From: Gemmatimonas sp.
GTDB lineage: Bacteria; Gemmatimonadota; Gemmatimonadetes; Gemmatimonadales; Gemmatimonadaceae
Direction: 5' to 3'
Assembly (NCBI RefSeq): GCF_027531815.1
Contig: NZ_JAPZSK010000002.1
Coordinates: 248,001-312,000 of the forward strand
Length of the DNA: 64,000 nucleotides
In this document: in pieces, positions 1-64,000 of the stretch
Position numbering within the stretch: position 1 is the stretch's first letter
Layout: the number at the start of each line of letters is the position of its first letter
Notes under the pieces: generated by a model
Database searches by the model: none
What the model was told of the DNA's origin: nothing
What the model saw: the letters and a program-made list of their open reading frames with translations, nothing else
Position numbers and translations under genes: made by a program

Positions 1-2
1 AC

Positions 3-224
3 GCGGCCAAGGCGGCGGTGGCGACGGCACGGAAGGCGCCGCCGGAACGTCTGGCCCGCTATACCGTACGTATGGAAATGCGCGACCCGACGATTCCGGA
101 AGTGGCCGCAGCCTTCCGGGAGATTCGCCTGGTGAACGCCACGACCGTGGAATTCACCCGCGAGTCCATGCCGGACGCGTACCGTCTCATCCGCGTACTC
201 TACCGCTTCATCAACACCGACTGA
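3..224 (+). CDS. C-terminal fragment, possible M55 D-aminopeptidase
   Basis: The frame is open from the left edge of the window, so only the C-terminal ~73 residues are present. The end reads RYTVRMEMRDPTIPEV, a short link, then TTVEFTRESMPDAYRLIRVL. This resembles the C-terminal pattern of DppA-type M55 D-aminopeptidases, where a strand containing 'EVEF' is followed later by a 'V.FTADDY.E.YR..R.L' helix. The metal-binding residues of that family would lie upstream and cannot be checked. The stop is followed 14 bases later by the start of the next gene, so the two are probably co-transcribed. The family call is a resemblance only. A gene end is certain; its identity is not. Confidence 0.5.
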   Translation, partial: AAKAAVATARKAPPERLARYTVRMEMRDPTIPEVAAAFREIRLVNATTVEFTRESMPDAYRLIRVLYRFINTD

Positions 225-238
225 CAGAAGGAGACATC

Positions 239-811
239 ATGACCCGTATGCTGCGCGCGGCTCTCGCGGCCGCCGCCCTGTCCACCGCAGCGGCCGCGTC
301 GGCCGAGGCACAGTCCGGCAAGGGGCTGTTCGTGGGCATCCAGTACGCCGGCGCGTCCGTGAACGTGAAGGACGCCGCCGACGATCTCGAATTCGGCAGC
401 GGCTTCGGCGTGCACGCCGGGCTGGGGCTGAGCGAGCGCTGGAGTGTCCTGGGCAACTTCGACCGCAGTGTCCTGACCGGGAACAGCGCCGACGTGCGAC
501 TCACGCAGTACGATGCGTTGCTGCGCCTGCAGCTCATCGGGGCGGCGTCGCCGGTGAAGCTCTTTGTGACGGGCGGCGCCACTGCGCGCAGCGCCAACGC
601 GGGTCGGGACTTCGAAGGCATCGCGCCCACCGGCGGCGGCGGTGTGCAACTGTTCCTGTCGTCGGGGCTGGCGGTGCACGGTACCGCCCTGTGGACCTTC
701 GGCAACCTGACGCGTGCCAACCAGCTGTCGGGCAACACGATCGACCAGCAGCTCACGTCGACGGGAACGCGCGTGCAGGCAGGCGCGTCGCTCTACCTCT
801 TCGGGCGTTGA
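239..811 (+). CDS. small outer-membrane beta-barrel-like secreted protein
   Basis: A 190-residue protein starting with a typical Sec signal peptide (charged MTRMLR, Ala-rich core, likely cleavage after AEA near residue 24). The mature part alternates short glycine-rich turns with amphipathic strands (for example GSGFGVHAGLGL and VQAGASLYLFGR) and ends in an aromatic-containing strand followed by Gly-Arg. This is what small 8-stranded outer-membrane barrels look like. A strong ribosome site (AGAAGGAGA at 226-234) lies just ahead of the ATG and fixes the start. It follows the preceding gene closely. No catalytic motif is visible. Function is unknown; an OmpA-like or OmpW-like structural role is the simplest reading. 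Confidence 0.7.
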   Translation: MTRMLRAALAAAALSTAAAASAEAQSGKGLFVGIQYAGASVNVKDAADDLEFGSGFGVHAGLGLSERWSVLGNFDRSVLTGNSADVRLTQYDALLRLQLIGAASPVKLFVTGGATARSANAGRDFEGIAPTGGGGVQLFLSSGLAVHGTALWTFGNLTRANQLSGNTIDQQLTSTGTRVQAGASLYLFGR

Positions 812-857
812 CCAGCGAGAGGTAGAGCGGAAGCAGGAGAGCGTCGGTCGACAGCAT

Positions 858-972
858 GAATTGAGCCCGGAGCGCGGTGAGAACGGCGTTGTCCCGTGGT
901 GAGAGTCGAGCGTACTTCCCTCAACTCTCACTGCGAGAACCCTCAATTCTCACGGCGATCCGGGCTCAATTC
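858..972. repeat. 115-bp imperfect palindrome between convergent genes
   Basis: Arms 858-912 and 918-972 pair without gaps, 42 of 55 positions by hand count, around a 5-base loop. The first 14 pairs (858-871 with 959-972) are perfect. Each arm carries repeated copies of a 12-mer close to CTCAATTCTCAC: direct copies at 920, 942 and 965, and inverted copies at 899, 877 (degenerate) and about 854, all 21-23 bases apart. It lies between the stop codons of a rightward and a leftward gene, so a two-way terminator or a small palindromic mobile repeat fits better than a promoter operator. Confidence 0.75.
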
Positions 973-1025
973 TCACTCGGGCAGCTCAACTCGAACCGCT
1001 CGCGCCTCAGCCCTCATGTCTCCCG

Positions 1026-2555
1026 TCACCCGCCGATACGCAGGTTCACGACGCGCTGTCCCAGCCGCGGATCGATGGACTGTACGAGCAGGCTCACGTA
1101 GTCCCCTTCCTTGAGCGTGGCAATAGCCGCCTGCAGGTCGGCCACGGTGCGCACGTCGCGGCGAGGCGTGGGATAGAGCACGGCCAGCACCACATCGCTG
1201 CCCCCGGCAATCTTGTCGCGCGCGGGCCCGTCTTCCGACACCTCGGTGACCCGCACGCCACGGCCGTTGGTGCGCAGCCGCGCCGCCAGATCGGCGGGCA
1301 ATGCCTCCACCGTGAAGCCCAGCTTGCCGGCGGCGGGATTGGCGGCAGCGTCGGGGGCGTTGGGGTTGGACGCCAGGCGGGTCATGCTTTCGGCTTCCAC
1401 AAGGCGCACCTCCAGTCGCTTCTTGGTACCGAAACGCATCAGCTCCACGGGAATGCGGTCACCCACACGCCGCTGGCGCACGATGCGCTGCAGTGAGCTG
1501 ACGCGCTCCACCGGCTTGCCGTCAACCGTGATGATCACATCCCCCACCTCGATGCCCGCCTCCTTTGCGGGACCACCATCGGCGGGGTTGAAGCCCAGCA
1601 CCTTGACGCCCGCCACACGGGAGAGGCCGTTGATGCCGGCATCCTCGGGTTCGACTCGCGTTACCGACACGCCCATCACGGGGAGCCGCACGCGCCCTTC
1701 CTTGATCAGCGCGTCGGTGACGTTCTTGACGAGCGTAATGGGAATGGCGAATCCGTACCCCGAGTAGAAGCCGGTCTGACTGGCGATCGCGCTGTTCAGG
1801 CCGATCACCTCGCCGCGCAGGTTGATGAGCGGGCCCCCCGAGTTGCCCGGGTTGATCGCCGCATCGGTCTGGATGAAATCGGAAATCGTGAAGTTGCCGG
1901 AGTTCGGCAGGTTGATCTCCTGCCCGCGCCCCTTGGCGGAGATGATCCCCGCCGTCACGGTGAAGTCGAGGCCCAGCGGGTTGCCCACGGCCAGTACCCA
2001 TTCACCGATGCGCGTGGTTTCGTCGTTGCCGATGGCCAGTGAGGGGAGCCCGCGCGCGTCGATCTTCACGACGGCCACGTCGGTGGTGCTGTCGGTGCCC
2101 ACGACCTTGGCCTTGAACACGCGCCCGTCGCTGAGCGTGATCGAGACCTGGTCCGCGTCGGCCACCACGTGATTGTTGGTCACGATGTAGCCGTCGGCGC
2201 TCATGATGAAACCGGAGCCCTCACCGCGCTGCTGCCGCGGCTGGGGTCCACCGAACTGCTCCAGGAAGTCTTCCATGCCCTGCGGCGCGCGGCCGCGGGG
2301 GGTGGCCCGCGGCCGCACGGACCGCGTGGTATTCACCGCCACCACGCCGGGCGTCACCCGCTCGGCGATATCGGCGAAACTGCCCATGCCGTCGATGTTG
2401 GCCGGGCCGCGCAGGGCGACGGCCGGGCGATTGCCCGTCGTGCTCTGGGCCCAGCTGATCTTCGTCCAGTCCATCCCTGAGGCGAAGAGCACGCCACCGG
2501 CAAAGCAGCCGGCCGCGGCCGTCGCGAAGCGAAAGCGAGAGAATCGTGCAGCCAT
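1026..2555 (-). CDS. htrA: HtrA/DegP-type periplasmic serine protease with two PDZ domains
   Basis: Envelope quality-control protease that degrades or refolds misfolded exported proteins. From the chosen ATG the protein has 509 residues. An N-terminal uncleaved-looking hydrophobic segment (~8-28) is followed by a trypsin-like domain. Its catalytic triad is His129 (TNNHVV), Asp159 (STTDVAVV) and Ser239 (NPGNSGGP). Two PDZ domains follow, roughly residues 270-380 and 395-505. The linker before the protease domain is Arg/Pro/Gly-rich. An in-frame GTG at 2603 would add 16 residues, but the ATG at 2555 starts directly at the signal anchor. It sits downstream of dnaK on the same strand, separated by a terminator-like hairpin, so it is probably transcribed separately. 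Confidence 0.93.
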   Translation of the reverse strand: MAARFSRFRFATAAAGCFAGGVLFASGMDWTKISWAQSTTGNRPAVALRGPANIDGMGSFADIAERVTPGVVAVNTTRSVRPRATPRGRAPQGMEDFLEQFGGPQPRQQRGEGSGFIMSADGYIVTNNHVVADADQVSITLSDGRVFKAKVVGTDSTTDVAVVKIDARGLPSLAIGNDETTRIGEWVLAVGNPLGLDFTVTAGIISAKGRGQEINLPNSGNFTISDFIQTDAAINPGNSGGPLINLRGEVIGLNSAIASQTGFYSGYGFAIPITLVKNVTDALIKEGRVRLPVMGVSVTRVEPEDAGINGLSRVAGVKVLGFNPADGGPAKEAGIEVGDVIITVDGKPVERVSSLQRIVRQRRVGDRIPVELMRFGTKKRLEVRLVEAESMTRLASNPNAPDAAANPAAGKLGFTVEALPADLAARLRTNGRGVRVTEVSEDGPARDKIAGGSDVVLAVLYPTPRRDVRTVADLQAAIATLKEGDYVSLLVQSIDPRLGQRVVNLRIGG

Positions 2556-2624
2556 GGTTCGTAGGTCGTTTGGTGTTGCGATACGCACGCGCGAGACGCG
2601 CACCTGCCATGATAAGACACCGAA

Positions 2625-2650
2625 GCCCCGCCGGGAGTTTCCGGCGGGGC
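2625..2650 (-). terminator. hairpin downstream of dnaK
   Basis: Perfect 10-bp GC stem (2625-2634 with 2641-2650) around a 6-base loop, 19 bases past the dnaK stop. There is no long T run on the leftward strand, so an intrinsic terminator is likely but not certain. Confidence 0.6.
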
Positions 2651-2669
2651 CTGGCGTGAACGGGCGTGC

Positions 2670-4610
2670 TTACTTCTTGTCGTCGACGATCTCGTAGTCG
2701 GCTTCGACCACATCGTCGGCCTTGCCACCCTGCGGCTCGCCCTGGGCGCCCGGCGCCCCGGCGTCGGCCGGCGCGCCCCCTTCCGGCGCCGCCTGCTGCT
2801 GGTAGAACGCCTGACCCGCCTCACTGTACGCCTTGCTCAGCTCTTCCTGCGCGGCGCGGATCTCGTTCATGTCATCACCGCGCAGCGCCTTGCGGGCGCG
2901 CTCGATCGACGCATCGATCCGCTCCTTGAGCGGCGCGGCCACCTTGTCGCCCCACTCCTTGACGTTCTTCTCGACTTCATACGTCTGCGAGTCGAGCCGG
3001 TTGCGGGTGTCGATCTCTTCACGACGCTTCTTGTCCTCGGCCGCGTTCTTCTCGGCGTCCTTCACCATGCGGTCGATCTCGTTGTCCGACAGGCCGCTGG
3101 AGGCTTCGATGCGGATCTTCTGCTCCTTGCCGCTCGCCTTGTCGCGCGCCGTCACATGCAGGATGCCGTTCGCGTCGATGTCGAAGGTCACCTCGACCTG
3201 CGGCATGCCGCGCGGGGCGGGCGGGATACCCGTGAGCTGGAACTTGCCGATCGTGCGGTTATACACCGCCAGATCGCGCTCACCCTGCAGCACGTGGATC
3301 TCGACCGTCGTCTGGTTGTCGTCGGCGGTGGAGAACGTCTCGGCCTTCTTCGTGGGAATGGTGGTGTTGCGCGGGATGAGCACCGTCATCACGCCACCCA
3401 GCGTTTCGATGCCGAGCGAGAGCGGCGTGACGTCGAGCAGCAGCACGTCCTTCTGTTCGCCGGTGAGCACGGCGCCCTGGATGGCCGCACCCACCGCCAC
3501 CACTTCGTCGGGATTCACGCCCTTGTTCGGCTCCTTGCCGAAGAAGTCCTTCACCACCTGCTGAATCTTCGGGATGCGCGTCGATCCGCCCACGAGGATC
3601 ACTTCATCGACCTCGCTGGGCTGCATGCCGGCATCCTTGAGCGCCTGCTTCATGGGCTCGAGTGTGCGCTGCACGAGATCGTCCACGAGCTGCTCGAACT
3701 TGGCCCGCGTGAGCGTGTAGTTGAGGTGCTTCGGCCCCGAGGCGTCGGCGGTGATAAAAGGCAGGTTGATGTCGGTCGTGCTGGCGCTCGACAGCTCCAT
3801 CTTGGCCTTCTCACCGGCCTCCTTGAGACGCTGGATGGCCATGGGGTCCTTCGAAAGGTCGATCCCCTGGTCGCGCTTGAACTCCGCCACGAGCCAGTCG
3901 ATGACGCGCTGGTCGAAGTCGTCGCCGCCCAGATGGGTATCACCGTTGGTGCTCTTCACCTCGAACTGACGCGTACCGTCCACGTCGTAGAGTTCGAGAA
4001 TGGAGATGTCGTACGTGCCGCCACCCAGGTCGAACACGGCGACCTTTTCGTCCTTCTTCTTGTTCTTGTCGAGTCCGTATGCCAGCGCCGCCGCCGTGGG
4101 CTCGTTCACGATGCGCAGCACTTCCAGACCGGCGATCTTGCCGGCGTCCTTGGTGGCCTGACGCTGGGCGTCATTGAAGTAGGCCGGCACGGTGATGACG
4201 GCCTTGGTCACCTGGTGGCCAAGATAGTCCTCCGCCGTCTGCTTCATCTTCTGCAGCACCATGGCCGAGATCTCAGGCGGGGTGAAACGCTTGCCCTGGA
4301 CCTCCACGGCGGCCACATCGTTGGGGCCGGCGACAATCTTGTACGGAACGCGCGACTGCTCCTGCTGCGCCTCGGCCACGCGCCGGCCCATGAAGCGCTT
4401 GATGGAGAAGATCGTGTTCTGCGGGTTGGTGACCGCCTGACGCTTGGCGATCTGCCCCACGAGGCGCTCGCCGTCCTTTGTAAAGCCGACCACGGACGGG
4501 GTCGTGCGCCCGCCCTCGGCATTGGGAATCACGATGGGATCGCCACCTTCCAGCACGGACACCACGGAGTTGGTGGTGCCAAGGTCGATGCCGATAACTT
4601 TCTCAGCCAT
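2670..4610 (-). CDS. dnaK: Hsp70 chaperone DnaK
   Basis: ATP-dependent cytoplasmic chaperone of 646 residues, the usual bacterial length. The start is fixed by the family N-terminus [18 protein letters not shown]. Visible Hsp70 signatures are [22 protein letters not shown] and [14 protein letters not shown] in the nucleotide-binding domain (~1-385). A substrate-binding domain with [11 protein letters not shown] comes next, then a helical lid, and the disordered C-terminus ends in an acidic [13 protein letters not shown]-like tail. It stands alone: no grpE, dnaJ or hrcA is adjacent. The 189-base divergent gap to the rhomboid gene must hold its promoter. I found no CIRCE-type inverted repeat there. 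Confidence 0.98.
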
Positions 4611-4799
4611 GGGGATCTCTGTGGAGGTCCTGATGTTGAAGAAGAGCAGGCGGGATCGCCGGCGCCTTCTGCTACTCGAGGAGGAGAAGGGCAAGGGCCG
4701 GGCCGGTTTTGTTCTGCCGAAGCGGCGCAATTCGCTCGAGCAGCGGTACTCTACCCGCTGCCTACGCGGCAGTCTGCCAATTTGACCGGTGGTGGTGCG

Positions 4800-5570
4800 A
4801 TGTTTCCGATCTCCGACGACAACCCGACGCTGCGTACGCCGGTCATGACGATCCTCCTGCTCGTGGTGACATGGGCGGTGTGGCTGTTCGTCCAGGGGGG
4901 AGGCGCCCCCATGCCGCTGGCGGTCAGCGTGTGCGACCTGGGGTTCGTGCCGGGGGAGGTGAGCGGACGGGCCCCGCTCGGGCTTGGCGTCCCGCTCGGG
5001 GTGATCGACGGGCAGCCGTTGGCCTGCGTGGTGGACAACCAGGGGATCAACTGGTTCACCCCCGTGATCTCGATCTTCCTGCATGGCGGATGGGGCCACA
5101 TCCTCGGCAACTCGCTCTACCTGTGGGTCTTCGGCAACAACGTCGAGGACAGCATGGGGCGCGGGCGGTTCGTCGCCTTCTACCTGCTGACCGGTGTGGC
5201 CGCGGCAATGGCGCACCTCGCCGTCGACCCGGGTTCTCCCGTGCCCACGGTGGGGGCGTCGGGGGCCATTTCGGGGATCATGGGCGCCTACCTGCTGCTC
5301 TATCCCCGGGTCCGTGTGCGCACCTTCATACCCCCCTTCTTTCTGCTGCATTTCCCGGCCTGGCTCGTGCTCATCCTGTGGTTCGGCAGCCAGGTAGTGA
5401 GCGGCTTACCCGACCTCTCTCCCCTGCGCCGGGAGATTTCGGGCGGGGTGGCCGTGTGGGCGCACGTGGGCGGTTTTGTGGCGGGGGCGTTGCTGGCGAA
5501 GCTGTTCGAAGACCCCGAGCTGGTGCGTCGACGTCGGGCGGTGGCCGACGCCAAGGTGGTTTGGTCCTGA
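4800..5570 (+). CDS. rhomboid-family intramembrane serine protease
   Basis: A 256-residue polytopic membrane protein that should cleave transmembrane substrates within the lipid bilayer. First membrane segment ~15-31. The loop/TM2 motif carries His95, His100 and Asn104 ([10 protein letters not shown]). The nucleophile Ser154 is in GASGAISG and the partner His222 is in AHVGGFVAG, giving the Ser-His dyad and oxyanion residues of active rhomboids. This is the bacterial group with a long first periplasmic loop (~33-82). The ATG at 4800 is preceded by a weak GGTGGTGG. It is divergent from dnaK. Substrates cannot be inferred. Confidence 0.92.
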
Positions 5571-5601
5571 ACCATTCAGGAGGCACGCTACCGGTAAGGC
5601 A

Positions 5602-5619
5602 TTGTCTCGCCTCTGTAAC
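5602..5619 (+). promoter_or_regulatory. Pho-box-like direct repeat upstream of the phosphate uptake genes
   Basis: TTGTCTC at 5602 and CTGTAAC at 5613 are spaced exactly 11 bases, the spacing of PhoB half-sites (consensus CTGTCAT), in the same orientation as the DUF47-pit-ppk1 genes and ~150 bases ahead of them. About 10 of 14 half-site positions match. Partly overlapping it is an 8-bp inverted repeat, CAAGGGAA (5619-5626) with TTCCCTTG (5654-5661). Judged by eye only. Confidence 0.3.
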
Positions 5620-5771
5620 AAGGGAAATCGGGACCATGGGGTGGATGGCGGAGTTCCCTTGGTGACGTTTTCGTTACACAGCCGCAGTCACACCGGGACG
5701 CGGGGCCCGCAGTTTCTGCCAAGCCCGTCCACACTGCGGCGCCGTACACCTCCTCAAGCCAACACGCTGCC

Positions 5772-6383
5772 GTGAAGCTTTTCTCCAAAGACGAAACGTT
5801 CTTCGATCACTTCCGTGGTCTGGCCGTGCATATCAGTGAAGCCGCCACGTTGCTGCGCACCCTCTTCGAGAATCCGGCCAACGCGGCGCAGATCTCCGTG
5901 CAGATCAAGAAGGTGGAGACCGATGGCGACGCCATCGTGCACCTCATCAACCAGCGCATCGACACGAGCTTCGTCACGCCGCTCGATCGCGAAGACATCC
6001 ACCTGCTGGCGAAGCGGCTCGACAACGTCATCGATCTCATCAATGGTGCGTCGCGCCGTGTCGTGATGTTCCGTGTGACCACGGCGCGCGACGGCGGGGT
6101 GCAGATGGCCGACGTGCTGGTGCGGTGCGGCAAGGAGATCCTTGCCTCGGTGGGGGACATCTCCAAGCGTCAGCGTATGATGGAGCACGGCCGGGCGATC
6201 AAGCTGCTCGAGGAAGAGGGCGACGTCCTGTACGCACAGTCGGTGGGTGCGCTCTTCGAGCATGAGGAGCCGGCAATCGAAGTGCTGAAGTGGAAGGAGA
6301 TCTTCGATGCGCTCGAGGAAGCCATCGACGAATGCGAGGACGTGTCCAACGCCCTCGAGAGCATCGCGCTCAAGAACAGCTGA
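5772..6383 (+). CDS. DUF47 (PhoU-like) phosphate-transport accessory protein
   Basis: A 203-residue, almost wholly helical protein of the DUF47/PhoU-related family (YkaA/Pit accessory type). Such proteins sit next to Pit transporters and are thought to control phosphate flux. Family features seen: the KDETFFDHF N-terminus, a heptad-rich helical bundle, and the acidic metal-binding stretches ETDGDAIVHLINQRID and EAIDECEDVSNALESI. The start is a GTG at 5772 with no clear ribosome site; no better in-frame start exists nearby. The stop is 18 bases before pit, so both are one operon, probably continuing into ppk1. Confidence 0.9.
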   Translation: MKLFSKDETFFDHFRGLAVHISEAATLLRTLFENPANAAQISVQIKKVETDGDAIVHLINQRIDTSFVTPLDREDIHLLAKRLDNVIDLINGASRRVVMFRVTTARDGGVQMADVLVRCGKEILASVGDISKRQRMMEHGRAIKLLEEEGDVLYAQSVGALFEHEEPAIEVLKWKEIFDALEEAIDECEDVSNALESIALKNS

Positions 6384-6401
6384 CGCGCCGCTGATCGCTC
6401 C

Positions 6402-7439
6402 GTGGTCACCTTCGTCATCTTCATCGTCGCGGTTGCGTTGGCCTTCGACTTCATCAACGGCTTCCACGACTCCGCCAACTCGATCGCCACCATCGTCGGC
6501 ACGCGCGTGCTGAGCCCGCTCGCTGCCGTCATCTGGGCGGCGGTGTTCAACTTCTCCGCGCTGTTCTTCGTGGGCACGGCCGTCGCCAAGTCGGTTGCGG
6601 CCGGCTTCATCGACCTCAACGTGGTCGATGCCAACGTCATCCTGGGCGGGTTGCTGGGCGCCATTGCGTGGAATCTCATCACGTGGTGGTTCGGCATCCC
6701 GTCGAGCTCCTCCCACGCCCTCATCGGCGGCTACGCCGGTGCCGCGGTCGCCAAGGTTGGCTTCTCCGCGCTGCTGTGGGGCAAGAAGTGGATCGAGACG
6801 CTCTCGGCCATCGTGCTGTCGCCCATGCTCGGTGCGCTCATGGGCTTCCTGCTCATGGTCCTCGTCTTCAACCTCTTCCGCAACGTGATCAACACGAAGG
6901 CGGAAAAGGTGTTCCGGGTGCTGCAGCTCACCAGTTCGGCGCTGCTCTCGCTCGCGCACGGTGGCAACGATGCGCAGAAGACGATGGGCATCATCGTGGG
7001 GTTGCTCGTGGCCACGCAGGCCACCTTCGCCAACCAGACCGGGTGGCTGACTCACTTCCACGTGACGTCGCTCGACGTCATCCCGGTGTGGGTGGAGCTG
7101 AGTGCCTACACCATGATCTCGCTGGGCACGCTCTTTGGCGGCTGGCGCATCGTGCACACCATGGGCACCCGCATCACCAAGCTGCGACCCGTGGGTGGAT
7201 TCTGCGCCGAGACGGGTGGCGCCATGGTCATTCTCGCCGCCTCGAAGCTGGGTATTCCGGTGTCCACGACCCACACGATCACCGGGGCGATCGTGGGGGT
7301 GGGGGCCACCAACCGCCTGTCGGCCGTGCGCTGGGGACTGGCCAGCCGCATCGTCTGGGCGTGGGTCATTACCATTCCCGCGAGTGCGGGCATGGCGGCA
7401 CTGAGCTACTGGCTGCTCGCGGCCTTCAATCCTCTCTGA
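6402..7439 (+). CDS. pit: inorganic phosphate transporter, PiT family
   Basis: Low-affinity, cation-coupled phosphate (metal-phosphate) permease in the inner membrane, 345 residues with about ten hydrophobic segments. The two internally repeated PiT signatures are present: GFHDSANSIATIVGTR near residue 20 and GGNDAQKTMGII near residue 187. Further family motifs are SSSSHALIGG and VSTTHTITGAIVG. A short cytoplasmic linker with KAEKVFRVLQ separates the halves. GTG start at 6402, 18 bases after the DUF47 stop. Together with DUF47 and PPK1 it forms an import-and-store unit for phosphate. Confidence 0.96.
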   Translation: MVTFVIFIVAVALAFDFINGFHDSANSIATIVGTRVLSPLAAVIWAAVFNFSALFFVGTAVAKSVAAGFIDLNVVDANVILGGLLGAIAWNLITWWFGIPSSSSHALIGGYAGAAVAKVGFSALLWGKKWIETLSAIVLSPMLGALMGFLLMVLVFNLFRNVINTKAEKVFRVLQLTSSALLSLAHGGNDAQKTMGIIVGLLVATQATFANQTGWLTHFHVTSLDVIPVWVELSAYTMISLGTLFGGWRIVHTMGTRITKLRPVGGFCAETGGAMVILAASKLGIPVSTTHTITGAIVGVGATNRLSAVRWGLASRIVWAWVITIPASAGMAALSYWLLAAFNPL

Positions 7440-7485
7440 CGCGGAGACGGCCGGCTGTCCTGTTTGACCGCCGGCCACATGGACC

Positions 7486-9606
7486 ATGTCCTCGGTCACG
7501 TCGCTGTCGCTGCCGTATCTGAATCGCGAGCTCTCGTGGCTCGAATTCAATGCGCGGGTGCTGGAAGAAGCCCTCGATGAACGGGTGCCGCTGCTCGAGC
7601 GCCTCAAGTTCCTGGCGATCTTCAGCACCAATCTCGACGAATTCTACATGGTGCGGGTCGCCGGACTGCGCCGAAAGGTGGCCTCCGGGGCTCCGCAATA
7701 TGCCCCCGATCCGCTGGCACCGGCCGAACAGCTGGTCGCCATTCGCACGCGCGTGCGCGAGCTGCTGGCCCGTCGGCGCGGTGTACTCAAGCGCGAACTG
7801 CTTCCCGGACTCGCGCGCCACGACATCCATCTGGTGAAGATGGAGTCGCTCGACGACGCGGAGCGGGCGCGCGTGCACGAGTTCTTCGAGGCGCAGGTGT
7901 TCCCGGTGCTCACGCCGCTCGCGGTCGACCCCGGGCACCCGTTCCCCTACATCTCCAACCTGTCGCTCTCGCTGGCGGTCGACATCCGCGACCCGGTCAC
8001 GGGCAAGGCGCACTTCGCGCGCGTGAAGGTGCCGCGCTCCCTACCGCGGTGGGTGCCGTTCGGGCGTGGGCACTGCTACGTGCCGCTGGAGGATGTCATT
8101 GGCGCCCATTTGGGGGCGCTGTTTCCGGGGATGGAGGTGCAGCGCTGGTTCACCTTCCGCATCACGCGCTACTCCGATCTCGACCTTGGGCAGATGGATC
8201 AGCCCGAGGATATGCTCGAAACGATCGAGCAGCAGGTGTTCCAGCGGCGCTTCGGGGAAGTGGTGCGGCTGGAGGTACAGCACGACATGCCCGAACGCAT
8301 TCGCGCGCTGCTCCTGGAAGAGCTCAGCGAGAGCGAAACGCAACTGGTGGCGCCGCTGGGGCCGGACGATGTGCACGACGTGGATGATCTGCTCGAGATG
8401 GGCGACCTCATGCAGCTCGCCCTCACCGATCTCCCGGAGTTGCGCGATCCTCCGCACACGCCGCAGGTGCCCGCCCCGTTCAGGGACGGGCGCAACCTGT
8501 TTGACGTGATCCGGGAGCGGGATGTGCTCGTGCACCATCCGTTCGAATCGTTCTCGGCGTCGGTCGAGACGTTTCTCGAAGCGGCAGCCAACGATCCGCA
8601 GGTGCTGGCCATCAAGCTGACGCTGTACCGCACCTCGGGCGACATGGCCATCGTACGAGCGCTCACCGAGGCGGCCGAAGCCGGCAAGCAGGTGGCGGTG
8701 ATCATCGAATTGCAGGCGCGCTTCGACGAAACCAACAACATTACCTTCGCCCGCACCATGGAAAGTGTGGGTATTCATGTGGCGTACGGTTTGCCGGGGC
8801 TCAAGACCCACGCGAAAACGGTGCTGGTCGTGCGCCGCGACGCCGACGGCATTCGTCGCTACGGGCACATTGGCACCGGCAACTACAACAGCAAGACGGC
8901 CCGGTTGTATACCGACATGGGCTTGTTCACCTGTCATCCGGAAATCGGCGCCGACCTGTCCGACCTGTTCAATTCTCTGACCGGTGTGTCGCGGCAGAAG
9001 TACTACCGACGGCTTGCCGTGGCGCCCGTCACGCTGCGGGCGCGGCTGCGTGAGCTCATTGAACGGGAAACGGCGCACGCGATCGCGGGGAGGGGAGGGC
9101 GCATCATCGCCAAGATGAATGCCCTCGTCGATCCCGAGATCATTGCGGCCCTGTACCGCGCGTCGCAGGCCGGCGTGAAGATTGACCTCATCGTGCGCGG
9201 CATCTGCTGCCTCGTGCCGGGATTGGCGGGCATGAGTGAGCATATCCGGGTGGTCAGTATCATCGGGCGCTTCCTCGAGCACTCACGCCTGGCGTTCTTC
9301 GCGAACGCCGGCAACCCGGAGTACTACATCGGCTCGGCCGACTGGATGCCGCGCAACTTTGATCGGCGTGTCGAAGTCATGACGCCCATCGAAGACCAGC
9401 TCCTGCACAAGGGGCTGGAGGCAGTGCTCGCCACCTGCCTGAACGACAACCGGCAGGCCTGGGAGCTGGGGGCCGACGGGCAGTACCGCCGGCGGGAGCC
9501 ACAGGGTGAGGCGGTGCGCGCCACGCACCAGATCCTCATGAAGGAACCGTGGGGCACAGAGGCGGCGCGTCCGCCCAAGCGCAAGAAGAAGGGCGAGGCG
9601 GACTGA
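7486..9606 (+). CDS. ppk1: polyphosphate kinase 1
   Basis: Transfers the gamma-phosphate of ATP reversibly onto polyphosphate. The 706 residues match the usual PPK1 length. N-terminal domain with YLNRELSWLEFN at ~11-22 and FSTNLDEFYMVRVAG. The head and C-terminal PLD-like domains carry the phosphorylated His442 (GLKTHAKTV) and His599 (FLEHSRLAFF). NYNSKTARLYTDMG, GSADWMPRN and RRVEVMTPIED are also typical. ATG at 7486, 46 bases after pit, so probably the last gene of the DUF47-pit-ppk1 unit. The ppx gene converges from the other side, so synthesis and hydrolysis of polyphosphate are encoded tail to tail. Confidence 0.97.
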   Translation: MSSVTSLSLPYLNRELSWLEFNARVLEEALDERVPLLERLKFLAIFSTNLDEFYMVRVAGLRRKVASGAPQYAPDPLAPAEQLVAIRTRVRELLARRRGVLKRELLPGLARHDIHLVKMESLDDAERARVHEFFEAQVFPVLTPLAVDPGHPFPYISNLSLSLAVDIRDPVTGKAHFARVKVPRSLPRWVPFGRGHCYVPLEDVIGAHLGALFPGMEVQRWFTFRITRYSDLDLGQMDQPEDMLETIEQQVFQRRFGEVVRLEVQHDMPERIRALLLEELSESETQLVAPLGPDDVHDVDDLLEMGDLMQLALTDLPELRDPPHTPQVPAPFRDGRNLFDVIRERDVLVHHPFESFSASVETFLEAAANDPQVLAIKLTLYRTSGDMAIVRALTEAAEAGKQVAVIIELQARFDETNNITFARTMESVGIHVAYGLPGLKTHAKTVLVVRRDADGIRRYGHIGTGNYNSKTARLYTDMGLFTCHPEIGADLSDLFNSLTGVSRQKYYRRLAVAPVTLRARLRELIERETAHAIAGRGGRIIAKMNALVDPEIIAALYRASQAGVKIDLIVRGICCLVPGLAGMSEHIRVVSIIGRFLEHSRLAFFANAGNPEYYIGSADWMPRNFDRRVEVMTPIEDQLLHKGLEAVLATCLNDNRQAWELGADGQYRRREPQGEAVRATHQILMKEPWGTEAARPPKRKKKGEAD

Positions 9607-9621
9607 GCGCGTCCGCCTCGC
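9593..9621. terminator. two-way terminator between ppk1 and ppx
   Basis: Perfect 11-bp stem GCGAGGCGGAC / GTCCGCCTCGC (9593-9603 with 9611-9621). The 7-base loop holds the ppk1 stop codon, so the last ppk1 codons form the left arm. It lies 7 bases from the ppx stop and could end transcripts from either side. Confidence 0.65.
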
Positions 9622-9627
9622 GTCGGC

Positions 9628-11220
9628 TCACTCGCCGTCGGCTTCGTCGTCGGCGCTGATTTGAGTGCCGTCGGGGAGCAGGACCACGATCGGCCGCCCC
9701 AGCACCTCCTCCAGAAGCCGGCGCTTCCGGCTCGCGCCCCAGCACTCAAGACGTACGTTCGTTGCGCCTTCGGCTTCATGCACCGTCACCAGTACCGCGT
9801 CGGTGGTCCACTTCACCGTCATACCGCCCACGGCGCTCACATGCCCGCGATCCATGCCGTCGGCGAAACGCAGCAGCGCCGACAACTTCACGATGCGCTC
9901 CCGGGTGGCGCGATCGAGCGGACCGAAGCCCGCGTGCTTGGGCTTCGGCGGAGCGCCGCGATGATAGCGCGCAATGTGCGCGATCATGATCTGCTCGGCC
10001 GGCGTCATGCCCAGCAGATCGGCATGCGAGATGAGATGGAAGGAATGCTTGTGATGCTTTTCATAGTTGATGTGGTAGCCCACATCGTGCAGCAGCGCCG
10101 CATCGGACAGGATGCGACGGTCCGCCGCCGTCAGCGCGAGGCGTGACTCGAGGGCATCGAACAGCTGCAGCGACAGGGCCTGCACCTGCCGTGCGTGCGG
10201 TGCCTCGAAGTGACAGCGTTCCGCGAACTCCCGCACCGACCGGTCGCGGGCGACGCCGGGATCGGCCACTCGGGGGGTGACGCGGGCCGCTTCCAGCAAG
10301 ATGCCTTCGCGAATCCCGAACGCCGAGGTGAGCAGATCGCGCGGGTCGAAGCGCGACAGCACTTCGGCGGCCACGGCGAGCCCCGCCACAATAATGTCGG
10401 CGCGTGCGGGGTTGAGCCCGGGCACCTGTTGCCGCTCCGGCGCCTCCATGCGCTGCAGCCACTCCAGCACATGTTCGAGTTCGGCCCGCGTGACGCGCGT
10501 GCCGTGCGCCGATCGCACGGTGACGCGCTGCCGCGCCAGCACGATGCCCGCGAGGTTCGTGAACGTGCCCCCCGACCCGATCACCTGCGCGCCCCGCCAG
10601 TCCTTGACCGGTACGGCCTTGCGCAGCCCCTCGCGCACATGCTCGCGGAGCGCCCGCACGCGGCGCGGCCGCACGGCGGGGGTGAGGAACTTCTCGGTGA
10701 GCCGCACGGCCCCGAAAGGGAGCGAGGCCACTCGCTCGATGAGACCATCCTTCGCGAGCACGAGTTCGAGGGAACCGCCCCCAATGTCCATGACCACGGT
10801 GCGTCCGGCGCCCAGCTCGAAGTGCGCCAGGGCGCTGCGGAAACAGAGCAGCGCCTCCTCTTCGCCGCTGAGTACCCGCACCGCCTGCCCGGTGGCGGCG
10901 GTGAGGCGCGCCGTGAACTCGCTCGAATTGCTCGCGTCACGCACCGCGCTGGTGGCCACGATTTCGATGCGCGCGGCGGCCAATTGCCGCGCCAGCGTGA
11001 CCATGCGCTGCACGGCCGCCACCGCCGAGTCGATTGCGGCGGAGGACAGCGCCCCCGTGCTCTCGAGGCCATCGCCGAGACGTGGCATGGCCTTCATTTC
11101 GTCGACCACCCGAATGCCGCCCGCTGGCGAGACATCGGCGATGATCTGCCGCACCGAGTTCGACCCGATGTCGATGGCCGCGATGCGAACATCGCCGGTG
11201 CGTGCTACTGGAGCCGTCAT
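9628..11220 (-). CDS. ppx: exopolyphosphatase / Ppx-GppA phosphatase with HD domain
   Basis: Hydrolyses terminal phosphate from polyphosphate, or pppGpp to ppGpp. 530 residues. An ASKHA-fold Ppx/GppA domain (~10-315) has AIDIGSNSVR (17-21 phosphate loop), EEEALLCFRSA, VVMDIGGGSLEL and GSGGTFTNLAG. A C-terminal HD domain carries His378-Asp379 (LLHDVGYHINYEKHHKHS), as in long Ppx proteins. The ATG at 11220 starts directly before the domain; the open frame extends further upstream but with no family similarity. It is the last gene of the leftward phosphate series, 76 bases after the PstS-like gene. GppA activity cannot be excluded. Confidence 0.93.
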   Translation of the reverse strand: MTAPVARTGDVRIAAIDIGSNSVRQIIADVSPAGGIRVVDEMKAMPRLGDGLESTGALSSAAIDSAVAAVQRMVTLARQLAAARIEIVATSAVRDASNSSEFTARLTAATGQAVRVLSGEEEALLCFRSALAHFELGAGRTVVMDIGGGSLELVLAKDGLIERVASLPFGAVRLTEKFLTPAVRPRRVRALREHVREGLRKAVPVKDWRGAQVIGSGGTFTNLAGIVLARQRVTVRSAHGTRVTRAELEHVLEWLQRMEAPERQQVPGLNPARADIIVAGLAVAAEVLSRFDPRDLLTSAFGIREGILLEAARVTPRVADPGVARDRSVREFAERCHFEAPHARQVQALSLQLFDALESRLALTAADRRILSDAALLHDVGYHINYEKHHKHSFHLISHADLLGMTPAEQIMIAHIARYHRGAPPKPKHAGFGPLDRATRERIVKLSALLRFADGMDRGHVSAVGGMTVKWTTDAVLVTVHEAEGATNVRLECWGASRKRRLLEEVLGRPIVVLLPDGTQISADDEADGE

Positions 11221-11296
11221 GTGGCAGCCGGGGGCAGGAGAGCAGGTGCGGGTAAGGCCGGCCTGCGGTCCGGTTCCCCCGGTCGATCGGCAACCC

Positions 11297-12469
11297 TCAG
11301 CGTACCGTACCGGAAGCCGCCCCCGTCGCGCAAGGGTCGCACCGCAGCGCCCCATCAACCCGCGCCAGCACGGCGTCCGCCACGGCGGACGGAAGCGGCA
11401 CATAGCCCATACTGCTGGCACTGGGCGCCCCTTCGAGAAGCGCCCAACGCAGAAAATCGGCAAGGGCAGTGCGCTTGGTTGCCGAAAGTTGCGACGGCGC
11501 GATCAACAGCCACGTGAAGGCGGCCAACGGATACGCCTGCTTGCCTTTGGCGTCCAGCAGGGACACGCGAAACCCGCTCACCCCCTCGTCATCGAACGGG
11601 GCGAGCGCGTCGAGGGTGTTGGCGGCGGCGGTCGCAATCTCGAAGGGCATGGGAGACACGAATTGCCCCGCGCGATTGCGGATGTGTGCCGCGGGCAGAC
11701 GATTCTGCCGCGCATAGACCACCTCGAGGTACGCCACGGTTCCGGCCGTGGCCTTCACCTCGGCCGCGACCGCTTCGTTCCCATCGCGCACGATCACCGA
11801 ATCCCCGCCTGGCCATGGGGCGTCTGCGGCCGCGGCGGCGGACGCGCCCTGCACCAGCTGCAGATAACGGGCAAAGATGCGTGCCGTGCCACTGCCGTCG
11901 CTGCGGCGCACCGGGCGCACGGCCAGGTGCGGCAGCGTCACGCCAGGGTTGATGGCGCGCAGGCGTGCGTCATCCCAGAAGGCAATGCGCCCGCGAAACA
12001 GATCGGCGACGACCTCACCCGACAGGCGCAACGGACGCGTGGTGCCGGGGACGTTGTACGTAATGGCCACGGCCCCGACCGCCATGGGGATGTGCACCAC
12101 CGCGCGTCCGCGGGCCTGCATGGCGCTGTCGGATACCGGAATGTCGGTCGCGCCGAAATCTGCCGAGCCGTTGAGGGCCGCGGCGATCCCCTGCGGCGAT
12201 CCCTCCGAGCGGTAGGTGATGCGCACGGGGGCGACCGCCGCATACTCGTTGAACCAGCGCGCATACAGCGGGTACGGCAGCGTGGCGCCGACGCCGGTCA
12301 GCACCAGCCGTTCGGACTCGGCCACGGGCAACGCCTCACGGGCTGCCCCCGAGTCGCGGGCGCTGTCCACGGGCTGTTTGCGCGTCCCCTCACCACACGA
12401 CACCGCAGGCAGCAGGGCAACGGCAAGCACTGCCGAGAGACGTACGCCTTGTCTGCGCCGGCCCCTCAT
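11297..12469 (-). CDS. PstS-like phosphate-binding lipoprotein
   Basis: 390 residues with a lipoprotein signal (LLPAVSC, Cys25) and a PstS-type type II periplasmic binding domain. Matching segments are TGVGATLPYPLYARWFNEY, YRSEGSPQGIAAAL, DFGATDIPVSD and RRSDGSGTARIFARYL, which in PstS form the phosphate-contacting loops. No pstC, pstA or pstB gene lies in this window, so this binding protein is separate from an ABC transporter here and sits downstream of a TonB-dependent receptor instead. Its ATG overlaps the stop of the upstream lipoprotein gene by ATGA (12466-12469), implying translational coupling. It may be a surface or periplasmic phosphate scavenger; that is inference. Confidence 0.85.
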   Translation of the reverse strand: MRGRRRQGVRLSAVLAVALLPAVSCGEGTRKQPVDSARDSGAAREALPVAESERLVLTGVGATLPYPLYARWFNEYAAVAPVRITYRSEGSPQGIAAALNGSADFGATDIPVSDSAMQARGRAVVHIPMAVGAVAITYNVPGTTRPLRLSGEVVADLFRGRIAFWDDARLRAINPGVTLPHLAVRPVRRSDGSGTARIFARYLQLVQGASAAAAADAPWPGGDSVIVRDGNEAVAAEVKATAGTVAYLEVVYARQNRLPAAHIRNRAGQFVSPMPFEIATAAANTLDALAPFDDEGVSGFRVSLLDAKGKQAYPLAAFTWLLIAPSQLSATKRTALADFLRWALLEGAPSASSMGYVPLPSAVADAVLARVDGALRCDPCATGAASGTVR

Positions 12470-13107
12470 AGCGCGTTGGCGTAGCCGATGAACTTGAATC
12501 GCCCCTCGCGCTCGAGGATGGTGCCGAACCAGCGTCCTTCGGGAAGCGTGGTGGCTCCCGCTCGCAGGCGAAGCGCGCATTGTTGGTGTAGCCGGTTCTT
12601 TCCCTCCACCGTTACCGAATCGGCGCAGCGCAGCTGCACGAGCGACACCGTGGTTCCGCCAAGTCGCGCGAGCGCCTTGGGAAGACTCTCGTTGCTGCTG
12701 GTCATGATCTGTCCCCACAGGAGCTGGGGTGGTGCCTCATACGGAGGCTGGCTCATGGCCGATGTGGGGTAGTACAGATACGCAAACTCGCCCCGGTCGA
12801 GCGTGAGGGCGTTGAGTGTGGCCGTATCGCTCGTTGAGAGTGCCGTGAGAAACCGGCGCACCAACGACTCGCGATCCGGCGCTGCGTGGCGCAGCGTGTC
12901 GACCGAGTCGACACCCACCCGGAAGCGGCGCAGTTGCTCGGCAATGGGCAGGATGGAATCGACAGTGCCGCCGGCGGCGATGACCTCGGCGATGTGGGCC
13001 GCCTGGGAATCGGCCGCCGTACGTGGGCGTGCGTCGCCACACGCTGCCGCGAGGAATGTCGCGGCGGCAACGGCAAGCAGGAGAGAGAGGCGCGAAGGCT
13101 GAGGCAT
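12466..13107 (-). CDS. uncharacterised small lipoprotein
   Basis: 213 residues. The start at 13107 gives a clean lipoprotein signal, MPQPSRLSLL followed by an Ala-rich core and LAAAC with Cys23. A GTG at 13179 would add 24 residues ahead of the signal and is unlikely. The mature part is mixed alpha/beta with no recognised motif. Two cysteines (in RCADS and QQCALRL) could form a disulfide. It is coupled by ATGA to the PstS-like gene and lies behind the beta-helix lipoprotein, so a role in the same envelope process is likely. I do not recognise the family. Confidence 0.75.
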   Translation of the reverse strand: MPQPSRLSLLLAVAAATFLAAACGDARPRTAADSQAAHIAEVIAAGGTVDSILPIAEQLRRFRVGVDSVDTLRHAAPDRESLVRRFLTALSTSDTATLNALTLDRGEFAYLYYPTSAMSQPPYEAPPQLLWGQIMTSSNESLPKALARLGGTTVSLVQLRCADSVTVEGKNRLHQQCALRLRAGATTLPEGRWFGTILEREGRFKFIGYANAL

Positions 13108-13132
13108 GAGGGGAGAACGGTGAAGAACAGGA

Positions 13133-13167
13133 AAACGGCCAGGGCCGCATCGCGACCCTGGCCGTTT
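13133..13167 (-). terminator. hairpin between the beta-helix and small lipoprotein genes
   Basis: Perfect 12-bp stem (13133-13144 with 13156-13167) with an 11-base loop, 67 bases past the beta-helix gene stop and 26 bases before the next start. The leftward RNA ends the stem in a short run of U (AAAC read as GUUU/UUCC). It could end or attenuate transcription within the series. Confidence 0.55.
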
Positions 13168-13233
13168 CACGTAGCCCACGATATCACCGCGGCGGATCGT
13201 AAGCTGAAAGGTAGATGCCGGTCACGCGGTCGG

Positions 13234-14976
13234 TCAGTTGCGGGCGTAGTTGGTCCAGCCTTCCCACCACTTCGTGCCACCCGGGGCGGCAGCGCCGCGG
13301 TACACGGTGGGCGTGATGAACGTGCCCACGCGCGCCGCAATGCGCGGGTCGGCCGCGAACGTGGACAGTCCACCCGTGGCGATGGGCGAGTTGGCCGCCG
13401 GCGACCAGTCGAGGCTGGCGCCATTGGTCGGGGTAGCGGGCAGCGCCGTGAAGAGGCTCGCCGCCGTTACGCCCGCGCCCACCACGATGTTGGCGTTGCG
13501 CGCAGTGAACGCGCTCGCCTGGCCGAAGTTCGTGCCCGTTGCATCGAAGCCGCCGTCTGCCCCGCCATTCTCGGCGAAGTAGAGGTTGCGCACGATGAGC
13601 GAGTCCACGAGAAAACGATTGTTGGACGTGGAGTCGCGGAGCGAGATGCCCCCGCGCGGCCAGCGCGTGACCACGCCGTTCACGTAGTAGCCACCCGTAC
13701 CACGGCGCAGCACGGCACCCACGCCACCGCTGCCCGGCACGGTCACGCCAGACGCCGGACCCACGAGCGTGAAGTTCGCGAAGACGTTCATGTTCCACAG
13801 CCCATCATCGCGGCCGGCACTCTGCGCATTGGCCCCCGACGGCGCCACGCAGCCACCACCGTTGCAGCCGTCCACTTCGAAGCCCTGCGGGTCGGCAGAC
13901 ACGGCACCGGCGCCAGGGCGCGGCGTGAGGTAGGTGCTCTGCAAGCCAATGAGGAACTGGTTGAGCCCGCGATAGCCCTCGGAACCATCGAAGTGATCGT
14001 CACCCGACTCGTACGACACCAGGTAGCGGCCGTTCACGGTGCCGCCAAACCACTCGAAGTGGTCGTCGAGGCCAGCGAGCGCCTGGACGTATTCGACCGT
14101 GGTGCCACTGCCCACCGCCGCAAACGTAAACGAGTTGAGCTCGGCGTCGGCGAGGGTGGCATAGCCGGCAAACTCCACACGCACGTAGCGCAGCGTGCCG
14201 CTGTTGTCGCTATCCACCGTGCCGCCGGTGTAGATGATGCCCGCCGGATCAGCGCCCACCACCGAGCCGTTCGAGCCTTCCACGATGACGTTGCCGACGC
14301 GGTTGGCGCGGGCATTGCCCACGATGACCAGACCGCCCCAGTCGCCCGGCGACCGGTTGCCGGCGGAGCGCTGCGAGGTGAAGACCACCGGCGCCGCCGC
14401 CGTGCCGTTGGCCACGAGGCGCGCACCGCGCAGCACGAAGAGCGCCGAGCCCAACGCCGTGGTGTCGCCCACGATGCGCGTACCCGCGTTCACTGTGAGT
14501 GTGGCACCGCTGTTGACGTACACGAAGCCGCGCAGCACGTAATTGGTGTCGGCACTGAGCGTGCGGTTGGCGGCAATGGAGCCGCTGAGCACTACAGTCG
14601 GGGTGGGCGCAACGGCGTAGGCCACCGTGACGCTGGCGGTGGCGTTGGACGCCACCGTGGCCGGTGATCCGCTGATCGTCGCATTGTAGCGGACGCTGTT
14701 GGCGGTCACCTGCGCTGCGGCGACTGTGTAGCTGCCGGGTGCCACGCTGATGGTGGTAGTCCCCGTGACCGTCTGGCTGAAGCTGCCCGGCCCGGTGACG
14801 GTGACCGCACCGTTCACACCGGTGGGGAGCCCCGACACCGTTACCGCCAGCGAACCGTTGGCAGGCGTTGGGGTGACAGGAGGCGAAATCGGGTCGTCAC
14901 TACCACCGCAAGCGGCGAGCGCCAGTGCGGCAAACGACGTAAGCGCGAGTGTACGCAGGCGCACGGTCATCGTCAT
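13234..14976 (-). CDS. beta-helix surface lipoprotein next to a TonB receptor
   Basis: About 580 residues. Lipoprotein signal MTMTVRLRTLALTSFAALAL then AAC (Cys23 from the ATG at 14976; an ATG at 15006 would add ten residues). An Ig-like or PEGA-like segment rich in Thr/Val (~45-140) precedes a large repetitive beta-strand region with GDWGGLVIVGNA, RYVRVEFAG, DDHFEWFGGTVNG and GDDHFDGSEGYRG, which looks like a right-handed parallel beta-helix. A Cys pair sits in VDGCNGGGCVAP. From memory, proteins of this type are often encoded beside TonB-dependent receptors, as here; a partner or substrate-capture role is inferred. It is followed by lipoprotein, PstS-like and ppx genes on the same strand. 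Confidence 0.75.
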   Translation of the reverse strand: MTMTVRLRTLALTSFAALALAACGGSDDPISPPVTPTPANGSLAVTVSGLPTGVNGAVTVTGPGSFSQTVTGTTTISVAPGSYTVAAAQVTANSVRYNATISGSPATVASNATASVTVAYAVAPTPTVVLSGSIAANRTLSADTNYVLRGFVYVNSGATLTVNAGTRIVGDTTALGSALFVLRGARLVANGTAAAPVVFTSQRSAGNRSPGDWGGLVIVGNARANRVGNVIVEGSNGSVVGADPAGIIYTGGTVDSDNSGTLRYVRVEFAGYATLADAELNSFTFAAVGSGTTVEYVQALAGLDDHFEWFGGTVNGRYLVSYESGDDHFDGSEGYRGLNQFLIGLQSTYLTPRPGAGAVSADPQGFEVDGCNGGGCVAPSGANAQSAGRDDGLWNMNVFANFTLVGPASGVTVPGSGGVGAVLRRGTGGYYVNGVVTRWPRGGISLRDSTSNNRFLVDSLIVRNLYFAENGGADGGFDATGTNFGQASAFTARNANIVVGAGVTAASLFTALPATPTNGASLDWSPAANSPIATGGLSTFAADPRIAARVGTFITPTVYRGAAAPGGTKWWEGWTNYARN

Positions 14977-15047
14977 CGGGAGTCGAGATTGAATGGTGAA
15001 CGGCATCGTCGAGACTTGGCGATCCCTATCGGAAAGAAGCGCGCGCT

Positions 15048-15102
15048 CTGTCGTCAAAACGTCATGACCCGGTCACGGTTGTGTCACCGAGACCGGGTCA
15101 TG
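15048..15102. promoter_or_regulatory. four 11-bp-phased GTC half-sites overlapping a 12-bp hairpin
   Basis: GTC occurs at 15050, 15061, 15072 and 15083, each as a PhoB-like heptamer (CTGTCGT, ACGTCAT, CGGTCAC, GTGTCAC) repeated every 11 bases. The last three overlap a perfect 12-bp inverted repeat (15063-15074 with 15091-15102), which can form a hairpin just past the receptor gene. The repeats point rightwards while the genes on both sides read leftwards, so a PhoB role is uncertain and a terminator role is equally possible. Confidence 0.4.
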
Positions 15103-15128
15103 TGATCCCGCGCTGGGAGGTCGCGGCG

Positions 15129-17930
15129 CTACTGCCGCCAGCTCAACCCCATCGAGACGACGCGACCGGCGTTCCATCCCTCCCGCTCCAGATTGCCCTG
15201 CATGAAGCGGAAGCGGGCATCGAGCAGGTTGCGGGCATCCATGCGCGCCGAGAGGTTGCCGCGCACCGGGAACCGCAACGACAGGTCGAGCAGGTGGCGC
15301 GGCTTCTCCACGATGTTGGGGAGGGGCACCACACCGGCCGCGGTGATGCGTTCGCCGACCACGTTGTACAGAATCGTGGCGTTCGTGCTGCCACTCATGT
15401 TCGAGTAGGTAAGTCCCGTGTTGATCACATACGGGGCCTGGCCCACCAGTCGCCGGCTCTGGTCGGTGACCGTGAGGCCGCCGGTAGGGTCGAGTTCCAC
15501 GTTCGACTGCATGAGCGTCACGTTGCCGAACCCGGTGAAGGCCTCGCCCCAGGAGCCCAGGAAGCCGAGCTGCTTGCGGGCTTCAAGCTCCACGCCCACG
15601 TTCGTGGCGCTGAGCGCATTCTGGAAGCGCGCCTGATAGGCGCCCGACGTAGCCTGCTCGAGGCGCTCGATCGGACGATCGAAGCGCTTGGCAAACACGC
15701 CCACGCTGAGCACCTCGCCGGGATTGGGGAACATCTCCCAGCGCAGGTCCACATTGTCGATGAGGGACCGCACCAGCGCCGCATTGCCAGTGACACTCAC
15801 GCCGCCCAGTACATCGCGGAAGGTCACGGGGGCCAGTTCGCGGTACTCCGGGCGCGCCAGCGTGCGCGTGATGCCGAAGCGCAGATTCTGCGTGGAGGAC
15901 AGCTGCGTGTTGAGCAGCAGCGAGGGAAGCACGTCGGTGTTGTCGAGCGTGGCCGTGGTCGTGAACCCGCCCTGCGTGGAGGCATCCACGGTGATGCGCG
16001 CCTGCTCGAGGCGCGCGCCGGCGATCATGCGCACCCGCGACCCCAGACCGATGTCCGACATGAGATACCCGGCCGCCGTGCGGTCGCTGGCCAGGTAGGA
16101 ACCGGCCTGCCCGATGGGCTGCACGTTGATGAGGGCGCAGTTGTCACACGCCTGGGCTTCGCCGAAGATCACATCGGGTGTCTGACGCACCACGCTCTCA
16201 CCGGCGCGGCTGATGAAGGCGAAGATGGGGGCATCGGCCGTGCGGTCGGTGGTCCGCAGGTAGGCGCCCACCTTGAGCGTGTTCTGCTTCGCCACGTCGC
16301 CCAGATTGATCGTGTGATCGACCTGGCCGGTGACGTTGTTCTCCTGCAGGTCGAAATAGAGGCGACGGGCGCCGTCGAGCGACGCGAGAATCTGGTAGGG
16401 CCCCTCGGGGGTGCGCGCGTACACCACGTCGGAGCGGTCGGGCTCGCGGCGGTCGGTCTGGCCGAACGTCACCGCCCAGGCGGTGCGGTTGCGATCACTC
16501 AGCTGGTGCTCACCAGAGCCGGTCATGGTGGCCACTCCCCGCTCGACGTAGCGCAGCGTGGTGCGCTGAATGCTGTCGTTCAGGTTTTCGTCGAAACCAC
16601 GGTCGGAGCGTGCCTCGTTGTCGGCGCTGCGGGTAACCGTCGTATTGAGGGCGAGGCGCGAGTTGCGCCCCACGAGCGTCGAAAGGTTGGCGATACCCCC
16701 CCACGAGGCGCTGGCGCGACCGGTCTGCCCGCGCACTTCGGTCAGTGGCACGACCGTATTGTTGGCACCCTGGTTGCCAATGGCATAGCGCTCGTCGGCG
16801 CGCACTTCCTCGCTGTAGCCGTAGTTGCCGCTCAGCACGTACCCGATGCGCTTGCCCAGAATGTTGTTGCCGCCGGTGGACATTCCGAACGAGCCGTTCA
16901 CACCACCATTGCGGAGCGACGGGCTCCACACGTTGCGCTGCTGACGTGCCATCTGGTTGTACTGGGACTGCGAGACGTTGCCCAGAAAGTTCGCGCCGGC
17001 AATGGCCGATGGCATACGGCGGTTCGCCGACGCATTCCCGAACAGCTCGCCGCCGGCGCGCGGGGCGAAGGGCAGCGTCTGCCCCAGCACGCGATCGCCA
17101 AAGCCGAAGCTCGTGGAATAGTTCACCTGCCGGCGAGCGGGGAACTCACGGGTGCGGATGTTCACGTTGGCGCCCGCGAAGTCACCCGGCATGTCGGGGG
17201 TGAAGGTCTTGGCCGTGGTGACGTCCTGCAGCAGGCTCGCCGGGAACAGATCGAGCGGCACGACCTTGCGTTCGGGCTCCGGGCTCGGAATGCGCGCACC
17301 ATTGAGCGAGGCCGTGGTGTAGCGCTCGGAGAGGCCGCGTACCTGCAGGTACTTGCCATCCTGCACCGTCACGCCGCTCACGCGCTGCGCGGCGGCCGCC
17401 GCATCATTGTCGGGGCTGCGCGCGATCTGCTCCGCGGTGATGGCGTTCACCACGTTCGTGGCGTTCTTCTGCGCGTTGAGGGCGTCGTTCACCGACCCCT
17501 TTTCCTTGGTGGCCGTGACACTGACCGCGGCCAGTTGCACATCGGCGCTGCGCAGCGAGATGTCCTGCTCCAGCGCGCCGTTCGGCGGCAGCAGCAATCC
17601 CGTTACGGTCTTGGGGCCGTAGCCGATGCGGCGCACCTGCAGCGTGATGGTGCCCGCAGGCACGCGCAGCAACGTGTATCGGCCATCGACCGCCGTTTGC
17701 GTGCCGAAGGCGGTGCCCACCACCTGAATCTGCGCCGCAGGAATGGGCTGGCCGGTGACGGCGTCCACGATGCGCCCGGTGATCTTGCCGGTCGATGCCT
17801 CCTGCGCAGAGGCGGAGGCGGGAAGAAGCACGGAAACGGCAGCGGGAACAACGGTCACCGTGGTCGCCAGCATCGCGCGACGGGAAGCGCGACGCGCGGC
17901 ACGGTAGAGCGCGTGAACGGAAATCCGCAT
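15129..17930 (-). CDS. TonB-dependent outer-membrane receptor
   Basis: 933 residues from the ATG at 17930 (a start at 17978 would add 16). Signal peptide ending near ASASA. A carboxypeptidase-regulatory-like domain (~47-130, GRIVDAVTGQPIPAAQIQVVGT) is followed by a plug with NAITAEQIARSPD, VSGVTVQDGKYLQVRGLSERY and LDLFPASLLQDVTTAKTFTPDMPGDFAG (read in parts), then a 22-strand-type barrel. The C-terminus ends VVSMGLSWRQ, a terminal strand with aromatic ending. TonB-energised import of a large or scarce substrate is expected. It heads the leftward series of beta-helix lipoprotein, small lipoprotein, PstS-like protein and Ppx, so a phosphate compound is the best guess for the substrate. Confidence 0.92.
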   Translation of the reverse strand: MRISVHALYRAARRASRRAMLATTVTVVPAAVSVLLPASASAQEASTGKITGRIVDAVTGQPIPAAQIQVVGTAFGTQTAVDGRYTLLRVPAGTITLQVRRIGYGPKTVTGLLLPPNGALEQDISLRSADVQLAAVSVTATKEKGSVNDALNAQKNATNVVNAITAEQIARSPDNDAAAAAQRVSGVTVQDGKYLQVRGLSERYTTASLNGARIPSPEPERKVVPLDLFPASLLQDVTTAKTFTPDMPGDFAGANVNIRTREFPARRQVNYSTSFGFGDRVLGQTLPFAPRAGGELFGNASANRRMPSAIAGANFLGNVSQSQYNQMARQQRNVWSPSLRNGGVNGSFGMSTGGNNILGKRIGYVLSGNYGYSEEVRADERYAIGNQGANNTVVPLTEVRGQTGRASASWGGIANLSTLVGRNSRLALNTTVTRSADNEARSDRGFDENLNDSIQRTTLRYVERGVATMTGSGEHQLSDRNRTAWAVTFGQTDRREPDRSDVVYARTPEGPYQILASLDGARRLYFDLQENNVTGQVDHTINLGDVAKQNTLKVGAYLRTTDRTADAPIFAFISRAGESVVRQTPDVIFGEAQACDNCALINVQPIGQAGSYLASDRTAAGYLMSDIGLGSRVRMIAGARLEQARITVDASTQGGFTTTATLDNTDVLPSLLLNTQLSSTQNLRFGITRTLARPEYRELAPVTFRDVLGGVSVTGNAALVRSLIDNVDLRWEMFPNPGEVLSVGVFAKRFDRPIERLEQATSGAYQARFQNALSATNVGVELEARKQLGFLGSWGEAFTGFGNVTLMQSNVELDPTGGLTVTDQSRRLVGQAPYVINTGLTYSNMSGSTNATILYNVVGERITAAGVVPLPNIVEKPRHLLDLSLRFPVRGNLSARMDARNLLDARFRFMQGNLEREGWNAGRVVSMGLSWRQ

Positions 17931-17938
17931 GGGATGTT

Positions 17939-18000
17939 CGGAGCTTTGAGGAGACAGGTCGCGGAGTACGTGGCGCACTCCGGACGCAGGGAAAGCTCCG
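17939..18000 (-). promoter_or_regulatory. structured leader of the TonB receptor mRNA
   Basis: Outer helix CGGAGCUUU (read from 18000) with AAAGCUCCG (ending at 17939), 9 perfect pairs, encloses an inner hairpin CGGAGU / ACUCCG (6 pairs, 17977-17982 with 17962-17967). The outer 3' arm ends 8 bases before the ATG, and no Shine-Dalgarno sequence is visible. It does not match a riboswitch class I know. Confidence 0.4.
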
Positions 18001-18008
18001 TGACCCAG

Positions 18009-18026
18009 GTTTCAGTCATCCGACAG
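18009..18026 (-). promoter_or_regulatory. Pho-box-like site upstream of the TonB receptor
   Basis: Read leftwards: CTGTCGG, four bases, CTGAAAC, with 11-base spacing, in the orientation of the receptor gene and ~80 bases ahead of its start. It matches about 11 of 17 positions of the PhoB 18-mer. Judged by eye; the second half-site is poor. Confidence 0.3.
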
Positions 18027-18139
18027 TTGTGCAACGAAACGGTCACGGCAACGCGGTCCGGAACGGGGGGCACGCAATGGGAGGAAGCCCCTCGGGCGAT
18101 CTGGTGCGAAGCAGGTCCGCGTAGTATTGTCGCCCGAGC

Positions 18140-18985
18140 ATGGTCCCGACTGATCCCAATCTTCAGCGGCGCCGGGTCGCCTCCCCGCCGCCAACCGATC
18201 CCCAGACACGCGCCGAGGCGCTCACCGTAGCTGCCAAGGCGCTTCGCGCGGCCGAGCACGTGTGCGTACTCACGGGCGCCGGCGTGTCGGCCGAGAGTGG
18301 CATCCCCACCTTTCGCGAAGCGCAGACCGGCACCTGGGCGCAGTTCAGCCCACAGGAGCTGGCCACCCCCGACGCTTTTGCGGCCCACCCCAAACGGGTC
18401 TGGCAATGGTATGCCGCGCGTCGCGCGATGGTGCGGGCGGCACAGCCCAACCCGGCGCATGTGGCACTCGTCACGCTCGCGTCACGAGTCGCCCACTGTA
18501 CTCTGGTTACCCAGAACGTGGACGACCTGCATGAGCGGGCCGGCAGCCGCGACGTTGTTCGGCTGCACGGCTCCCTCATGCACGTCCGGTGCAGCGCGGG
18601 GTGCGCCGGCTCGTTTGCCGCCACCGACGAGCAGCTCGCCGACGTGCCCACCTGTCCGCAGTGCGGGGCGCTCCTGCGCCCCGATGTGGTGTGGTTCGGG
18701 GAAACGCTCCCTATGCCCCCCTTCGAGGCCGCCCGCAACGCCGCCGTGGCGTGTGACGTGTTCATCTCGGTGGGCACATCCAACATCGTCGAGCCGGCAG
18801 CGTCGCTGCCGTGGATCTCGGCGACCCACGGGGCCACGGTCATCGTGGTGAATCCCACCATGGAAGGGCAGCGCTCAGGCCCCAGCATCCTCCCCATCGA
18901 AGGGCCGGCCGGGGTCATGCTGCCGCGGCTTATAGCCGAAGCCTTCGCCGGTCGCCGCGCCAGGCGGCAGGCGGAATCGGCCTGA
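18140..18985 (+). CDS. cobB: Sir2-family NAD-dependent protein deacylase
   Basis: Removes acyl groups from lysines using NAD. 281 residues. Rossmann motif TGAGVSAESGIPTFR (~44-58), catalytic region TQNVDDLHERAG with LHGS just after it (the catalytic His), zinc ligands in VRCSAGC and TCPQCG, and VGTSNIVEPAASLP. The segment RVWQWYAARR carries the Tyr and Arg of class III sirtuins (SIRT5/CobB type), which also accept succinyl or malonyl lysine. The N-terminus is about 30 residues longer than usual, but no other in-frame start lies close. It is divergent from the TonB receptor and convergent with phoR; there is no obvious functional link to either. Confidence 0.93.
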   Translation: MVPTDPNLQRRRVASPPPTDPQTRAEALTVAAKALRAAEHVCVLTGAGVSAESGIPTFREAQTGTWAQFSPQELATPDAFAAHPKRVWQWYAARRAMVRAAQPNPAHVALVTLASRVAHCTLVTQNVDDLHERAGSRDVVRLHGSLMHVRCSAGCAGSFAATDEQLADVPTCPQCGALLRPDVVWFGETLPMPPFEAARNAAVACDVFISVGTSNIVEPAASLPWISATHGATVIVVNPTMEGQRSGPSILPIEGPAGVMLPRLIAEAFAGRRARRQAESA

Positions 18986-18994
18986 ACGAGACGC

Positions 18995-19030
18995 GCTGGC
19001 GGCCCCGCAGGACTTCGCGAGGTCGCCAGC
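18995..19030. terminator. inverted repeat between sirtuin and phoR
   Basis: GCTGGCG (18995-19001) pairs with CGCCAGC (19024-19030) in the 52-base gap between two convergent genes. The 22-base interior can form further weak pairs. A candidate two-way terminator. Confidence 0.4.
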
Positions 19031-19037
19031 AGTCGTG

Positions 19038-20477
19038 TCAGACGGGCAGCGGGGTGGGGAGCCAGACCGCAATGGTGGTGCCCACCCCAACCGTGCTCTC
19101 CGCCCGCACGCGCCCGTTATGCGCTTCCGCCAGATGGCGCACGATGGAGAGGCCGAGGCCCGTGCCGCCGGCCTCGCGGGACCGACCGGGATCGGCGCGG
19201 TAGAACCGCTCGAAGATGCGCGGCAGGTGTTCGGGGCCGATCCCCATCCCGGTATCGCGCACCCCCATCCATACCCCGTCCCCCTCGCGTTCGGCAAACA
19301 CGACCACACGCCCCGCGGCCGTGTGGCGCAGGGCGTTCTCGGCGAGATTGACAAGAATCTGCCCGGCTGCGGTCGGATCGCACTGGATGAGCCGGGCGTT
19401 GGCGGCAACGTCGATGGCCAGCGAAACCCCCTTGTCGTCGGCGCGCGACTGCAACGGGGCGAGGGCATCCGCTGCGAGCTCCTCGACGCGCAACGCCACC
19501 GGCGCCGGACGCCATCCTCCCGACTCGATGCGGGAGAGGTCGAGCAGGTCATCGACGATGCGCTGCATGCGCTGCACGTTGGCCTCTGCCATGCCCAGGA
19601 ACTGCCGCCGGAGGTCGGGCGGAACGTCGTCGTCCTGCAGCGTCTCCACGAACCCGCCAATGATCGTGAGCGGCGTGCGCAGCTCGTGGGACACGTTGGC
19701 CACGAAGTCGCTGCGTACCGTCTCGAGCCGGCGAACCGGGGTGAGGTCGTACATGGCAAACACGGCGCCCCCTCCACTCAGGGCGCGTACCGTGAGGGCC
19801 AGCGTGCGACCGGCGAGCTGGATTTCGCGCACGATGGGCGGGGCCCCCGACAGCACCAGTTGCAGCGCTTCCTGCAACTGCGGTTCCTGTGGCAGCTCGT
19901 TGGCGGGGAAGGGGAGCGGCTGGCGCAGATTGAGCAGCTGACGTCCGCGCTCATTGATACGCACCACCCGCTTGCGCGCGTCCACGGCCACGACGCCTTC
20001 ATTGAGCGACTCGGTGAGCGCCACCAGCAGTGCTTCTTCCGACTGCATTTCCCAGAGGCGCGTTTCCATCTGCTCGGCCACACGGCGGAGCGAATCGGCC
20101 AGGTCGCCCACCTCGCCGCCGCTGATGGACCGGGACGGTCGGGCCGTGAGATCGCCGCCGGCCAGGTCCTGCGCCATGTCGCGCAACTCCTGCATGGGGC
20201 GCGTCACCTGCCCGGCGAGTGCGCGCGCCAACAGCAGAGCCACGACGAGCGCAACACCGCTGGCAATGAGCACGTCGTTGCGGATGGCCCCCAGCAGCGC
20301 CTCGTCGGCGGCCGCTTCCAGGCTGGCCCGATCGGCCGGTTGGGCCATGCCCACAGCGACGGTATCCTGCAGCTCCAGCCGGTGCCGTACCCGCCACTCC
20401 ACGGCGCCCAGAATGATCGCCACGAGGAGCGTGGCGACCACGGCGCTCTGCACCAGCAGTCGCTGGGTGAGCCGCAC
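19038..20477 (-). CDS. phoR: PhoR-like sensor histidine kinase
   Basis: 479 residues. TM1 ~10-27, a short periplasmic segment (~28-68), TM2 ~69-88, HAMP (~86-140, TRPMQELRDMAQDLAGGDL), a PAS-like domain (~150-250, GVVAVDARKRVVRINERG), HisKA with the phosphorylated His264 (VSHELRTPL), and HATPase_c with N box NLAENALRH, DTGMGIGPEHLPRIFERF and GGTGLGLSIV. This layout, including the PAS after HAMP, is the PhoR/WalK type. Its GTG start abuts the phoB stop (TGAGTG), so the two are coupled. Phosphate sensing is inferred from domain layout and the phosphate genes nearby; a WalK-like role is the alternative. Confidence 0.85.
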   Translation of the reverse strand: MRLTQRLLVQSAVVATLLVAIILGAVEWRVRHRLELQDTVAVGMAQPADRASLEAAADEALLGAIRNDVLIASGVALVVALLLARALAGQVTRPMQELRDMAQDLAGGDLTARPSRSISGGEVGDLADSLRRVAEQMETRLWEMQSEEALLVALTESLNEGVVAVDARKRVVRINERGRQLLNLRQPLPFPANELPQEPQLQEALQLVLSGAPPIVREIQLAGRTLALTVRALSGGGAVFAMYDLTPVRRLETVRSDFVANVSHELRTPLTIIGGFVETLQDDDVPPDLRRQFLGMAEANVQRMQRIVDDLLDLSRIESGGWRPAPVALRVEELAADALAPLQSRADDKGVSLAIDVAANARLIQCDPTAAGQILVNLAENALRHTAAGRVVVFAEREGDGVWMGVRDTGMGIGPEHLPRIFERFYRADPGRSREAGGTGLGLSIVRHLAEAHNGRVRAESTVGVGTTIAVWLPTPLPV

Positions 20478-21200
20478 TCAGTACGCGCGCGGCGCCGTGG
20501 CGCGCAGTCGGTAGCCGAAGCCGCGCACGGTCTCGATGAGGTCGCCGGCGGTGCCCAGCTTGGTGCGCAGTCGCTGCACGTGCATGTCGACCGTGCGGGT
20601 CTGAATGTCCGGGGCGGCTTCCCACACCGTCTCCAGCAGATGCCCGCGCCCCTGAACGCGCCCGCGGCGCTCGGCCAGGGTGAGGAGCAGCTTGAACTCG
20701 GTGGGGGTGAGATCCACGGCCTCGCCGCTCACGTTCACCGTCATGGCCGCCCGGTCGATGTGCAGCGGGCCAATCACCAGCGCATCGGTGTTGCCCGCCG
20801 GCTGCGCGGACCCGGTCCGGCGCAGGATGGCCGCCACGCGCAGCACCAGTTCGGCCGGCGAGAAGGGCTTGGTGAGATAGTCGTCGGCACCCAGCGACAG
20901 GCCGCGGATGCGATCGGGTTCTTCACGGCGGGCCGTGAGCATGATGACGGCGATGTCGCGCGTGCTCTCGTCGAGGCGCAGCTGCTCGAGCACGTCGAAC
21001 CCGGACATGCCTGGCAGCATGAGGTCAAGCACGATGAGCGACGGGCGCTCACGGCGCGCCAGCTCGAGTGCGTCCTGCCCCGACGACGCCGTGGAGACGC
21101 GATAGCCGGTTTTCGCCAGGTGGTAGGCCACCAGGGCGACGATCTCGGTTTCGTCGTCCACGACGAGAATGCGATCAGCGGTACTCGGAGCAGCGTTCAT
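20478..21200 (-). CDS. phoB: PhoB-like response regulator (OmpR family)
   Basis: 240 residues. Receiver domain with acidic Asp15-16, phosphoacceptor Asp59 (LIVLDLMLPGMSG), Thr89 and Lys111 (LTKPFSPAEL). A winged-helix DNA-binding domain follows (~140-232) with LTPTEFKLLLTLAERRG, VDMHVQRLRTKLG and the terminal IETVRGFGYRL hairpin. This is the PhoB/OmpR architecture. It lies 7 bases after the udk stop and is fused in reading to phoR, giving an udk-phoB-phoR transcript. It is the obvious candidate to bind the Pho-box-like sites noted upstream of the pit and receptor genes. Confidence 0.87.
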   Translation of the reverse strand: MNAAPSTADRILVVDDETEIVALVAYHLAKTGYRVSTASSGQDALELARRERPSLIVLDLMLPGMSGFDVLEQLRLDESTRDIAVIMLTARREEPDRIRGLSLGADDYLTKPFSPAELVLRVAAILRRTGSAQPAGNTDALVIGPLHIDRAAMTVNVSGEAVDLTPTEFKLLLTLAERRGRVQGRGHLLETVWEAAPDIQTRTVDMHVQRLRTKLGTAGDLIETVRGFGYRLRATAPRAY

Positions 21201-21207
21201 GCACGGG

Positions 21208-21882
21208 TCAAAAGGTGCCGGCGTCGGCCGGTTCGGCGTCGGCGCGCGGCACCCGCGACTGGGCGCGGGTGTGCAGTCGACGCTGGATCTTGGCCACGAT
21301 CATCTCGATCGCGACCGTATTGCTCCCTCCCCGTGGGACGATGACGTCGGCGTACCGCTTGCTGGGTTCGACGAACTGCAGATGCATCGGCTGCACGGTC
21401 GTGAGATACTGGTCGAGCACCGATTCGAGCGTGCGTCCGCGCACGGCCGTATCGCGTCGGATGCGGCGAATGAGGCGGATATCCGGATCGGCGTCGACGA
21501 ACACCTTCACATCGCACTGCGCCCGGATGTTGGGGTCCGACAGAAGCAGGATGCCGTCGATCACGACGACGTCCGCCGGCTCGATGCGCCGGGTGCGACT
21601 GCTGCGGGAGTGCGTGGCAAACTCGTACACCGGCATGTCCACCGCTTCGCCGCGGGCGAGCGCCTCGAGGTGGGTCGAGAGCAACTCCACGTCGAAGGCA
21701 TCGGGGTGATCCCAGTTGACGTGATGCAGCTGGTGCAGCGTCAGGTGCCGGAAATCCCGGTAGTACGCGTCCATCTCCAGGAAGGCGACGGAGGCGTCGG
21801 GCAGGGCTTCTGCCACCTTGCGAGCCACCGTCGATTTCCCCGAGCCGGTACCGCCCGCGATGCCGATGATGAGCGGTTTCAT
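21208..21882 (-). CDS. udk: uridine kinase
   Basis: Phosphorylates uridine and cytidine in pyrimidine salvage. 224 residues from the ATG at 21882, which gives MKPLIIGIAGGTGSGKST with the P-loop at the N-terminus as in the family; an ATG at 21924 would add 14 residues. Other features are MDAYYRDFRHLT, NWDHPDAFDVELL, a lid segment with RRIRRDTAVRGRT, and VEPSKRYADVIVPRGG. The C-terminus has a ~15-residue extension beyond typical Udk. First gene of the leftward udk-phoB-phoR run, and divergent from the nucleotidase operon, so both flanking units handle nucleosides. Confidence 0.93.
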   Translation of the reverse strand: MKPLIIGIAGGTGSGKSTVARKVAEALPDASVAFLEMDAYYRDFRHLTLHQLHHVNWDHPDAFDVELLSTHLEALARGEAVDMPVYEFATHSRSSRTRRIEPADVVVIDGILLLSDPNIRAQCDVKVFVDADPDIRLIRRIRRDTAVRGRTLESVLDQYLTTVQPMHLQFVEPSKRYADVIVPRGGSNTVAIEMIVAKIQRRLHTRAQSRVPRADAEPADAGTF

Positions 21883-22099
21883 GAGCGGAGTAACCGGTTC
21901 GTCCACGAGGGATATCTCTAGCATGGACCGCCGTCGTTTCCGGACGGTTACGGCGGTGTAACGAGTAGGTATCGGCAACCGGGGCCGATCGGACCGTGCC
22001 ACGGGAAGTTCGCGGCGGCAGGGGGGACCCGGCAAGGACGGATTCGGACCGCCGCCCACGCCACTCCAAACGACCGGGGGGACCGACTAGCATTCCCTG

Positions 22100-25000
22100 A
22101 TGGGACGTCCATTGTCTTGGCTTCATGCCGTACTGCTCCCCGGCGGGGGGCTGGCCGCGCTGGCCGCGTTGATGATCGAGCCGCTGGCGGCGCAACGGGC
22201 CCCGCGCCGCGTCGAACTCACGATTGCCGCCACCACCGACGTGCACGGGCGATTGCGCGGGTGGGATTACTACGCGGGGGGCGCCGACCCGGCGCACTCC
22301 CTGGCGGCGGCCGCCACCATTGTCGACTCCGCCCGGCGGGCCAATCCCGACGGCGTCGTGCTCGTGGAAGGGGGCGACATCCTGCAGGGCAACCCGCTGC
22401 TCTACGTGGCGGCGCGCGTTCGCCCCACGCCGGTGCACCCCGTCATCGCCGCCATGAACGTCATGCGCTACGATGCCGCCGTGCTGGGGAACCACGAGTT
22501 CAACTACGGCGTGCCACTGCTGCAGAAGGCGATCGCGCAGGCGGGCTTTCCGTTCGTGGCGGCCAATGTACTGGATGCGCAGGGTAAACCCTGGGTGGCC
22601 CCGTATACCATGGTCACGCGACGCGGCGTGCGGGTGGCCATCATCGGGGGCACGACCCCTGGCTCCATGGTGTGGGATCGCGAGAATCTCAAGGCCGCGG
22701 GGCTGACGGTCACCGATATCGTGCCGGCGGTGCGCCAGCGTGTGCAGGAGGCGCGGCGCGCGAAGGCCGATGTCGTGCTCGTGCTGCTGCACTCCGGGTT
22801 GAACGAACCGGCAAGCTACGACACGGTCGCCACGGGGCTCCCGTCCGAAAACGTGGCGGCACGCATTCCACGGGAAATCGACGGCATCGACGTCGTGGTC
22901 TACGGGCACTCGCACCGCGAGCTGGTGGATTCCACCATCAACGGGGCGCTCGTCATGCAGCCCCGCAACTGGGCGGGGTCGGTGGGGCTGGGCACGCTCA
23001 CCCTCGAGCGACGCCAGGGCCGCTGGAGCGTGGTGGCGCGTACCGGGCGCGCCGTGCGGGTGGCGGGGCATCGCGAGCACCCCGACGTGCTGGCGGCGGC
23101 GCGCAGCACCCACGAGGCCACCGTGGCGTGGGTCAACGAGCCGGTGGGGCGTACGACCGTGGCGTGGCGCGCCGACAGCGCGCGCGTCACCGACGCCCCC
23201 ATCACGGACCTCGTCAACGAGGTCATGCGACGCACCACCGGCGCCGAACTGTCGGCCACGGCCGCATTTTCCCTGGAGGCGGCGCTCGATACGGGCGCCA
23301 TCACCCAGGCCGAGCTGTCGCGGCTGTATCCCTACGACAATACGCTGCGCGCCGTACGCATCACCGGCGCGCAGCTCCGGGACTTCCTCGAACATGCGGC
23401 GCGATACTATCGCACCGTGGGGGCCGATGGCCGGGCCGCCGGGGGGATCCTCGATCCCTCGGTGCCGGGCTACAACTTCGATGTCGTGAGTGGCGCGGAC
23501 TACACGATCGACCTGCGTCGCCCCGTTGGCCAGCGCATCACCCGTCTGCAGGTACGCGGGCGCGAGGTGCTCCCCACCGACAGCTTCACGATGGCGCTCA
23601 ACAATTACCGGCAGGGGGGCGGCGGTGGGTTCTCCATGTTGGCCGGCGCGCCGCTGGTGTACGACCGTGACCTCGACATCCGGCAGCTGGTCATCGATGA
23701 GGTGCGCCGGGCCGGCACGCTCGATCCCGCCGCCTACGCGCAGCGAAACTGGACGCTGGAACCGGCGTCGGCCCGCGAGCAGGCCTACGCCGAGCAGCGG
23801 CCGGGGCGCGCGGCCGGCCAGTCGGGGCGCGGCACAGCAGGCGCTGCGGCTGCCGGCGGGCTCGCCGGCGCGCCGGTTGGTTCGCCGATGGTGCGGGTGA
23901 TCGCCATGAGCGATTTTCACGCGGCCTTGCGTCCGCAGTTCGATCAGGGCAACGCCTCCACAGGGGGCGCCGTGGCGCTGTCCGCGGCCATTCGCCGCGC
24001 GCAGCGCGAATGCCAGCCCCCCATTTGCCAGCATGTGGTGATCGATGCCGGCGACCTGTTCAGTGGCTCGCCGGCCTCCGACTGGTACGGCGGTCGGCCA
24101 ACCGTCGACGTGCTGAACCGCCTCGATGTGGCCGCCGGTGCGCTGGGCAATCATGAATTCGATTTCGGTCAGGACACCCTGCGCGCGCGCATGCGCGATC
24201 TGCGCCACGCCATTCTGGGCGCCAATGTTCGCGGCCCCGACGGCGAGCGCCCCGCCTGGCTGCGTGCCGACACGATCGTCACGCGGGGCACGGTGCGAAT
24301 CGGCATTGTGGGGGCCGCCGGCACGCACACCCCCAACACCGCCAGCCGGCGCAAGGTGGGGCTGCTCACCTTCCTCGACCCGGTCCCCGTGTTTGTCGAG
24401 CGCACCCGCGCGTTGCGCGCGGCGGGGGCGCAGGTCGTGGTGGCGGTCATTCACGACGGCGGCCGCTGTGAACGCGATCGCCCCACCGACTGCAGCGGTG
24501 CCGGCATCGATATCGGCCGGCGCCTGGGCGAGATGGGGGCGGATCGCCCGGACGTGTACGTCATGGGACACGCCCACGTGAACATCACGCTCGATTTCAA
24601 CGGCATGCCCGCCGTCGAACCCACATCGAGTGGCCGTGGCATCGTCGTGGTCGACGTTCCCGTGGGTGGCGGTCGGGCACGAGCCGAGGTGCGCCCGGTG
24701 CGCGGTGACGAGGTGGCCGAGGCTGCACCGGAGGTCGACTCCATTGTGCGCGTGGCCGAGGAGCGCGTGCGCCCCCGATTGCAGCAGCACGTGGCCACGC
24801 TGGCCGAGCCCATGCTGCGGGCCGGTGCGCAAAACCCGGTCGGGAACATGCTTGCCGACGCCGTCCGCGCCGCCGCCGGGAGTGACGTGGGCATGTGGAA
24901 CAATGGCGGTGTGCGGGCCGACATGGCCGCCGGCCCACTGAACTACGGCGATATCCACTACGTGACGCCGTTCGGCAATCTCGTGGCACGCGTACGCCTG

Positions 25001-25354
25001 CGCGGGCGTACGCTGCTGCAGCTGCTCGAAGCAACGGTGGATCGCGGTCGGCCGGACGCACACGTGAGCGGAGTGACCGTCGAATACGATCCGGCCCGTC
25101 CACGCGGGGCGCGGGTCGTGCGCGCGCGTGACGCGGCAGGGCGTCCCATCGATCCCGATCGGATCTACACGGTCGCGATGAACGATTTCATGGTGGAAAA
25201 CGACTTCAGCGGGTCACTCGCCGGAGCAATCGCCACCGAGTTTCTCACGGTGCGCGACATCGACGCCGTACGCGCCTTCCTCTCGCAACAGCCGCAACCG
25301 GTGCGGGGCGACCGGACCGAGCGGGTGCGTCCCATCACTTCAGGGAGCAATTGA
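22100..25354 (+). CDS. tandem double 5'-nucleotidase (CpdB-like + UshA-like)
   Basis: An exported 1084-residue protein with two complete 5'-nucleotidase units in one chain. Unit 1 (~38-560): metal motifs TTDVHGRL, GGDILQGN, LGNHEFNYG, LLHSGLN and GHSHRE, then a C-terminal domain with YPYDNTLRAVRITG and NNYRQGGGGGF, like cyclic-phosphodiesterase/3'-nucleotidases. A low-complexity Ala/Gly/Gln linker follows (~570-600). Unit 2 (~605-1075): MSDFHAAL, DAGDLFSGSP, LGNHEFDFG, MGHAHVN, and a UshA-type C-terminal domain with MWNNGGVRADM and YVTPFGNLV. Single units are usually ~550 residues. It should release nucleosides and phosphate from external nucleotides. Its stop overlaps the next start (TGATG). 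Confidence 0.92.
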   Translation: MGRPLSWLHAVLLPGGGLAALAALMIEPLAAQRAPRRVELTIAATTDVHGRLRGWDYYAGGADPAHSLAAAATIVDSARRANPDGVVLVEGGDILQGNPLLYVAARVRPTPVHPVIAAMNVMRYDAAVLGNHEFNYGVPLLQKAIAQAGFPFVAANVLDAQGKPWVAPYTMVTRRGVRVAIIGGTTPGSMVWDRENLKAAGLTVTDIVPAVRQRVQEARRAKADVVLVLLHSGLNEPASYDTVATGLPSENVAARIPREIDGIDVVVYGHSHRELVDSTINGALVMQPRNWAGSVGLGTLTLERRQGRWSVVARTGRAVRVAGHREHPDVLAAARSTHEATVAWVNEPVGRTTVAWRADSARVTDAPITDLVNEVMRRTTGAELSATAAFSLEAALDTGAITQAELSRLYPYDNTLRAVRITGAQLRDFLEHAARYYRTVGADGRAAGGILDPSVPGYNFDVVSGADYTIDLRRPVGQRITRLQVRGREVLPTDSFTMALNNYRQGGGGGFSMLAGAPLVYDRDLDIRQLVIDEVRRAGTLDPAAYAQRNWTLEPASAREQAYAEQRPGRAAGQSGRGTAGAAAAGGLAGAPVGSPMVRVIAMSDFHAALRPQFDQGNASTGGAVALSAAIRRAQRECQPPICQHVVIDAGDLFSGSPASDWYGGRPTVDVLNRLDVAAGALGNHEFDFGQDTLRARMRDLRHAILGANVRGPDGERPAWLRADTIVTRGTVRIGIVGAAGTHTPNTASRRKVGLLTFLDPVPVFVERTRALRAAGAQVVVAVIHDGGRCERDRPTDCSGAGIDIGRRLGEMGADRPDVYVMGHAHVNITLDFNGMPAVEPTSSGRGIVVVDVPVGGGRARAEVRPVRGDEVAEAAPEVDSIVRVAEERVRPRLQQHVATLAEPMLRAGAQNPVGNMLADAVRAAAGSDVGMWNNGGVRADMAAGPLNYGDIHYVTPFGNLVARVRLRGRTLLQLLEATVDRGRPDAHVSGVTVEYDPARPRGARVVRARDAAGRPIDPDRIYTVAMNDFMVENDFSGSLAGAIATEFLTVRDIDAVRAFLSQQPQPVRGDRTERVRPITSGSN

Positions 25355-25593
25355 TGCCCAACGTGGAAGTCCGGGTGTTCGTGAACGAGCGCGGCGTATC
25401 GGTGCCCGCCGGAACAGCGGCACTCGATGCGGTGCGTGCCCTGTTCCCCGAAGACGCCGACGGCATCGTCGGTGGACAGCTGCGTCTCACCGACAGTCGC
25501 GGATTGCCCATCGCGGCCGACACGCCGGTGGTAGGCGGCGCGATCTTCCGCGTCGTGACGGCGCGCGAGCGGCTGAGCGACGGTGCAGCATGA
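25354..25593 (+). CDS. small ubiquitin-like (MoaD/ThiS-like) protein, function unknown
   Basis: 79 residues, MPNVEVRVFVNERGVSVPAGTAAL at the start (read in parts) resembling the first beta-hairpin and helix of the ThiS/MoaD beta-grasp fold, then a helix DAVRALF and strands GGQLRLTD and GGAIFRVVTA. It lacks the terminal Gly-Gly needed for sulfur transfer, so it is not an ordinary sulfur carrier. ATG at 25354 overlaps the nucleotidase stop, with AGGGAG just upstream. Its TGA overlaps the adenosine deaminase ATG. A fixed place inside a purine-salvage operon suggests a regulatory or binding role. The fold call is by eye. Confidence 0.6.
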   Translation: MPNVEVRVFVNERGVSVPAGTAALDAVRALFPEDADGIVGGQLRLTDSRGLPIAADTPVVGGAIFRVVTARERLSDGAA

Positions 25594-26687
25594 GCACCAC
25601 GCGCAATCCTGATTTCGTCGCCCGCGTTCGCGCGATGCCGAAGGCCGAGCTGCACTGCCATCTCGACGGCTCCCTGCGGCCAGCCACGCTACGCGAACTC
25701 TCGGCCGCGCGCGGCCTCGTGCTGCCGCATCAGCACGACGCGGCGCTGGCCCGCTGGATGCGCGTCGACGACGCGCACGACCTGGCGGAGTACCTGGCCC
25801 GGTTCGAGACCACCCTGGCGGTCATGCAGACGGCCGACGAGCTCCGGCGCATTGCGCGGGAGCGCATCGCCGATGCCGCGGCCGACGGCGTCCGCTACGT
25901 GGAGGTGCGGTTCTGCCCCGCGCTGCACACGCGCGAAGGCCTTGCGATTGATGCGGTCATGGACGCGGTGCTGGCTGGACTGCAGGCAGGAGAGGCGCAA
26001 ACGGGCGTCGTTGCACGGCTCATCGTGTGCGCGCTGCGCAGCCTGCCGTGGCCCCACAGCATGGAGATGGCGGAACTCGCCGTGGCCTACCAGCGCCGCG
26101 GGGTGGTGGCCTTCGATCTGGCGGGGGGGGAACTCGGCAACCCCGCCCGGGCGCATGCCCCTGCCTTCGAGTACGTGCGCCACAACAACCTGGCCGTCAC
26201 GGTGCATGCCGGTGAGGGGGACAGCGCCGCGTCCATCCACGAGGCGGTGCACCAGTGTGGAGCCAACCGCATTGGCCACGGCACGCGGCTGCGCGAAAAC
26301 GCGGCGCTCGAGGCCTACGTGGTCGACCGACGCATCCCGCTCGAGGTGTGCCCCACGAGCAACGTGCAGACGCGGGTCGTGAACGCCTTCGCCGAGCACC
26401 CCATCGAACGCTATCGCCAGCTGGGAGCGCTCGTCACGGTGAACACCGACAACACCCTGATGAGCGGGGTGTCGCTCACCGACGAGTTCGTGGCTTGCGC
26501 CGTGCACCTCGATTGGAGCCACGAGACACTGGCGCAGGTGGCGCTTCAGGCCTTCGATGCCGGCTTTCTGCCGTACACGGAGCGCCTGGCGCTGCGGGCC
26601 AGCGCCGAACGCGATCTCGCGCGCATGGCATCGCCCTGGCCGGCGCTGTTTCTGCCGGCCGGCCATCAGGCGGATGGTGCCGCATGA
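25590..26687 (+). CDS. add: adenosine deaminase
   Basis: Converts adenosine to inosine. 365 residues of the TIM-barrel ADA family. Zinc ligands are in AELHCHLDGSLRP near residue 20; HAGEGDSA and IGHGTRL supply the His and Glu catalytic residues; VNTDNTLMSG carries the zinc Asp pair region; EVCPTSNVQT is also typical. ATG at 25590 overlaps the upstream stop (ATGA), and its own TGA overlaps the next ATG. Its substrate is delivered by the nucleotidase two genes upstream and its product is used by the phosphorylase downstream. Confidence 0.95.
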   Translation: MSTTRNPDFVARVRAMPKAELHCHLDGSLRPATLRELSAARGLVLPHQHDAALARWMRVDDAHDLAEYLARFETTLAVMQTADELRRIARERIADAAADGVRYVEVRFCPALHTREGLAIDAVMDAVLAGLQAGEAQTGVVARLIVCALRSLPWPHSMEMAELAVAYQRRGVVAFDLAGGELGNPARAHAPAFEYVRHNNLAVTVHAGEGDSAASIHEAVHQCGANRIGHGTRLRENAALEAYVVDRRIPLEVCPTSNVQTRVVNAFAEHPIERYRQLGALVTVNTDNTLMSGVSLTDEFVACAVHLDWSHETLAQVALQAFDAGFLPYTERLALRASAERDLARMASPWPALFLPAGHQADGAA

Positions 26688-27529
26688 CGCCCGCCATGCG
26701 CGCGACGGGGGGCCCGGACGCGCAGGCCGCGGCGGCGTTCATTCGTGGGCGGGTCGAGGGCGACTGGGCGGCCCCCGTGGCCGGCATCGTGCTGGGGTCA
26801 GGTCTCGGGGGGTTGGCGCAGCGGCTCGAGCAGGCGCTCCCCATCCCGTTCTCCCATATCCCCGGCTTCCCGGCAGCCACGGTAGCCGGTCATGCGGGGC
26901 AAGTGCTGCTGGGACGTCTCGCGGGCAGGCCGGTCGTCATGTTGGCGGGGCGTTTCCACATGTACGAGGGGCACCCGGCCTCTCTCGCGGCGTTCCCGGT
27001 GCGTGTGCTGCACGCGCTGGGCGCGTCGGTGTACATCGCGTCGAATGCGGCCGGCGGGGTGCGCCGTACCTTCGCACCGGGCGATCTGATGCTCGTTGCC
27101 GATCACATCAACCTGATGTTCCGCAATCCCCTCATCGGGCCCACCGAGCCGGGTGACGAGCGCTTTCCCGACATGTCCGATCCGTACGATCCGGCGCTGC
27201 GTGCGCTCATGCGTGAGGCAGCCTCGGCGGTCGGTGTTTCCCTGCAGGACGGGGTGTACTGCGGGCTGCTGGGACCGACCTACGAGACGCCGGCCGAGGT
27301 GCGCATGCTCGAGCGCCTTGGCGCCGATGCCGTGGGAATGTCCACGGTACCCGAGGTCATCATGGCGCGGGCCATCGGCATGCGCGTCGTGGCCGTCTCG
27401 TGCATCACCAACAAGGCCGCGGGACTATCGGTCGAACGACTCAGTCACGCCGAGGTGATGGAGGCGGGGAAGGCCGCCGGCGGCCAGTTCGAGGCCCTGA
27501 TCACCGAGTTCGTACGGCGACTCCCATAA
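26684..27529 (+). CDS. punA: purine nucleoside phosphorylase (trimeric type)
   Basis: Phosphorolysis of inosine and guanosine to base plus ribose-1-phosphate. 281 residues, the length of trimeric PNPs. Motifs: IVLGSGLGGLA (phosphate loop), VAGHAGQVLLG, LAGRFHMYEGH, IASNAAGGVRRTF, GPTYETPAEVRML, VGMSTVPEVIMA, and SCITNKAAGLS with the base-binding Asn. ATG at 26684 overlaps the add stop. Last gene of the operon nucleotidase - small protein - ADA - PNP. With Glu/Asn-type base-site residues it should prefer 6-oxopurines, which matches the deaminase ahead of it. Confidence 0.95.
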   Translation: MTPAMRATGGPDAQAAAAFIRGRVEGDWAAPVAGIVLGSGLGGLAQRLEQALPIPFSHIPGFPAATVAGHAGQVLLGRLAGRPVVMLAGRFHMYEGHPASLAAFPVRVLHALGASVYIASNAAGGVRRTFAPGDLMLVADHINLMFRNPLIGPTEPGDERFPDMSDPYDPALRALMREAASAVGVSLQDGVYCGLLGPTYETPAEVRMLERLGADAVGMSTVPEVIMARAIGMRVVAVSCITNKAAGLSVERLSHAEVMEAGKAAGGQFEALITEFVRRLP

Positions 27530-27531
27530 CG

Positions 27532-28386
27532 TTAGCGCCGCGGAGCCGGTGAGCGGGGCAGCGCTGCCAGACGTTCCTTGAAGCGCTGGAAGCTGCGCGA
27601 ATCGCGCGTGAGCGAGCGCAGCACGACCGGGTCGATCCGGTCGATTTCCTCTTCGGTGGTGCGAATGCGGCTCTCCTCCACGGGGTGCGAGGCAAACCAG
27701 GCCTCCACCGACCCAGGATTGCGCTCGCGTTCGCGCAGCAGGATGCGGAACATGCTGGGCATGCCGCGCGGATCGATGCCGGCTCGCGTCACATACTTCA
27801 CGCCGAAACGATCGGACTCGGTCTCATCGTCCCGGCTGAACTTGGCAAAGCCGGCCTGCGCCAGCACCGATACCCCCGTACCGGCGAGGCCCTGACAGAA
27901 GGCGGGGGCCAGAATGCACCCGATGCTGAGACCGTAGTTGGCGCGCTGCGCGGCGGCCATCTGCTTCATGCTGTGCCGCTGTGTGACGTGGGCAATCTCG
28001 TGCCCCAGCACGCCGGCAAGCTCCGACATGTTGGTGGTGCGCTCGATGAGCCCGCGGTTCACGTAGATGTGCCCCCCCGGTACCGCGAAGGCATTGATCT
28101 CGGGCTGGTCGACGACATTGAAGCGCCAGGTGAGACTGCGATCGTCCACGACCCGCGCGATGGAATCACCCAGCACGTTGATGTAGCGCACGACCTCCGG
28201 GTCGCGCACCATGGGTAGCTGCTGCTCGATCTGCTGCGCATACTGGCTGCCCATCTCCAACTCCTGGGCCGTGCCGGGAACACACGCCCCCCCGACCACC
28301 AGGGCGCCCACGGCCACACCGCGCTGCAGGCGCCTGGTGACCCTGCCGGCGTCTGCGCTGCTACCCCACGCCCCGTTTCCCGCCAT
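27532..28386 (-). CDS. M48-family metalloprotease, exported
   Basis: 284 residues. A hydrophobic N-terminal segment (~23-40) ends VVGGAC, a marginal lipobox (Cys35), so it may be a lipoprotein. Zinc site His129-Glu130-His133 (LGHEIAHVTQRHSM), with the third ligand in the ETESDRFG helix (~Glu190). FAVPGGHIYVNRGL is the conserved M48 segment before it. This is the BepA/LoiP-type periplasmic subgroup, involved in envelope protein quality control. A good ribosome site (GGAGGGA) precedes the ATG. Its stop lies 2 bases from the PNP stop, end to end. Confidence 0.92.
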   Translation of the reverse strand: MAGNGAWGSSADAGRVTRRLQRGVAVGALVVGGACVPGTAQELEMGSQYAQQIEQQLPMVRDPEVVRYINVLGDSIARVVDDRSLTWRFNVVDQPEINAFAVPGGHIYVNRGLIERTTNMSELAGVLGHEIAHVTQRHSMKQMAAAQRANYGLSIGCILAPAFCQGLAGTGVSVLAQAGFAKFSRDDETESDRFGVKYVTRAGIDPRGMPSMFRILLRERERNPGSVEAWFASHPVEESRIRTTEEEIDRIDPVVLRSLTRDSRSFQRFKERLAALPRSPAPRR

Positions 28387-28489
28387 ATTCCCTCCGCCGT
28401 GGCACTGCCACTGTTGTGCGCGGCCCGAAGGCCGCTGCTGCGCATCCGTGACTTACTACCCGCGAACTCCGCGCGTTGTCCCCATTTTG

Positions 28490-29275
28490 GTGAAGCTACT
28501 CACACTCGCCCGTGACCTGCAGCGTCGGAAGGGCCGCGAACGGCAGCACCGGTTCGTGGCCGAAGGCGTGCGTACGGTGGAGGCGCTGCTCGCCTCCCCG
28601 CTCACGGTAACCGGCCTGCTGGTCACCGATGCGCTGCCAGGGCAGGCACGTGGATTGGCGCTGCTGCAGCAGGCGGAAACGCGCGGGGTGCCGGTGCAGG
28701 TGGTGACGGGGGACGAGCTGGCCAGTGCCAGCGACACCGACGCGCCGCAGGGGGTGCTGGCGGTGGCCGACATCCCCTCGGCGGCCTCCCTCGCCCCAAA
28801 CGCCGGCGCGCGCTACCTGGTGCTCGACGCCCTGCAGGATCCGGGCAACGTGGGCACGGTGGTGCGTACCGCTGCCGCGCTTGGGGTCACCGCGACCATC
28901 GCCCTGCCCGGCACCGTCGATTTCTGGAACGCCAAGGTCGTGCGCAGCAGCATGGGCGCGCTCTTTCATCATCCCGTGGCCACCATGGAGTGGAACGAAC
29001 TGGCGGCCTTCCTTGCGCAGCACCGGGTTGCGCTCTGGGCTGCGGACCTCGAGGGGGATCCGCTTCCCGAGGTGGCGGCCGGCGCACTCCCCGAACGGCT
29101 GGCGCTGGTGGTGAGCAACGAGGGGGCGGGGGTGTCCCCTCACGTGGCGGCCGCGGTCGAACGCCGGCTGCGCATTCCCATGGCCAAAACGGTGGAATCG
29201 TTCAACGTGGCGGCCGCTGCGGCCATCGTGCTCTACGCACTCGGCGTGGCGCAGCCGGCCGCTCGGTCGTCTTGA
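28490..29275 (+). CDS. SpoU/TrmH-family RNA 2'-O-methyltransferase
   Basis: 261 residues from the GTG at 28490, which gives the family-typical opening VKLLTLARDLQRRKGRERQ (initiator Met). Longer starts exist upstream but have no similarity. N-terminal substrate-binding domain (RFVAEGVRTVEALL), then the knotted SPOUT domain with motif 1 LDALQDPGNVGTVVRTAAALG (in parts), motif 2 LVVSNEGAGVSP and motif 3 IPMAKTVESFNVAAAAAI. Probable target is 23S rRNA ribose (RlmB-like or TsnR-like); the exact site is unknown. The prepilin peptidase starts 4 bases after its stop. Confidence 0.9.
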   Translation: MKLLTLARDLQRRKGRERQHRFVAEGVRTVEALLASPLTVTGLLVTDALPGQARGLALLQQAETRGVPVQVVTGDELASASDTDAPQGVLAVADIPSAASLAPNAGARYLVLDALQDPGNVGTVVRTAAALGVTATIALPGTVDFWNAKVVRSSMGALFHHPVATMEWNELAAFLAQHRVALWAADLEGDPLPEVAAGALPERLALVVSNEGAGVSPHVAAAVERRLRIPMAKTVESFNVAAAAAIVLYALGVAQPAARSS

Positions 29276-29279
29276 CGGC

Positions 29280-30200
29280 ATGCAAGGATCGCCCCCGTTC
29301 GCCCCCGCCGTTGCTGATTCGGCCGCCCTCGGCGGTCTCTTCAGCGCCCCCGCGCTCGCGCTGTTCCCACTCACGGAGCTGCTGCTGGTGCTGCTCCCGG
29401 TCTTCGTGGTGGGGGCCTGCCTCGGGTCGTTCCTCAACGTGTGCATTGCGCGCTGGCCGCTCGAACTGAGCGTGGTGCGTCCGCGGTCGCGGTGCCCGCG
29501 CTGCGAACGGCAGATCCGCTGGTTCGAGAACATCCCCGTACTCAGCTGGCTGCTCCTGCGCGGCAAATGTGGCGGCTGTGCGTTGCCCATCTCCGTCCAG
29601 TACCCGCTGATCGAAGTGATCGTGGGGCTGGTGTGGGTGGCGGCGGTGTACCACGTCGGGGTCACGCTCGAAGCCGTGCGGGTGGCCACCTTCGCCACGC
29701 TGCTCCTGGGGATCGCCGTCACCGACGCCAAGCATTACCTCATCCCCGACGGGTTCACCGTCTCGGGGCTGCTGCTCATGCTGCTCTTCGCCTTCGCCAA
29801 CTTCTTCGTGGGCGAGTCCTCGCACTTCGTCTCGCCCTGGCCGGCAATCCTTGGCGCCTGTGTCGGTGCCGGCGCCATCACGATCATCGGGTGGCTGGCC
29901 GAGGTGATCATGAAGCGCGAGGCCATGGGGTTCGGGGACACGACCCTCATGGCGGTGGTGGGGGCGGCCGTGGGCGCCGAACGCTCGCTGCTCACCATCG
30001 TCGCGGGCGCCTTCGTGGGGGCCGTCACGTTCCTGCTGATCGTGGGACCCATCGTGAAGCTGCGCGCGAGTCGACGCGGTGAGGAATTCGCTTTCCCTGA
30101 CGTCCCCTTTGGCGTCTTCCTTGCGCCCGGTGCAATGCTCACCTTGCTTTGGGGTGATGCGCTGATCCGCTGGTACATCGAGCGCGCATTCTCTGCCTGA
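29280..30200 (+). CDS. pilD: prepilin peptidase / N-methyltransferase (A24 family)
   Basis: Inner-membrane aspartic protease that trims type IV prepilins or pseudopilins, and usually also N-methylates them. 306 residues, about eight membrane segments. FVVGACLGSFLNVCIARWP starts the family domain. The cytoplasmic zinc loop has CPRCERQIRW and GKCGGCALPIS (four Cys). Catalytic Asp residues lie in VTDAKHYLIPDG and GFGDTTLMAV. The ~30-residue N-terminal stretch is longer than in E. coli. No pilin genes lie in this window. It is followed 8 bases later by a lipoprotein gene. Confidence 0.94.
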   Translation: MQGSPPFAPAVADSAALGGLFSAPALALFPLTELLLVLLPVFVVGACLGSFLNVCIARWPLELSVVRPRSRCPRCERQIRWFENIPVLSWLLLRGKCGGCALPISVQYPLIEVIVGLVWVAAVYHVGVTLEAVRVATFATLLLGIAVTDAKHYLIPDGFTVSGLLLMLLFAFANFFVGESSHFVSPWPAILGACVGAGAITIIGWLAEVIMKREAMGFGDTTLMAVVGAAVGAERSLLTIVAGAFVGAVTFLLIVGPIVKLRASRRGEEFAFPDVPFGVFLAPGAMLTLLWGDALIRWYIERAFSA

Positions 30201-30208
30201 CCTTGCCC

Positions 30209-31528
30209 ATGATCCATTCGCTCCGTTCGTCGCGCATTTGCGCGGTGGCATTCGTTCTGGTGGCCTCCGTCATCGCGGCCTGCGGCGACACGCCGAAGAA
30301 TGGCGAGGGCCCCTATGCCGACCTTGTGGCCGAGTTCGTGCCCAAGATCGAGCGGGAAATGGGGCTACCCTTCAAGACGCCGCCCAAGGTGGAGCAGCGT
30401 TCGCGCGACGAAGTGGCGGTGTTCGTGCGCAAGCAGCTCGAAAGCGACCGTGGGCGCGCCCAGGTGGTCGGACAGGAGGCCGCATACAAGCTGCTCGGCC
30501 TCGTGCCCGATACAATGCAGCTTGGCGTACTCCTGCAGCGACTGCTGGAGGAGCAGATCGTGGGGTATTACGACCCTGCCACCAAGGTGCTCTATGTGGT
30601 GGAGGGGGCGCCCGACGCGCTGCTCAAGCAGACGGTCTCGCACGAACTGGTGCACGCATTGCAGGACCAGTACGTGAAGATCGATTCCATCCAGGCACGG
30701 GTGGACGACGGCGATCGCCAGGTGGCGGCGCAGGCGGTGCTGGAAGGGCAGGCGGTGTTCATGCAGCTGCGCATCGACGCCAACGCCGGGCCCATGCTCA
30801 GGGAGCCGGGCGGCTGGGATCGCATTCGCGACATGATCCGCGAGGGCTCGGTCGGGATGCCGGTCTTCGCGTCGGCACCACGCGCCGTGCGTGAGGGGTT
30901 GCTCTTTCCCTACCTTGGCGGGGCCGACTTCGTGCGGCGCTTCGTCACCGTGCGGCCGGAGAAGGAACTCCTGACCGACCTGCCGGTCTCCACCAAGCAG
31001 ATCCTCAGCGACTCGGCCTACTTCGGTGGCGGGACGAATGGTCGTGACGTGCCCGTGCGGGTCACGTTGCCGGCGCCGAGCTCGGGAGAGGTGATGTACA
31101 GCAACACCTTCGGCGAGTTCGAAACGCGACTGGCGCTGGTGCAGCACATCAAGGACGATGAGCTCGCCCGGCGCGCCGCCACCGGCGTGGACGGAGACCG
31201 CTATGCGGTCATTCGTACCGCGCAGGGACAAGCGCTCGTCTGGGCCTCCGCGTGGGATTCCCCGGCGGATGCGGCGGAGTTTCTGGATGCCATGGGGGAC
31301 GCGGCGCGTCGGCGCTATGAGCTGCCCAAGCCGGATCTCGCCGCCGGGAGTACGACCCGTCGCTTCGACGTGGCTGCGACGCCGACGCGCAGCGCGCGCA
31401 CGGTGACGCTGAGTTTGGAACAGGTGAACGGAAAACCCGTAGTGCTCTACATGGACCTTCCTGCCGCTGTTTCGGCTCCCATCGATCCGTCCCGCATCGT
31501 GGTGGACAGCCCGGCCGGCGGCCGCTGA
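30209..31528 (+). CDS. HExxH lipoprotein, putative zinc metallopeptidase
   Basis: 439 residues with a lipoprotein signal (VIAAC, Cys25). A zinc-peptidase motif His145-Glu146-x-x-His149 (VSHELVHALQDQY) is followed about 30 residues later by AQAVLEGQAVF, whose Glu179 could be the third ligand, as in gluzincins. Upstream is a helical segment with EEQIVGYYDPATKVLYVVEG, a usual strand-loop before such a site. The C-terminal half is mixed alpha/beta, with no recognised domain. ATG at 30209 chosen over a TTG at 30203. Probably in one transcript with trmH-pilD. I do not know its substrate; protease activity is inferred from the motif only. Confidence 0.8.
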   Translation: MIHSLRSSRICAVAFVLVASVIAACGDTPKNGEGPYADLVAEFVPKIEREMGLPFKTPPKVEQRSRDEVAVFVRKQLESDRGRAQVVGQEAAYKLLGLVPDTMQLGVLLQRLLEEQIVGYYDPATKVLYVVEGAPDALLKQTVSHELVHALQDQYVKIDSIQARVDDGDRQVAAQAVLEGQAVFMQLRIDANAGPMLREPGGWDRIRDMIREGSVGMPVFASAPRAVREGLLFPYLGGADFVRRFVTVRPEKELLTDLPVSTKQILSDSAYFGGGTNGRDVPVRVTLPAPSSGEVMYSNTFGEFETRLALVQHIKDDELARRAATGVDGDRYAVIRTAQGQALVWASAWDSPADAAEFLDAMGDAARRRYELPKPDLAAGSTTRRFDVAATPTRSARTVTLSLEQVNGKPVVLYMDLPAAVSAPIDPSRIVVDSPAGGR

Positions 31529-31560
31529 CCTCTCCGACCGGGGACGGGCACGACGCGCCC

Positions 31561-32877
31561 ATGAACAATCCTGCTCCGCTGGGGCCCCGCGCGGCCGACG
31601 ACGCCCTGCCGGCAGCGCTGCGCATCACCCCCGACGACGAAGTGCGTCGCGTGCGTCTCGCGCAGATGAAGCGGGCCGCCACCATGATGCTGGTGGTGGT
31701 GGCCGGGGTGTTCGTCGCGGCCCGTGTGTACGAGGCGCAGTATCCGTGGTTGGGCTATCTGCGCGCCTTCGCTGAAGCGGCCATGGTGGGGGGCATTGCC
31801 GACTGGTTCGCGGTGACCGCCCTCTTTCGCCACCCGCTGGGCATTCCCATTCCGCACACCGCCATCGTGCCCGCGCGCAAGGATCGCATCGGGACGGCGC
31901 TGGGCAACTTTGTGCAACGCAACTTCCTTACGCGCGAAGTCGTGGCGAGCAAGCTGGGCGCCATGAAGCTGGGGGAGCGGGCGGCGGCGTGGGTGGCCCG
32001 GCCGGAGAACAGCCGCCGACTGGCGCGCGCCGCTGCGCATGGGCTGTCCGGTGCGGTCGGGGTGCTGCGCGACGACGAGGTGCAGGCGCTCGTGGACCGC
32101 GGCATCGTGGCCCGTCTGCGCCGTCTGCAGGCGGCGCCGCTGGCCGCCAAGACGTTCGAGCTGCTCACCGCGGACGGACGGCATCAGACGCTGCTCGACG
32201 ATGCCCTGCGGCTCGCGGCGCGTTTCCTCGACGAGAACGAGGAGATGATCCGTGCGCGCATCCGGCAGGAGAGCCCGTGGTGGGTGCCGGGCGCCGTGGA
32301 GAACCGGTTGGGTGACAAGATCGTGAGTGGTGTGGAGGCGACGCTCGTGGCCGTGGCCGCCGATCCGGCGCACCCGCTGCGGAAGCGCTACGACGAGGCC
32401 GTCGAGCGCTTCGTGCAGAACCTGCGCGAGAATCCCGCGACCATTGCCCGTGCCGAGCAGATCAAGCTGGAGCTGCTCGACCATCCCGGCGTGGCCGAAT
32501 TCTCACGGGAGGTGTGGGGCGACGTGAAGTTGCGTCTGGCGCAGTATGCCGAACGGCTGGCCACCGAAACGGAAGCCGAGCCCGATCAGCTGGAGCGATG
32601 GCTGGCGGGGCTGGGCGAAAAGGTGCTCGCCGATCCCGCCCTGGCCGACAAGGTGAATGGCTGGGTGGTGGAGCTCGTGACCTATTCGGTGGAGCAGGCG
32701 CGCGAGGAGGTGGCCGCGCTGATCGCGACTACGGTGGCCGCGTGGGACGCCGATGCGACCTCGCGCAAGATCGAACTGCAGATCGGTCGCGATCTGCAGT
32801 TCATCCGCATCAACGGCACGCTGGTTGGCGGCCTGGTGGGACTGCTGCTGTACGTGGTTGGCCAGTCGCTGGGCTGA
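31561..32877 (+). CDS. DUF445 membrane-associated protein
   Basis: 438 residues. Family pattern of DUF445: an N-terminal membrane segment (~40-55), MVGGIADWFAVTALFRHPLG with IPIPHTAIVPARKDRIG right after it, a long helical middle (GNFVQRNFLTREVV; ALRLAARFLDENEEM), and a C-terminal membrane segment (INGTLVGGLVGLLLYVVGQ). The topology of two anchors with a large helical domain between is typical. Function of the family is unknown, with proposed roles in membrane organisation. Convergent with lon, with 4 bases between the stops. Confidence 0.92.
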   Translation: MNNPAPLGPRAADDALPAALRITPDDEVRRVRLAQMKRAATMMLVVVAGVFVAARVYEAQYPWLGYLRAFAEAAMVGGIADWFAVTALFRHPLGIPIPHTAIVPARKDRIGTALGNFVQRNFLTREVVASKLGAMKLGERAAAWVARPENSRRLARAAAHGLSGAVGVLRDDEVQALVDRGIVARLRRLQAAPLAAKTFELLTADGRHQTLLDDALRLAARFLDENEEMIRARIRQESPWWVPGAVENRLGDKIVSGVEATLVAVAADPAHPLRKRYDEAVERFVQNLRENPATIARAEQIKLELLDHPGVAEFSREVWGDVKLRLAQYAERLATETEAEPDQLERWLAGLGEKVLADPALADKVNGWVVELVTYSVEQAREEVAALIATTVAAWDADATSRKIELQIGRDLQFIRINGTLVGGLVGLLLYVVGQSLG

Positions 32878-32886
32878 CCGGTCAGC
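32873..32886. repeat. 14-bp palindrome holding both stop codons
   Basis: GCTGACCGGTCAGC is a perfect palindrome. It contains the TGA of the DUF445 gene and, on the other strand, the TGA of lon. Confidence 0.8.
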
Positions 32887-35332
32887 GCAAGTCGGCGGGT
32901 ACCGCCCGCGACTTGCGGCCGGTTGGCGTGGCGCGGCTCTCCACCTTGTCGGCCGGGTGCCTGGTCGGGTGCGGCAGCAGGGCGAGATGCAGTACCTCGT
33001 CCATCGTGCTGGCAAAGGTGAAGGCCATCTTCTCGCGCACCTCCTGCGGCACATCACGCACGTCCTTCTCGTTCCCCTTGGGCAGAATGACTTCGCGCAG
33101 CCCGGCACGATAGGCCGCCAGCACCTTCTCCTTCACGCCACCGATCTCCAGCACCTTGCCCCGCAGCGTGACCTCGCCGGTCAGGGCCAGGTCGCGACGT
33201 ACTGGCCGCCTCGACAGGGCGCTGGCCAGGGCGAGCGTGACAGCGATGCCGGCGGACGGACCGTCCTTGGGCACGGCACCGGCGGGGAAGTGCAGGTGCA
33301 TGTCGCTCTCGCGGAACTCCGACTCGGCAATGCTGAGGGTGGCGGCACGCGAGCGAACGAACGAATAGGCGGCCTCGGTGGACTCCCGCATCACATCGCC
33401 CAGCTGCCCGGTCACGGTGAGCTTGCCCACCCCCGGCATGCGCAGGGCTTCGATGGTCATCAGTTCACCGCCGGTGGCCGTCCACGCCAGGCCGGTCACG
33501 GCGCCGATCTCCGGCTCCTTCTCGGCCTCTTCCTGCGAGAAGCGCGGGGGGCCCAGCAGCTCCTCGGCACGCGCGGCACCGATCTCCCAGGTGCTCTCGT
33601 CGCCATCGGCCTTTGCGCGGGCCCGCTTGCGCATGAGGGTGGCGATGCTGCGCTCGAACGTGCGCAGCCCCGCCTCGCGTGAGTAGCGACTGGTGATGAA
33701 GCCCAGGACCGCCTCGGAGATGTGCAGGTCCTCCGGGGTGAGTCCGTGGTCGTCGAGGAGGCACGGGATGAGATACCGCTGCGCGATCTCCACCTTCTCC
33801 TCGATGGTATAGCCGGCGATGCGGATGACCTCCATGCGGTCGCGCAGGGGACCGGGAATATCGAAGAGATTATTGGCGGTGCAGATGAACAGCGTGCTCG
33901 ACAGGTCGAAGGGCAGATTCAGGTAATGATCGACGAAGGTCGTGTTCTGCGACGGATCGAGCACCTCGAGCATCGCCGCCGTGGGATCACCGGAGGACCC
34001 GCCGCTCGACATCTTGTCGATCTCGTCGATCATGATGACCGGATCGCGCACCTCCACGCGCCGGAGCGCCTGGATGAGCATGCCCGGCATGGCGCCCACG
34101 TAGGTGCGACGATGGCCGCGAATCTCCGCCTCGTCACGCACGCCGCCCACGGAGATGCGGTAGAAGGCGCGGCCGATGCTCTTGGCGATCGCCTCGCCAA
34201 GCGAGGTCTTGCCCGTGCCCGGTGGCCCCACGAGACAGAGAATGGGGCCCGTGGGATCGCCGCCCCGCAGCTTGCGGACCGCGAGGTACTCGATGATGCG
34301 CTCCTTGGCCTCATCGAGGCCGTAGTGCCGCTCTTCAAGCGCCTCCTCGACCTTGGCGAGCAGGATTTCCTCGTCATTGCCGCTGCGCGTGTGCCACGGC
34401 AAGGCCAGCACCCAGTCCAGATACGTGCGCAGCACCTGGTACTCGCTCGAGGCAGGCGAGAGCATGCGCAGGCGTTCGGTCTCGCGACGTGCCTCCGCCG
34501 CGACCTTCTCCGGCAGGTGCGCCTCGTCAATGCGGCGCAGCAGGTCGACCGACTCCTTCTCGTTCGGATCCGCCTCTCCCAGCTCGGACTGAATGGCGCG
34601 CAGCTGCTGGCGCAGGTAGAACTCGCGCTGGTGCTGCTCGATCTTGATTTCCGTCTGCTTCTTTACGTCCTCCATGACGCGTGCGCGTGCCACCTCGCGC
34701 TCGAGGCGCGACAGGATGAAGCGGATGCGCTGGCCGATGTCGAGGCGCTGCAGCACCTCCTCCTTGTCGGCGATGCGCAGGTTCATGTTCGTGGCGGCGA
34801 GATCGGCGAATCGTCCCGGGTCGGAGACGTTCATCTTGAGGATCTGCGGCACCTCGTTGGGAATGCGGTCGACCAGCTCGGCGAGCGTTTCGGCGGCGGT
34901 GACCGTACGCGCCACCAGCTCGTCGAGTTCGGCGGGGTCGGGGGGCGTTTCGCGGGCGCCCTGCACCTGCGCAATGGCGAACGGTTGCACCTGATCGATG
35001 CCCTCGATCGTGATGCGGCGGAGCCCCTGCAGGGTGATCTGGACCGTTTCCCCGGGCAGGTTGATGCGTTCGTGAACACGCGCGGCCACCCCCACCCGCC
35101 CCACGAAGCGCTGCGGATCGATGGCATCGTCGCCGTCACCGGAGGCCACCACCAGGGCCACCACCAGCCCCGATTCCTCGTGCGCCCGCAGCAGCGCCAG
35201 GTTTTCGGCTGCCCCCATTTGCACGGCGATCGTTCCCAGCGGATAGACGATCGTGGAGCGCAGGGCCATGAGCGGCAGCGACGGCGGCAGCTCCGCACGG
35301 AGGATCTCCTCCTTGCGCTGTCCGCGAGGCAT
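32882..35332 (-). CDS. lon: ATP-dependent protease La (Lon)
   Basis: Cytoplasmic AAA+ serine protease of 816 residues, full length. N-terminal LAN domain (~17-215, LPLMALRSTIVYPLG), a coiled helical region with EFYLRQQLRAIQSELGE, an AAA+ module with Walker A VGPPGTGKTSLGEAIAKS and Walker B MIDEIDKMSSG, and a C-terminal protease domain with Ser in KDGPSAGIAVTLAL and Lys in GGVKEKVLAAYRAGL. The ATG at 35332 matches the family start. The 255-base divergent gap to ffh holds its promoter; no clear heat-shock motif seen. A short basic tail (PTGRKSRAVPADLR) follows the protease domain. Confidence 0.97.
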   Translation of the reverse strand: MPRGQRKEEILRAELPPSLPLMALRSTIVYPLGTIAVQMGAAENLALLRAHEESGLVVALVVASGDGDDAIDPQRFVGRVGVAARVHERINLPGETVQITLQGLRRITIEGIDQVQPFAIAQVQGARETPPDPAELDELVARTVTAAETLAELVDRIPNEVPQILKMNVSDPGRFADLAATNMNLRIADKEEVLQRLDIGQRIRFILSRLEREVARARVMEDVKKQTEIKIEQHQREFYLRQQLRAIQSELGEADPNEKESVDLLRRIDEAHLPEKVAAEARRETERLRMLSPASSEYQVLRTYLDWVLALPWHTRSGNDEEILLAKVEEALEERHYGLDEAKERIIEYLAVRKLRGGDPTGPILCLVGPPGTGKTSLGEAIAKSIGRAFYRISVGGVRDEAEIRGHRRTYVGAMPGMLIQALRRVEVRDPVIMIDEIDKMSSGGSSGDPTAAMLEVLDPSQNTTFVDHYLNLPFDLSSTLFICTANNLFDIPGPLRDRMEVIRIAGYTIEEKVEIAQRYLIPCLLDDHGLTPEDLHISEAVLGFITSRYSREAGLRTFERSIATLMRKRARAKADGDESTWEIGAARAEELLGPPRFSQEEAEKEPEIGAVTGLAWTATGGELMTIEALRMPGVGKLTVTGQLGDVMRESTEAAYSFVRSRAATLSIAESEFRESDMHLHFPAGAVPKDGPSAGIAVTLALASALSRRPVRRDLALTGEVTLRGKVLEIGGVKEKVLAAYRAGLREVILPKGNEKDVRDVPQEVREKMAFTFASTMDEVLHLALLPHPTRHPADKVESRATPTGRKSRAVPADLR

Positions 35333-35587
35333 CGTGACGGCGGGGTACCGCGGGTTCTGTGAAGACACGGGCTGGCAGGAAGAGTGACAGCGTGATCCAG
35401 GAGCGGGCCAATCTAGGGCGCCGAAAAACGGGAGCAACGCGTGATTCCGACGCAAGTTGCGTCACCGGTGGCCCTCTCCGTCACCCCCCGGGAAAAATAG
35501 CGGTGCGCGGGGTCACGGAGGCGCCGGAAACGCATCTGGGGCGGCCAAGGGCCCGTCCGCCTTCCGGATCGATTACCTTTCCCCTCT

Positions 35588-36946
35588 ATGTTCGACGAGC
35601 TCACAGACAAACTCGGCAACGTCTTCGCCAAGCTGCGCGGACGAGGCGTCCTGACCGAGTCCGATATCAAGGAGGGGATGCGCGAGGTTCGCCGTGTCCT
35701 GCTCGAGGCCGACGTCAACTTCGCCCTGACCCGCGAGTTCCTGGAGCGGGTGGAGAAGCAGGCGGTTGGCGTGCTGCAGCTCAAGACGGTGCAGCCGGCG
35801 CAGCAGCTGGTGAAGATCGTGCACGACGAGCTCACCGCCATGCTGGGCGAACGGCGCGAGGGGCTGCGCATGAGCACCGTGCCCCCCACCATCATCATGA
35901 TGGTCGGGTTGCAGGGGTCGGGAAAAACCACCACCGCCGGCAAGCTGGCCCGCAAGCTCAAGCTCGAGGCCAAGAGCTCGCGCCTGGTGGCGGCCGACGT
36001 GTACCGGCCGGCCGCCATCGATCAGCTCGAGACGCTCGGCAAGGCACTCGACGTGCCGGTCTACGCGGACCGCACCACGCAGGATGTGGTGAAGATCGCC
36101 AGGGCGGGCATCGAGCAGGGCACCCGCAACCGTGACCGGGTGGTCATCGTGGACACCGCCGGGCGCCTGCAGATCGACGCCGACATGATGGACGAGCTCA
36201 AGCGGCTCAAGGCGGCGATCAAGCCCGACGAGATTCTCTTCGTGGCCGACGGCATGACCGGTCAGGAAGCCGTGAAAATTGCGCAGGGCTTCAACGAGGC
36301 GCTCGACATTACGGGCGTGATCCTCACCAAGCTCGACGGTGACGCCCGTGGTGGCGCCGCGCTGTCGATCTACGGCGTGCTCAAGAAGCCCATCAAGTAC
36401 ATCGGTGTGGGCGAGAAGCCCGACGCGCTCGAGGAGTTCCACCCCGAGCGCATGGCGGGGCGCATCCTGCAGATGGGCGACATCGTGTCGCTCGTGGAAA
36501 AGGCGCAGGAAGCCTTCGACGAAACCGAGGCCAAGAAGCTCGAGAAGAAGGTCCGCAAGGAAGGCATGGACCTCGAGGACTTCCTGTCGGCCATGCGCCA
36601 GATGCAGAAGCTGGGGCCCTTCGAGAATCTCCTCAAGCTGTTGCCCGGGGTGAACTCGAAGATGCTGAAGGACGTGAAGATGGACCCCAAGCGCATGAAA
36701 CACATCGAGGCGATCGTGCTCTCCATGACGCCCCAGGAGCGGAAGAAGCCCGAGATCATCAACGGATCACGCCGCGCGCGCATCGCGAAGGGGTGCGGCC
36801 GGCCGGTGAACGAGGTAAACCGCCTGCTCGAGCAGTTCCGCGAAATGCAGAAGATGATGAAGAAGATGGGCGGCATGCAGGGCGGCGGGAAGGGCGGGAT
36901 GCCCCGCCTCCCCTTCGGCGGTGGCGGCATGTTCGGGATGCGCTGA
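35588..36946 (+). CDS. ffh: signal recognition particle protein Ffh
   Basis: GTPase that targets nascent membrane proteins to the translocon, 452 residues. N domain (~1-85, TESDIKEGMREVRRVLLEADVNF in parts); G domain with GLQGSGKTTTAGKLA, DVYRPAAIDQL, VDTAGRLQ, TKLDGDARGGAAL and GVGEKPDALEEF; and an M domain (~325-432) with SRRARIAKGCGRPVNEVN for SRP-RNA binding. A Met/Gly-rich tail (KKMGGMQGGGKGG) ends FGGGGMFGMR. ATG at 35588. In many bacteria ffh precedes rpsP; here rpsP lies 14 kb away. A strong hairpin follows. Confidence 0.98.
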   Translation: MFDELTDKLGNVFAKLRGRGVLTESDIKEGMREVRRVLLEADVNFALTREFLERVEKQAVGVLQLKTVQPAQQLVKIVHDELTAMLGERREGLRMSTVPPTIIMMVGLQGSGKTTTAGKLARKLKLEAKSSRLVAADVYRPAAIDQLETLGKALDVPVYADRTTQDVVKIARAGIEQGTRNRDRVVIVDTAGRLQIDADMMDELKRLKAAIKPDEILFVADGMTGQEAVKIAQGFNEALDITGVILTKLDGDARGGAALSIYGVLKKPIKYIGVGEKPDALEEFHPERMAGRILQMGDIVSLVEKAQEAFDETEAKKLEKKVRKEGMDLEDFLSAMRQMQKLGPFENLLKLLPGVNSKMLKDVKMDPKRMKHIEAIVLSMTPQERKKPEIINGSRRARIAKGCGRPVNEVNRLLEQFREMQKMMKKMGGMQGGGKGGMPRLPFGGGGMFGMR

Positions 36947-36969
36947 GCATGGCGCCAACCCACGACTGA

Positions 36970-37023
36970 AAACTCGAACCCGGAACTCACAACTGATCGG
37001 TTGTGGGTTCCGGGTTCGAGTTT
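36970..37023. terminator. two-way terminator after ffh
   Basis: 24-base arms (36970-36993 with 37000-37023), 23 of 24 paired, 6-base loop, flanked by A and T runs so that it works as an intrinsic terminator on either strand. It contains the 11-mer AACCCGGAACT, also found in the hairpin at 48865-48910. Confidence 0.85.
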
Positions 37024-37045
37024 GTAGTAGCGGGGTACTGCGGCG

Positions 37046-37528
37046 TCAGCCTTCAGCCGGCACGATAGAATCCAAGCCCGGCCACGCCGCGAGGTTGTAC
37101 ACCACGAGCGTACGTAGGTAATGGCGGCCGGCATCACCATGCGCCGCCAGCACCGCCTCGGCGCCGGTCTTCACGGCCGCGGCATCGGCATACGGGACCT
37201 CGAGATCCTCGGGGAGCACCCCGTTCTCATGGGCCACCCCCATGGTGTCGAGGAACGTGATCTGGTACTGCGGCTCGAGATCGACATAGAGCAGCTGCAG
37301 CAGCTCCAGTTCGTCCTGCGCGGTGAGCGCGCCCAGCCGGAGCGCTTCCTTGCCCACCTTGTCGGCGGGCCACGATACCAGGGTTGACGCACGAAAGCCG
37401 CCGCCCTTGGCGGCAATGCGTTGGGCGTACAGCGCTTTCGCGCCCTTGTGCTTGGCCAGGGCCTGCAGCACCAGCCACTGCCGGCGCTCCATCGGGAGCG
37501 CCTTGAACGGAGAAGGGATCTTGGGCAT
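37046..37528 (-). CDS. uncharacterised 160-residue protein
   Basis: No signal peptide and no membrane segment. Starts MPKIPSPFKALPMERRQWLV, then basic helical stretches (KHKGAKALYAQRIAAKGG) and an acidic middle (DELELLQLLYVDLEPQYQITF). Ends in a mixed segment, HYLRTLVVYNLAAWPGLD. Its codon use looks like that of its neighbours, and the ATG and stop sit cleanly between a terminator and the carbonic anhydrase gene, so it is a real gene. It may be transcribed with SulP and carbonic anhydrase, whose stop is only 12 bases upstream of its ATG. I do not recognise the family. Confidence 0.75.
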   Translation of the reverse strand: MPKIPSPFKALPMERRQWLVLQALAKHKGAKALYAQRIAAKGGGFRASTLVSWPADKVGKEALRLGALTAQDELELLQLLYVDLEPQYQITFLDTMGVAHENGVLPEDLEVPYADAAAVKTGAEAVLAAHGDAGRHYLRTLVVYNLAAWPGLDSIVPAEG

Positions 37529-37540
37529 CCCCCAAAACTA

Positions 37541-38311
37541 CTAGTGGGAGTTGCCGGACGCGCCTGTCCGTGACATGCGCTCCATCACGCGCCGGGCGAT
37601 CTGGTCGGCCAGCTCGTCACCCGCCAGCACGGGGGCGGACATGCGCCCCAGAATGGGCGGCGGGCCTGCCGGCACTCCCGACTGACGACGCTGCGCCAGC
37701 GCATCGGCCGCCTCCTGACAGTCCACGCCCGTGGCGATCTCGCGCAACAGCCCCTCGTGAATGTCGTACACCAACCCGTGCAGCAGGGGGCGCTTCCCCT
37801 TGGCCCAGGCATTCTGCACGATGGGGGTCTCCGACAGGTGATAGAGCTGCTCCAGCACGTTGAGCTCCACCACCCGGTCGAAGCGTGCCTGCTCATCCTC
37901 GATCTGCTCGAGCTCCGGCCGGTTCCAGCGCACCACATTGCGGATGGGTTGCAGCCACAGGTCCACGAGCCCGTAGCTGGCGGTGCCCATGGCGGCCTTC
38001 ACGCCGCCACAGTTGTAGTGGCCGGTGATGATCACGTGCTTCACATCGAGCACCTCCACAGCGTACTGCAGGACGCTCATGGCGTTGAGGTCGCTCGGCA
38101 GCACCACGTTGGCAATGTTGCGGTGCACGAAGAGCTCGCCCGGCTCGGTACCGGTGACCACGTTGGCGGGGACGCGGCTGTCGGAGCAGCCGATGTACAG
38201 GAACTGCGGTTCCTGCTTCGCCGCCCGCTTCTCGAAATACTCCGGATCGGCTGCCTTCATGGCCGCCGCCCATTCGCGGTTGTGCTGGATGATCTTGCGG
38301 AAGTTTTCCAT
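37541..38311 (-). CDS. can: beta-class carbonic anhydrase
   Basis: Interconverts CO2 and bicarbonate. 256 residues. Zinc ligands Cys42, His98 and Cys101 (YIGCSDSRV, ITGHYNCGG), with the Asp44-Arg46 pair that gates the active site; VHRNIANVV is also conserved. The ATG at 38311 matches the family start MENFRKIIQHNREWA. The C-terminal ~40 residues (PPPILGRMSAPVLAGDEL) extend beyond most bacterial enzymes. It lies 11 bases after the SulP transporter stop, forming a bicarbonate import and equilibration pair. Confidence 0.95.
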   Translation of the reverse strand: MENFRKIIQHNREWAAAMKAADPEYFEKRAAKQEPQFLYIGCSDSRVPANVVTGTEPGELFVHRNIANVVLPSDLNAMSVLQYAVEVLDVKHVIITGHYNCGGVKAAMGTASYGLVDLWLQPIRNVVRWNRPELEQIEDEQARFDRVVELNVLEQLYHLSETPIVQNAWAKGKRPLLHGLVYDIHEGLLREIATGVDCQEAADALAQRRQSGVPAGPPPILGRMSAPVLAGDELADQIARRVMERMSRTGASGNSH

Positions 38312-38322
38312 GGTCGATCCGG

Positions 38323-39897
38323 TCAGTGGGCAGGCGTAAGGTCGGTCTCGGGAATGCCCACGAGCCGGTAGTCGATGTTGCGGGAACGGGCGGTTTCGCG
38401 GAACTCGAGCAGGGCCTCGAGCGCGTCGTAATCGAAGCGCGTCGTCTTGCGCCCATCGATCTCCACGCGACAGCCGGCCGGTAGCGCATCGAGCGTTTGC
38501 ATGAGATTCGACTTGCTGAGGAACGTGACCTGATCGGGGAGCACGTAGCGCGTGAGCACGGCGCCCGGGGGGCTGACCTTGGTGAGGGCAGGGCGCCGCA
38601 TGTGCTCCGCGACGATGAACCCGATGCCCACCACCAGCCCCACCGCGATGCCGCGCAGCAAGTCGGTGAAGAGGATCGCTACGATGGTGACGGCGAACGG
38701 AATGAAGTGCGACCATCCCAAATGCCAGGCGCTCTTCCAGAGCGACGGCGTAGTGAGCTTGAACCCCGTCACGAGCAGCACCGCCGCCAACGCCGCCAGC
38801 GGAATGCGGTTGAGCACCGGGGCCAAGGCCACTACCGCGATGATGAGCCACACGCCGTGCGCGATGGCCGACAGCCGCGAGCGCGCACCGGCATCGACGT
38901 TGGCGGAGCTGCGCACGATGACGCCGGTGACCGGCAGGCCACCGAGAAACCCCGAGAGCATGTTGCCGATCCCCTGCGCGAACAGTTCACGGTTCGCCGG
39001 GCCGTCGCGCTTCTCCGGATCGAGCTTGTTGGTGGCCTCGAGGCTGAGCAGCGACTCGAGACTGGCCACGATGCCAAGCGTGGCGGCGAGCATCCACACC
39101 TGCTGGTCGCGCAGCGCGCTCCAGTCAGGGCGCGCGATCTGCGACAGCACGCCGCCAACACCGGAGGTGGGGAGATTGACGAGGTGGGTGCCGCGAATGG
39201 CAAACGACGGTTCCAGGGCGAGCAGCAGTTCATTCAGCCCCACGCCAATCGCGACCGCCGCGAGGGGCGCCGGGAAGAGCCGCATCTTCTGCATGGGCGA
39301 GCGCGGCCACCACACCATGAGCGCCACGCCGATGAAGGCCACGGCGATGGCCCCGGGTTGCACCTGCGCCAACGCCGAGCCGATGGCATCGAAGGTGTTC
39401 TCCCCCGACGCACCCACGAAGGCGAAGTCCCCCTCGTAATCGGCATCGTATCCTACCGCATGCGGGATCTGCTTGAGAATGAGCGTCAGCCCGATGGCGG
39501 CCAGCATCCCCTTGATGACACTCGAAGGGAAGTAGTAGCCGATCACGCCGGCGCGTGCCGCGCCAAGCGCCACCTGGATGGCACCGCCCAGGATGACGGC
39601 GGGAAGAAAGCGGGGAAAGCCGCCCACCTGCGCAATGCCGGCCAACACGATGGCGGTCAGCCCCGCCGCCGGGCCGCTGACCATGAGTGGGGACCCCGAC
39701 ACGGCCCCCACGACGATCCCCCCCACGATGCCGGCCACCACGCCCGACAGCAGCGGGGCACCCGAGGCCAGCGCCACCCCCAGGCACAGCGGCAGCGCGA
39801 CGAGAAACACGACCACGGACGCGGGAAGATCCTCGCGCCAGGTGGCCAGCAGGGCCGGACTCGCGTCGCGTGGAGCGGAGACGGCTGGAGTACGCAT
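38323..39897 (-). CDS. SulP-family anion transporter, probable bicarbonate uptake
   Basis: 524 residues. About 12 membrane segments, opening with WREDLPASVVVFLVALPLCLGVALASG (in parts), the SulP signature region. Includes GSPLMVSGPAAGLTAIV, YYFPSSVIKGMLAAIGL and GNMLSGFLGGLPVTGVIVRSSAN. A short STAS-like C-terminal domain (~430-520) follows, with VEIDGRKTTRFDYDALEAL. Close SulP proteins followed by carbonic anhydrase genes are usually bicarbonate (BicA-like) rather than sulfate carriers, and this pair fits that. The ATG at 39897 directly precedes the soluble N-terminus; earlier starts lack similarity. Confidence 0.9.
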   Translation of the reverse strand: MRTPAVSAPRDASPALLATWREDLPASVVVFLVALPLCLGVALASGAPLLSGVVAGIVGGIVVGAVSGSPLMVSGPAAGLTAIVLAGIAQVGGFPRFLPAVILGGAIQVALGAARAGVIGYYFPSSVIKGMLAAIGLTLILKQIPHAVGYDADYEGDFAFVGASGENTFDAIGSALAQVQPGAIAVAFIGVALMVWWPRSPMQKMRLFPAPLAAVAIGVGLNELLLALEPSFAIRGTHLVNLPTSGVGGVLSQIARPDWSALRDQQVWMLAATLGIVASLESLLSLEATNKLDPEKRDGPANRELFAQGIGNMLSGFLGGLPVTGVIVRSSANVDAGARSRLSAIAHGVWLIIAVVALAPVLNRIPLAALAAVLLVTGFKLTTPSLWKSAWHLGWSHFIPFAVTIVAILFTDLLRGIAVGLVVGIGFIVAEHMRRPALTKVSPPGAVLTRYVLPDQVTFLSKSNLMQTLDALPAGCRVEIDGRKTTRFDYDALEALLEFRETARSRNIDYRLVGIPETDLTPAH

Positions 39898-40024
39898 GAC
39901 GACCGCGGGGATACGGGGAGCAGAGCAGGAGTGTATCGTGAGCCTAACGCCGGGAACGACGACGCGCCAAGTTCCGGCACCACGGCACAACCTATGGGTT
40001 TCACCCGATTCCCCCGGATTCTCG

Positions 40025-41743
40025 ATGCATCCTCGTCATCGCCCCTCTGTGCTGCAGGCGGCCGTGTGTCGCACGTGGCACGCTGTGCTGCTGGGCAGCA
40101 CGCTGCTCTTCGCCTCCGCGTGTAACGGCAAACCGGCTTACGATGTCGTGATTCGCGGCGGCACCGTCTACGACGGGTCGGGGGGAGCGCCGCGCACCGC
40201 CGACGTGGCCATTCGCGGCGACTCGATCGTCGCCGTGGGCACCGTGCCCGAGAAGGGGCAGCTGGAGGTGGATGCCACGGGGCTTGCCGTGGCGCCTGGC
40301 TTCATCAACATGCTCAGCTGGGCCACCGAATCGCTCATCGAAGACGGCCGAAGTCAGGGGGACATTCGCCAGGGCGTGACGCTCGAGGTGATGGGTGAGG
40401 GCGAGTCGATGGGACCGCTTTCCGATACCCTGCGCGCGGAGATGCTGTCGCAGCAGGGTGACATCCGGTACCCCATCACCTGGCGCACGCTGCGCGGCTA
40501 TCAGGATTCCCTCGTGAAGAAGGGGATCAGCACCAACATCGCGTCGTTCGTGGGAGCGACCACCCTCCGCATCAATCACGTGGGGTGGGACAACCGTGAG
40601 CCCACCGCGGCGGAGTTGGCCGCCATGCAGGCCGATGTGCGGACGGCGATGGAAGAGGGCGCGCTGGGCGTAGGCTCATCGCTCATCTACGCGCCGGCGT
40701 TCTACGCGAAGACCCCCGAGCTGGTCGCGCTCATGAAGGCCGCCGCGCCCTACGGGGGCATGTACATCTCGCACCTGCGCAGCGAGGGAGGGCGCTTCGA
40801 CGAGGCGGTCGAGGAGCTCATGACCATTGCGCGAGAGAGTGGCGCGCGCGCCGAGATCTATCATCTCAAGGCGGCGGGCGAGGCCAACTGGCCGAAAATG
40901 GCGGGGGTCCTGGCGCGCATCGATTCGGCACGGGCGGCGGGGCTCGAGATCACCGCCGACATCTACCCCTACACCGCCGGTGCCACCGGGCTCGACGCCG
41001 CCATGCCGCCCTGGGTGCAGGAGGGCGGGTATGCCGCGTGGGCGAAGCGATTGCGGGACCCGGCCATTCGCCGGAAGGTGGCGCAGGAAATGCGCACGCC
41101 AACGGACCAGTGGGAGAGCCTGCTGTTGGCTGCCGGCTCGCCGGAGCGTGTCGTGCTGGCGGGATTCAAGGCCGATTCGCTCAAGCAATACACCGGCAAG
41201 ACACTGGCCGCGGTGGCGGCGCTGCGCGGCACCACGCCCGAGGAAACGGCCATGGATCTGGTGGTGAAGGATGGTACGCGTGTGGGCACCATCTACTTCA
41301 TCATCAACGAGGACAACATCGCCGCTCAGCTGCGCAAGCCGTGGGTGAGTGTGGGGTCCGACGCCGCCTCCATGGCTACCGAAGGCGCGTTTCTCAAGAG
41401 CAACACGCACCCGCGAGCGTACGGCACCTTTGCGCGCTTCCTGGGCAAGTACGTGCGCGACGAGCAGGTGCTCACGCTGCAGGAAGGCATTCGCCGACTC
41501 ACGAGCCTCCCCGCCACCAACTTGCGTATCGCACGGCGCGGCTGGCTCAAGCCTGGGTACCACGCCGACGTGGTGGTGTTCGACCCCCGGACCATCCGGG
41601 ACAACGCCACCTTCGAACAGCCGCACCAGTACGCCACGGGTGTGCGCGACGTGTTCGTGAACGGTGTGCAGGTGTTGAAGGAGGGGGAGCATACGGGGGC
41701 CACCCCCGGCCGTGTCGTCCTCGGCCCGGGAGCGAAGCGATGA
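40025..41743 (+). CDS. amidohydrolase, D-aminoacylase-like, lacking the HxH motif
   Basis: 572 residues with a lipoprotein-like signal (LLFASAC, Cys33). Amidohydrolase fold related to N-acyl-D-amino-acid deacylases: YDVVIRGGTVYDGSGG opening, and metal-site His in ISHLRSEGG and IYHLKAAGE, Asp in VGSDAASMA. The strand-1 motif that normally reads PGF(I/V)D-x-HxH is here PGFINMLSWATESL, with no histidines, and the usual Cys after GVTT is replaced (GVTLEVMGEGES). The metal centre must therefore differ from D-aminoacylase. C-terminal beta-sandwich with LKPGYHADVVVFDP. Coupled by ATGA to the next amidohydrolase gene. Confidence 0.88.
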   Translation: MHPRHRPSVLQAAVCRTWHAVLLGSTLLFASACNGKPAYDVVIRGGTVYDGSGGAPRTADVAIRGDSIVAVGTVPEKGQLEVDATGLAVAPGFINMLSWATESLIEDGRSQGDIRQGVTLEVMGEGESMGPLSDTLRAEMLSQQGDIRYPITWRTLRGYQDSLVKKGISTNIASFVGATTLRINHVGWDNREPTAAELAAMQADVRTAMEEGALGVGSSLIYAPAFYAKTPELVALMKAAAPYGGMYISHLRSEGGRFDEAVEELMTIARESGARAEIYHLKAAGEANWPKMAGVLARIDSARAAGLEITADIYPYTAGATGLDAAMPPWVQEGGYAAWAKRLRDPAIRRKVAQEMRTPTDQWESLLLAAGSPERVVLAGFKADSLKQYTGKTLAAVAALRGTTPEETAMDLVVKDGTRVGTIYFIINEDNIAAQLRKPWVSVGSDAASMATEGAFLKSNTHPRAYGTFARFLGKYVRDEQVLTLQEGIRRLTSLPATNLRIARRGWLKPGYHADVVVFDPRTIRDNATFEQPHQYATGVRDVFVNGVQVLKEGEHTGATPGRVVLGPGAKR

Positions 41744-44472
41744 CGCCGCTCTCCCGGCGCGCGTTCCTCGTGCAGGGGACGGCGGCCGCGTGCGCCGTGC
41801 CCGCGATGGGCGCGGTCGGGCCGTTCCTGCATGTGCCCGGGCGACAGGCGCCCGATCTGGTGCTGCGCGGCGGCGCGGTCTTCAATGGGTTGGGCGAGGC
41901 GGCCCGCGAGATGGACGTGGCCGTGCGCGCAGGGCGCATCACGGCCATGGCGCCACGGCTGGCGGCGCGCGGTCGCGAGGAGATCGATGCGCGCGGGCTG
42001 GCGGTGGCGCCGGGCTTCGTGGACATCCACTCGCATGGCGACAGCAGCCTCCGCGAGGATCCCCGGGCCGAGTCGGTCATTCGTCAGGGGATCACCACCA
42101 TCGTGGTGGGCGCCGACGGGAGCTCGCGCTTCAGTGGCGCGGTGGGCCGGTCGTTCAGTGATTGGGAGCGCGACGTGGCGGCCATGGCGCCGGCCGTCAA
42201 TGTGGCGAGCATGATCGGTCTGGGCAGCGTACGTGGAGCGGTCGTGGGAGAGGCCGACCGCCGGGCCACCACCGATGAGCTGGCCCGCATGGTGGCCATG
42301 GTCGAGCGCGCGCTCTCGGAGGGCGCCTGCGGCACCAGCTCGGGACTCGAGTACACCCCCGGGGCCTTCGCCACCGTGGACGAACTCGTGGCGCTCTGTC
42401 AACCGCTGGCGCAACGGGGGCTGCCGTACGCCACCCACATGCGCAACGAAGATGATCAGCTGCTCGAAGCCATCGACGAATCCATCGCCGTGGCGCGCGG
42501 CGCTCGCTGCGCGCTGCAGCTGTCGCATCTCAAGCAGCAGGGCACCCGCAACTGGGCCAAGCTCAATGCCTCGCTCGCGCGCCTGCGCGAGGCGCGTGCG
42601 GCGGGTGTCGACGCGTGGTTCGACGTGTACCCGTACGAAGCCTACCAGACGGGGCTCACCAATCTCTTCCCGGTGTGGGCGCGTGATGGCGGCGACGCGG
42701 CTTTTCTCAAGCGGCTCGACGACCCCGGCACCGCCCCCCGCATCAGGTCCGAGTCCTTGGCCAAGGTGGAGATGATCGGTGGCTGGGACAACGTGCAGAT
42801 CGCACGGGTGCGCAACACCGCCGATCGTGATGCCGAAGGGCAGCGTCTCGGGGCGTGGGCTCGCACTCGGGGAGCGGATCCCTACGAGGCAGCGGTGGGG
42901 CTGTTGCGCCGCAACGAGGCCGATGTGGGCATGTTGGGCTTCGCGATGAGCGAGGAGAACATCGACCAGCTGCTCGCGCATGCCTATGGCATGGTGTGCA
43001 GTGATGGCGGCGGCTTTGCGATAGACGGCCCCACACGGCGTGGCAGCCCCCATCCGCGTGGCGCGGGCACCATGCCGCGGGTCCTCGGTCGATTCGTGCG
43101 GGAACGCCAGGCGCTGCCGCTGGCCGATGCCATTCACAAGATGACGGCGCGTCCTGCCGATCGGGTGCACCTGCGCGATCGCGGGCGGCTGGCGGTGGGC
43201 ATGGCGGGTGACGCCGTGGTGTTCGACCCCGCCACGGTGGCCGATCGCGCCACGTTCGCCAATCCGTTTCAGTACCCGGTGGGCATCAGCACCGTGGTCG
43301 TCAACGGCGTGGTGGCCATTCGTGACGGGCAGCAGCTCGCCCGCACGGGGCGGGTGCTGCAGGCGGGGGGGGCAGCACCCGCGTTAGAATGGATGGCGTT
43401 GGGCGTTGTCTCCCGACGGCATGACGATGGCGGGTTCACACTTCGAGACCATGATATGACATCACGTCGCTCGGTCGTTCGGCAGCTCACGCTCGCGGCC
43501 CTCGCCGCCCCCTTGGCACCCTCGCTCGTTGCGGGCGCCGGGCGTCCGTTCACGCCGGCGCGGCGCAAGGTGCAGCAGCTGCGCATCACCATTCTCTCCA
43601 CGATGCTCGCCGACAGCGGGCTCGGCGAGTGGGGCTTCGCCGCCCTGGTGGAGGTGGACGGACGTCGCCTGCTCTTCGATACCGGCGCGCACGACGACGT
43701 GGTGTCGCGCAACGCGCGCGACCTGCGGTTGGCACTCGATACGGTGCCCGAGGTCATCCTGAGTCACAATCACGGCGACCATACCGTTGGCCTGGTGCCG
43801 CTGCGCCGTGAGTTGGCGGCGACGCGCGCCGACGCGTTGGGGCGTGCGCATGTGGCCGAGGGGATCTTCGCGCCGCGGCGGCGCGAGGGCGAACCCGCCG
43901 ATCTCAACGCGATGAATCGCTTCCGGCCGCTGTACGAAGCCACGGGTGGCGTCTTCGTGGTGCACAGGCAGGCCGGCGAAGTGCTGCCCGGTGTCTGGTT
44001 GACCGGCCCGGTGCCGAGGCGATACCCGGAGCGCAACTGGGGCGGCGCGGCGGCGGGACGCCTCGAGACCAAGGTGGAGATCGGCGGGCGCCTCGTCGAG
44101 GATACGGTGCCCGATGACATGTCGATGATCTTCGATACGGAGCAGGGGCTCGTGGTGCTCACCGGATGTGGACACGCCGGTGTCGTGAATACCATCGAGC
44201 ACGCGCGCGCCGTGGTGCGGCCGGCGCCGGTGCACGCCCTGATTGGCGGCATTCACCTGTTCAATGCCTCGGAGCAGACGTTGACGTGGACCGAAGAGCA
44301 GCTGCGGGGCTTTGGCGTGCGCCATCTCATTGGTGCCCACTGCACGGGGGTGGAGGTGGTCTACCGCTTCCGGCAGTCACTCGGGCTCGACCGTTCGCGC
44401 TGCGTGGTAGGGGCGGTGGGGCAGGTGTTCGACCTCGCGTCGGGAATCCGCGCCGGGGCGATCGCCCGATAG
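41740..44472 (+). CDS. D-aminoacylase-like amidohydrolase read through into an MBL-fold hydrolase
   Basis: A 910-residue open frame as sequenced. Residues 1-~548 are an exported amidohydrolase: Tat-like start TPLSRRAFLVQGTAAA, canonical PGFVDIHSHGDSSL, His in YATHMRNEDD and LSHLKQQGTR, Asp in VCSDGGGFA, and GMAGDAVVFDP near its end. Residues ~573-910 are a complete metallo-beta-lactamase-fold protein with its own Tat-like signal, described separately. The join passes an 8-G tract (43365-43372) in the loop of an 11-bp hairpin. One G fewer would end the first enzyme at TAG 43385-43387 (548 residues). I think two genes, with a possible sequence error, are more likely than a true fusion. ATG overlaps the upstream stop. 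Confidence 0.8.
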   Translation: MTPLSRRAFLVQGTAAACAVPAMGAVGPFLHVPGRQAPDLVLRGGAVFNGLGEAAREMDVAVRAGRITAMAPRLAARGREEIDARGLAVAPGFVDIHSHGDSSLREDPRAESVIRQGITTIVVGADGSSRFSGAVGRSFSDWERDVAAMAPAVNVASMIGLGSVRGAVVGEADRRATTDELARMVAMVERALSEGACGTSSGLEYTPGAFATVDELVALCQPLAQRGLPYATHMRNEDDQLLEAIDESIAVARGARCALQLSHLKQQGTRNWAKLNASLARLREARAAGVDAWFDVYPYEAYQTGLTNLFPVWARDGGDAAFLKRLDDPGTAPRIRSESLAKVEMIGGWDNVQIARVRNTADRDAEGQRLGAWARTRGADPYEAAVGLLRRNEADVGMLGFAMSEENIDQLLAHAYGMVCSDGGGFAIDGPTRRGSPHPRGAGTMPRVLGRFVRERQALPLADAIHKMTARPADRVHLRDRGRLAVGMAGDAVVFDPATVADRATFANPFQYPVGISTVVVNGVVAIRDGQQLARTGRVLQAGGAAPALEWMALGVVSRRHDDGGFTLRDHDMTSRRSVVRQLTLAALAAPLAPSLVAGAGRPFTPARRKVQQLRITILSTMLADSGLGEWGFAALVEVDGRRLLFDTGAHDDVVSRNARDLRLALDTVPEVILSHNHGDHTVGLVPLRRELAATRADALGRAHVAEGIFAPRRREGEPADLNAMNRFRPLYEATGGVFVVHRQAGEVLPGVWLTGPVPRRYPERNWGGAAAGRLETKVEIGGRLVEDTVPDDMSMIFDTEQGLVVLTGCGHAGVVNTIEHARAVVRPAPVHALIGGIHLFNASEQTLTWTEEQLRGFGVRHLIGAHCTGVEVVYRFRQSLGLDRSRCVVGAVGQVFDLASGIRAGAIAR
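43350..43382 (+). terminator. hairpin with G8 loop at the amidohydrolase/MBL junction
   Basis: Perfect 11-bp stem GCGGGTGCTGC / GCAGCACCCGC (43350-43360 with 43372-43382) with an 11-base loop carrying most of the G8 tract. It sits where the amidohydrolase family usually ends. It has no U tract, and in the sequence as given it is inside coding frame. Confidence 0.4.
43456..44472 (+). CDS. metallo-beta-lactamase-fold hydrolase, Tat-exported (probable separate gene)
   Basis: From the in-frame ATG at 43456 the protein has 338 residues. It begins MTSRRSVVRQLTLAALAAPL, a Tat-type signal, which makes sense only as an N-terminus. MBL motifs are LSHNHGDHTVGL (HxHxDH), a second His in TGCGHAGVVNTIEHA, and LIGGIHLFNAS. 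The GC-H-GVVN pattern is that of the COG1237 group, related to dihydropterin-6-methyl-aminobenzene phosphate synthases. The substrate is unknown. The region 43388-43455 ahead of it has no domain similarity and looks intergenic. It is listed separately because its own signal peptide argues against the fused reading. Confidence 0.7.
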   Translation: MTSRRSVVRQLTLAALAAPLAPSLVAGAGRPFTPARRKVQQLRITILSTMLADSGLGEWGFAALVEVDGRRLLFDTGAHDDVVSRNARDLRLALDTVPEVILSHNHGDHTVGLVPLRRELAATRADALGRAHVAEGIFAPRRREGEPADLNAMNRFRPLYEATGGVFVVHRQAGEVLPGVWLTGPVPRRYPERNWGGAAAGRLETKVEIGGRLVEDTVPDDMSMIFDTEQGLVVLTGCGHAGVVNTIEHARAVVRPAPVHALIGGIHLFNASEQTLTWTEEQLRGFGVRHLIGAHCTGVEVVYRFRQSLGLDRSRCVVGAVGQVFDLASGIRAGAIAR

Positions 44473-44603
44473 CGGGCAGCAGGGGCCCGGTTGCCGCCGG
44501 CGGCGGCCGGCAGCGCGGCGCGACGCTCAACGCGGGGCGGAATCGGGCGTAGCTTATCTGTGTCCGGCGCACTGGCCGGACCCTCCCTCAACCGCCTCTC
44601 CGC

Positions 44604-47600
44604 ATGATTCGCCGCCCCGCCCCGGTTCTCTTCGCCCTGCTTGGCGTGGCCCCGGCTCTCGCCGGTGCACAGCCGGCCAAGCCGGCGTCGCGCCCCGCCG
44701 CCGCCAGCGCTCGCGCTGCGGTTGCCCCCAAGGCCCCCTTCATGGCGTCGGTCGATCCGGCGCTCTTCCGTGGCATGCAGTATCGCCTCGTGGGGCATTC
44801 CCGCGGTGGCCGCGTCACCACGGTCGCCGGCGTGCCGTCGCAACCCAAGACGTTCTACATGGGGGTGGCCAGCGGGGGACTCTGGCGCACCACCAACGGC
44901 GGCGAGAGCTGGGAGCCCATCACCGACGGCAAGGTACCGGTCGGGTCCATGGGCTCCGTGGTGGTGGCGGACAGCGACCCCAAGGTGATCTGGCTGGGCA
45001 CCGGCTCCGACGGCGTGCGCTCCAACGTGTCCACGGGGCGCGGCGTGTATCGCTCCACCGATGCCGGCGCCACCTGGGAGTTCAAGGGCCTCTACAACGC
45101 CGGCCAGATCGGTGCGGTGCGCGTGCACCCCACCAACCCCGACGTGGCGTGGGTGGCGGCCTACGGCGACATCTTCAAGCCCAACACCGAGCGCGGCATC
45201 TTCAAGACCACCGACGGCGGGAAGTCGTGGAAGAAGACGCTGTACGTGAGCGACAGCACCGGCGCCATGGATGTCGAGCTGCAGCCCGGCAACCCCGATG
45301 TGCTGTTCGCGTGGATGAACCGCATCGAGCGCAAGCCGTGGAGCATCATCTCCGGTTCGCGCGAAGGGGGCTTCTACAAGAGCACCGACGGCGGCGACAC
45401 GTGGAAGCGCATCCAGACCACCGGCCTGCCCAATCAGCTCATCGGCAAGGGCAACGTGGCGGTGACGGCGGCCAACCCCAACCGGCTGTATGCGCTGGTC
45501 GAGGCGTTGCCCGGCGGTGGCCTCTACCGCAGTGACGATGCCGGCGAGAACTGGCAGCTGGTGAACAGCACGCCGGGGCTCATCACGCGTCCCTTCTACT
45601 ATACCTCGCTCGGGGCCGACCCGACCAATGCCGACGTGGTGTACGGCGGTGCCGAGACCTTCTACAAGAGCACCGACGGCGGCAAGACGGTCACGCCGTT
45701 CCGCACGCCGCACGGTGACAATCACGACATCTGGATCAACCCGAAGGACGGCAACACGATGGTGCAGTCGAATGATGGCGGCGCCAACGTGTCGTTCGAC
45801 GGCGGCAAGACATGGAGCTCGCAGGATATCCAGCCTACGGCCGAGTTCTACGGCGTCTGGCTCGACAATGCGTTCCCGTACAACCTGTACATGGCGCAGC
45901 AGGACAACAGCACGTACATCGTGCCGAGCCTCAACAACCCCTTCAACATGGGCGCCGTGCGCGTGGGCCCCGGGTGCGAAACAGGGCCTATCATTCCGCA
46001 TCCGTCCGACGAGAACATCATCCACGGCAACTGCAAGGGGCAGTACGCCGTGATGAACGTGAAGGCCGGCGTCACCAAGAACTACTGGATCGGCGCGCAG
46101 TCGCTCTATGGCAATGACGGCGGCGATCTCATCTTCCGCATGCAGCGCACGACGCCAATGGCGACGTCGCCGCACGATCCCAAGGTCATCTACTACGGGT
46201 CGCAGTATCTGCACCGGTCGCGCAACAACGGGGCGAACTGGGAGAAGATTTCGCCCGACCTCACCGCCTTCCCCAAGTGCTGCCAGGGGGGCAGCGGCGA
46301 ACCGATCACGCGCGACGTCACCGGTGAGGAGTTCTACAGCACGTTGTACGCGATCGCCGAGTCGCCGCTGGAGAAGGGCGTGATCTGGACCGGCTCCAAC
46401 GACGGCCCGTTTTCCGTCACGCGCGACGACGGCAAGAGCTGGACGCGCGTCACGCCCAAGGGGCTTGGTGAGGGTGGGCGCGTGGCGTGGATCGATGCGT
46501 CGCCGCATCGCAAGGGCTCCGCCTACTTCGCCACGTACCGCTATCTGCTGGGCGACTACAAGCCGTACATCTACCTCACCAACGACTACGGCAAGACCTG
46601 GACGCTGCTCACCGACGGCACCAACGGCATTGCCGCCGACGTGCCGGTGCGCGTGGTGCGCGAGGATCCGGTGCGTGAAGGGTTGCTGTACGCGGGCACC
46701 GAGTTCGGCCTGTACATCTCGTTCGACAACGGCGGGCACTGGCAGCCGTTCAACCTCAACATGCCGATCATCCCGATCAACGACATCCGCGTGCACCGCG
46801 GGGATCTCGTGATCGCCACGCAGGGGCGTGCGGCGTGGATTCTCGACAACATCGCGCCGCTGCAGCAGCTGGGCCCCACCACGACCAGCGCCTCGTACAC
46901 CGTGTTCCGTCCCCGCGACGGCTATCGCACCACGACGGGGCAGTCGATCCTTGGCCCCACCATCGACTACTACCTGCCCACGGCGCCCGCCGATACGGTG
47001 CGCATCGAGATCGTGGACGCGGCAGGCAAGGTGGTGAACAGCTTCAAGAGCGGCGTGGCGCCGGTGCAGCCGCCGCGGCGGCGCGGCGGCGAAGACGACG
47101 ATCCCGACGAATCCATGATGGCGGGGCGTGGCGGCCGCGCCCCCGCCATGACGGCCGGACCGACGATGAACCTCGTGACGAAGAACGCGGGGCTCAACCG
47201 GTTCGTGTGGAACGTGCAGCACCAGAACGGGCTCGGCGCCCCGCCGGGGCAATACACCGCCCGTATCACCGTGGGCAATGACACCCAGTCGGTGCCGCTG
47301 CGCGTGCGCATCGATCCGCGACTGGCGGCCGACGGTACCACCGAAGCCGACCTGCAGGCGCAGTTTGCGCACAACGTGAAGCTGCGCGACATGGTGGCGG
47401 ACGTGAATGCGCTGCTGGCCCGTGTGCGCGCCGCGGAGACCCGCTACAAGGGGGCCACCGGCGCCGCGGCCGACACGGCCAAGCAGGTCAAGGAGGTGAG
47501 CGAGACGCTCAACACCCAGCCCATCCGCTACGGCAAGCCCGGCCTGCAGGCGCATATCACGTATCTCGCCGGCATGACGGCGCGGGCCGATCAGAAGGTC

Positions 47601-47699
47601 GGTCAGGATGCCATCGATCGGTACGCGTTCCTGCGCAAGGAACTGGAAGCGGCCAAGGCCAAGCTGGACCGTGCCATCGGTCCGCAGCGCCGCATGTAG
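44604..47699 (+). CDS. exported BNR/VPS10-like beta-propeller protein (first copy)
   Basis: 1031 residues with a signal peptide (VLFALLGVAPALAGA). At least six Asp-box repeats of the S/T-x-D-x-G-x-S/T-W type: TTNGGESW, STDAGATW, TTDGGKSW, STDGGDTW, SDDAGENW, STDGGKTV. They form the sialidase-like or sortilin-like (VPS10) ten-bladed propeller (~50-760). A C-terminal region with a beta-sandwich (FVWNVQHQNGLGAPPGQYTA) and helices follows. From memory, these large proteins are common in Gemmatimonadota and Acidobacteriota and are usually named glycosyl hydrolases, but no catalytic residues can be assigned. A short hairpin (44563-44580) lies 23 bases before the ATG. Related to the protein at 56782-60039. 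Confidence 0.88.
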   Translation: MIRRPAPVLFALLGVAPALAGAQPAKPASRPAAASARAAVAPKAPFMASVDPALFRGMQYRLVGHSRGGRVTTVAGVPSQPKTFYMGVASGGLWRTTNGGESWEPITDGKVPVGSMGSVVVADSDPKVIWLGTGSDGVRSNVSTGRGVYRSTDAGATWEFKGLYNAGQIGAVRVHPTNPDVAWVAAYGDIFKPNTERGIFKTTDGGKSWKKTLYVSDSTGAMDVELQPGNPDVLFAWMNRIERKPWSIISGSREGGFYKSTDGGDTWKRIQTTGLPNQLIGKGNVAVTAANPNRLYALVEALPGGGLYRSDDAGENWQLVNSTPGLITRPFYYTSLGADPTNADVVYGGAETFYKSTDGGKTVTPFRTPHGDNHDIWINPKDGNTMVQSNDGGANVSFDGGKTWSSQDIQPTAEFYGVWLDNAFPYNLYMAQQDNSTYIVPSLNNPFNMGAVRVGPGCETGPIIPHPSDENIIHGNCKGQYAVMNVKAGVTKNYWIGAQSLYGNDGGDLIFRMQRTTPMATSPHDPKVIYYGSQYLHRSRNNGANWEKISPDLTAFPKCCQGGSGEPITRDVTGEEFYSTLYAIAESPLEKGVIWTGSNDGPFSVTRDDGKSWTRVTPKGLGEGGRVAWIDASPHRKGSAYFATYRYLLGDYKPYIYLTNDYGKTWTLLTDGTNGIAADVPVRVVREDPVREGLLYAGTEFGLYISFDNGGHWQPFNLNMPIIPINDIRVHRGDLVIATQGRAAWILDNIAPLQQLGPTTTSASYTVFRPRDGYRTTTGQSILGPTIDYYLPTAPADTVRIEIVDAAGKVVNSFKSGVAPVQPPRRRGGEDDDPDESMMAGRGGRAPAMTAGPTMNLVTKNAGLNRFVWNVQHQNGLGAPPGQYTARITVGNDTQSVPLRVRIDPRLAADGTTEADLQAQFAHNVKLRDMVADVNALLARVRAAETRYKGATGAAADTAKQVKEVSETLNTQPIRYGKPGLQAHITYLAGMTARADQKVGQDAIDRYAFLRKELEAAKAKLDRAIGPQRRM

Positions 47700-47715
47700 G
47701 ACAACGGACCATCAC

Positions 47716-48165
47716 ATGTTCGATGCCCTTCGACGGTTGGTGAGCGACAGCGTCCCCGGAACCCCGGGGGCGCATTCGCGGGTGTACCCGCACGATGTGC
47801 GCATTGCCGCCTGCGCCCTGCTGGTGGAGCTCTCGTGCGCCGACGGCACCTTCAGCGATGCCGAGCAGCATCGCATCATGGAAAGCCTGCAGCGGCACTT
47901 CGGGGTCGACGAGGCGGGAGCGCGGGAACTGCTCGCGGAGGCGGCCTCGGCCAACCGGGACGCCGTCGACCACTTCGTCTTCACCCGTCAGGTGGTCAAG
48001 GAGTACAGTCTGGCCCAGCGTATCGTGCTGGCGGAGCTCATGTGGCAGGTGGTGCTGGCCGACGGGCACTTCGACGACCAGGAGGCCTACCTCATTCGCA
48101 AGCTGGCCAACCTGCTGGAGTTGGAACCGGCCTTCCTGTCGCAGGCCCGGCGGTCGGCCGAGTAG
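47716..48165 (+). CDS. TerB-family protein
   Basis: 149 residues. All-helical TerB-like fold with the two related acidic metal-loop motifs typical of the family: CADGTFSDAEQHRIM (~55-69) and LADGHFDDQEAYLIRKLA (~117-134). An N-terminal stretch, MFDALRRLVSDS, precedes the domain. The family is named for tellurite resistance but many members, like this single-domain one, have no known role; calcium or other metal binding is plausible. It begins 16 bases after the upstream BNR protein stop, so probably co-transcribed. Confidence 0.82.
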   Translation: MFDALRRLVSDSVPGTPGAHSRVYPHDVRIAACALLVELSCADGTFSDAEQHRIMESLQRHFGVDEAGARELLAEAASANRDAVDHFVFTRQVVKEYSLAQRIVLAELMWQVVLADGHFDDQEAYLIRKLANLLELEPAFLSQARRSAE

Positions 48166-48265
48166 CGGGGGGGCGGGGAACAACCCGCTGGGGGGTGGTG
48201 ATAACATTCAGGCGGCGTCCGGTGGGCGCCGCCTGATGTCTTTCCTCTACCTCACCATTCCTGCC

Positions 48266-48838
48266 ATGACGATCTCTCGCTCGCTGGTCCGCGGTGCCTT
48301 TGCGCTCGCTGCTGTTTCGGTGTTCTCCGTGTCGGCCTCCGCGCAGGGGGGCATGCAGATGGGCGGTGGCCGCGGTCAGGCCCCCGCGTCACCGCGTGAC
48401 TCGCTCACGGCCAGCGTCTCGGGCGCCGAGATCAAGGTGAACTACGGCCGCCCGTCGAAGCGTGGCCGCGTGATCTTCAACGGCCTGAACGACATGAAGT
48501 GGGGCATGGTGTGGCGCACGGGCGCCAATGAAGCCACGCACTTCACCACCAGCAAGGCGCTCGACTTCGGCGGCAAGTCCGTGCCGGCCGGTACCTACAC
48601 GCTGTTCACGCAGCTCGAAGCGAACGGCAAGTGGGAGCTCATCGTGAACAAGCAGACCAAGCAGTGGGGCACCGCGTACGACAAGGCGCAGGACCTCGTG
48701 CGCATCCCCATGACGGTCACCGACAAGAACGCGGTCGTGGAGAAGATGGAGATCCAGGTGAAGCCCGCCGGCAAGGGCGGGGAGATCATCGTGATGTGGG
48801 ACACCTACAAGGCGGTGGCGGGCTTCACGGTGAAGTGA
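48266..48838 (+). CDS. DUF2911 exported protein
   Basis: 190 residues with a Sec signal peptide (cleavage near SASAQ). Family features of DUF2911: ASPRDSLTASVSGAEIKVNYGRPSKRGR (in parts), MVWRTGANEATHFTT, SVPAGTYTLFTQ and WGTAYDKAQDLVRIPM. A small beta-sandwich is expected. Function is unknown; in this family the 'VxYGRPxxxGR' and 'WRTGANEAT' motifs are almost invariant. ATG at 48266 chosen because it starts directly at the signal peptide; an ATG at 48236 would add ten residues. Ends before a strong two-way terminator. Confidence 0.9.
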   Translation: MTISRSLVRGAFALAAVSVFSVSASAQGGMQMGGGRGQAPASPRDSLTASVSGAEIKVNYGRPSKRGRVIFNGLNDMKWGMVWRTGANEATHFTTSKALDFGGKSVPAGTYTLFTQLEANGKWELIVNKQTKQWGTAYDKAQDLVRIPMTVTDKNAVVEKMEIQVKPAGKGGEIIVMWDTYKAVAGFTVK

Positions 48839-48864
48839 GTCGGTCACAACCCGACTGTCACGAT

Positions 48865-48910
48865 CCAAATGCAAAACCCGGAACTTCGCAGTTCCGGGTT
48901 TTGCATTTGG
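48865..48910. terminator. two-way terminator after DUF2911
   Basis: Perfect 21-bp stem (48865-48885 with 48890-48910), 4-base loop, with AAAA on one arm and TTTT on the other. It lies between a rightward and a leftward gene. Shares AACCCGGAACT with the ffh terminator. Confidence 0.85.
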
Positions 48911-48933
48911 GGACGGGCGCTGAGGGGAACCGC

Positions 48934-50673
48934 TCAGTGATGCCCCGCAGCCCCCGCATCGCGATCACGCGGATCCGCGGCGCCTAGGCGCGCCCCAGTG
49001 CGCGGATCGATGGCAATGGAATGCGCCGTCCCCTGCTGGCTGCCGATGCGCACGAGGTGGCCCTTGGCTCGCAACGCGTCGAGGGTGGAGGCGGGGAATC
49101 CGTCACGCTCCACGCTGATGGCGTTGGGCAGCCACTGATGATGCAGGCGCGGCGCGTTCACCGCCTGCTGGATGGGCATGTCGAACGCCACGACGTTGAG
49201 CACGACCTGCATGACCGTATTGATGATCGTGCGCCCGCCCGGACTGCCCACGACCGCCACGAGCTTGCCATTCTTCGCGACAATGGTGGGGGTCATGCTC
49301 GACAGCATGCGCTTGCCCGGCTGGGCCACGTTGGGGGCGGTGCCGATCAGACCGGTGCTGTCGGTGAGTCCCGGCTTGCCGTTGAAGTCCCCCATTTCGT
49401 TGTTGAGCAGGAACCCCGCGCCCTCCACGACCGCGCCCAGGCCGTAGCCGGCTTCGAGCGTGTAGGTCACCGACACCGCCACGCCGTCCTTGTCCACCAC
49501 GGAGTAGTGGGTGGTTTCGTCGCTTTCGTATCCCTGGTTCACGTCGGCCGGTGACGACGGCGAGGCCTTCGTCAGGTCGATGCCTGCCCGCAGGGTGTTC
49601 GCGTAGGCCTTGCTGGTGAGTCGCTCCACGGGGGGCTTGGTGAAATCCGGATCGCCCAGGTGGACCGCACGGTCGCGATACGCGCGCCGCATGCTCTCGG
49701 CGAGCAGGTGGACATACTGCGGCGAGTTGTGTCCCGCAGTCTTGAGGTCGAAGCCCTCGAGGATGTTCAGCATCTCCACCATGGCCACCCCACCGCTGCT
49801 TGGCGGAGGCATGGTGATGATGTCGTGGCCCATGAACGTCCCGCGAACGGGGGCCCGCTCCCGCGCCTCGTAGGCGGCGAGGTCCTGCTCGGAAATCAGC
49901 CCGCCGTACTTCTTCATTTCGGCCACGATGAGGTGCGCCGTCGTGCCCTTGTAGAAACCATCGCGCCGCAGGTCGCGAATGCGCCCCAGGGTATTGCCCA
50001 AATCAGACAGCCGCATGCGGTCGCCGGCGGCGTACGGCTTGCCGTCGCGATAATAGGCAGCGATGGTGGCGGGGTAGGCGCTCAGTCGCTCCTGCAGCCG
50101 CGCATTGCCCAGTGATGCGGCCAGGCCAACAGGAACGACGAAGCCGGTGTCGGCCAGGCGTGCGGCGGGATCGACGAGCTTCGACCAGCTCACCTTGCCG
50201 TACTTCTGATGCGCGAGATCGAAGCCCGCCACGGTGCCCGGCACGCCAACGGCCTTGTGCGAGCCGTGGTGAATGCGGGAGGAATAGACGCCGGTGCTGT
50301 CGGTGAACATGGTGGGAGTCGCCGCCGCCGGCGCCCGCTCGCGAAAGTCGATGGTGGTCGCGCGTCCGTCAGGGAAGCGAATGACCATGAACCCCCCACC
50401 GCCAATGTTGCCGGCCGTGGGGTAGGTCACGGCGAGGGCGAAACCGGTGGCGATGGCCGCATCCACAGCGTTCCCGCCGTTGGCCAACACCTCGCGCCCC
50501 ACCTGACTGGCAATGGCGCTGGCCGACACGACCATGCCTTTGGCCCCCTCGGCGGGTGCGGCGGGCTTGGGCGCGCTCTGGGCCCGTGCTGGGGGGGCAA
50601 GGAGCCCGGGAGCAAACAACGCAACGACGGCGGCGCTGCGGAGCGCGCGCGAGAGGCAGGGGATGACGGACAT
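48934..50673 (-). CDS. ggt: gamma-glutamyltransferase
   Basis: Periplasmic enzyme that cleaves or transfers gamma-glutamyl groups (glutathione and conjugates). 579 residues with a signal peptide (LLAPPARA). The proenzyme self-cleaves ahead of Thr387 (ETTHYSVVD), the nucleophile of the small subunit. Other family motifs: ANGGNAVDAAIATGFAL, GGGGFMVIRF, FRERAP (substrate carboxylate Arg), PPPSSGGVAMVEMLNIL, and SSMTPTIVAKNGKL with GSPGGRTIINTV (oxyanion glycines). ATG at 50673. Divergent from the rpsP operon across 276 bases. Confidence 0.95.
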   Translation of the reverse strand: MSVIPCLSRALRSAAVVALFAPGLLAPPARAQSAPKPAAPAEGAKGMVVSASAIASQVGREVLANGGNAVDAAIATGFALAVTYPTAGNIGGGGFMVIRFPDGRATTIDFRERAPAAATPTMFTDSTGVYSSRIHHGSHKAVGVPGTVAGFDLAHQKYGKVSWSKLVDPAARLADTGFVVPVGLAASLGNARLQERLSAYPATIAAYYRDGKPYAAGDRMRLSDLGNTLGRIRDLRRDGFYKGTTAHLIVAEMKKYGGLISEQDLAAYEARERAPVRGTFMGHDIITMPPPSSGGVAMVEMLNILEGFDLKTAGHNSPQYVHLLAESMRRAYRDRAVHLGDPDFTKPPVERLTSKAYANTLRAGIDLTKASPSSPADVNQGYESDETTHYSVVDKDGVAVSVTYTLEAGYGLGAVVEGAGFLLNNEMGDFNGKPGLTDSTGLIGTAPNVAQPGKRMLSSMTPTIVAKNGKLVAVVGSPGGRTIINTVMQVVLNVVAFDMPIQQAVNAPRLHHQWLPNAISVERDGFPASTLDALRAKGHLVRIGSQQGTAHSIAIDPRTGARLGAADPRDRDAGAAGHH

Positions 50674-50804
50674 GGGGCGGGGCAGGTGGCCACAGGAGGG
50701 AGCAACGGTATGCACAGACTACGTTGGGGGCCCCCGCTCTGCTGCCGGACCGCCTCGGTTTCCGCGGGCGGGGCGCCCCTGCGCCCACGGGCTGGCTGGC
50801 CGGG

Positions 50805-50919
50805 TTGAATACCGCTCCGTCAACCGGTTATATTGCTAGGCTACCCGGGTTTTTTTCCCGGGACGGGTGCACGCCGGAAACGCCGGTGATGCGAGGAGCC
50901 CGGAGCAACGTCACGTTGC
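50805..50919 (+). promoter_or_regulatory. promoter and structured leader of the rpsP operon
   Basis: A sigma-70-like promoter: TTGAAT (50805-50810), 18 bases, TATATT (50829-50834). The leader RNA then has a CCCGGG-T7-CCCGGG hairpin (50844-50862) and a perfect 6-bp hairpin GCAACG/CGTTGC (50905-50919), ending 30 bases before the rpsP ATG. In a genome this GC-rich the promoter match stands out. Confidence 0.55.
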
Positions 50920-50949
50920 CCAGTTGCACACACTGCCTGAGAGATTCGC

Positions 50950-51264
50950 ATGGCCGTCAAGATCCGTCTCCGCCGTGAAGGCCGGAAGAAGACCCCGATG
51001 TACCGCATCGTCGTTGCCGATTCGCAGAGCCCGCGCGACGGTCGCTTCATTGAAATTCTCGGGCAGTACCAGCCGCGTGGTGGCGAGAACGCCATCAACC
51101 TCGACACCGAGCGCGTGAACTACTGGCTCAACGTGGGCGCGCAGCCTACCGACACGGTGCGCTCGCTCATTCGTCGCGCCGGTATCCTCAAGGCGCGCCA
51201 CGAAGCCCGGCTTGCCGCCAAGCTGCAGTCGGCCGCCGTGGCCCTGCCTTCCGGCGAGGCCTGA
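50950..51264 (+). CDS. rpsP: 30S ribosomal protein S16
   Basis: 104 residues. Family N-terminus [20 protein letters not shown], then [20 protein letters not shown] and [21 protein letters not shown], diagnostic for S16. First gene of the rpsP-rimM-trmD operon. Binds 16S rRNA early in small-subunit assembly. The C-terminus is a short helical Ala-rich tail (~15 residues). The rimM frame begins within a few bases of its stop. Confidence 0.97.
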
Positions 51265-51265
51265 G

Positions 51266-51796
51266 CTGGCCGAGTACATCGTCGTCGGTCGGGTCCGCCG
51301 CGCGCATGGTGTGCGCGGCGCCTGGGCCGTCGAATCGCTGAGCGGTGCGCCGGACGTGATGCTCGCGTCCGGCGCGTTGCTTTTCGCGGGCGATCGGGAG
51401 GGCAATCTCGCCCCCGATGCGGCGGCGCAGCCGCTCCACGTGGAGGATGGCCGCCCCATGAACAAGGAGTGGCTCGTGCGCGTCACGGAAGTGACCGATC
51501 GCGACATCGCCGACAGTTGGCGAGGGCGGTACCTCCTGGCAGACGCCGCCACGCTCCCCGAGGCCGACGACGACGAGATCTACGTGGGCGATCTGATCGG
51601 CATGCGGGTGGAGGTGGAGGGGCGCGGACTGGTGGGACATGTGCGCGACGTCTACGACGCCCCCCAGGGCTACATTCTCGAAGTCGAGACGGCGACCGGC
51701 CGTCCGCTGGTGCCGTGGAACGACGATCTGGTGCTGTCCGTCGATGAGAGCGCCGGCACCATCGTGTTCGCGCCGCTCGACGGCCTCTTCGACTGA
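51266..51796 (+). CDS. rimM: ribosome maturation factor RimM
   Basis: Assists 30S maturation and binds S19. About 176 residues with AEYIVVGRVRRAHGVRGAW at the N-terminus and a PRC-barrel-like C-terminal domain (EIYVGDLIGMRVEVEGRG; LVPWNDDLVLSVDE). No in-frame ATG or GTG lies near the family start. The only canonical-type option is a TTG at 51212, 53 bases inside rpsP. A CTG at 51266, 1 base after the rpsP stop and 6 bases after GGCGAGG, gives exactly the family N-terminus and is preferred here. RimM identity is secure; the start is not. Confidence 0.9.
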   Translation: MAEYIVVGRVRRAHGVRGAWAVESLSGAPDVMLASGALLFAGDREGNLAPDAAAQPLHVEDGRPMNKEWLVRVTEVTDRDIADSWRGRYLLADAATLPEADDDEIYVGDLIGMRVEVEGRGLVGHVRDVYDAPQGYILEVETATGRPLVPWNDDLVLSVDESAGTIVFAPLDGLFD

Positions 51797-51810
51797 GCGC
51801 ACTGCCTGCG

Positions 51811-52623
51811 ATGCTGCGCATCAACATCGTCACGATCTTCCCGGAGTTCTTCGCGGGACCGCTGGCGCTCAGCATCCCGGCCAAGGCCGCCGCAGCGGGC
51901 GGCGTGACGTACCAGCTGGTGAACCTGCGGGACTTCACCCACGATCGGCATCGCACCGTGGATGACTATCCCTTTGGTGGAGGGCCCGGCATGGTCATGA
52001 AGCCGGGGCCGTTCTTCGAGGCGGTGGAATCCCTCGGCGCCACGGCGCCCATCGTCCTGCTCTCTCCGCGGGGCCGCCGCTTCACCCATGCCGATGCCAT
52101 GCGCTTCGCCGCGGGGCAGGAGCTCACCCTGCTGTGCGGGCACTACAAGGACATCGATGAACGCGTGGCCGCGCACCTGGCCACCGAAGAACTCAGTCTC
52201 GGTGATTTTGTCCTCAGCGGGGGCGAGCCGGCGGCACTGGCCATCGTGGACGCCACGGTGCGCCTGCTCCCCGGCGCCATGAGCGACCTGGAGAGTGCAC
52301 GGACCGACTCGTTCTTCGATCGCGGCATCAGTGCGCCCAGCTACACCCGGCCGGCAGAGTATCGGGGCCAGTCGGTGCCGGAGGTGTTGCTGGGGGGCGA
52401 CCACGCGCGGGTTGCCGCGTGGCGTGACGCGGAGAGCCTGCGTCGTACGCGGGAGGCGGAAGCGCGCGATGGCGCCGCGTGGGCCGCCCGCGCCCGTGAC
52501 ATCGCGGCCCGCGACGCCCGCCTGGCCGAAGCGGAGCGGCTGGCCGCCGAGAAGGCGGCCCGGAAGGCGCGCGCCAGGGCGGCGCGGGCGCGAGCCCGGA
52601 CACGAAACGAGGACGCCTCGTGA
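51811..52623 (+). CDS. trmD: tRNA (guanine-N1-)-methyltransferase TrmD
   Basis: Makes m1G37 in tRNAs ending position 36 with G, essential for frame maintenance. 270 residues. SPOUT fold with INIVTIFPEFF, DDYPFGGGPGMVMKPGP, LLCGHYKDIDERV, LGDFVLSGGEPAAL, and SYTRPAEYRGQSVPEVLLGGDH (in parts). After the usual end the chain continues with ~45 residues of Ala/Arg/Glu-rich helix (ARDIAARDARLAEAERLAAE), likely a basic coiled helix not found in E. coli TrmD. The stop overlaps the GTG of the following gene. Confidence 0.96.
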   Translation: MLRINIVTIFPEFFAGPLALSIPAKAAAAGGVTYQLVNLRDFTHDRHRTVDDYPFGGGPGMVMKPGPFFEAVESLGATAPIVLLSPRGRRFTHADAMRFAAGQELTLLCGHYKDIDERVAAHLATEELSLGDFVLSGGEPAALAIVDATVRLLPGAMSDLESARTDSFFDRGISAPSYTRPAEYRGQSVPEVLLGGDHARVAAWRDAESLRRTREAEARDGAAWAARARDIAARDARLAEAERLAAEKAARKARARAARARARTRNEDAS

Positions 52624-53108
52624 GCGTCCGCATCATCGTCACCGGCGGCACCTTCGACAAGGAATACGACGAGCTGACCGGCACGTTGCACTTCGAGCAG
52701 ACACACCTGCCCGAAATGCTGCAGCGCGGGCGGTGCATGCTCGACGTGCAGGTCGATGTGCTCATGATGATCGACAGCCTCGAGATGAAGGAAACGCATC
52801 GGCAGCGCATCGTGCAGGCCTGCCGCGATGCGCACGAGTCACGCCTGCTCATCACGCACGGCACCGACACCATGGTCGAAACGGCGCAATACCTCGCCGC
52901 TGCCGCGTTGCCCAAGACCATCGTGCTCACGGGAGCGATGGTCCCGTATGCGTTCGGCAGCTCCGACGGACTGTTCAACCTCGGGAGCGCCCTCAGCTTC
53001 GTGCAGTGTCTGCCCGCTGGGGTGTACGTGGCCATGAACGGCCGCTACTTCACCGCGGACAACGTGGAGAAGAACCGCAACGTGGGCGTGTTCGAGGAAC
53101 GGCGCTGA
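52620..53108 (+). CDS. single-domain asparaginase-like protein
   Basis: 162 residues from a GTG overlapping the trmD stop (GTGA). It matches only the N-terminal half of type I/II asparaginases. The nucleophile region is IIVTGGTFDKEYDE (Thr near residue 11), followed by LLITHGTDTMVETAQYLAAA (second catalytic Thr and Asp) and VLTGAMVPYAFGSSDGLFNL. Full enzymes have ~330 residues. Such short forms occur in several phyla; whether they hydrolyse asparagine is not known to me. It takes the place where rplS normally follows trmD. Convergent with the CocE-type gene. Confidence 0.85.
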   Translation: MSVRIIVTGGTFDKEYDELTGTLHFEQTHLPEMLQRGRCMLDVQVDVLMMIDSLEMKETHRQRIVQACRDAHESRLLITHGTDTMVETAQYLAAAALPKTIVLTGAMVPYAFGSSDGLFNLGSALSFVQCLPAGVYVAMNGRYFTADNVEKNRNVGVFEERR

Positions 53109-53206
53109 CCCGTACGCGGGACGCGACAGTGGTCCGTTGAACGAGCAGGTCGGCGCTGCCCCAAACGATCTGGAGCCGCGCCGTGTGCCTGTCGTGGGGA
53201 GACCGC

Positions 53207-55192
53207 TCAGCGTCTGGCTTTCACCACCGACAGCGTGATGCTCGAGGGCGTGGCGCCACCGTGGTGCACGGCATTGTGCGCCACCACCCCGCGCGTCTCC
53301 GTCACGTTGTCGCCCCCGGTGTTCAGGTTGCGGTCGAAGCGCGGGAAGTTGCTGCTCGACACCTCGATGCGTACCCGGTGTCCTGGCCGGAACAGATTGC
53401 TGGTGTTGAGTGGCCCGAGTGTGACCTTGTACACCCGGCCGAGTTCCATGCGCGTCTGCGGCCGGTCGTAGCCGGTGTGATAGCGCATGCGCTGGATCGT
53501 CTCGTCGAGATTCCATGCCCGTCCGGCGCTGTCCACATCGATCAGCTTCACGGTGAAGTCGGTGTCCTTCGCATCACTCGACACGTACAGCGTGAGGCTC
53601 ACCGGGCCGGAGACCTCCATGGGCTCCTCGAGTGGTTCGCTCGTGTACACGAGGATGTCCGGGCGTGTCTCGCGCACGCGCTGGTCGAACGAACCCGCCT
53701 GGATGGCCGTGCCGGTGCAACACACGTTGCCGCCATAGCTCATGACGGGGTTGGCGGGGTCGTAGCTGAACGTATCCCGCTGTGCGCGGCGCGCCTTGGG
53801 AAGCAGCACCCCGCTGCCGTTCATGGTGTTGGCGTTGCCGGCGCTCGACAGGTACCACGTAACGGGGGCAGCCCCCCGCGGTGGCCAGCTGTCGCTGGCC
53901 TGCCACTTATTGCTGCCCATGGTGAAGTAGCGGATACGCGGCAGCGTATCCAGCAGGCCGGTGTTCTCGCCCTTGAGGAAGGTGTCGAACCAACCGTAGG
54001 TGAGCGCGTCGTAGTCGAGGCGCGGATCCCCCATGGGGCGTTCGCCCACCACCATGTTCGCGCTGGCACGGGTGTACGCACAGTGCGCGACCGGGGCGAT
54101 GACGGCATGCTGCTGCTTCGCCACCTCAGGCGACGCGGTCTTCATGGCGTGCTGCCACAGCGCAATGTTGGGCCCCACCGACACATCGTACCAGGACATG
54201 AACCAGAGCGCCGGCGTGTCGAAGGGCATGTCGTCATGGTACAGGCCGCCCTTGTACCACGCCGGATCATTGGGGGTGCGGTAGATCATCGCGCCCCCCG
54301 TGGCCACGGGCATGGTGTCGGCATAGATGCCGCGCGGCCCATCCACCGCCCGCATGAGGTCCTTCATGGGGAGGTGCCAGAGCGCCTTCGACCAGTCCAC
54401 CCGTGGCTGCTGCTGCGCGAGATCGAACGACTTCCGCAGGCGGGTCAGGTCGTCCTGGGAAAGGCTGGCAGGGAACAGGGGACGCTGCGTGTTCTGCTCG
54501 CCATACAGCCAGGCGATGAACAGCATCTGCACGGCGCCCCCACGATACCAGTTCCCCTGCTCGTACCACGGGCCAATGCGTCCCACACCGGCGCCGTATC
54601 CCTGCGGGATGATCGCCGCCAGCCCCTTGGGCTTCGTGCTCGCTACGGCCATCTGGTACTCGGCCGTGCTCGAGCAGCCAATCAGCCCCACCTTGCCGTT
54701 GCTCCACCCCTGCCGCGTGAACCAGTCGATGGCGTCGCGCCCATCGGTGATTGGCGGTCCGAGAATGTCGTACTCCCCCTCGCTGAAGAAATGGCCGCGT
54801 TCGTTCTGCAGGGCGTACGCGTAGCCGCGCTTCACCGCCGTCAGCGCCGCACCGAGGTCACGGGGGGCCCCGTTGCGCACGTCCCACCAGTTCATGTTGT
54901 ACGGCGTCTTGCTCAGGATTAGCGGCACCCCGGAGGCCGGCCGCTGCTTGGGGACATAGACGTCGGTCATGAGCCGGGTGCCGTCACTCATGGGCATCAT
55001 CACGGAACGATGGACCTCGGCCAACGCACGCAGTTCGCGCTCCTGCGCTTCGCGGGCGGCCACCAACTGGGCGGACGGGGCCGGGGCCTGGGCATCGGCC
55101 ACCGTGACCAGAGTGCCGAGCGACAGAGCGCCGCCCAGCAGGAGACCCAGACGGCGGCGCCACGCCGGCAGGGGAGGGGAGAAGGGCACCAT
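53207..55192 (-). CDS. CocE/NonD-family (S15) acyl hydrolase
   Basis: Exported serine hydrolase of 661 residues; signal peptide ends near VADAQ. Alpha/beta-hydrolase domain with the nucleophile Ser174 ([12 protein letters not shown]), a cap region, and likely acid and base residues in WYDVSVGP and [10 protein letters not shown]-terminal jelly-roll domain (~430-660: [34 protein letters not shown]) is diagnostic for X-Pro dipeptidyl-peptidase S15, cocaine esterase and glutaryl-7-ACA acylase relatives. The N-terminal helical stretch [18 protein letters not shown] precedes the domain. Likely substrates are peptides, esters or acylated amines; not resolvable from sequence. Confidence 0.92.
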
Positions 55193-55252
55193 GGCGAAGT
55201 CCTGTGGGAAGGGGAAAGGGCAGGAGAAGTGTACGGCGCGCCGCCCGTGTCT

Positions 55253-55275
55253 GCCGTCGGGGGCGACCCGACGGC
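55253..55275. repeat. 9-bp hairpin in the gap before icd
   Basis: GCCGTCGGG / CCCGACGGC (55253-55261 with 55267-55275), 5-base loop, midway in the 232-base divergent gap between the CocE-type gene and icd. It could lie in the icd leader. The rest of the gap shows nothing recognisable. Confidence 0.4.
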
Positions 55276-55424
55276 GCCTGCGCTCGCCCGACCGGCAGTT
55301 GGGCCACGAGGCCGGGTCCGCTTCCAGCCCCCTGTTCCCGTCCCCATTTTCCGTTCAGCAGGATTCCACGGCCGCTTCGGCGGCTCAGGCCGCATACCAC
55401 CCCCGAATCTCCGGCACTCCCCGC

Positions 55425-56642
55425 ATGGCGAAGATCAAGGTTGTGAACCCCGTCGTCGAGATGGACGGCGACGAGATGACGCGCATCATCTGGCAGTTCA
55501 TCAAGGACAAGCTGGTGCTGCCGTACCTCGATGTGCAGCTCGACTACTACGACCTCGGGATCGAGCATCGCGACGCCACCGGTGATCAGGTCACCATCGA
55601 TTCCGCCGAAGCCACCAAGCGGCATGGTGTGGCGGTCAAGTGCGCCACCATCACGCCCGACGAGGCGCGCGTGAAGGAGTTCGGGCTCAAGAAGATGTGG
55701 AAGAGCCCCAACGGCACCATCCGCAACATCCTCGGTGGCGTGATCTTCCGCGAACCGATCATCATCTCCAACATCCCGCGCCTGGTGCCGGGGTGGACCA
55801 AGCCCATCGTGGTGGGGCGCCACGCGCACGGCGACCAGTACAAGGCGACCGACTTCAAGGTGCCGGGGCCGGGTACGGTCACCATGACCTACACGCCTGC
55901 CGACGGCAGTGAGCCGATGCAGTTCGAGGTCGCGAAGTTCGGCCAGGACGGCGGCGTGGCCATGGGGATGTACAACTTCAACGACTCCATCAGGGACTTC
56001 GCGCGGGCCAGTTTCCGCTACGGCCTCCAGCGCAACTTCCCGGTGTATCTCTCCACCAAGAACACCATCCTCAAGGCGTACGACGGCCAGTTCAAGGATC
56101 TGTTCGAGGAGGTGTTCGCGGCCGAGTTCAAGGCGGAGTTCGATGCCAAGGGGCTCACCTACGAGCACCGCCTCATCGACGACATGGTCGCCTCCGCGCT
56201 CAAGTGGGAGGGCGGGTACGTGTGGGCCTGCAAGAACTACGATGGCGACGTGCAGTCGGACATCGTGGCGCAGGGCTTCGGTTCGTTGGGGCTCATGACA
56301 AGCGTGCTGCTCACCCCCGATGGCAAGACGATGGAGGCCGAAGCGGCGCACGGCACGGTCACCCGTCACTTCCGCGAGCACCAGAAGGGAAACAAGACCT
56401 CCACCAATCCCATCGCGAGCATCTTCGCGTGGACGCGCGGCCTCGCCCATCGCGGCAAGCTCGATGGAACGCCCCAGGTGACGGCGTTCGCCGAGACGCT
56501 CGAACGGGTATGCATCGAGGCGGTGGAGGCGGGGGAAATGACCAAGGATCTCGCGATCCTCATCTCGAAGGACACGCCGTACCTCCACACGGAAGACTTC
56601 CTCGACGCCATCGACCGGCGGTTGCAGGCCAAGATGGGGTGA
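55425..56642 (+). CDS. icd: NADP-dependent isocitrate dehydrogenase, type II (eukaryotic-like)
   Basis: Oxidative decarboxylation of isocitrate to 2-oxoglutarate in the TCA cycle. 405 residues, opening [22 protein letters not shown] as in the homodimeric eukaryote-like subfamily, not the E. coli type. Substrate-loop [19 protein letters not shown], and [14 protein letters not shown]; metal Asp residues in [30 protein letters not shown] (in parts). The coenzyme region [18 protein letters not shown] carries His and Arg typical of NADP specificity. ATG at 55425 matches the family start. A terminator follows. Confidence 0.97.
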
Positions 56643-56682
56643 GCCTGCGGTGCGAGGCACGAAGGAGCGGAGGCACCAGGGG

Positions 56683-56716
56683 GCGGAGGCACGGAGAACA
56701 CTCCCTGTGCCTCCGC
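56683..56716 (+). terminator. terminator downstream of icd
   Basis: GCGGAGGCAC (56683-56692) pairs perfectly with GTGCCTCCGC (56707-56716), with a further GGA/TCC inside the loop, followed by GTCCCTTTT. The left arm 10-mer is also present once more just upstream (56667-56676), so two alternative hairpins are possible. Confidence 0.7.
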
Positions 56717-56781
56717 GTCCCTTTTGACGGGAGAGGGAGCGGGCGGTAGCATGGGTGGTCCCCTCCACCTCGAGACCCGTC

Positions 56782-59700
56782 ATGCACCGACCACTCGCCG
56801 CCCTGCTGGCACTGGCCGCCCTCCCCGTCGCCCTCCCCGTCGCCCTCGGCGCGCAGCGACCCGCGCCCCCCGCCCCGCAACCCGTCGTTACGCCGGCGTT
56901 GTACCAGGGGCTCACCTGGCGACACATCGGTCCCGAAGGCAATCGTTTCAGCTCGGCGGTTGGCATACCGGGCGATCCGCACACGTATTACGTGGGCGCG
57001 GCCTCGGGCGGCATTTACAAGACGACCGACGGTGGGGTGCATTGGAGCGAGATCTTCGATGACGTGCCGGTGCAGTCGATCGGCGCACTGGCCATTGCCC
57101 CCAGTGATCCGAACATCGTCTGGGCGGGCACCGGCGAAGCGCACATTCGCAGCCATATCTCGATTGGCCAGGGGATCTACAAGTCCACCGATGCCGGCAA
57201 GAGCTGGCAGCTCATGGGGCTCGAGAAGACGGGGCGCATTGCGCGCGTGGTGGTGCACCCCACGAACCCCGATGTAGTCCTGGCGTGCGCGCTGGGAACC
57301 GCCTACGGCCCGCAGCAGGAACGCGGCGTGTACCGCACCACCGATGGCGGATCCACGTGGACGCGGGTGCTCTTCACCACCCCCGACGCCGGCTGCAGTG
57401 ACCTGGCCATGTCCCCCGCCAATCCGCGTACGCTCTACGCGGGCATGTGGCAGATCGAGATTCACACCTGGGGGCGTCGCAGCGGTGGGCCGGGGAGCGG
57501 CCTCTTCAAGAGCACCGACGGTGGCGTGACCTGGACGAAGCTCGTCGGGAACGGCCTGCCGACGAAGATCACCGGCAAGCACGCGCTGGCGATCGCGCGC
57601 AGCAACCCGTCACGCGTCTACGCCCTCATTGAGACGGGAGATGGGCTGCCCTTTGAGGGAGAGGCAACCGAAAGCGGGCAGCTCTGGCGCACCGACGACG
57701 ACGGTGCCACCTGGCAACTCATGACCCGTGACCGCAATGCCATGGGGCGCGCGCACTACTACTCGCGCACCGCCGTGGCCACCGACAACGACAACGAGCT
57801 CTACTTTCTTACCGCGAGCTATGCGCGGTCGATCGACGGTGGACGCACGCTCACCACGCTGACCGGTGGCGAAGCGCCGGGCGGAGACCATCACGATATC
57901 TGGATCGATCCCACGAACGCCAACCGGCAGATTGTGGCGCACGATCAGGGACTGTCCATCACGATCAACCGCGGCCGGACGTGGTTCCGCCAGCGCCTCA
58001 GCAACGCCCAGATCTATCACGTTACCGTCGACAACAACGTGCCGTACAACGTGCTCGGCAACAAGCAGGATGAGCCGAGCTATCGCGGACCGAGCAACAG
58101 TCGGGTGCAGAGCGGGCGCAGCGCCGGCATCTCGCGTGGCATGTGGCACTCCGTGGGGGGCGGCGAGAGTGGCTGGGCCACACCCGATCCGGTCGATCCG
58201 AACATCATCTGGAGCACGGCCTCCGGCAGCGGCATGGTCGGTGGCATCGTGGTGCGTTTCGAGGAAAACCGTCGGCAGTTCCGCAACGTCGAGGTGTGGC
58301 CGCAGCAGTCGAATGGGCCGGCCGAGGGGGTGAAGTACCGCTTCGTGTGGGACGCCCCCCTGCTCATCTCGCCGCACGACCGCAACACGCTTTACACGGG
58401 CAGCCAGCATGTGCATCGCACGCAGGACGGCGGCAACAGCTGGCAGGTGATCAGCCCCGATCTCACGCGCAACGACCGGTCGCGCATGAAGAGCTCTGGC
58501 GGCCTCACCCCCGACAACATCGGCGTGGAGTACTCCGGCGTGGTGTACGGCATTGCGGAGTCCCCCAAGGCCAAGGGCACGATCTGGGTGGGCACGAACG
58601 ACGGACTTGTGCAGCTCAGCCGCGACAATGGCGCGACCTGGACCAACGTGACGATGAACGTGCCGGGGATCCCCTTCTGGGGATCGGTGCGCTCCATCGC
58701 CGCCTCCAAGTGGGATGCCGCCACGGCGTACATCACCGTGGATGCGCATCAGGAGAACGATCGCGACCCGCACGTCTACCGCACCACCGACTACGGCAAG
58801 AGCTGGACGAAGATCGTCACCGGCATTCCGCGCAGCATGCTGAGCTACGCGAAGATCATCATCGAGGATCCGGTGCGGCAGGGCATGCTCTACCTCGGCA
58901 CCGAGAACGCGATCTACCTGTCGTACGATCGCGGCGACACGTGGTTGCCGCTGCAGAACAACCTGCCGCACGCGCCGGTGTCGGGCATCATCGTGCAGGA
59001 GCACTTCAACGATCTGGTGATCTCCACGTACGGCCGCGGCTTCTGGATCCTCGACGATCTGTCGCCGTTGCAGCAGCTCGATCCGGCGGTGCTGGCCAAG
59101 GGAGCGCACCTGTTTGCCCCGCGCGCTGCCTATCGCTTCCGCCCCATCACGGCCCCCAGCACGACGTACGACGATCCCACCGCGGGCAATGATCCGGAGT
59201 ACGGCGCCGCCATCAACTACTACCTCAAGGCACCGGCCAAGGCGGCGCCGATCGTGGAGATTCTCGACAACGGACGTGTGGTGCGCACGCTGCGTGGCAG
59301 CAACCGGGTTGGGCTCAATCGCCTGCATTGGGATCTGCGTGACGAACCGGGCCTCGAGGTGCGCCTGCTCACGAGTCCGCTGTTCGCGGAGCACATCGTG
59401 ACGGGACCGCAGGGGCGCGTGGCGCCGGGCACGAATCGTCTGCAAATCCTCATGCCACCGGGGACCTACACCGTGCGCCTGCGCGTGGACGGTGTGACGC
59501 AGGAACATCCGCTGGTTGTGCGCAAGGACCCGAACAGCGCCGGCACCGAGGCGGAGATCACCGCCCAGGTGCGCGTGCTCATGGCACTCAAGGCGGAGCT
59601 CGACAAGGCGGCCACCGCGGTGGCGCGCGTGGAGAACGTGCGGCTCCAGGTGCAGCAGCTCCTCGGGCAACTGCAGCGGGGGGGCGGTGACGCCGATGCC

Positions 59701-60039
59701 GCCACCCGCCTGCGCGCGCTCGATCAGCAGCTCATCGATGCTGAAATGGCGCTGGTGGACCTCCGACTCACGGGCACCGGACAGGACGGGGTGCGATTCG
59801 GTTCCAAGCTCATCGGCAAGATGGGCTATCTCAGCAATGGGGTGGCCGTGGCGGACTTTGCCCCCACGACGCAGCATGTCGAGGTGCAGGGTATTCTCGC
59901 CAACGAGCTCGGCGCGGCGCTGCGCACGATCGACGGCATTCTGGCCAGCGAACTGCCGCCGGTGAACACCATGCTCGACGCGAAGGGATTGCCGAAGATC
60001 GTCGACCGGGGCGCGTCGGCAACCCGCATCGTGCCGTGA
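56782..60039 (+). CDS. exported BNR/VPS10-like beta-propeller protein (second copy)
   Basis: 1085 residues from the ATG at 56782, which starts right at the signal peptide (the peptide contains a 12-base tandem duplication encoding LPVALPVA). Asp-box repeats: TTDGGVHW, STDAGKSW, TTDGGSTW, STDGGVTW, TQDGGNSW, TTDYGKSW. The order of motifs (HHDIWIDP, VDNNVPYNVLGNKQDEP, STYGRGFWILDDLSPLQQL) parallels the protein at 44604-47699, showing distant paralogy. C-terminal ~230 residues hold a beta-sandwich and a helical bundle. Probably sortilin-like propeller proteins acting in the periplasm or on the surface; peptide binding or hydrolysis is unproven. Confidence 0.9.
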   Translation: MHRPLAALLALAALPVALPVALGAQRPAPPAPQPVVTPALYQGLTWRHIGPEGNRFSSAVGIPGDPHTYYVGAASGGIYKTTDGGVHWSEIFDDVPVQSIGALAIAPSDPNIVWAGTGEAHIRSHISIGQGIYKSTDAGKSWQLMGLEKTGRIARVVVHPTNPDVVLACALGTAYGPQQERGVYRTTDGGSTWTRVLFTTPDAGCSDLAMSPANPRTLYAGMWQIEIHTWGRRSGGPGSGLFKSTDGGVTWTKLVGNGLPTKITGKHALAIARSNPSRVYALIETGDGLPFEGEATESGQLWRTDDDGATWQLMTRDRNAMGRAHYYSRTAVATDNDNELYFLTASYARSIDGGRTLTTLTGGEAPGGDHHDIWIDPTNANRQIVAHDQGLSITINRGRTWFRQRLSNAQIYHVTVDNNVPYNVLGNKQDEPSYRGPSNSRVQSGRSAGISRGMWHSVGGGESGWATPDPVDPNIIWSTASGSGMVGGIVVRFEENRRQFRNVEVWPQQSNGPAEGVKYRFVWDAPLLISPHDRNTLYTGSQHVHRTQDGGNSWQVISPDLTRNDRSRMKSSGGLTPDNIGVEYSGVVYGIAESPKAKGTIWVGTNDGLVQLSRDNGATWTNVTMNVPGIPFWGSVRSIAASKWDAATAYITVDAHQENDRDPHVYRTTDYGKSWTKIVTGIPRSMLSYAKIIIEDPVRQGMLYLGTENAIYLSYDRGDTWLPLQNNLPHAPVSGIIVQEHFNDLVISTYGRGFWILDDLSPLQQLDPAVLAKGAHLFAPRAAYRFRPITAPSTTYDDPTAGNDPEYGAAINYYLKAPAKAAPIVEILDNGRVVRTLRGSNRVGLNRLHWDLRDEPGLEVRLLTSPLFAEHIVTGPQGRVAPGTNRLQILMPPGTYTVRLRVDGVTQEHPLVVRKDPNSAGTEAEITAQVRVLMALKAELDKAATAVARVENVRLQVQQLLGQLQRGGGDADAATRLRALDQQLIDAEMALVDLRLTGTGQDGVRFGSKLIGKMGYLSNGVAVADFAPTTQHVEVQGILANELGAALRTIDGILASELPPVNTMLDAKGLPKIVDRGASATRIVP

Positions 60040-60058
60040 CGCGAACCCCTGCACGCAG

Positions 60059-60958
60059 GTGACCTCCACCGATCGACATGCGGTCGGTGGAGCAAGGCTG
60101 GGTGTCTGGCTGGTGGTTGCGGCGGCCTTTCAATGGGCGCTGTTGGGACCCGTTGCGCGTGTGGCGTTCGCCGAGGGGATCGCGCCGCTCACGGTGGCCT
60201 TCTGGCGCGCGACGGTGGCCGCCCTGCTCTTTGCCACGCACGCCTCGGTGACCCGCGCCCACGCCCTGCGGCGGCAGGACCGCTTGCCGGCCATGCTGTT
60301 GGGGGTCGTGGCAGTCGCCGGGCTGTACGTGTCGTACTTCGAGAGCGTCCAGCGCGGTGGTGCGGCGCTCGCGGCCATTCTGCTGTACTCGGCGCCGGTG
60401 TGGGTGGCGCTGGGCGCGCACTTCGTCATGCGCGAGCGCGTGCCTGCGCGCGAGGCGGGCGCGCTGCTGCTGACGTTCGGTGGGGTGGTGCTGGTGGCGC
60501 TCTTCCCGGCCTCGGGAGCAGCGGACATTGCGGCCACGCCGGCGGCCGTGAGTTGGGGGCTCGCCTCTGGCCTGGCCTACGCGTTGTACTTCCTGCTGGG
60601 GCGGTCGCTGTTCGCGCACAACGCCCCGGCGCGTGTGATGGCGTGGGCGCTGGCAACCGGCGCCGTGGTGCTCGCCCCGTTCGTGCAGTGGGGCACGCTC
60701 ACGTGGCGTGCCTGGGCGGCCATCGCCTTTCTGGCCACGGTGGCCACGTACGGCGCGTATCTGTCAAACGCCAATGGCCTCAAGCGCATTGGTGCGTCGC
60801 GGGCGTCCACCATTGCCACCTTGGAGCCCATTCTCGCCGTGGGGGCGGCGTTCCTGCTGTGGGGGGAGCGGCTCTCGATCCTGGGGGTGGTGGGCGCCAG
60901 TGCCGTTGTTGGCGGTGTCGTGCTGGCGGCTACGGCTTCGCGGCGCACAACCACGTAA
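60059..60958 (+). CDS. EamA/DMT-family transporter
   Basis: 299 residues with ten predicted membrane helices in two EamA repeats (~15-140 and ~160-295). FWRATVAALLFATHA, VSYFESVQRGGAALAAILLYSAPVWVAL (in parts) and the second-repeat signature SRASTIATLEPILAVGAAFLLWGERL are typical of drug/metabolite exporters of the RhaT/YdcZ-like group. GTG start at 60059, 19 bases after the upstream stop. Its 3' end overlaps the converging gene by 29 bases. Substrate unknown; amino-acid or metabolite export is common in the family. Confidence 0.9.
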   Translation: MTSTDRHAVGGARLGVWLVVAAAFQWALLGPVARVAFAEGIAPLTVAFWRATVAALLFATHASVTRAHALRRQDRLPAMLLGVVAVAGLYVSYFESVQRGGAALAAILLYSAPVWVALGAHFVMRERVPAREAGALLLTFGGVVLVALFPASGAADIAATPAAVSWGLASGLAYALYFLLGRSLFAHNAPARVMAWALATGAVVLAPFVQWGTLTWRAWAAIAFLATVATYGAYLSNANGLKRIGASRASTIATLEPILAVGAAFLLWGERLSILGVVGASAVVGGVVLAATASRRTTT

Positions 60959-61376
60959 GCGCCACATCGGCCACCGATCCCTTCGAGACCGGTCCGAACC
61001 CCGGGATCTTCACTTCGCGGTGCATCCCTTCCTTCGTGCCCGCCTCATCGAGGTAGTACCAGCTTTCCTTCGTGGCCACCACGCGCTTGGCGCAATCGTA
61101 CATGCCAATCGTCCGGGAGCTCTTGAGTTCTCCCTTGGGATGCTTGAGCGGAGGCACGAGGGCCACGCGCACGGCCGCCGTCACCACCGTACCGGCGCGA
61201 GACACCGTGCCCGGTTCCACCAGCACCGCCGTTGGCGTGCCGATGCTGGTGCGGCCGATTTCCTTCGTGCCCTTGCGCCCCTGCGCCAGCAGGAGCGCCG
61301 GGGCGCACATCAGGAACACGAGTCGAACCGAGGCAGCACGCAACGCGGACGGGGATAACGCGTGGATCATGGTCAT
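60930..61376 (-). CDS. adhesin-E-like exported protein
   Basis: 148 residues with a signal peptide (RLVFLMCAPALLLAQ). The mature part resembles the surface-adhesin E domain: a conserved Cys in GMYDCAKRVVATKESWYYLDE and a partner Cys at the very end (ALTWLCAAKP), with strands between. A small disulfide-linked beta domain is expected. The ATG at 61376 shares bases with the upstream stop (TGATG), so it is translated with the TonB-plug gene. Alternative starts lie at 61379 (GTG) and 61370 (ATG). Family call by eye; the name does not imply adhesion. Confidence 0.7.
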   Translation of the reverse strand: MTMIHALSPSALRAASVRLVFLMCAPALLLAQGRKGTKEIGRTSIGTPTAVLVEPGTVSRAGTVVTAAVRVALVPPLKHPKGELKSSRTIGMYDCAKRVVATKESWYYLDEAGTKEGMHREVKIPGFGPVSKGSVADVALTWLCAAKP

Positions 61377-62545
61377 CACTTGCGGCGGCGGGCAGTGGAA
61401 TCGGGGACGAACTCGAACGGCAGCTGCATGACCTGCTGTACGATACGCCCCTTGCGGACCGCCGGTGCAAACCGCTGCTCGCGCACGGCGCGGCGTACCG
61501 GCTCCACGAACAGGCGATTGGTCGTGGTGACCGCACTGAAGGTGTCCATGTTGGCTTCGCCGGTCATGCTCACCACGAACTCCGCCAGAACCCGCCCGGG
61601 TGCCTGCGCATCGAAGAGCGAGTCGGGGTAGATGGGGCGAATCAGGTTCACGGAATCGGGGCGCGCGGCGGCGTCCACGTCGTTGGCGACGTAGGCTTCC
61701 CCCGCTTCGATCATCTGGGCAATGCGCATGGCGGGGGTGGGCTCGTCCTTCTTGCGCTTGCGCTCACGCGGCTCGCCGCGCTTCGACCAGAGTACAATGG
61801 TCCCGCAGGCGCTGCTCATGCGCTGGTTTCCCTGAAACTCCACCGGAACCGACGCCGCGCCACTGTAGATCTCGATCCCCTCGAACGTTCGCGGGTCGAA
61901 GGCGTCGAGGTCCACTTCGCCGGCATAGAGCGGCTGGGCGTCGAGCCAGACGAGCGGCGCGCAGCGGCTGCCGCGAATGCGCACGGCGTTCTGCAGGCCG
62001 CGCGATTCGATGCGCATGCCGGGCACCATGCGGAAGACGTCCGTCATGCGCGCCGCATTGCGGCTCGCGAGGTCGGACGCCGTGAAGAACCGCCCGCTCC
62101 CGTAGCCCATGCGCCGGTAGAAGCCGGCCATGGGACCGTTGACCTCGCGTCGGCCCACCACCTGGACGGTGCTCAGCTCCACGGCAATGCGCTCCAGCCG
62201 CACGGTCGCGCGCGCGGGCTCGCCTGCCGTGATCTCCACGGCAACCGAGTCCGGACGGTAGCCAATGCGTCGGGCCACCAGCCACGCCGACCCAAGCGGC
62301 ACCCCCGCCGCCGTGAACGTGCCGTTGTCGTCCGACTCCACCGACGTGGTCGTCCCGCGTCCCTGAATGCGAAGGCGTACCTGCGCGCCGCCAATGGGGA
62401 GCCCCAACGTGGTGTTGACGGTGCCACGAACCGTTCCCGTTGCCCCGCCAGCGGACTGCGCACGCGCCACCGTCGCGCCCACGCCGGTGAGGGCGATCAT
62501 CGACCAGGCAGGGACGAGCCGATACATCAAACGGGGCATGCGCAT
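61376..62545 (-). CDS. carboxypeptidase-regulatory / TonB plug / TonB C-terminal hybrid protein
   Basis: About 389 residues from the ATG at 62545. Signal peptide ends near TVARAQ. Domain order: a carboxypeptidase-regulatory-like beta-sandwich (~35-110, VRGTVNTTLGLPIGGAQVRL), a plug-like domain as in TonB receptors (~125-240, MTDVFRMVPGMRIESRG, CAPLVWLDAQPLYAGEVDL), then no barrel but a basic linker (RERKRKKDE) and a TonB C-terminal-like domain (~310-380, GRVLAEFVVSMTGEANMDTF; VREQRFAPAVRKG). A plug without barrel joined to a TonB-type terminal domain is unusual. It may be a periplasmic partner or decoy in TonB signalling; that is inference. Start uncertain (62605, 62545 or 62527). Confidence 0.8.
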   Translation of the reverse strand: MRMPRLMYRLVPAWSMIALTGVGATVARAQSAGGATGTVRGTVNTTLGLPIGGAQVRLRIQGRGTTTSVESDDNGTFTAAGVPLGSAWLVARRIGYRPDSVAVEITAGEPARATVRLERIAVELSTVQVVGRREVNGPMAGFYRRMGYGSGRFFTASDLASRNAARMTDVFRMVPGMRIESRGLQNAVRIRGSRCAPLVWLDAQPLYAGEVDLDAFDPRTFEGIEIYSGAASVPVEFQGNQRMSSACGTIVLWSKRGEPRERKRKKDEPTPAMRIAQMIEAGEAYVANDVDAAARPDSVNLIRPIYPDSLFDAQAPGRVLAEFVVSMTGEANMDTFSAVTTTNRLFVEPVRRAVREQRFAPAVRKGRIVQQVMQLPFEFVPDSTARRRK

Positions 62546-62603
62546 AGAGGGCGCGCTCAAGGGCGCGGACTTGTGTGGGCGCGCGGGCGGGCTACGATGA
62601 ATC

Positions 62604-64000
62604 ATGATTCGTGCCTCCTGTGTGGGCAAGCGCCACTGGCTCACGCTCTGTTCCCTCGTGGCGTTGCTCTCAGGGTGTACCCCGCTGCGCCGCGCCGTTC
62701 CCCCTGAGGAGCTCCCGAGGCGGGTCGTGCTGGCGCTGGACGGCCTCGACTACCGTGATGTGCTCGACGCCCGGCGGCGCGGACGCTTTGCCGCCTTCCA
62801 TGAGCCCGCGCGACTGTTTTCGACCTTCCCGTCGATCAGCGACATTGCCTGGCATGCCATCTTCGGCGTGAAACCTCCGCCGGGGTACCAGCGGGTGTAC
62901 TACAGCACGCGGCACCGCCGGGTGCTGGGTGATGCGCTCTCGGCCATTCGCCCCATCGAGTACGAGGAGCGCATGGACCAGGCCTTCGATACCAAGTTCC
63001 ACCATCTGGGGGCCTATCTCATCTCCTGGCCGGTGGCCAGGAAGGAAGTGGACACCGACGTTGAGCATGTGCTCCGCTCGCGCGGTCGCGAAACCGTGTA
63101 TCTCTACAATGTCGGTCCCGACGCACTGCAGCACACGCGCGGCGACATTGCGCCCTACCTCGATCACCTCAGTGATCGACTCGACGCCTTGCAGCAGCGA
63201 TATCGACAGCGCACGGGACGTTCGCTGGACATCGTCGTACTCTCCGATCACGGCCACAATCGCGCCCGCGAGGCGGCCTTCGTGCCGATTGCCGAGGCGC
63301 TGGCGGCGCACGGATTCGAAACGGCGCGCGTGCTCGATGCCCCAAACCGGGTGGCCTTCAGTGTCGACGGCGTCACCACCGGGTTCGGGGTGTTCTGTCA
63401 TCCCGACTCCGTGGCGCGTGTGGCTGCCTTGCTCACCACCGTGCCGGGTGTGGAAATCGTCACGGCGCACGTCGCGCGCGATCGCTACACGGTATCGGCA
63501 CGGCGCGCCGACGGCTCCGTGGACGACGCGGTCATCGAAGAGACGGCCCCCGCGGGTGGGCGGGAGGCCCGTTATCGCTACTTGCAGCAGCGCGGCGATC
63601 CGCTGGAGCTGGCCGGTACCGTGAGACACCTGCAGGCGGCCGGGTTGCTCGATGCGAACGGGTTTGCCCCCGAATCGGTGTGGGTGCGCGAGACCGCATC
63701 ACACAGATATCCCGCGGCCGTTGTGCGCATCGTGCATGGACATGTCCGCGCCACGCAGAACCCCGCGCCTGTGCTCGTGTCCGTGGCCGACGACCATCGC
63801 GTGGGTTTGGGGATGGTCTCGGTGGCCAATCGCATGCGACCCCTGGGCGGCACGCACGGCGCGCTCGGCGCCACCAACGCCGTGGGGATGGTGCTCAGCA
63901 ATGGCGTCGTGCCGCACGACGACGTTGCCTGGCGGGTACGCGAACAGTTCGGCGGCTTTGGGGATCTCAAGTCCCGCCCGTCGCACGACGGCACGTTGCA
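62604..64000 (+). CDS. alkaline-phosphatase-superfamily lipoprotein, 5' part
   Basis: The frame is open from ATG 62604 to the right edge of the window (>465 residues) with no stop. Lipoprotein signal VALLSGC (Cys25). Phosphodiesterase/phosphatase-like domain: first metal site VLALDGLDYRDVL (Asp46/Asp49), nucleophile region STFPSISDIAWHAIF, metal motifs VVLSDHGHNRAREA, and GGTHGALGATNAVGMVLSNG near the end. This is the fold of type I phosphodiesterases and related phosphomutases. Its 5' end lies back to back with the TonB-plug gene. Substrate unknown. Given the phosphate theme of the window, release of phosphate from external esters is one possibility. Confidence 0.85.
   Translation, partial: MIRASCVGKRHWLTLCSLVALLSGCTPLRRAVPPEELPRRVVLALDGLDYRDVLDARRRGRFAAFHEPARLFSTFPSISDIAWHAIFGVKPPPGYQRVYYSTRHRRVLGDALSAIRPIEYEERMDQAFDTKFHHLGAYLISWPVARKEVDTDVEHVLRSRGRETVYLYNVGPDALQHTRGDIAPYLDHLSDRLDALQQRYRQRTGRSLDIVVLSDHGHNRAREAAFVPIAEALAAHGFETARVLDAPNRVAFSVDGVTTGFGVFCHPDSVARVAALLTTVPGVEIVTAHVARDRYTVSARRADGSVDDAVIEETAPAGGREARYRYLQQRGDPLELAGTVRHLQAAGLLDANGFAPESVWVRETASHRYPAAVVRIVHGHVRATQNPAPVLVSVADDHRVGLGMVSVANRMRPLGGTHGALGATNAVGMVLSNGVVPHDDVAWRVREQFGGFGDLKSRPSHDGTL

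Follow-up and report, generated by a model that had tools for sequence, protein, structure and literature searches.

A cluster of phosphate genes in Gemmatimonas sp. joins an outer-membrane receptor and two lipoproteins to a phosphate-binding protein, PstS, whose ABC pump has been lost. Our analysis of a 64,000-nucleotide stretch of this genome (the window) and of its relatives identifies the unit as a cassette of three genes that adjoins the remains of a Pst operon, because the receptor, beta-helix and small lipoprotein genes co-evolve, PstS does not follow them, and relatives keep the pump at this place. The cassette and the lone PstS outlast pump deletion in many lineages, which points to an uncharacterised outer-membrane phosphorus route. 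We think it fairly probable that this route, under Pho control and driven by TonB, imports phosphate or a phosphorus compound, and that Pit takes over at the inner membrane.

Results

The genes for the TonB receptor, the beta-helix lipoprotein, the small lipoprotein and PstS all read leftward between phoR-phoB and ppx (Table 1), and the last two overlap by ATGA at 12466-12469. An earlier note on this DNA had described these four genes, the ATGA coupling and the ppx that follows; the coordinates are refined here. The same cluster also holds pit with its accessory gene, ppk1 and phoR-phoB, which that note did not list. The likely true start of the beta-helix lipoprotein, given its signal peptide, is the ATG at 14976. 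The receptor scores 229 bits on TIGR01782, below the cut-off of 310. A 5'-nucleotidase gene lies at 22100-25354, a few genes from the cassette.

Table 1. Genes and repeat elements of the cluster, in window coordinates
Feature	Position	Strand	Basis
Pit accessory gene, presumably PhoU-like/DUF47 type	5772..6383	+	ORF; kept beside pit in loci reaching that far; name assumed from position before pit and general knowledge
pit	6402..7439	+	PF01384 307.8 bits (cut-off 33.7); PHO4 domain present
ppk1, presumably polyphosphate kinase	7486..9606	+	ORF and conserved synteny; name assumed from general knowledge of the sequence
ppx/gppA exopolyphosphatase	9628..11220	-	PF02541 191.6 bits
Orphan pstS, phosphate-binding lipoprotein	11297..12469	-	TIGR00975 284 bits (cut-off 205)
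Small lipoprotein, NTF2/cystatin-like fold (predicted)	12466..13107	-	AlphaFold2 model and PDB fold matches
Beta-helix lipoprotein, likely ElpS-type	13234..15006	-	Structure model; homologues from other phyla lie beside TonB receptors
Pho-box-like 11-bp direct repeat GTGACACAACCGTGACC	15071..15087	-	Upstream of beta-helix gene
TonB-dependent receptor, CarboxypepD_reg domain and plug	15129..17930	-	PF13620, PF07715; ATG at 17930
Pho-box-like repeats	17996..18046	-	Upstream of TonB receptor gene
phoR-type histidine kinase	19038..20477	-	TIGR02966 258 bits and NF046044 299 bits, both below cut-off
phoB-type response regulator	20478..21200	-	TIGR02154 240.7 bits, best match, below cut-off 296

Genome-wide searches for the missing pump drew on a source genome that is 99.92% complete. 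Neither PstC nor PstA gave a match anywhere in it at E 0.001 (the PstC model also picks up PstA in relatives), and the syntenic place is empty as well. PhoU (PF01895) was without a match in the source genome, no Na/Pi cotransporter was found there, and PstB is missing at the syntenic place, where relatives carry two copies. The window PstS is the sole PstS-family protein found in the source genome, and no other pst operon came to light. Pit, which the earlier note had named as a possible inner-membrane carrier, is the single phosphate carrier found in the genome; it lies inside the cluster itself, is single-copy in all 19 of the 19 genomes tested, and we infer that it performs the transport step.

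In related Gemmatimonadaceae, pstC-pstA-pstB-pstB-phoU sits exactly between pstS and ppx. The conserved order is phoB-phoR-receptor-beta-helix-small lipoprotein-pstS-(pstC-pstA-pstB-pstB-phoU)-ppx, with the genes in parentheses missing from the window and from many relatives, and the PstS of the window is what remains of a pstSCAB-phoU operon still present at the same spot in relatives. Loss of these genes with retention of PstS occurred repeatedly; the ppx tree shows three or more changes of state. No PstC passes the cut-off in G000, G069, G086, G120, G023, G025, G033, G070, G087, G110 and G114, all of which have PstS beside the beta-helix gene; PhoU is gone as well from PstC-less genomes, and one Pit is retained. 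A survey names pstSCAB the main uptake route in Gemmatimonadota of all environments (PMC10581226), to which several lineages described here are exceptions; the only publication found that deals with phosphate uptake in this phylum names no route other than pstSCAB.

The earlier proposal that the four leftward genes form a dedicated capture system is supported in part, in that three of them belong together. Receptor, beta-helix and small lipoprotein co-evolve beyond what ppx accounts for (partial Mantel r 0.86-0.95, p 0.001), whereas PstS falls outside the set, with r about 0 against the trio. The small lipoprotein gene is found in all trio loci. The grouping exceeds chance, for its gene order recurs across Gemmatimonadaceae and co-occurrence with PstS proved to be wide: among 118 genomes searched, the beta-helix gene and PstS, when on one contig, were less than 15 kb apart in 42/42 cases and less than 3 kb apart in 34/42. 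The small lipoprotein is modelled by AlphaFold2 with a pLDDT of 86, its top PDB match being 4qan (Z 8.9), with many NTF2-like proteins at Z about 6. The beta-helix lipoprotein is modelled as a right-handed beta-helix resembling NosD (Z 21) at a mean pLDDT of only 64.8; it has no Pfam or NCBIfam match and no recognised catalytic family, and a fold match of this modelled kind carries no functional information. Between two close species, dN/dS is 0.12 for the small lipoprotein and 0.07 for the beta-helix lipoprotein. The receptor, at 98% identity, has a dN/dS value that was discarded, because the reading frame taken for locus L003 was wrong.

The pattern of the repeat GTGACACAACCGTGACC has a single exact match in the whole genome. 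Of 32 loci, 23 have GTGAC-N6-GTGAC upstream of the beta-helix gene (background about 2%) and 21 have GTGAC-N6-GTTGC upstream of the receptor gene (background 1.4%). These 11-bp repeats are similar to E. coli Pho boxes but opposite in orientation, and we regard them as putative PhoB sites. When upstream regions of the pair elsewhere were scanned with a consensus Pho box, each signal taken by itself was weak in Alteromonas and Pseudoalteromonas (p about 0.02-0.1 apiece, from related sequences), and the Bacteroidota copies gave none.

The receptor/beta-helix pair recurs in Bacteroidota and Pseudomonadota, and 20 of 21 plasmid records have the two genes side by side. In Marinobacter, a beta-helix homologue occurs with no TonB receptor next to it. 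In Indioceanicola and Sphingomonas the layout is beta-helix-receptor-T2SS; T2SS genes were not found beside the pair in Alteromonas or Bacteroidota, nor pho genes beside it in the Pseudoalteromonas and Bacteroidota copies. Those pho-free copies would fit a cassette that imports a substrate unrelated to phosphate and belongs to the cluster by accident. We consider this very improbable, given the pst/pho linkage in all 42 same-contig cases in Gemmatimonadaceae, a separate pho linkage in Alteromonas, the conserved Pho-box-like repeats, and the induction of Caulobacter ElpS by starvation (PMC2996285).

The orphan PstS, which the earlier note had called PstS-like, is a true family member by its profile score, and it conserves the phosphate ligands of E. 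coli PstS, with residues T63, S91, D109, R189, D191, S193, G194 and T195 retained. The D137 position is altered in 5 of 18 orphan PstS proteins. Conservation of the ligand residues in orphans did not significantly exceed that of other invariant columns (Mann-Whitney p 0.07), so that pocket conservation alone is weak evidence. The protein could be a vestige of the deleted Pst operon, decaying and now functionless, as orphans score 231-354 bits on the PstS model against about 340-414 for pump-linked PstS, a stop codon lies within PstS in one relative (G036), and another (G116) has lost the gene. We think decay quite unlikely, however, since orphans from five or more genera have an intact frame and most of the ligands, and dN/dS is 0.17 between two close species.

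It is also conceivable that the orphan PstS acts as a sensor and has no part in transport, in the absence of PstCAB-PhoU reporting periplasmic phosphate to PhoR in its phosphate-bound form and so keeping PhoR-PhoB responsive. PhoR and PhoB are strongly conserved between two PstCAB-less genomes (dN/dS 0.056) despite the missing PstSCAB-PhoU that is their usual input, and in almost all orphan loci that extend far enough, phoR and pstS belong to the same cluster. On the other side, G116 still holds the trio and PhoR-PhoB without PstS, so the pathway can be maintained in its absence, and we know of no precedent for PstS touching PhoR directly. A sensor role seems unlikely to us.

Discussion

Under the Pho-regulated import that we favour, PhoR-PhoB would turn on the three-gene cassette when phosphate is low, and the TonB receptor would bring phosphate or a phosphorus-containing compound across the outer membrane, powered by the proton motive force. 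The beta-helix lipoprotein may be the receptor's surface-exposed capture partner, and the small NTF2-like lipoprotein an accessory in the periplasm or at the outer membrane. In the ancestor, the substrate would have passed to PstS and the PstCAB pump of the neighbouring operon. With pstCAB-phoU deleted in the source genome and several relatives, PstS may stay on in the periplasm to bind phosphate, and Pit would take over at the inner membrane.

A complete phosphate route free of any ABC pump would combine TonB-driven active uptake at the outer membrane, a periplasmic PstS that holds or carries phosphate, and Pit as the inner-membrane carrier. Such a route seems rather doubtful to us; if true, it would mean a binding protein repurposed for a secondary carrier (or as a sensor) and a TonB-dependent phosphate receptor. 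A high-affinity binding protein with no pump to dock on could equally retain phosphate, and the lower scores, D137 changes, G036 stop codon and G116 loss among orphans weigh against the import that we favour, as do the Pseudoalteromonas and Bacteroidota pairs that lack neighbouring pho genes. In Caulobacter, moreover, no change in intracellular phosphate was detected (PMC2996285).

The cassette might instead take up organic or polymeric phosphorus (nucleic acid, phosphoester or phosphorylated polysaccharide) bound by the beta-helix lipoprotein, with phosphatases freeing phosphate later. The predicted fold is of the pectate lyase/NosD type, extracellular alkaline phosphatase activity rose when ElpS was overproduced (PMC2996285), and the 5'-nucleotidase gene is nearby. 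The lack of a recognised catalytic family in the beta-helix protein counts against such a substrate, and a location by PstS and Pit suits free phosphate equally; we hold this reading as a serious possibility, though short of an even chance.

Phosphate is generally held to pass the outer membrane via porins, and the phrase 'TonB-dependent phosphate' was not found in the literature searched. A widespread Pho-linked receptor/lipoprotein pair would offer an energy-driven alternative, and would be a concrete candidate for the build-up of periplasmic phosphate that depends on the proton motive force and has been reported in marine bacteria with no transporter to explain it (PMC7250820). The orphan PstS in turn raises the question of its own function, and of how PhoR detects phosphate, once PstCAB-PhoU is absent.

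The receptor/beta-helix pair has counterparts elsewhere, and its arrangement matches that of Caulobacter elpS (cc0170)-cc0171, where genes for a large lipoprotein made under phosphate starvation and a TonB receptor stand beside T2SS genes (PMC2996285). The beta-helix lipoprotein, homologous to the Indioceanicola and Sphingomonas proteins of T2SS loci, is likely ElpS-type, a link that rests on gene position in these relatives and not on the Caulobacter sequence. A transport role of Cc0171/ElpS is itself putative, and the window cluster differs in that no T2SS genes were found in it and in its third gene, PstS, ppx and phoR-phoB.

With PstSCAB-PhoU the cluster shares a true PstS at the place where relatives hold the whole operon, but in the source genome this PstS stands alone. 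E. coli Pit operates with neither a binding protein nor a TonB receptor, whereas the window holds a full Pit and its accessory gene within the cluster. As in SusCD-type systems, a TonB receptor with an N-terminal CarboxypepD_reg domain has a lipoprotein partner; here that partner is a modelled beta-helix and not SusD, and the receptor scores far below the SusC model cut-off. The Alteromonas macleodii plasmid NZ_OX359244.1 combines pho regulators, a PstS-type protein without adjacent pump genes and a homologous pair (phoB-phoR-PstS-oxygenase-beta-helix-receptor-DUF3450-ExbB-ExbB-ExbD-TonB), but its PstS is a remote relative, pump genes may lie elsewhere in that genome, and it carries a DUF3450-ExbB-ExbB-ExbD-TonB set of its own.

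Results

The genome holding the window is Gemmatimonas-like (4.3 Mb, 27 contigs, 99.92% complete), and the loci closest to this one come from Gemmatimonas MAGs. The four leftward genes reported in the earlier note are present, with those for the small lipoprotein and PstS overlapping by ATGA, and belong to a compact phosphate cluster that had been only partly listed. It begins on the left with three plus-strand genes, one for a Pit accessory protein followed by pit and ppk1. Next come, leftward, ppx, pstS and the genes for the small lipoprotein, beta-helix lipoprotein and TonB-dependent receptor (the last three forming the cassette); a plus-strand Sir2-type gene separates these from phoR and phoB, which again run leftward.

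Coordinates of features in the window and in compared loci (L, locus; G, genome)
Locus	Feature	Position	Observation
Window	pit	6402-7439 (+)	secondary phosphate carrier
Window	pstS	11297-12469 (leftward)	
Window	small NTF2-like lipoprotein	12466-13107 (leftward)	
Window	beta-helix lipoprotein	13234-15006 (leftward)	
Window	TonB receptor	15129-17930 (leftward)	
Window	Sir2-family deacylase	18140-18985 (+)	separates the receptor gene from phoR in the Gemmatimonas clade; several other genera do not show it at that place
Window	calcineurin-like phosphoesterase domain, 5'-nucleotidase C-terminal domains (two stretches)	22100-25354 (+)	large protein, a few genes from phoB
L010	phoU	11236-12051	alone between pstS and ppx; pstCAB lost
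L007	paired PstB-like ATPases	13127-14676	adjacent, as in each syntenic Pst operon
L074	paired PstB-like ATPases	9542-11157	as L007
L072 (G036)	pstS	3073-4098	in-frame TAG; short contig; genome without PstC
L075 (G098)	divergent cassette	9105-14498	same syntenic place; flanking ppx native
L067 (G070)	divergent cassette		as L075
L103	2OG-Fe(II) oxygenase	3138-3929	between PstS and beta-helix genes, Alteromonas pho cluster

Profile searches of the window genome returned zero matches for PstC, with a model that also picks up PstA in relatives, in keeping with the ABC permease noted earlier as missing; they likewise found no PhoU and no Na/Pi cotransporter. The suggested inner-membrane step through Pit is borne out to the extent that the single Pit, encoded within the cluster, is the sole carrier found. 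In loci including L007, L008, L009, L012, L013, L014 and L017, pstC-pstA-pstB-pstB-phoU fill the pstS-ppx interval; the window shares with 18 further loci an interval that lacks these pump genes. Eleven genomes combine such an orphan PstS with no PstC over cut-off (G000, G069, G086, G120, G023, G025, G033, G070, G087, G110, G114); seven others (G048, G119, G126, G003, G059, G125, G130) have the orphan together with a different PstC at another place, in most cases accompanied by a divergent PstS. In this sample of loci, picked through PstS and beta-helix matches rather than at random, pump loss has been recurrent, since the pump's presence mapped on the ppx tree requires five changes, three of them forced by well-supported branches. 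Pit is single-copy in 12/12 tested genomes without PstC over cut-off, namely the 11 above and G116.

The window PstS, the only one found in its genome, scores above the cut-off of the curated model and retains equivalents of E. coli T10, S38, D56, R135, D137, S139, G140 and T141, the phosphate ligands of the E. coli protein; the earlier question about its coordinating residues is answered positively. R135 and T141 are invariant among 18 orphans compared, and D137 is altered in five; comparing the window gene with that of the closest species gives a dN/dS of 0.17. Orphans score below pump-linked PstS on the PstS model, PstS is lost in G116, and that of G036 is a possible pseudogene. Our reading of these sequence comparisons is that the orphan binds phosphate and is still constrained, though less tightly than before; that it is a relic seems quite unlikely, and a role as sensor unlikely.

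The proposed four-gene capture system survives as a three-gene module with PstS outside it. Across 26 loci, ppx-corrected distances of receptor, beta-helix protein and small lipoprotein correlate strongly in pairs (r 0.95, 0.89, 0.86; p 0.001); the signal may come both from contact between the products and from neighbouring genes having been transferred together. PstS distances show no correlation with the trio in these loci, yet its gene is just as adjacent. L075 and the window share ppx proteins 82% identical but cassette proteins only 29-49% identical, and by sequence the cassette appears to have been exchanged for a divergent version in some lineages, e.g. L075 and L067. G116 (L076), the barest form of the system, keeps the trio and Pit without PstS or PstC over cut-off; conversely G109 (L080), of the same genus as the window, keeps PstSCAB-PhoU and lacks the trio. 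The trio genes are one module, and PstS is part of the Pst operon.

GTGAC-N6-GTGAC precedes the beta-helix gene in 23/32 loci and GTGAC-N6-GTTGC the receptor gene in 21/32, against backgrounds near 2%; the 11 bp period matches PhoB-type sites, and the strict form GTGACA-N4-CGTGACC occurs once genome-wide, upstream of the beta-helix gene. We infer PhoB binding at these repeats.

Discussion

Starvation-induced TonB import is the most likely working of the system: the receptor and surface lipoprotein would take up phosphate or a phosphorus compound, PstS, where kept, would bind it in the periplasm, and PstCAB or, where absent, Pit would complete the inner step. Pump loss is physiologically plausible, because E. 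coli PitA can replace PstSCAB in Caulobacter phosphate uptake (PMC11208175). An organic phosphorus substrate is less likely than not. The modelled right-handed parallel beta-helix resembles NosD, alginate epimerases and lyases (Z 17-21), although confidence in this model is modest. An NTF2/cystatin-like C-terminal domain is confidently modelled in the small lipoprotein, and the receptor has CarboxypepD_reg and plug domains. Neither lipoprotein matches Pfam or NCBIfam.

Separate searches of 72,556 plasmid records with the beta-helix and receptor queries returned largely identical records, with a TonB receptor beside 20/21 beta-helix places. The betahelix-TonBR-T2SS order of Indioceanicola and Sphingomonas is that published for Caulobacter elpS-cc0171, where ElpS, a surface lipoprotein produced under phosphate starvation, was proposed to act in phosphate mobilisation (PMC2996285). 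Alteromonas macleodii (phoB-phoR-PstS-oxygenase-betahelix-TonBR-DUF3450-ExbB-ExbB-ExbD-TonB) provides a second, distant case: there too the pair lies next to a PstS-type protein that has no pump genes beside it. In Pseudoalteromonas the pair is accompanied by a TonB system of its own but by no pho genes, and in Bacteroidota it stands alone; a cassette with no phosphate link is nonetheless very improbable. A TonB receptor/lipoprotein pair linked to phosphate starvation was already known from Caulobacter; new here are the three-gene cassette and its embedding in a pho/pst/polyphosphate cluster, the recurrent deletion of pstCAB-phoU while PstS was kept, Pit as the sole carrier found, and the Alteromonas parallel. 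Near phoB in the window, the large phosphoesterase/5'-nucleotidase protein could release phosphate from nucleotides.
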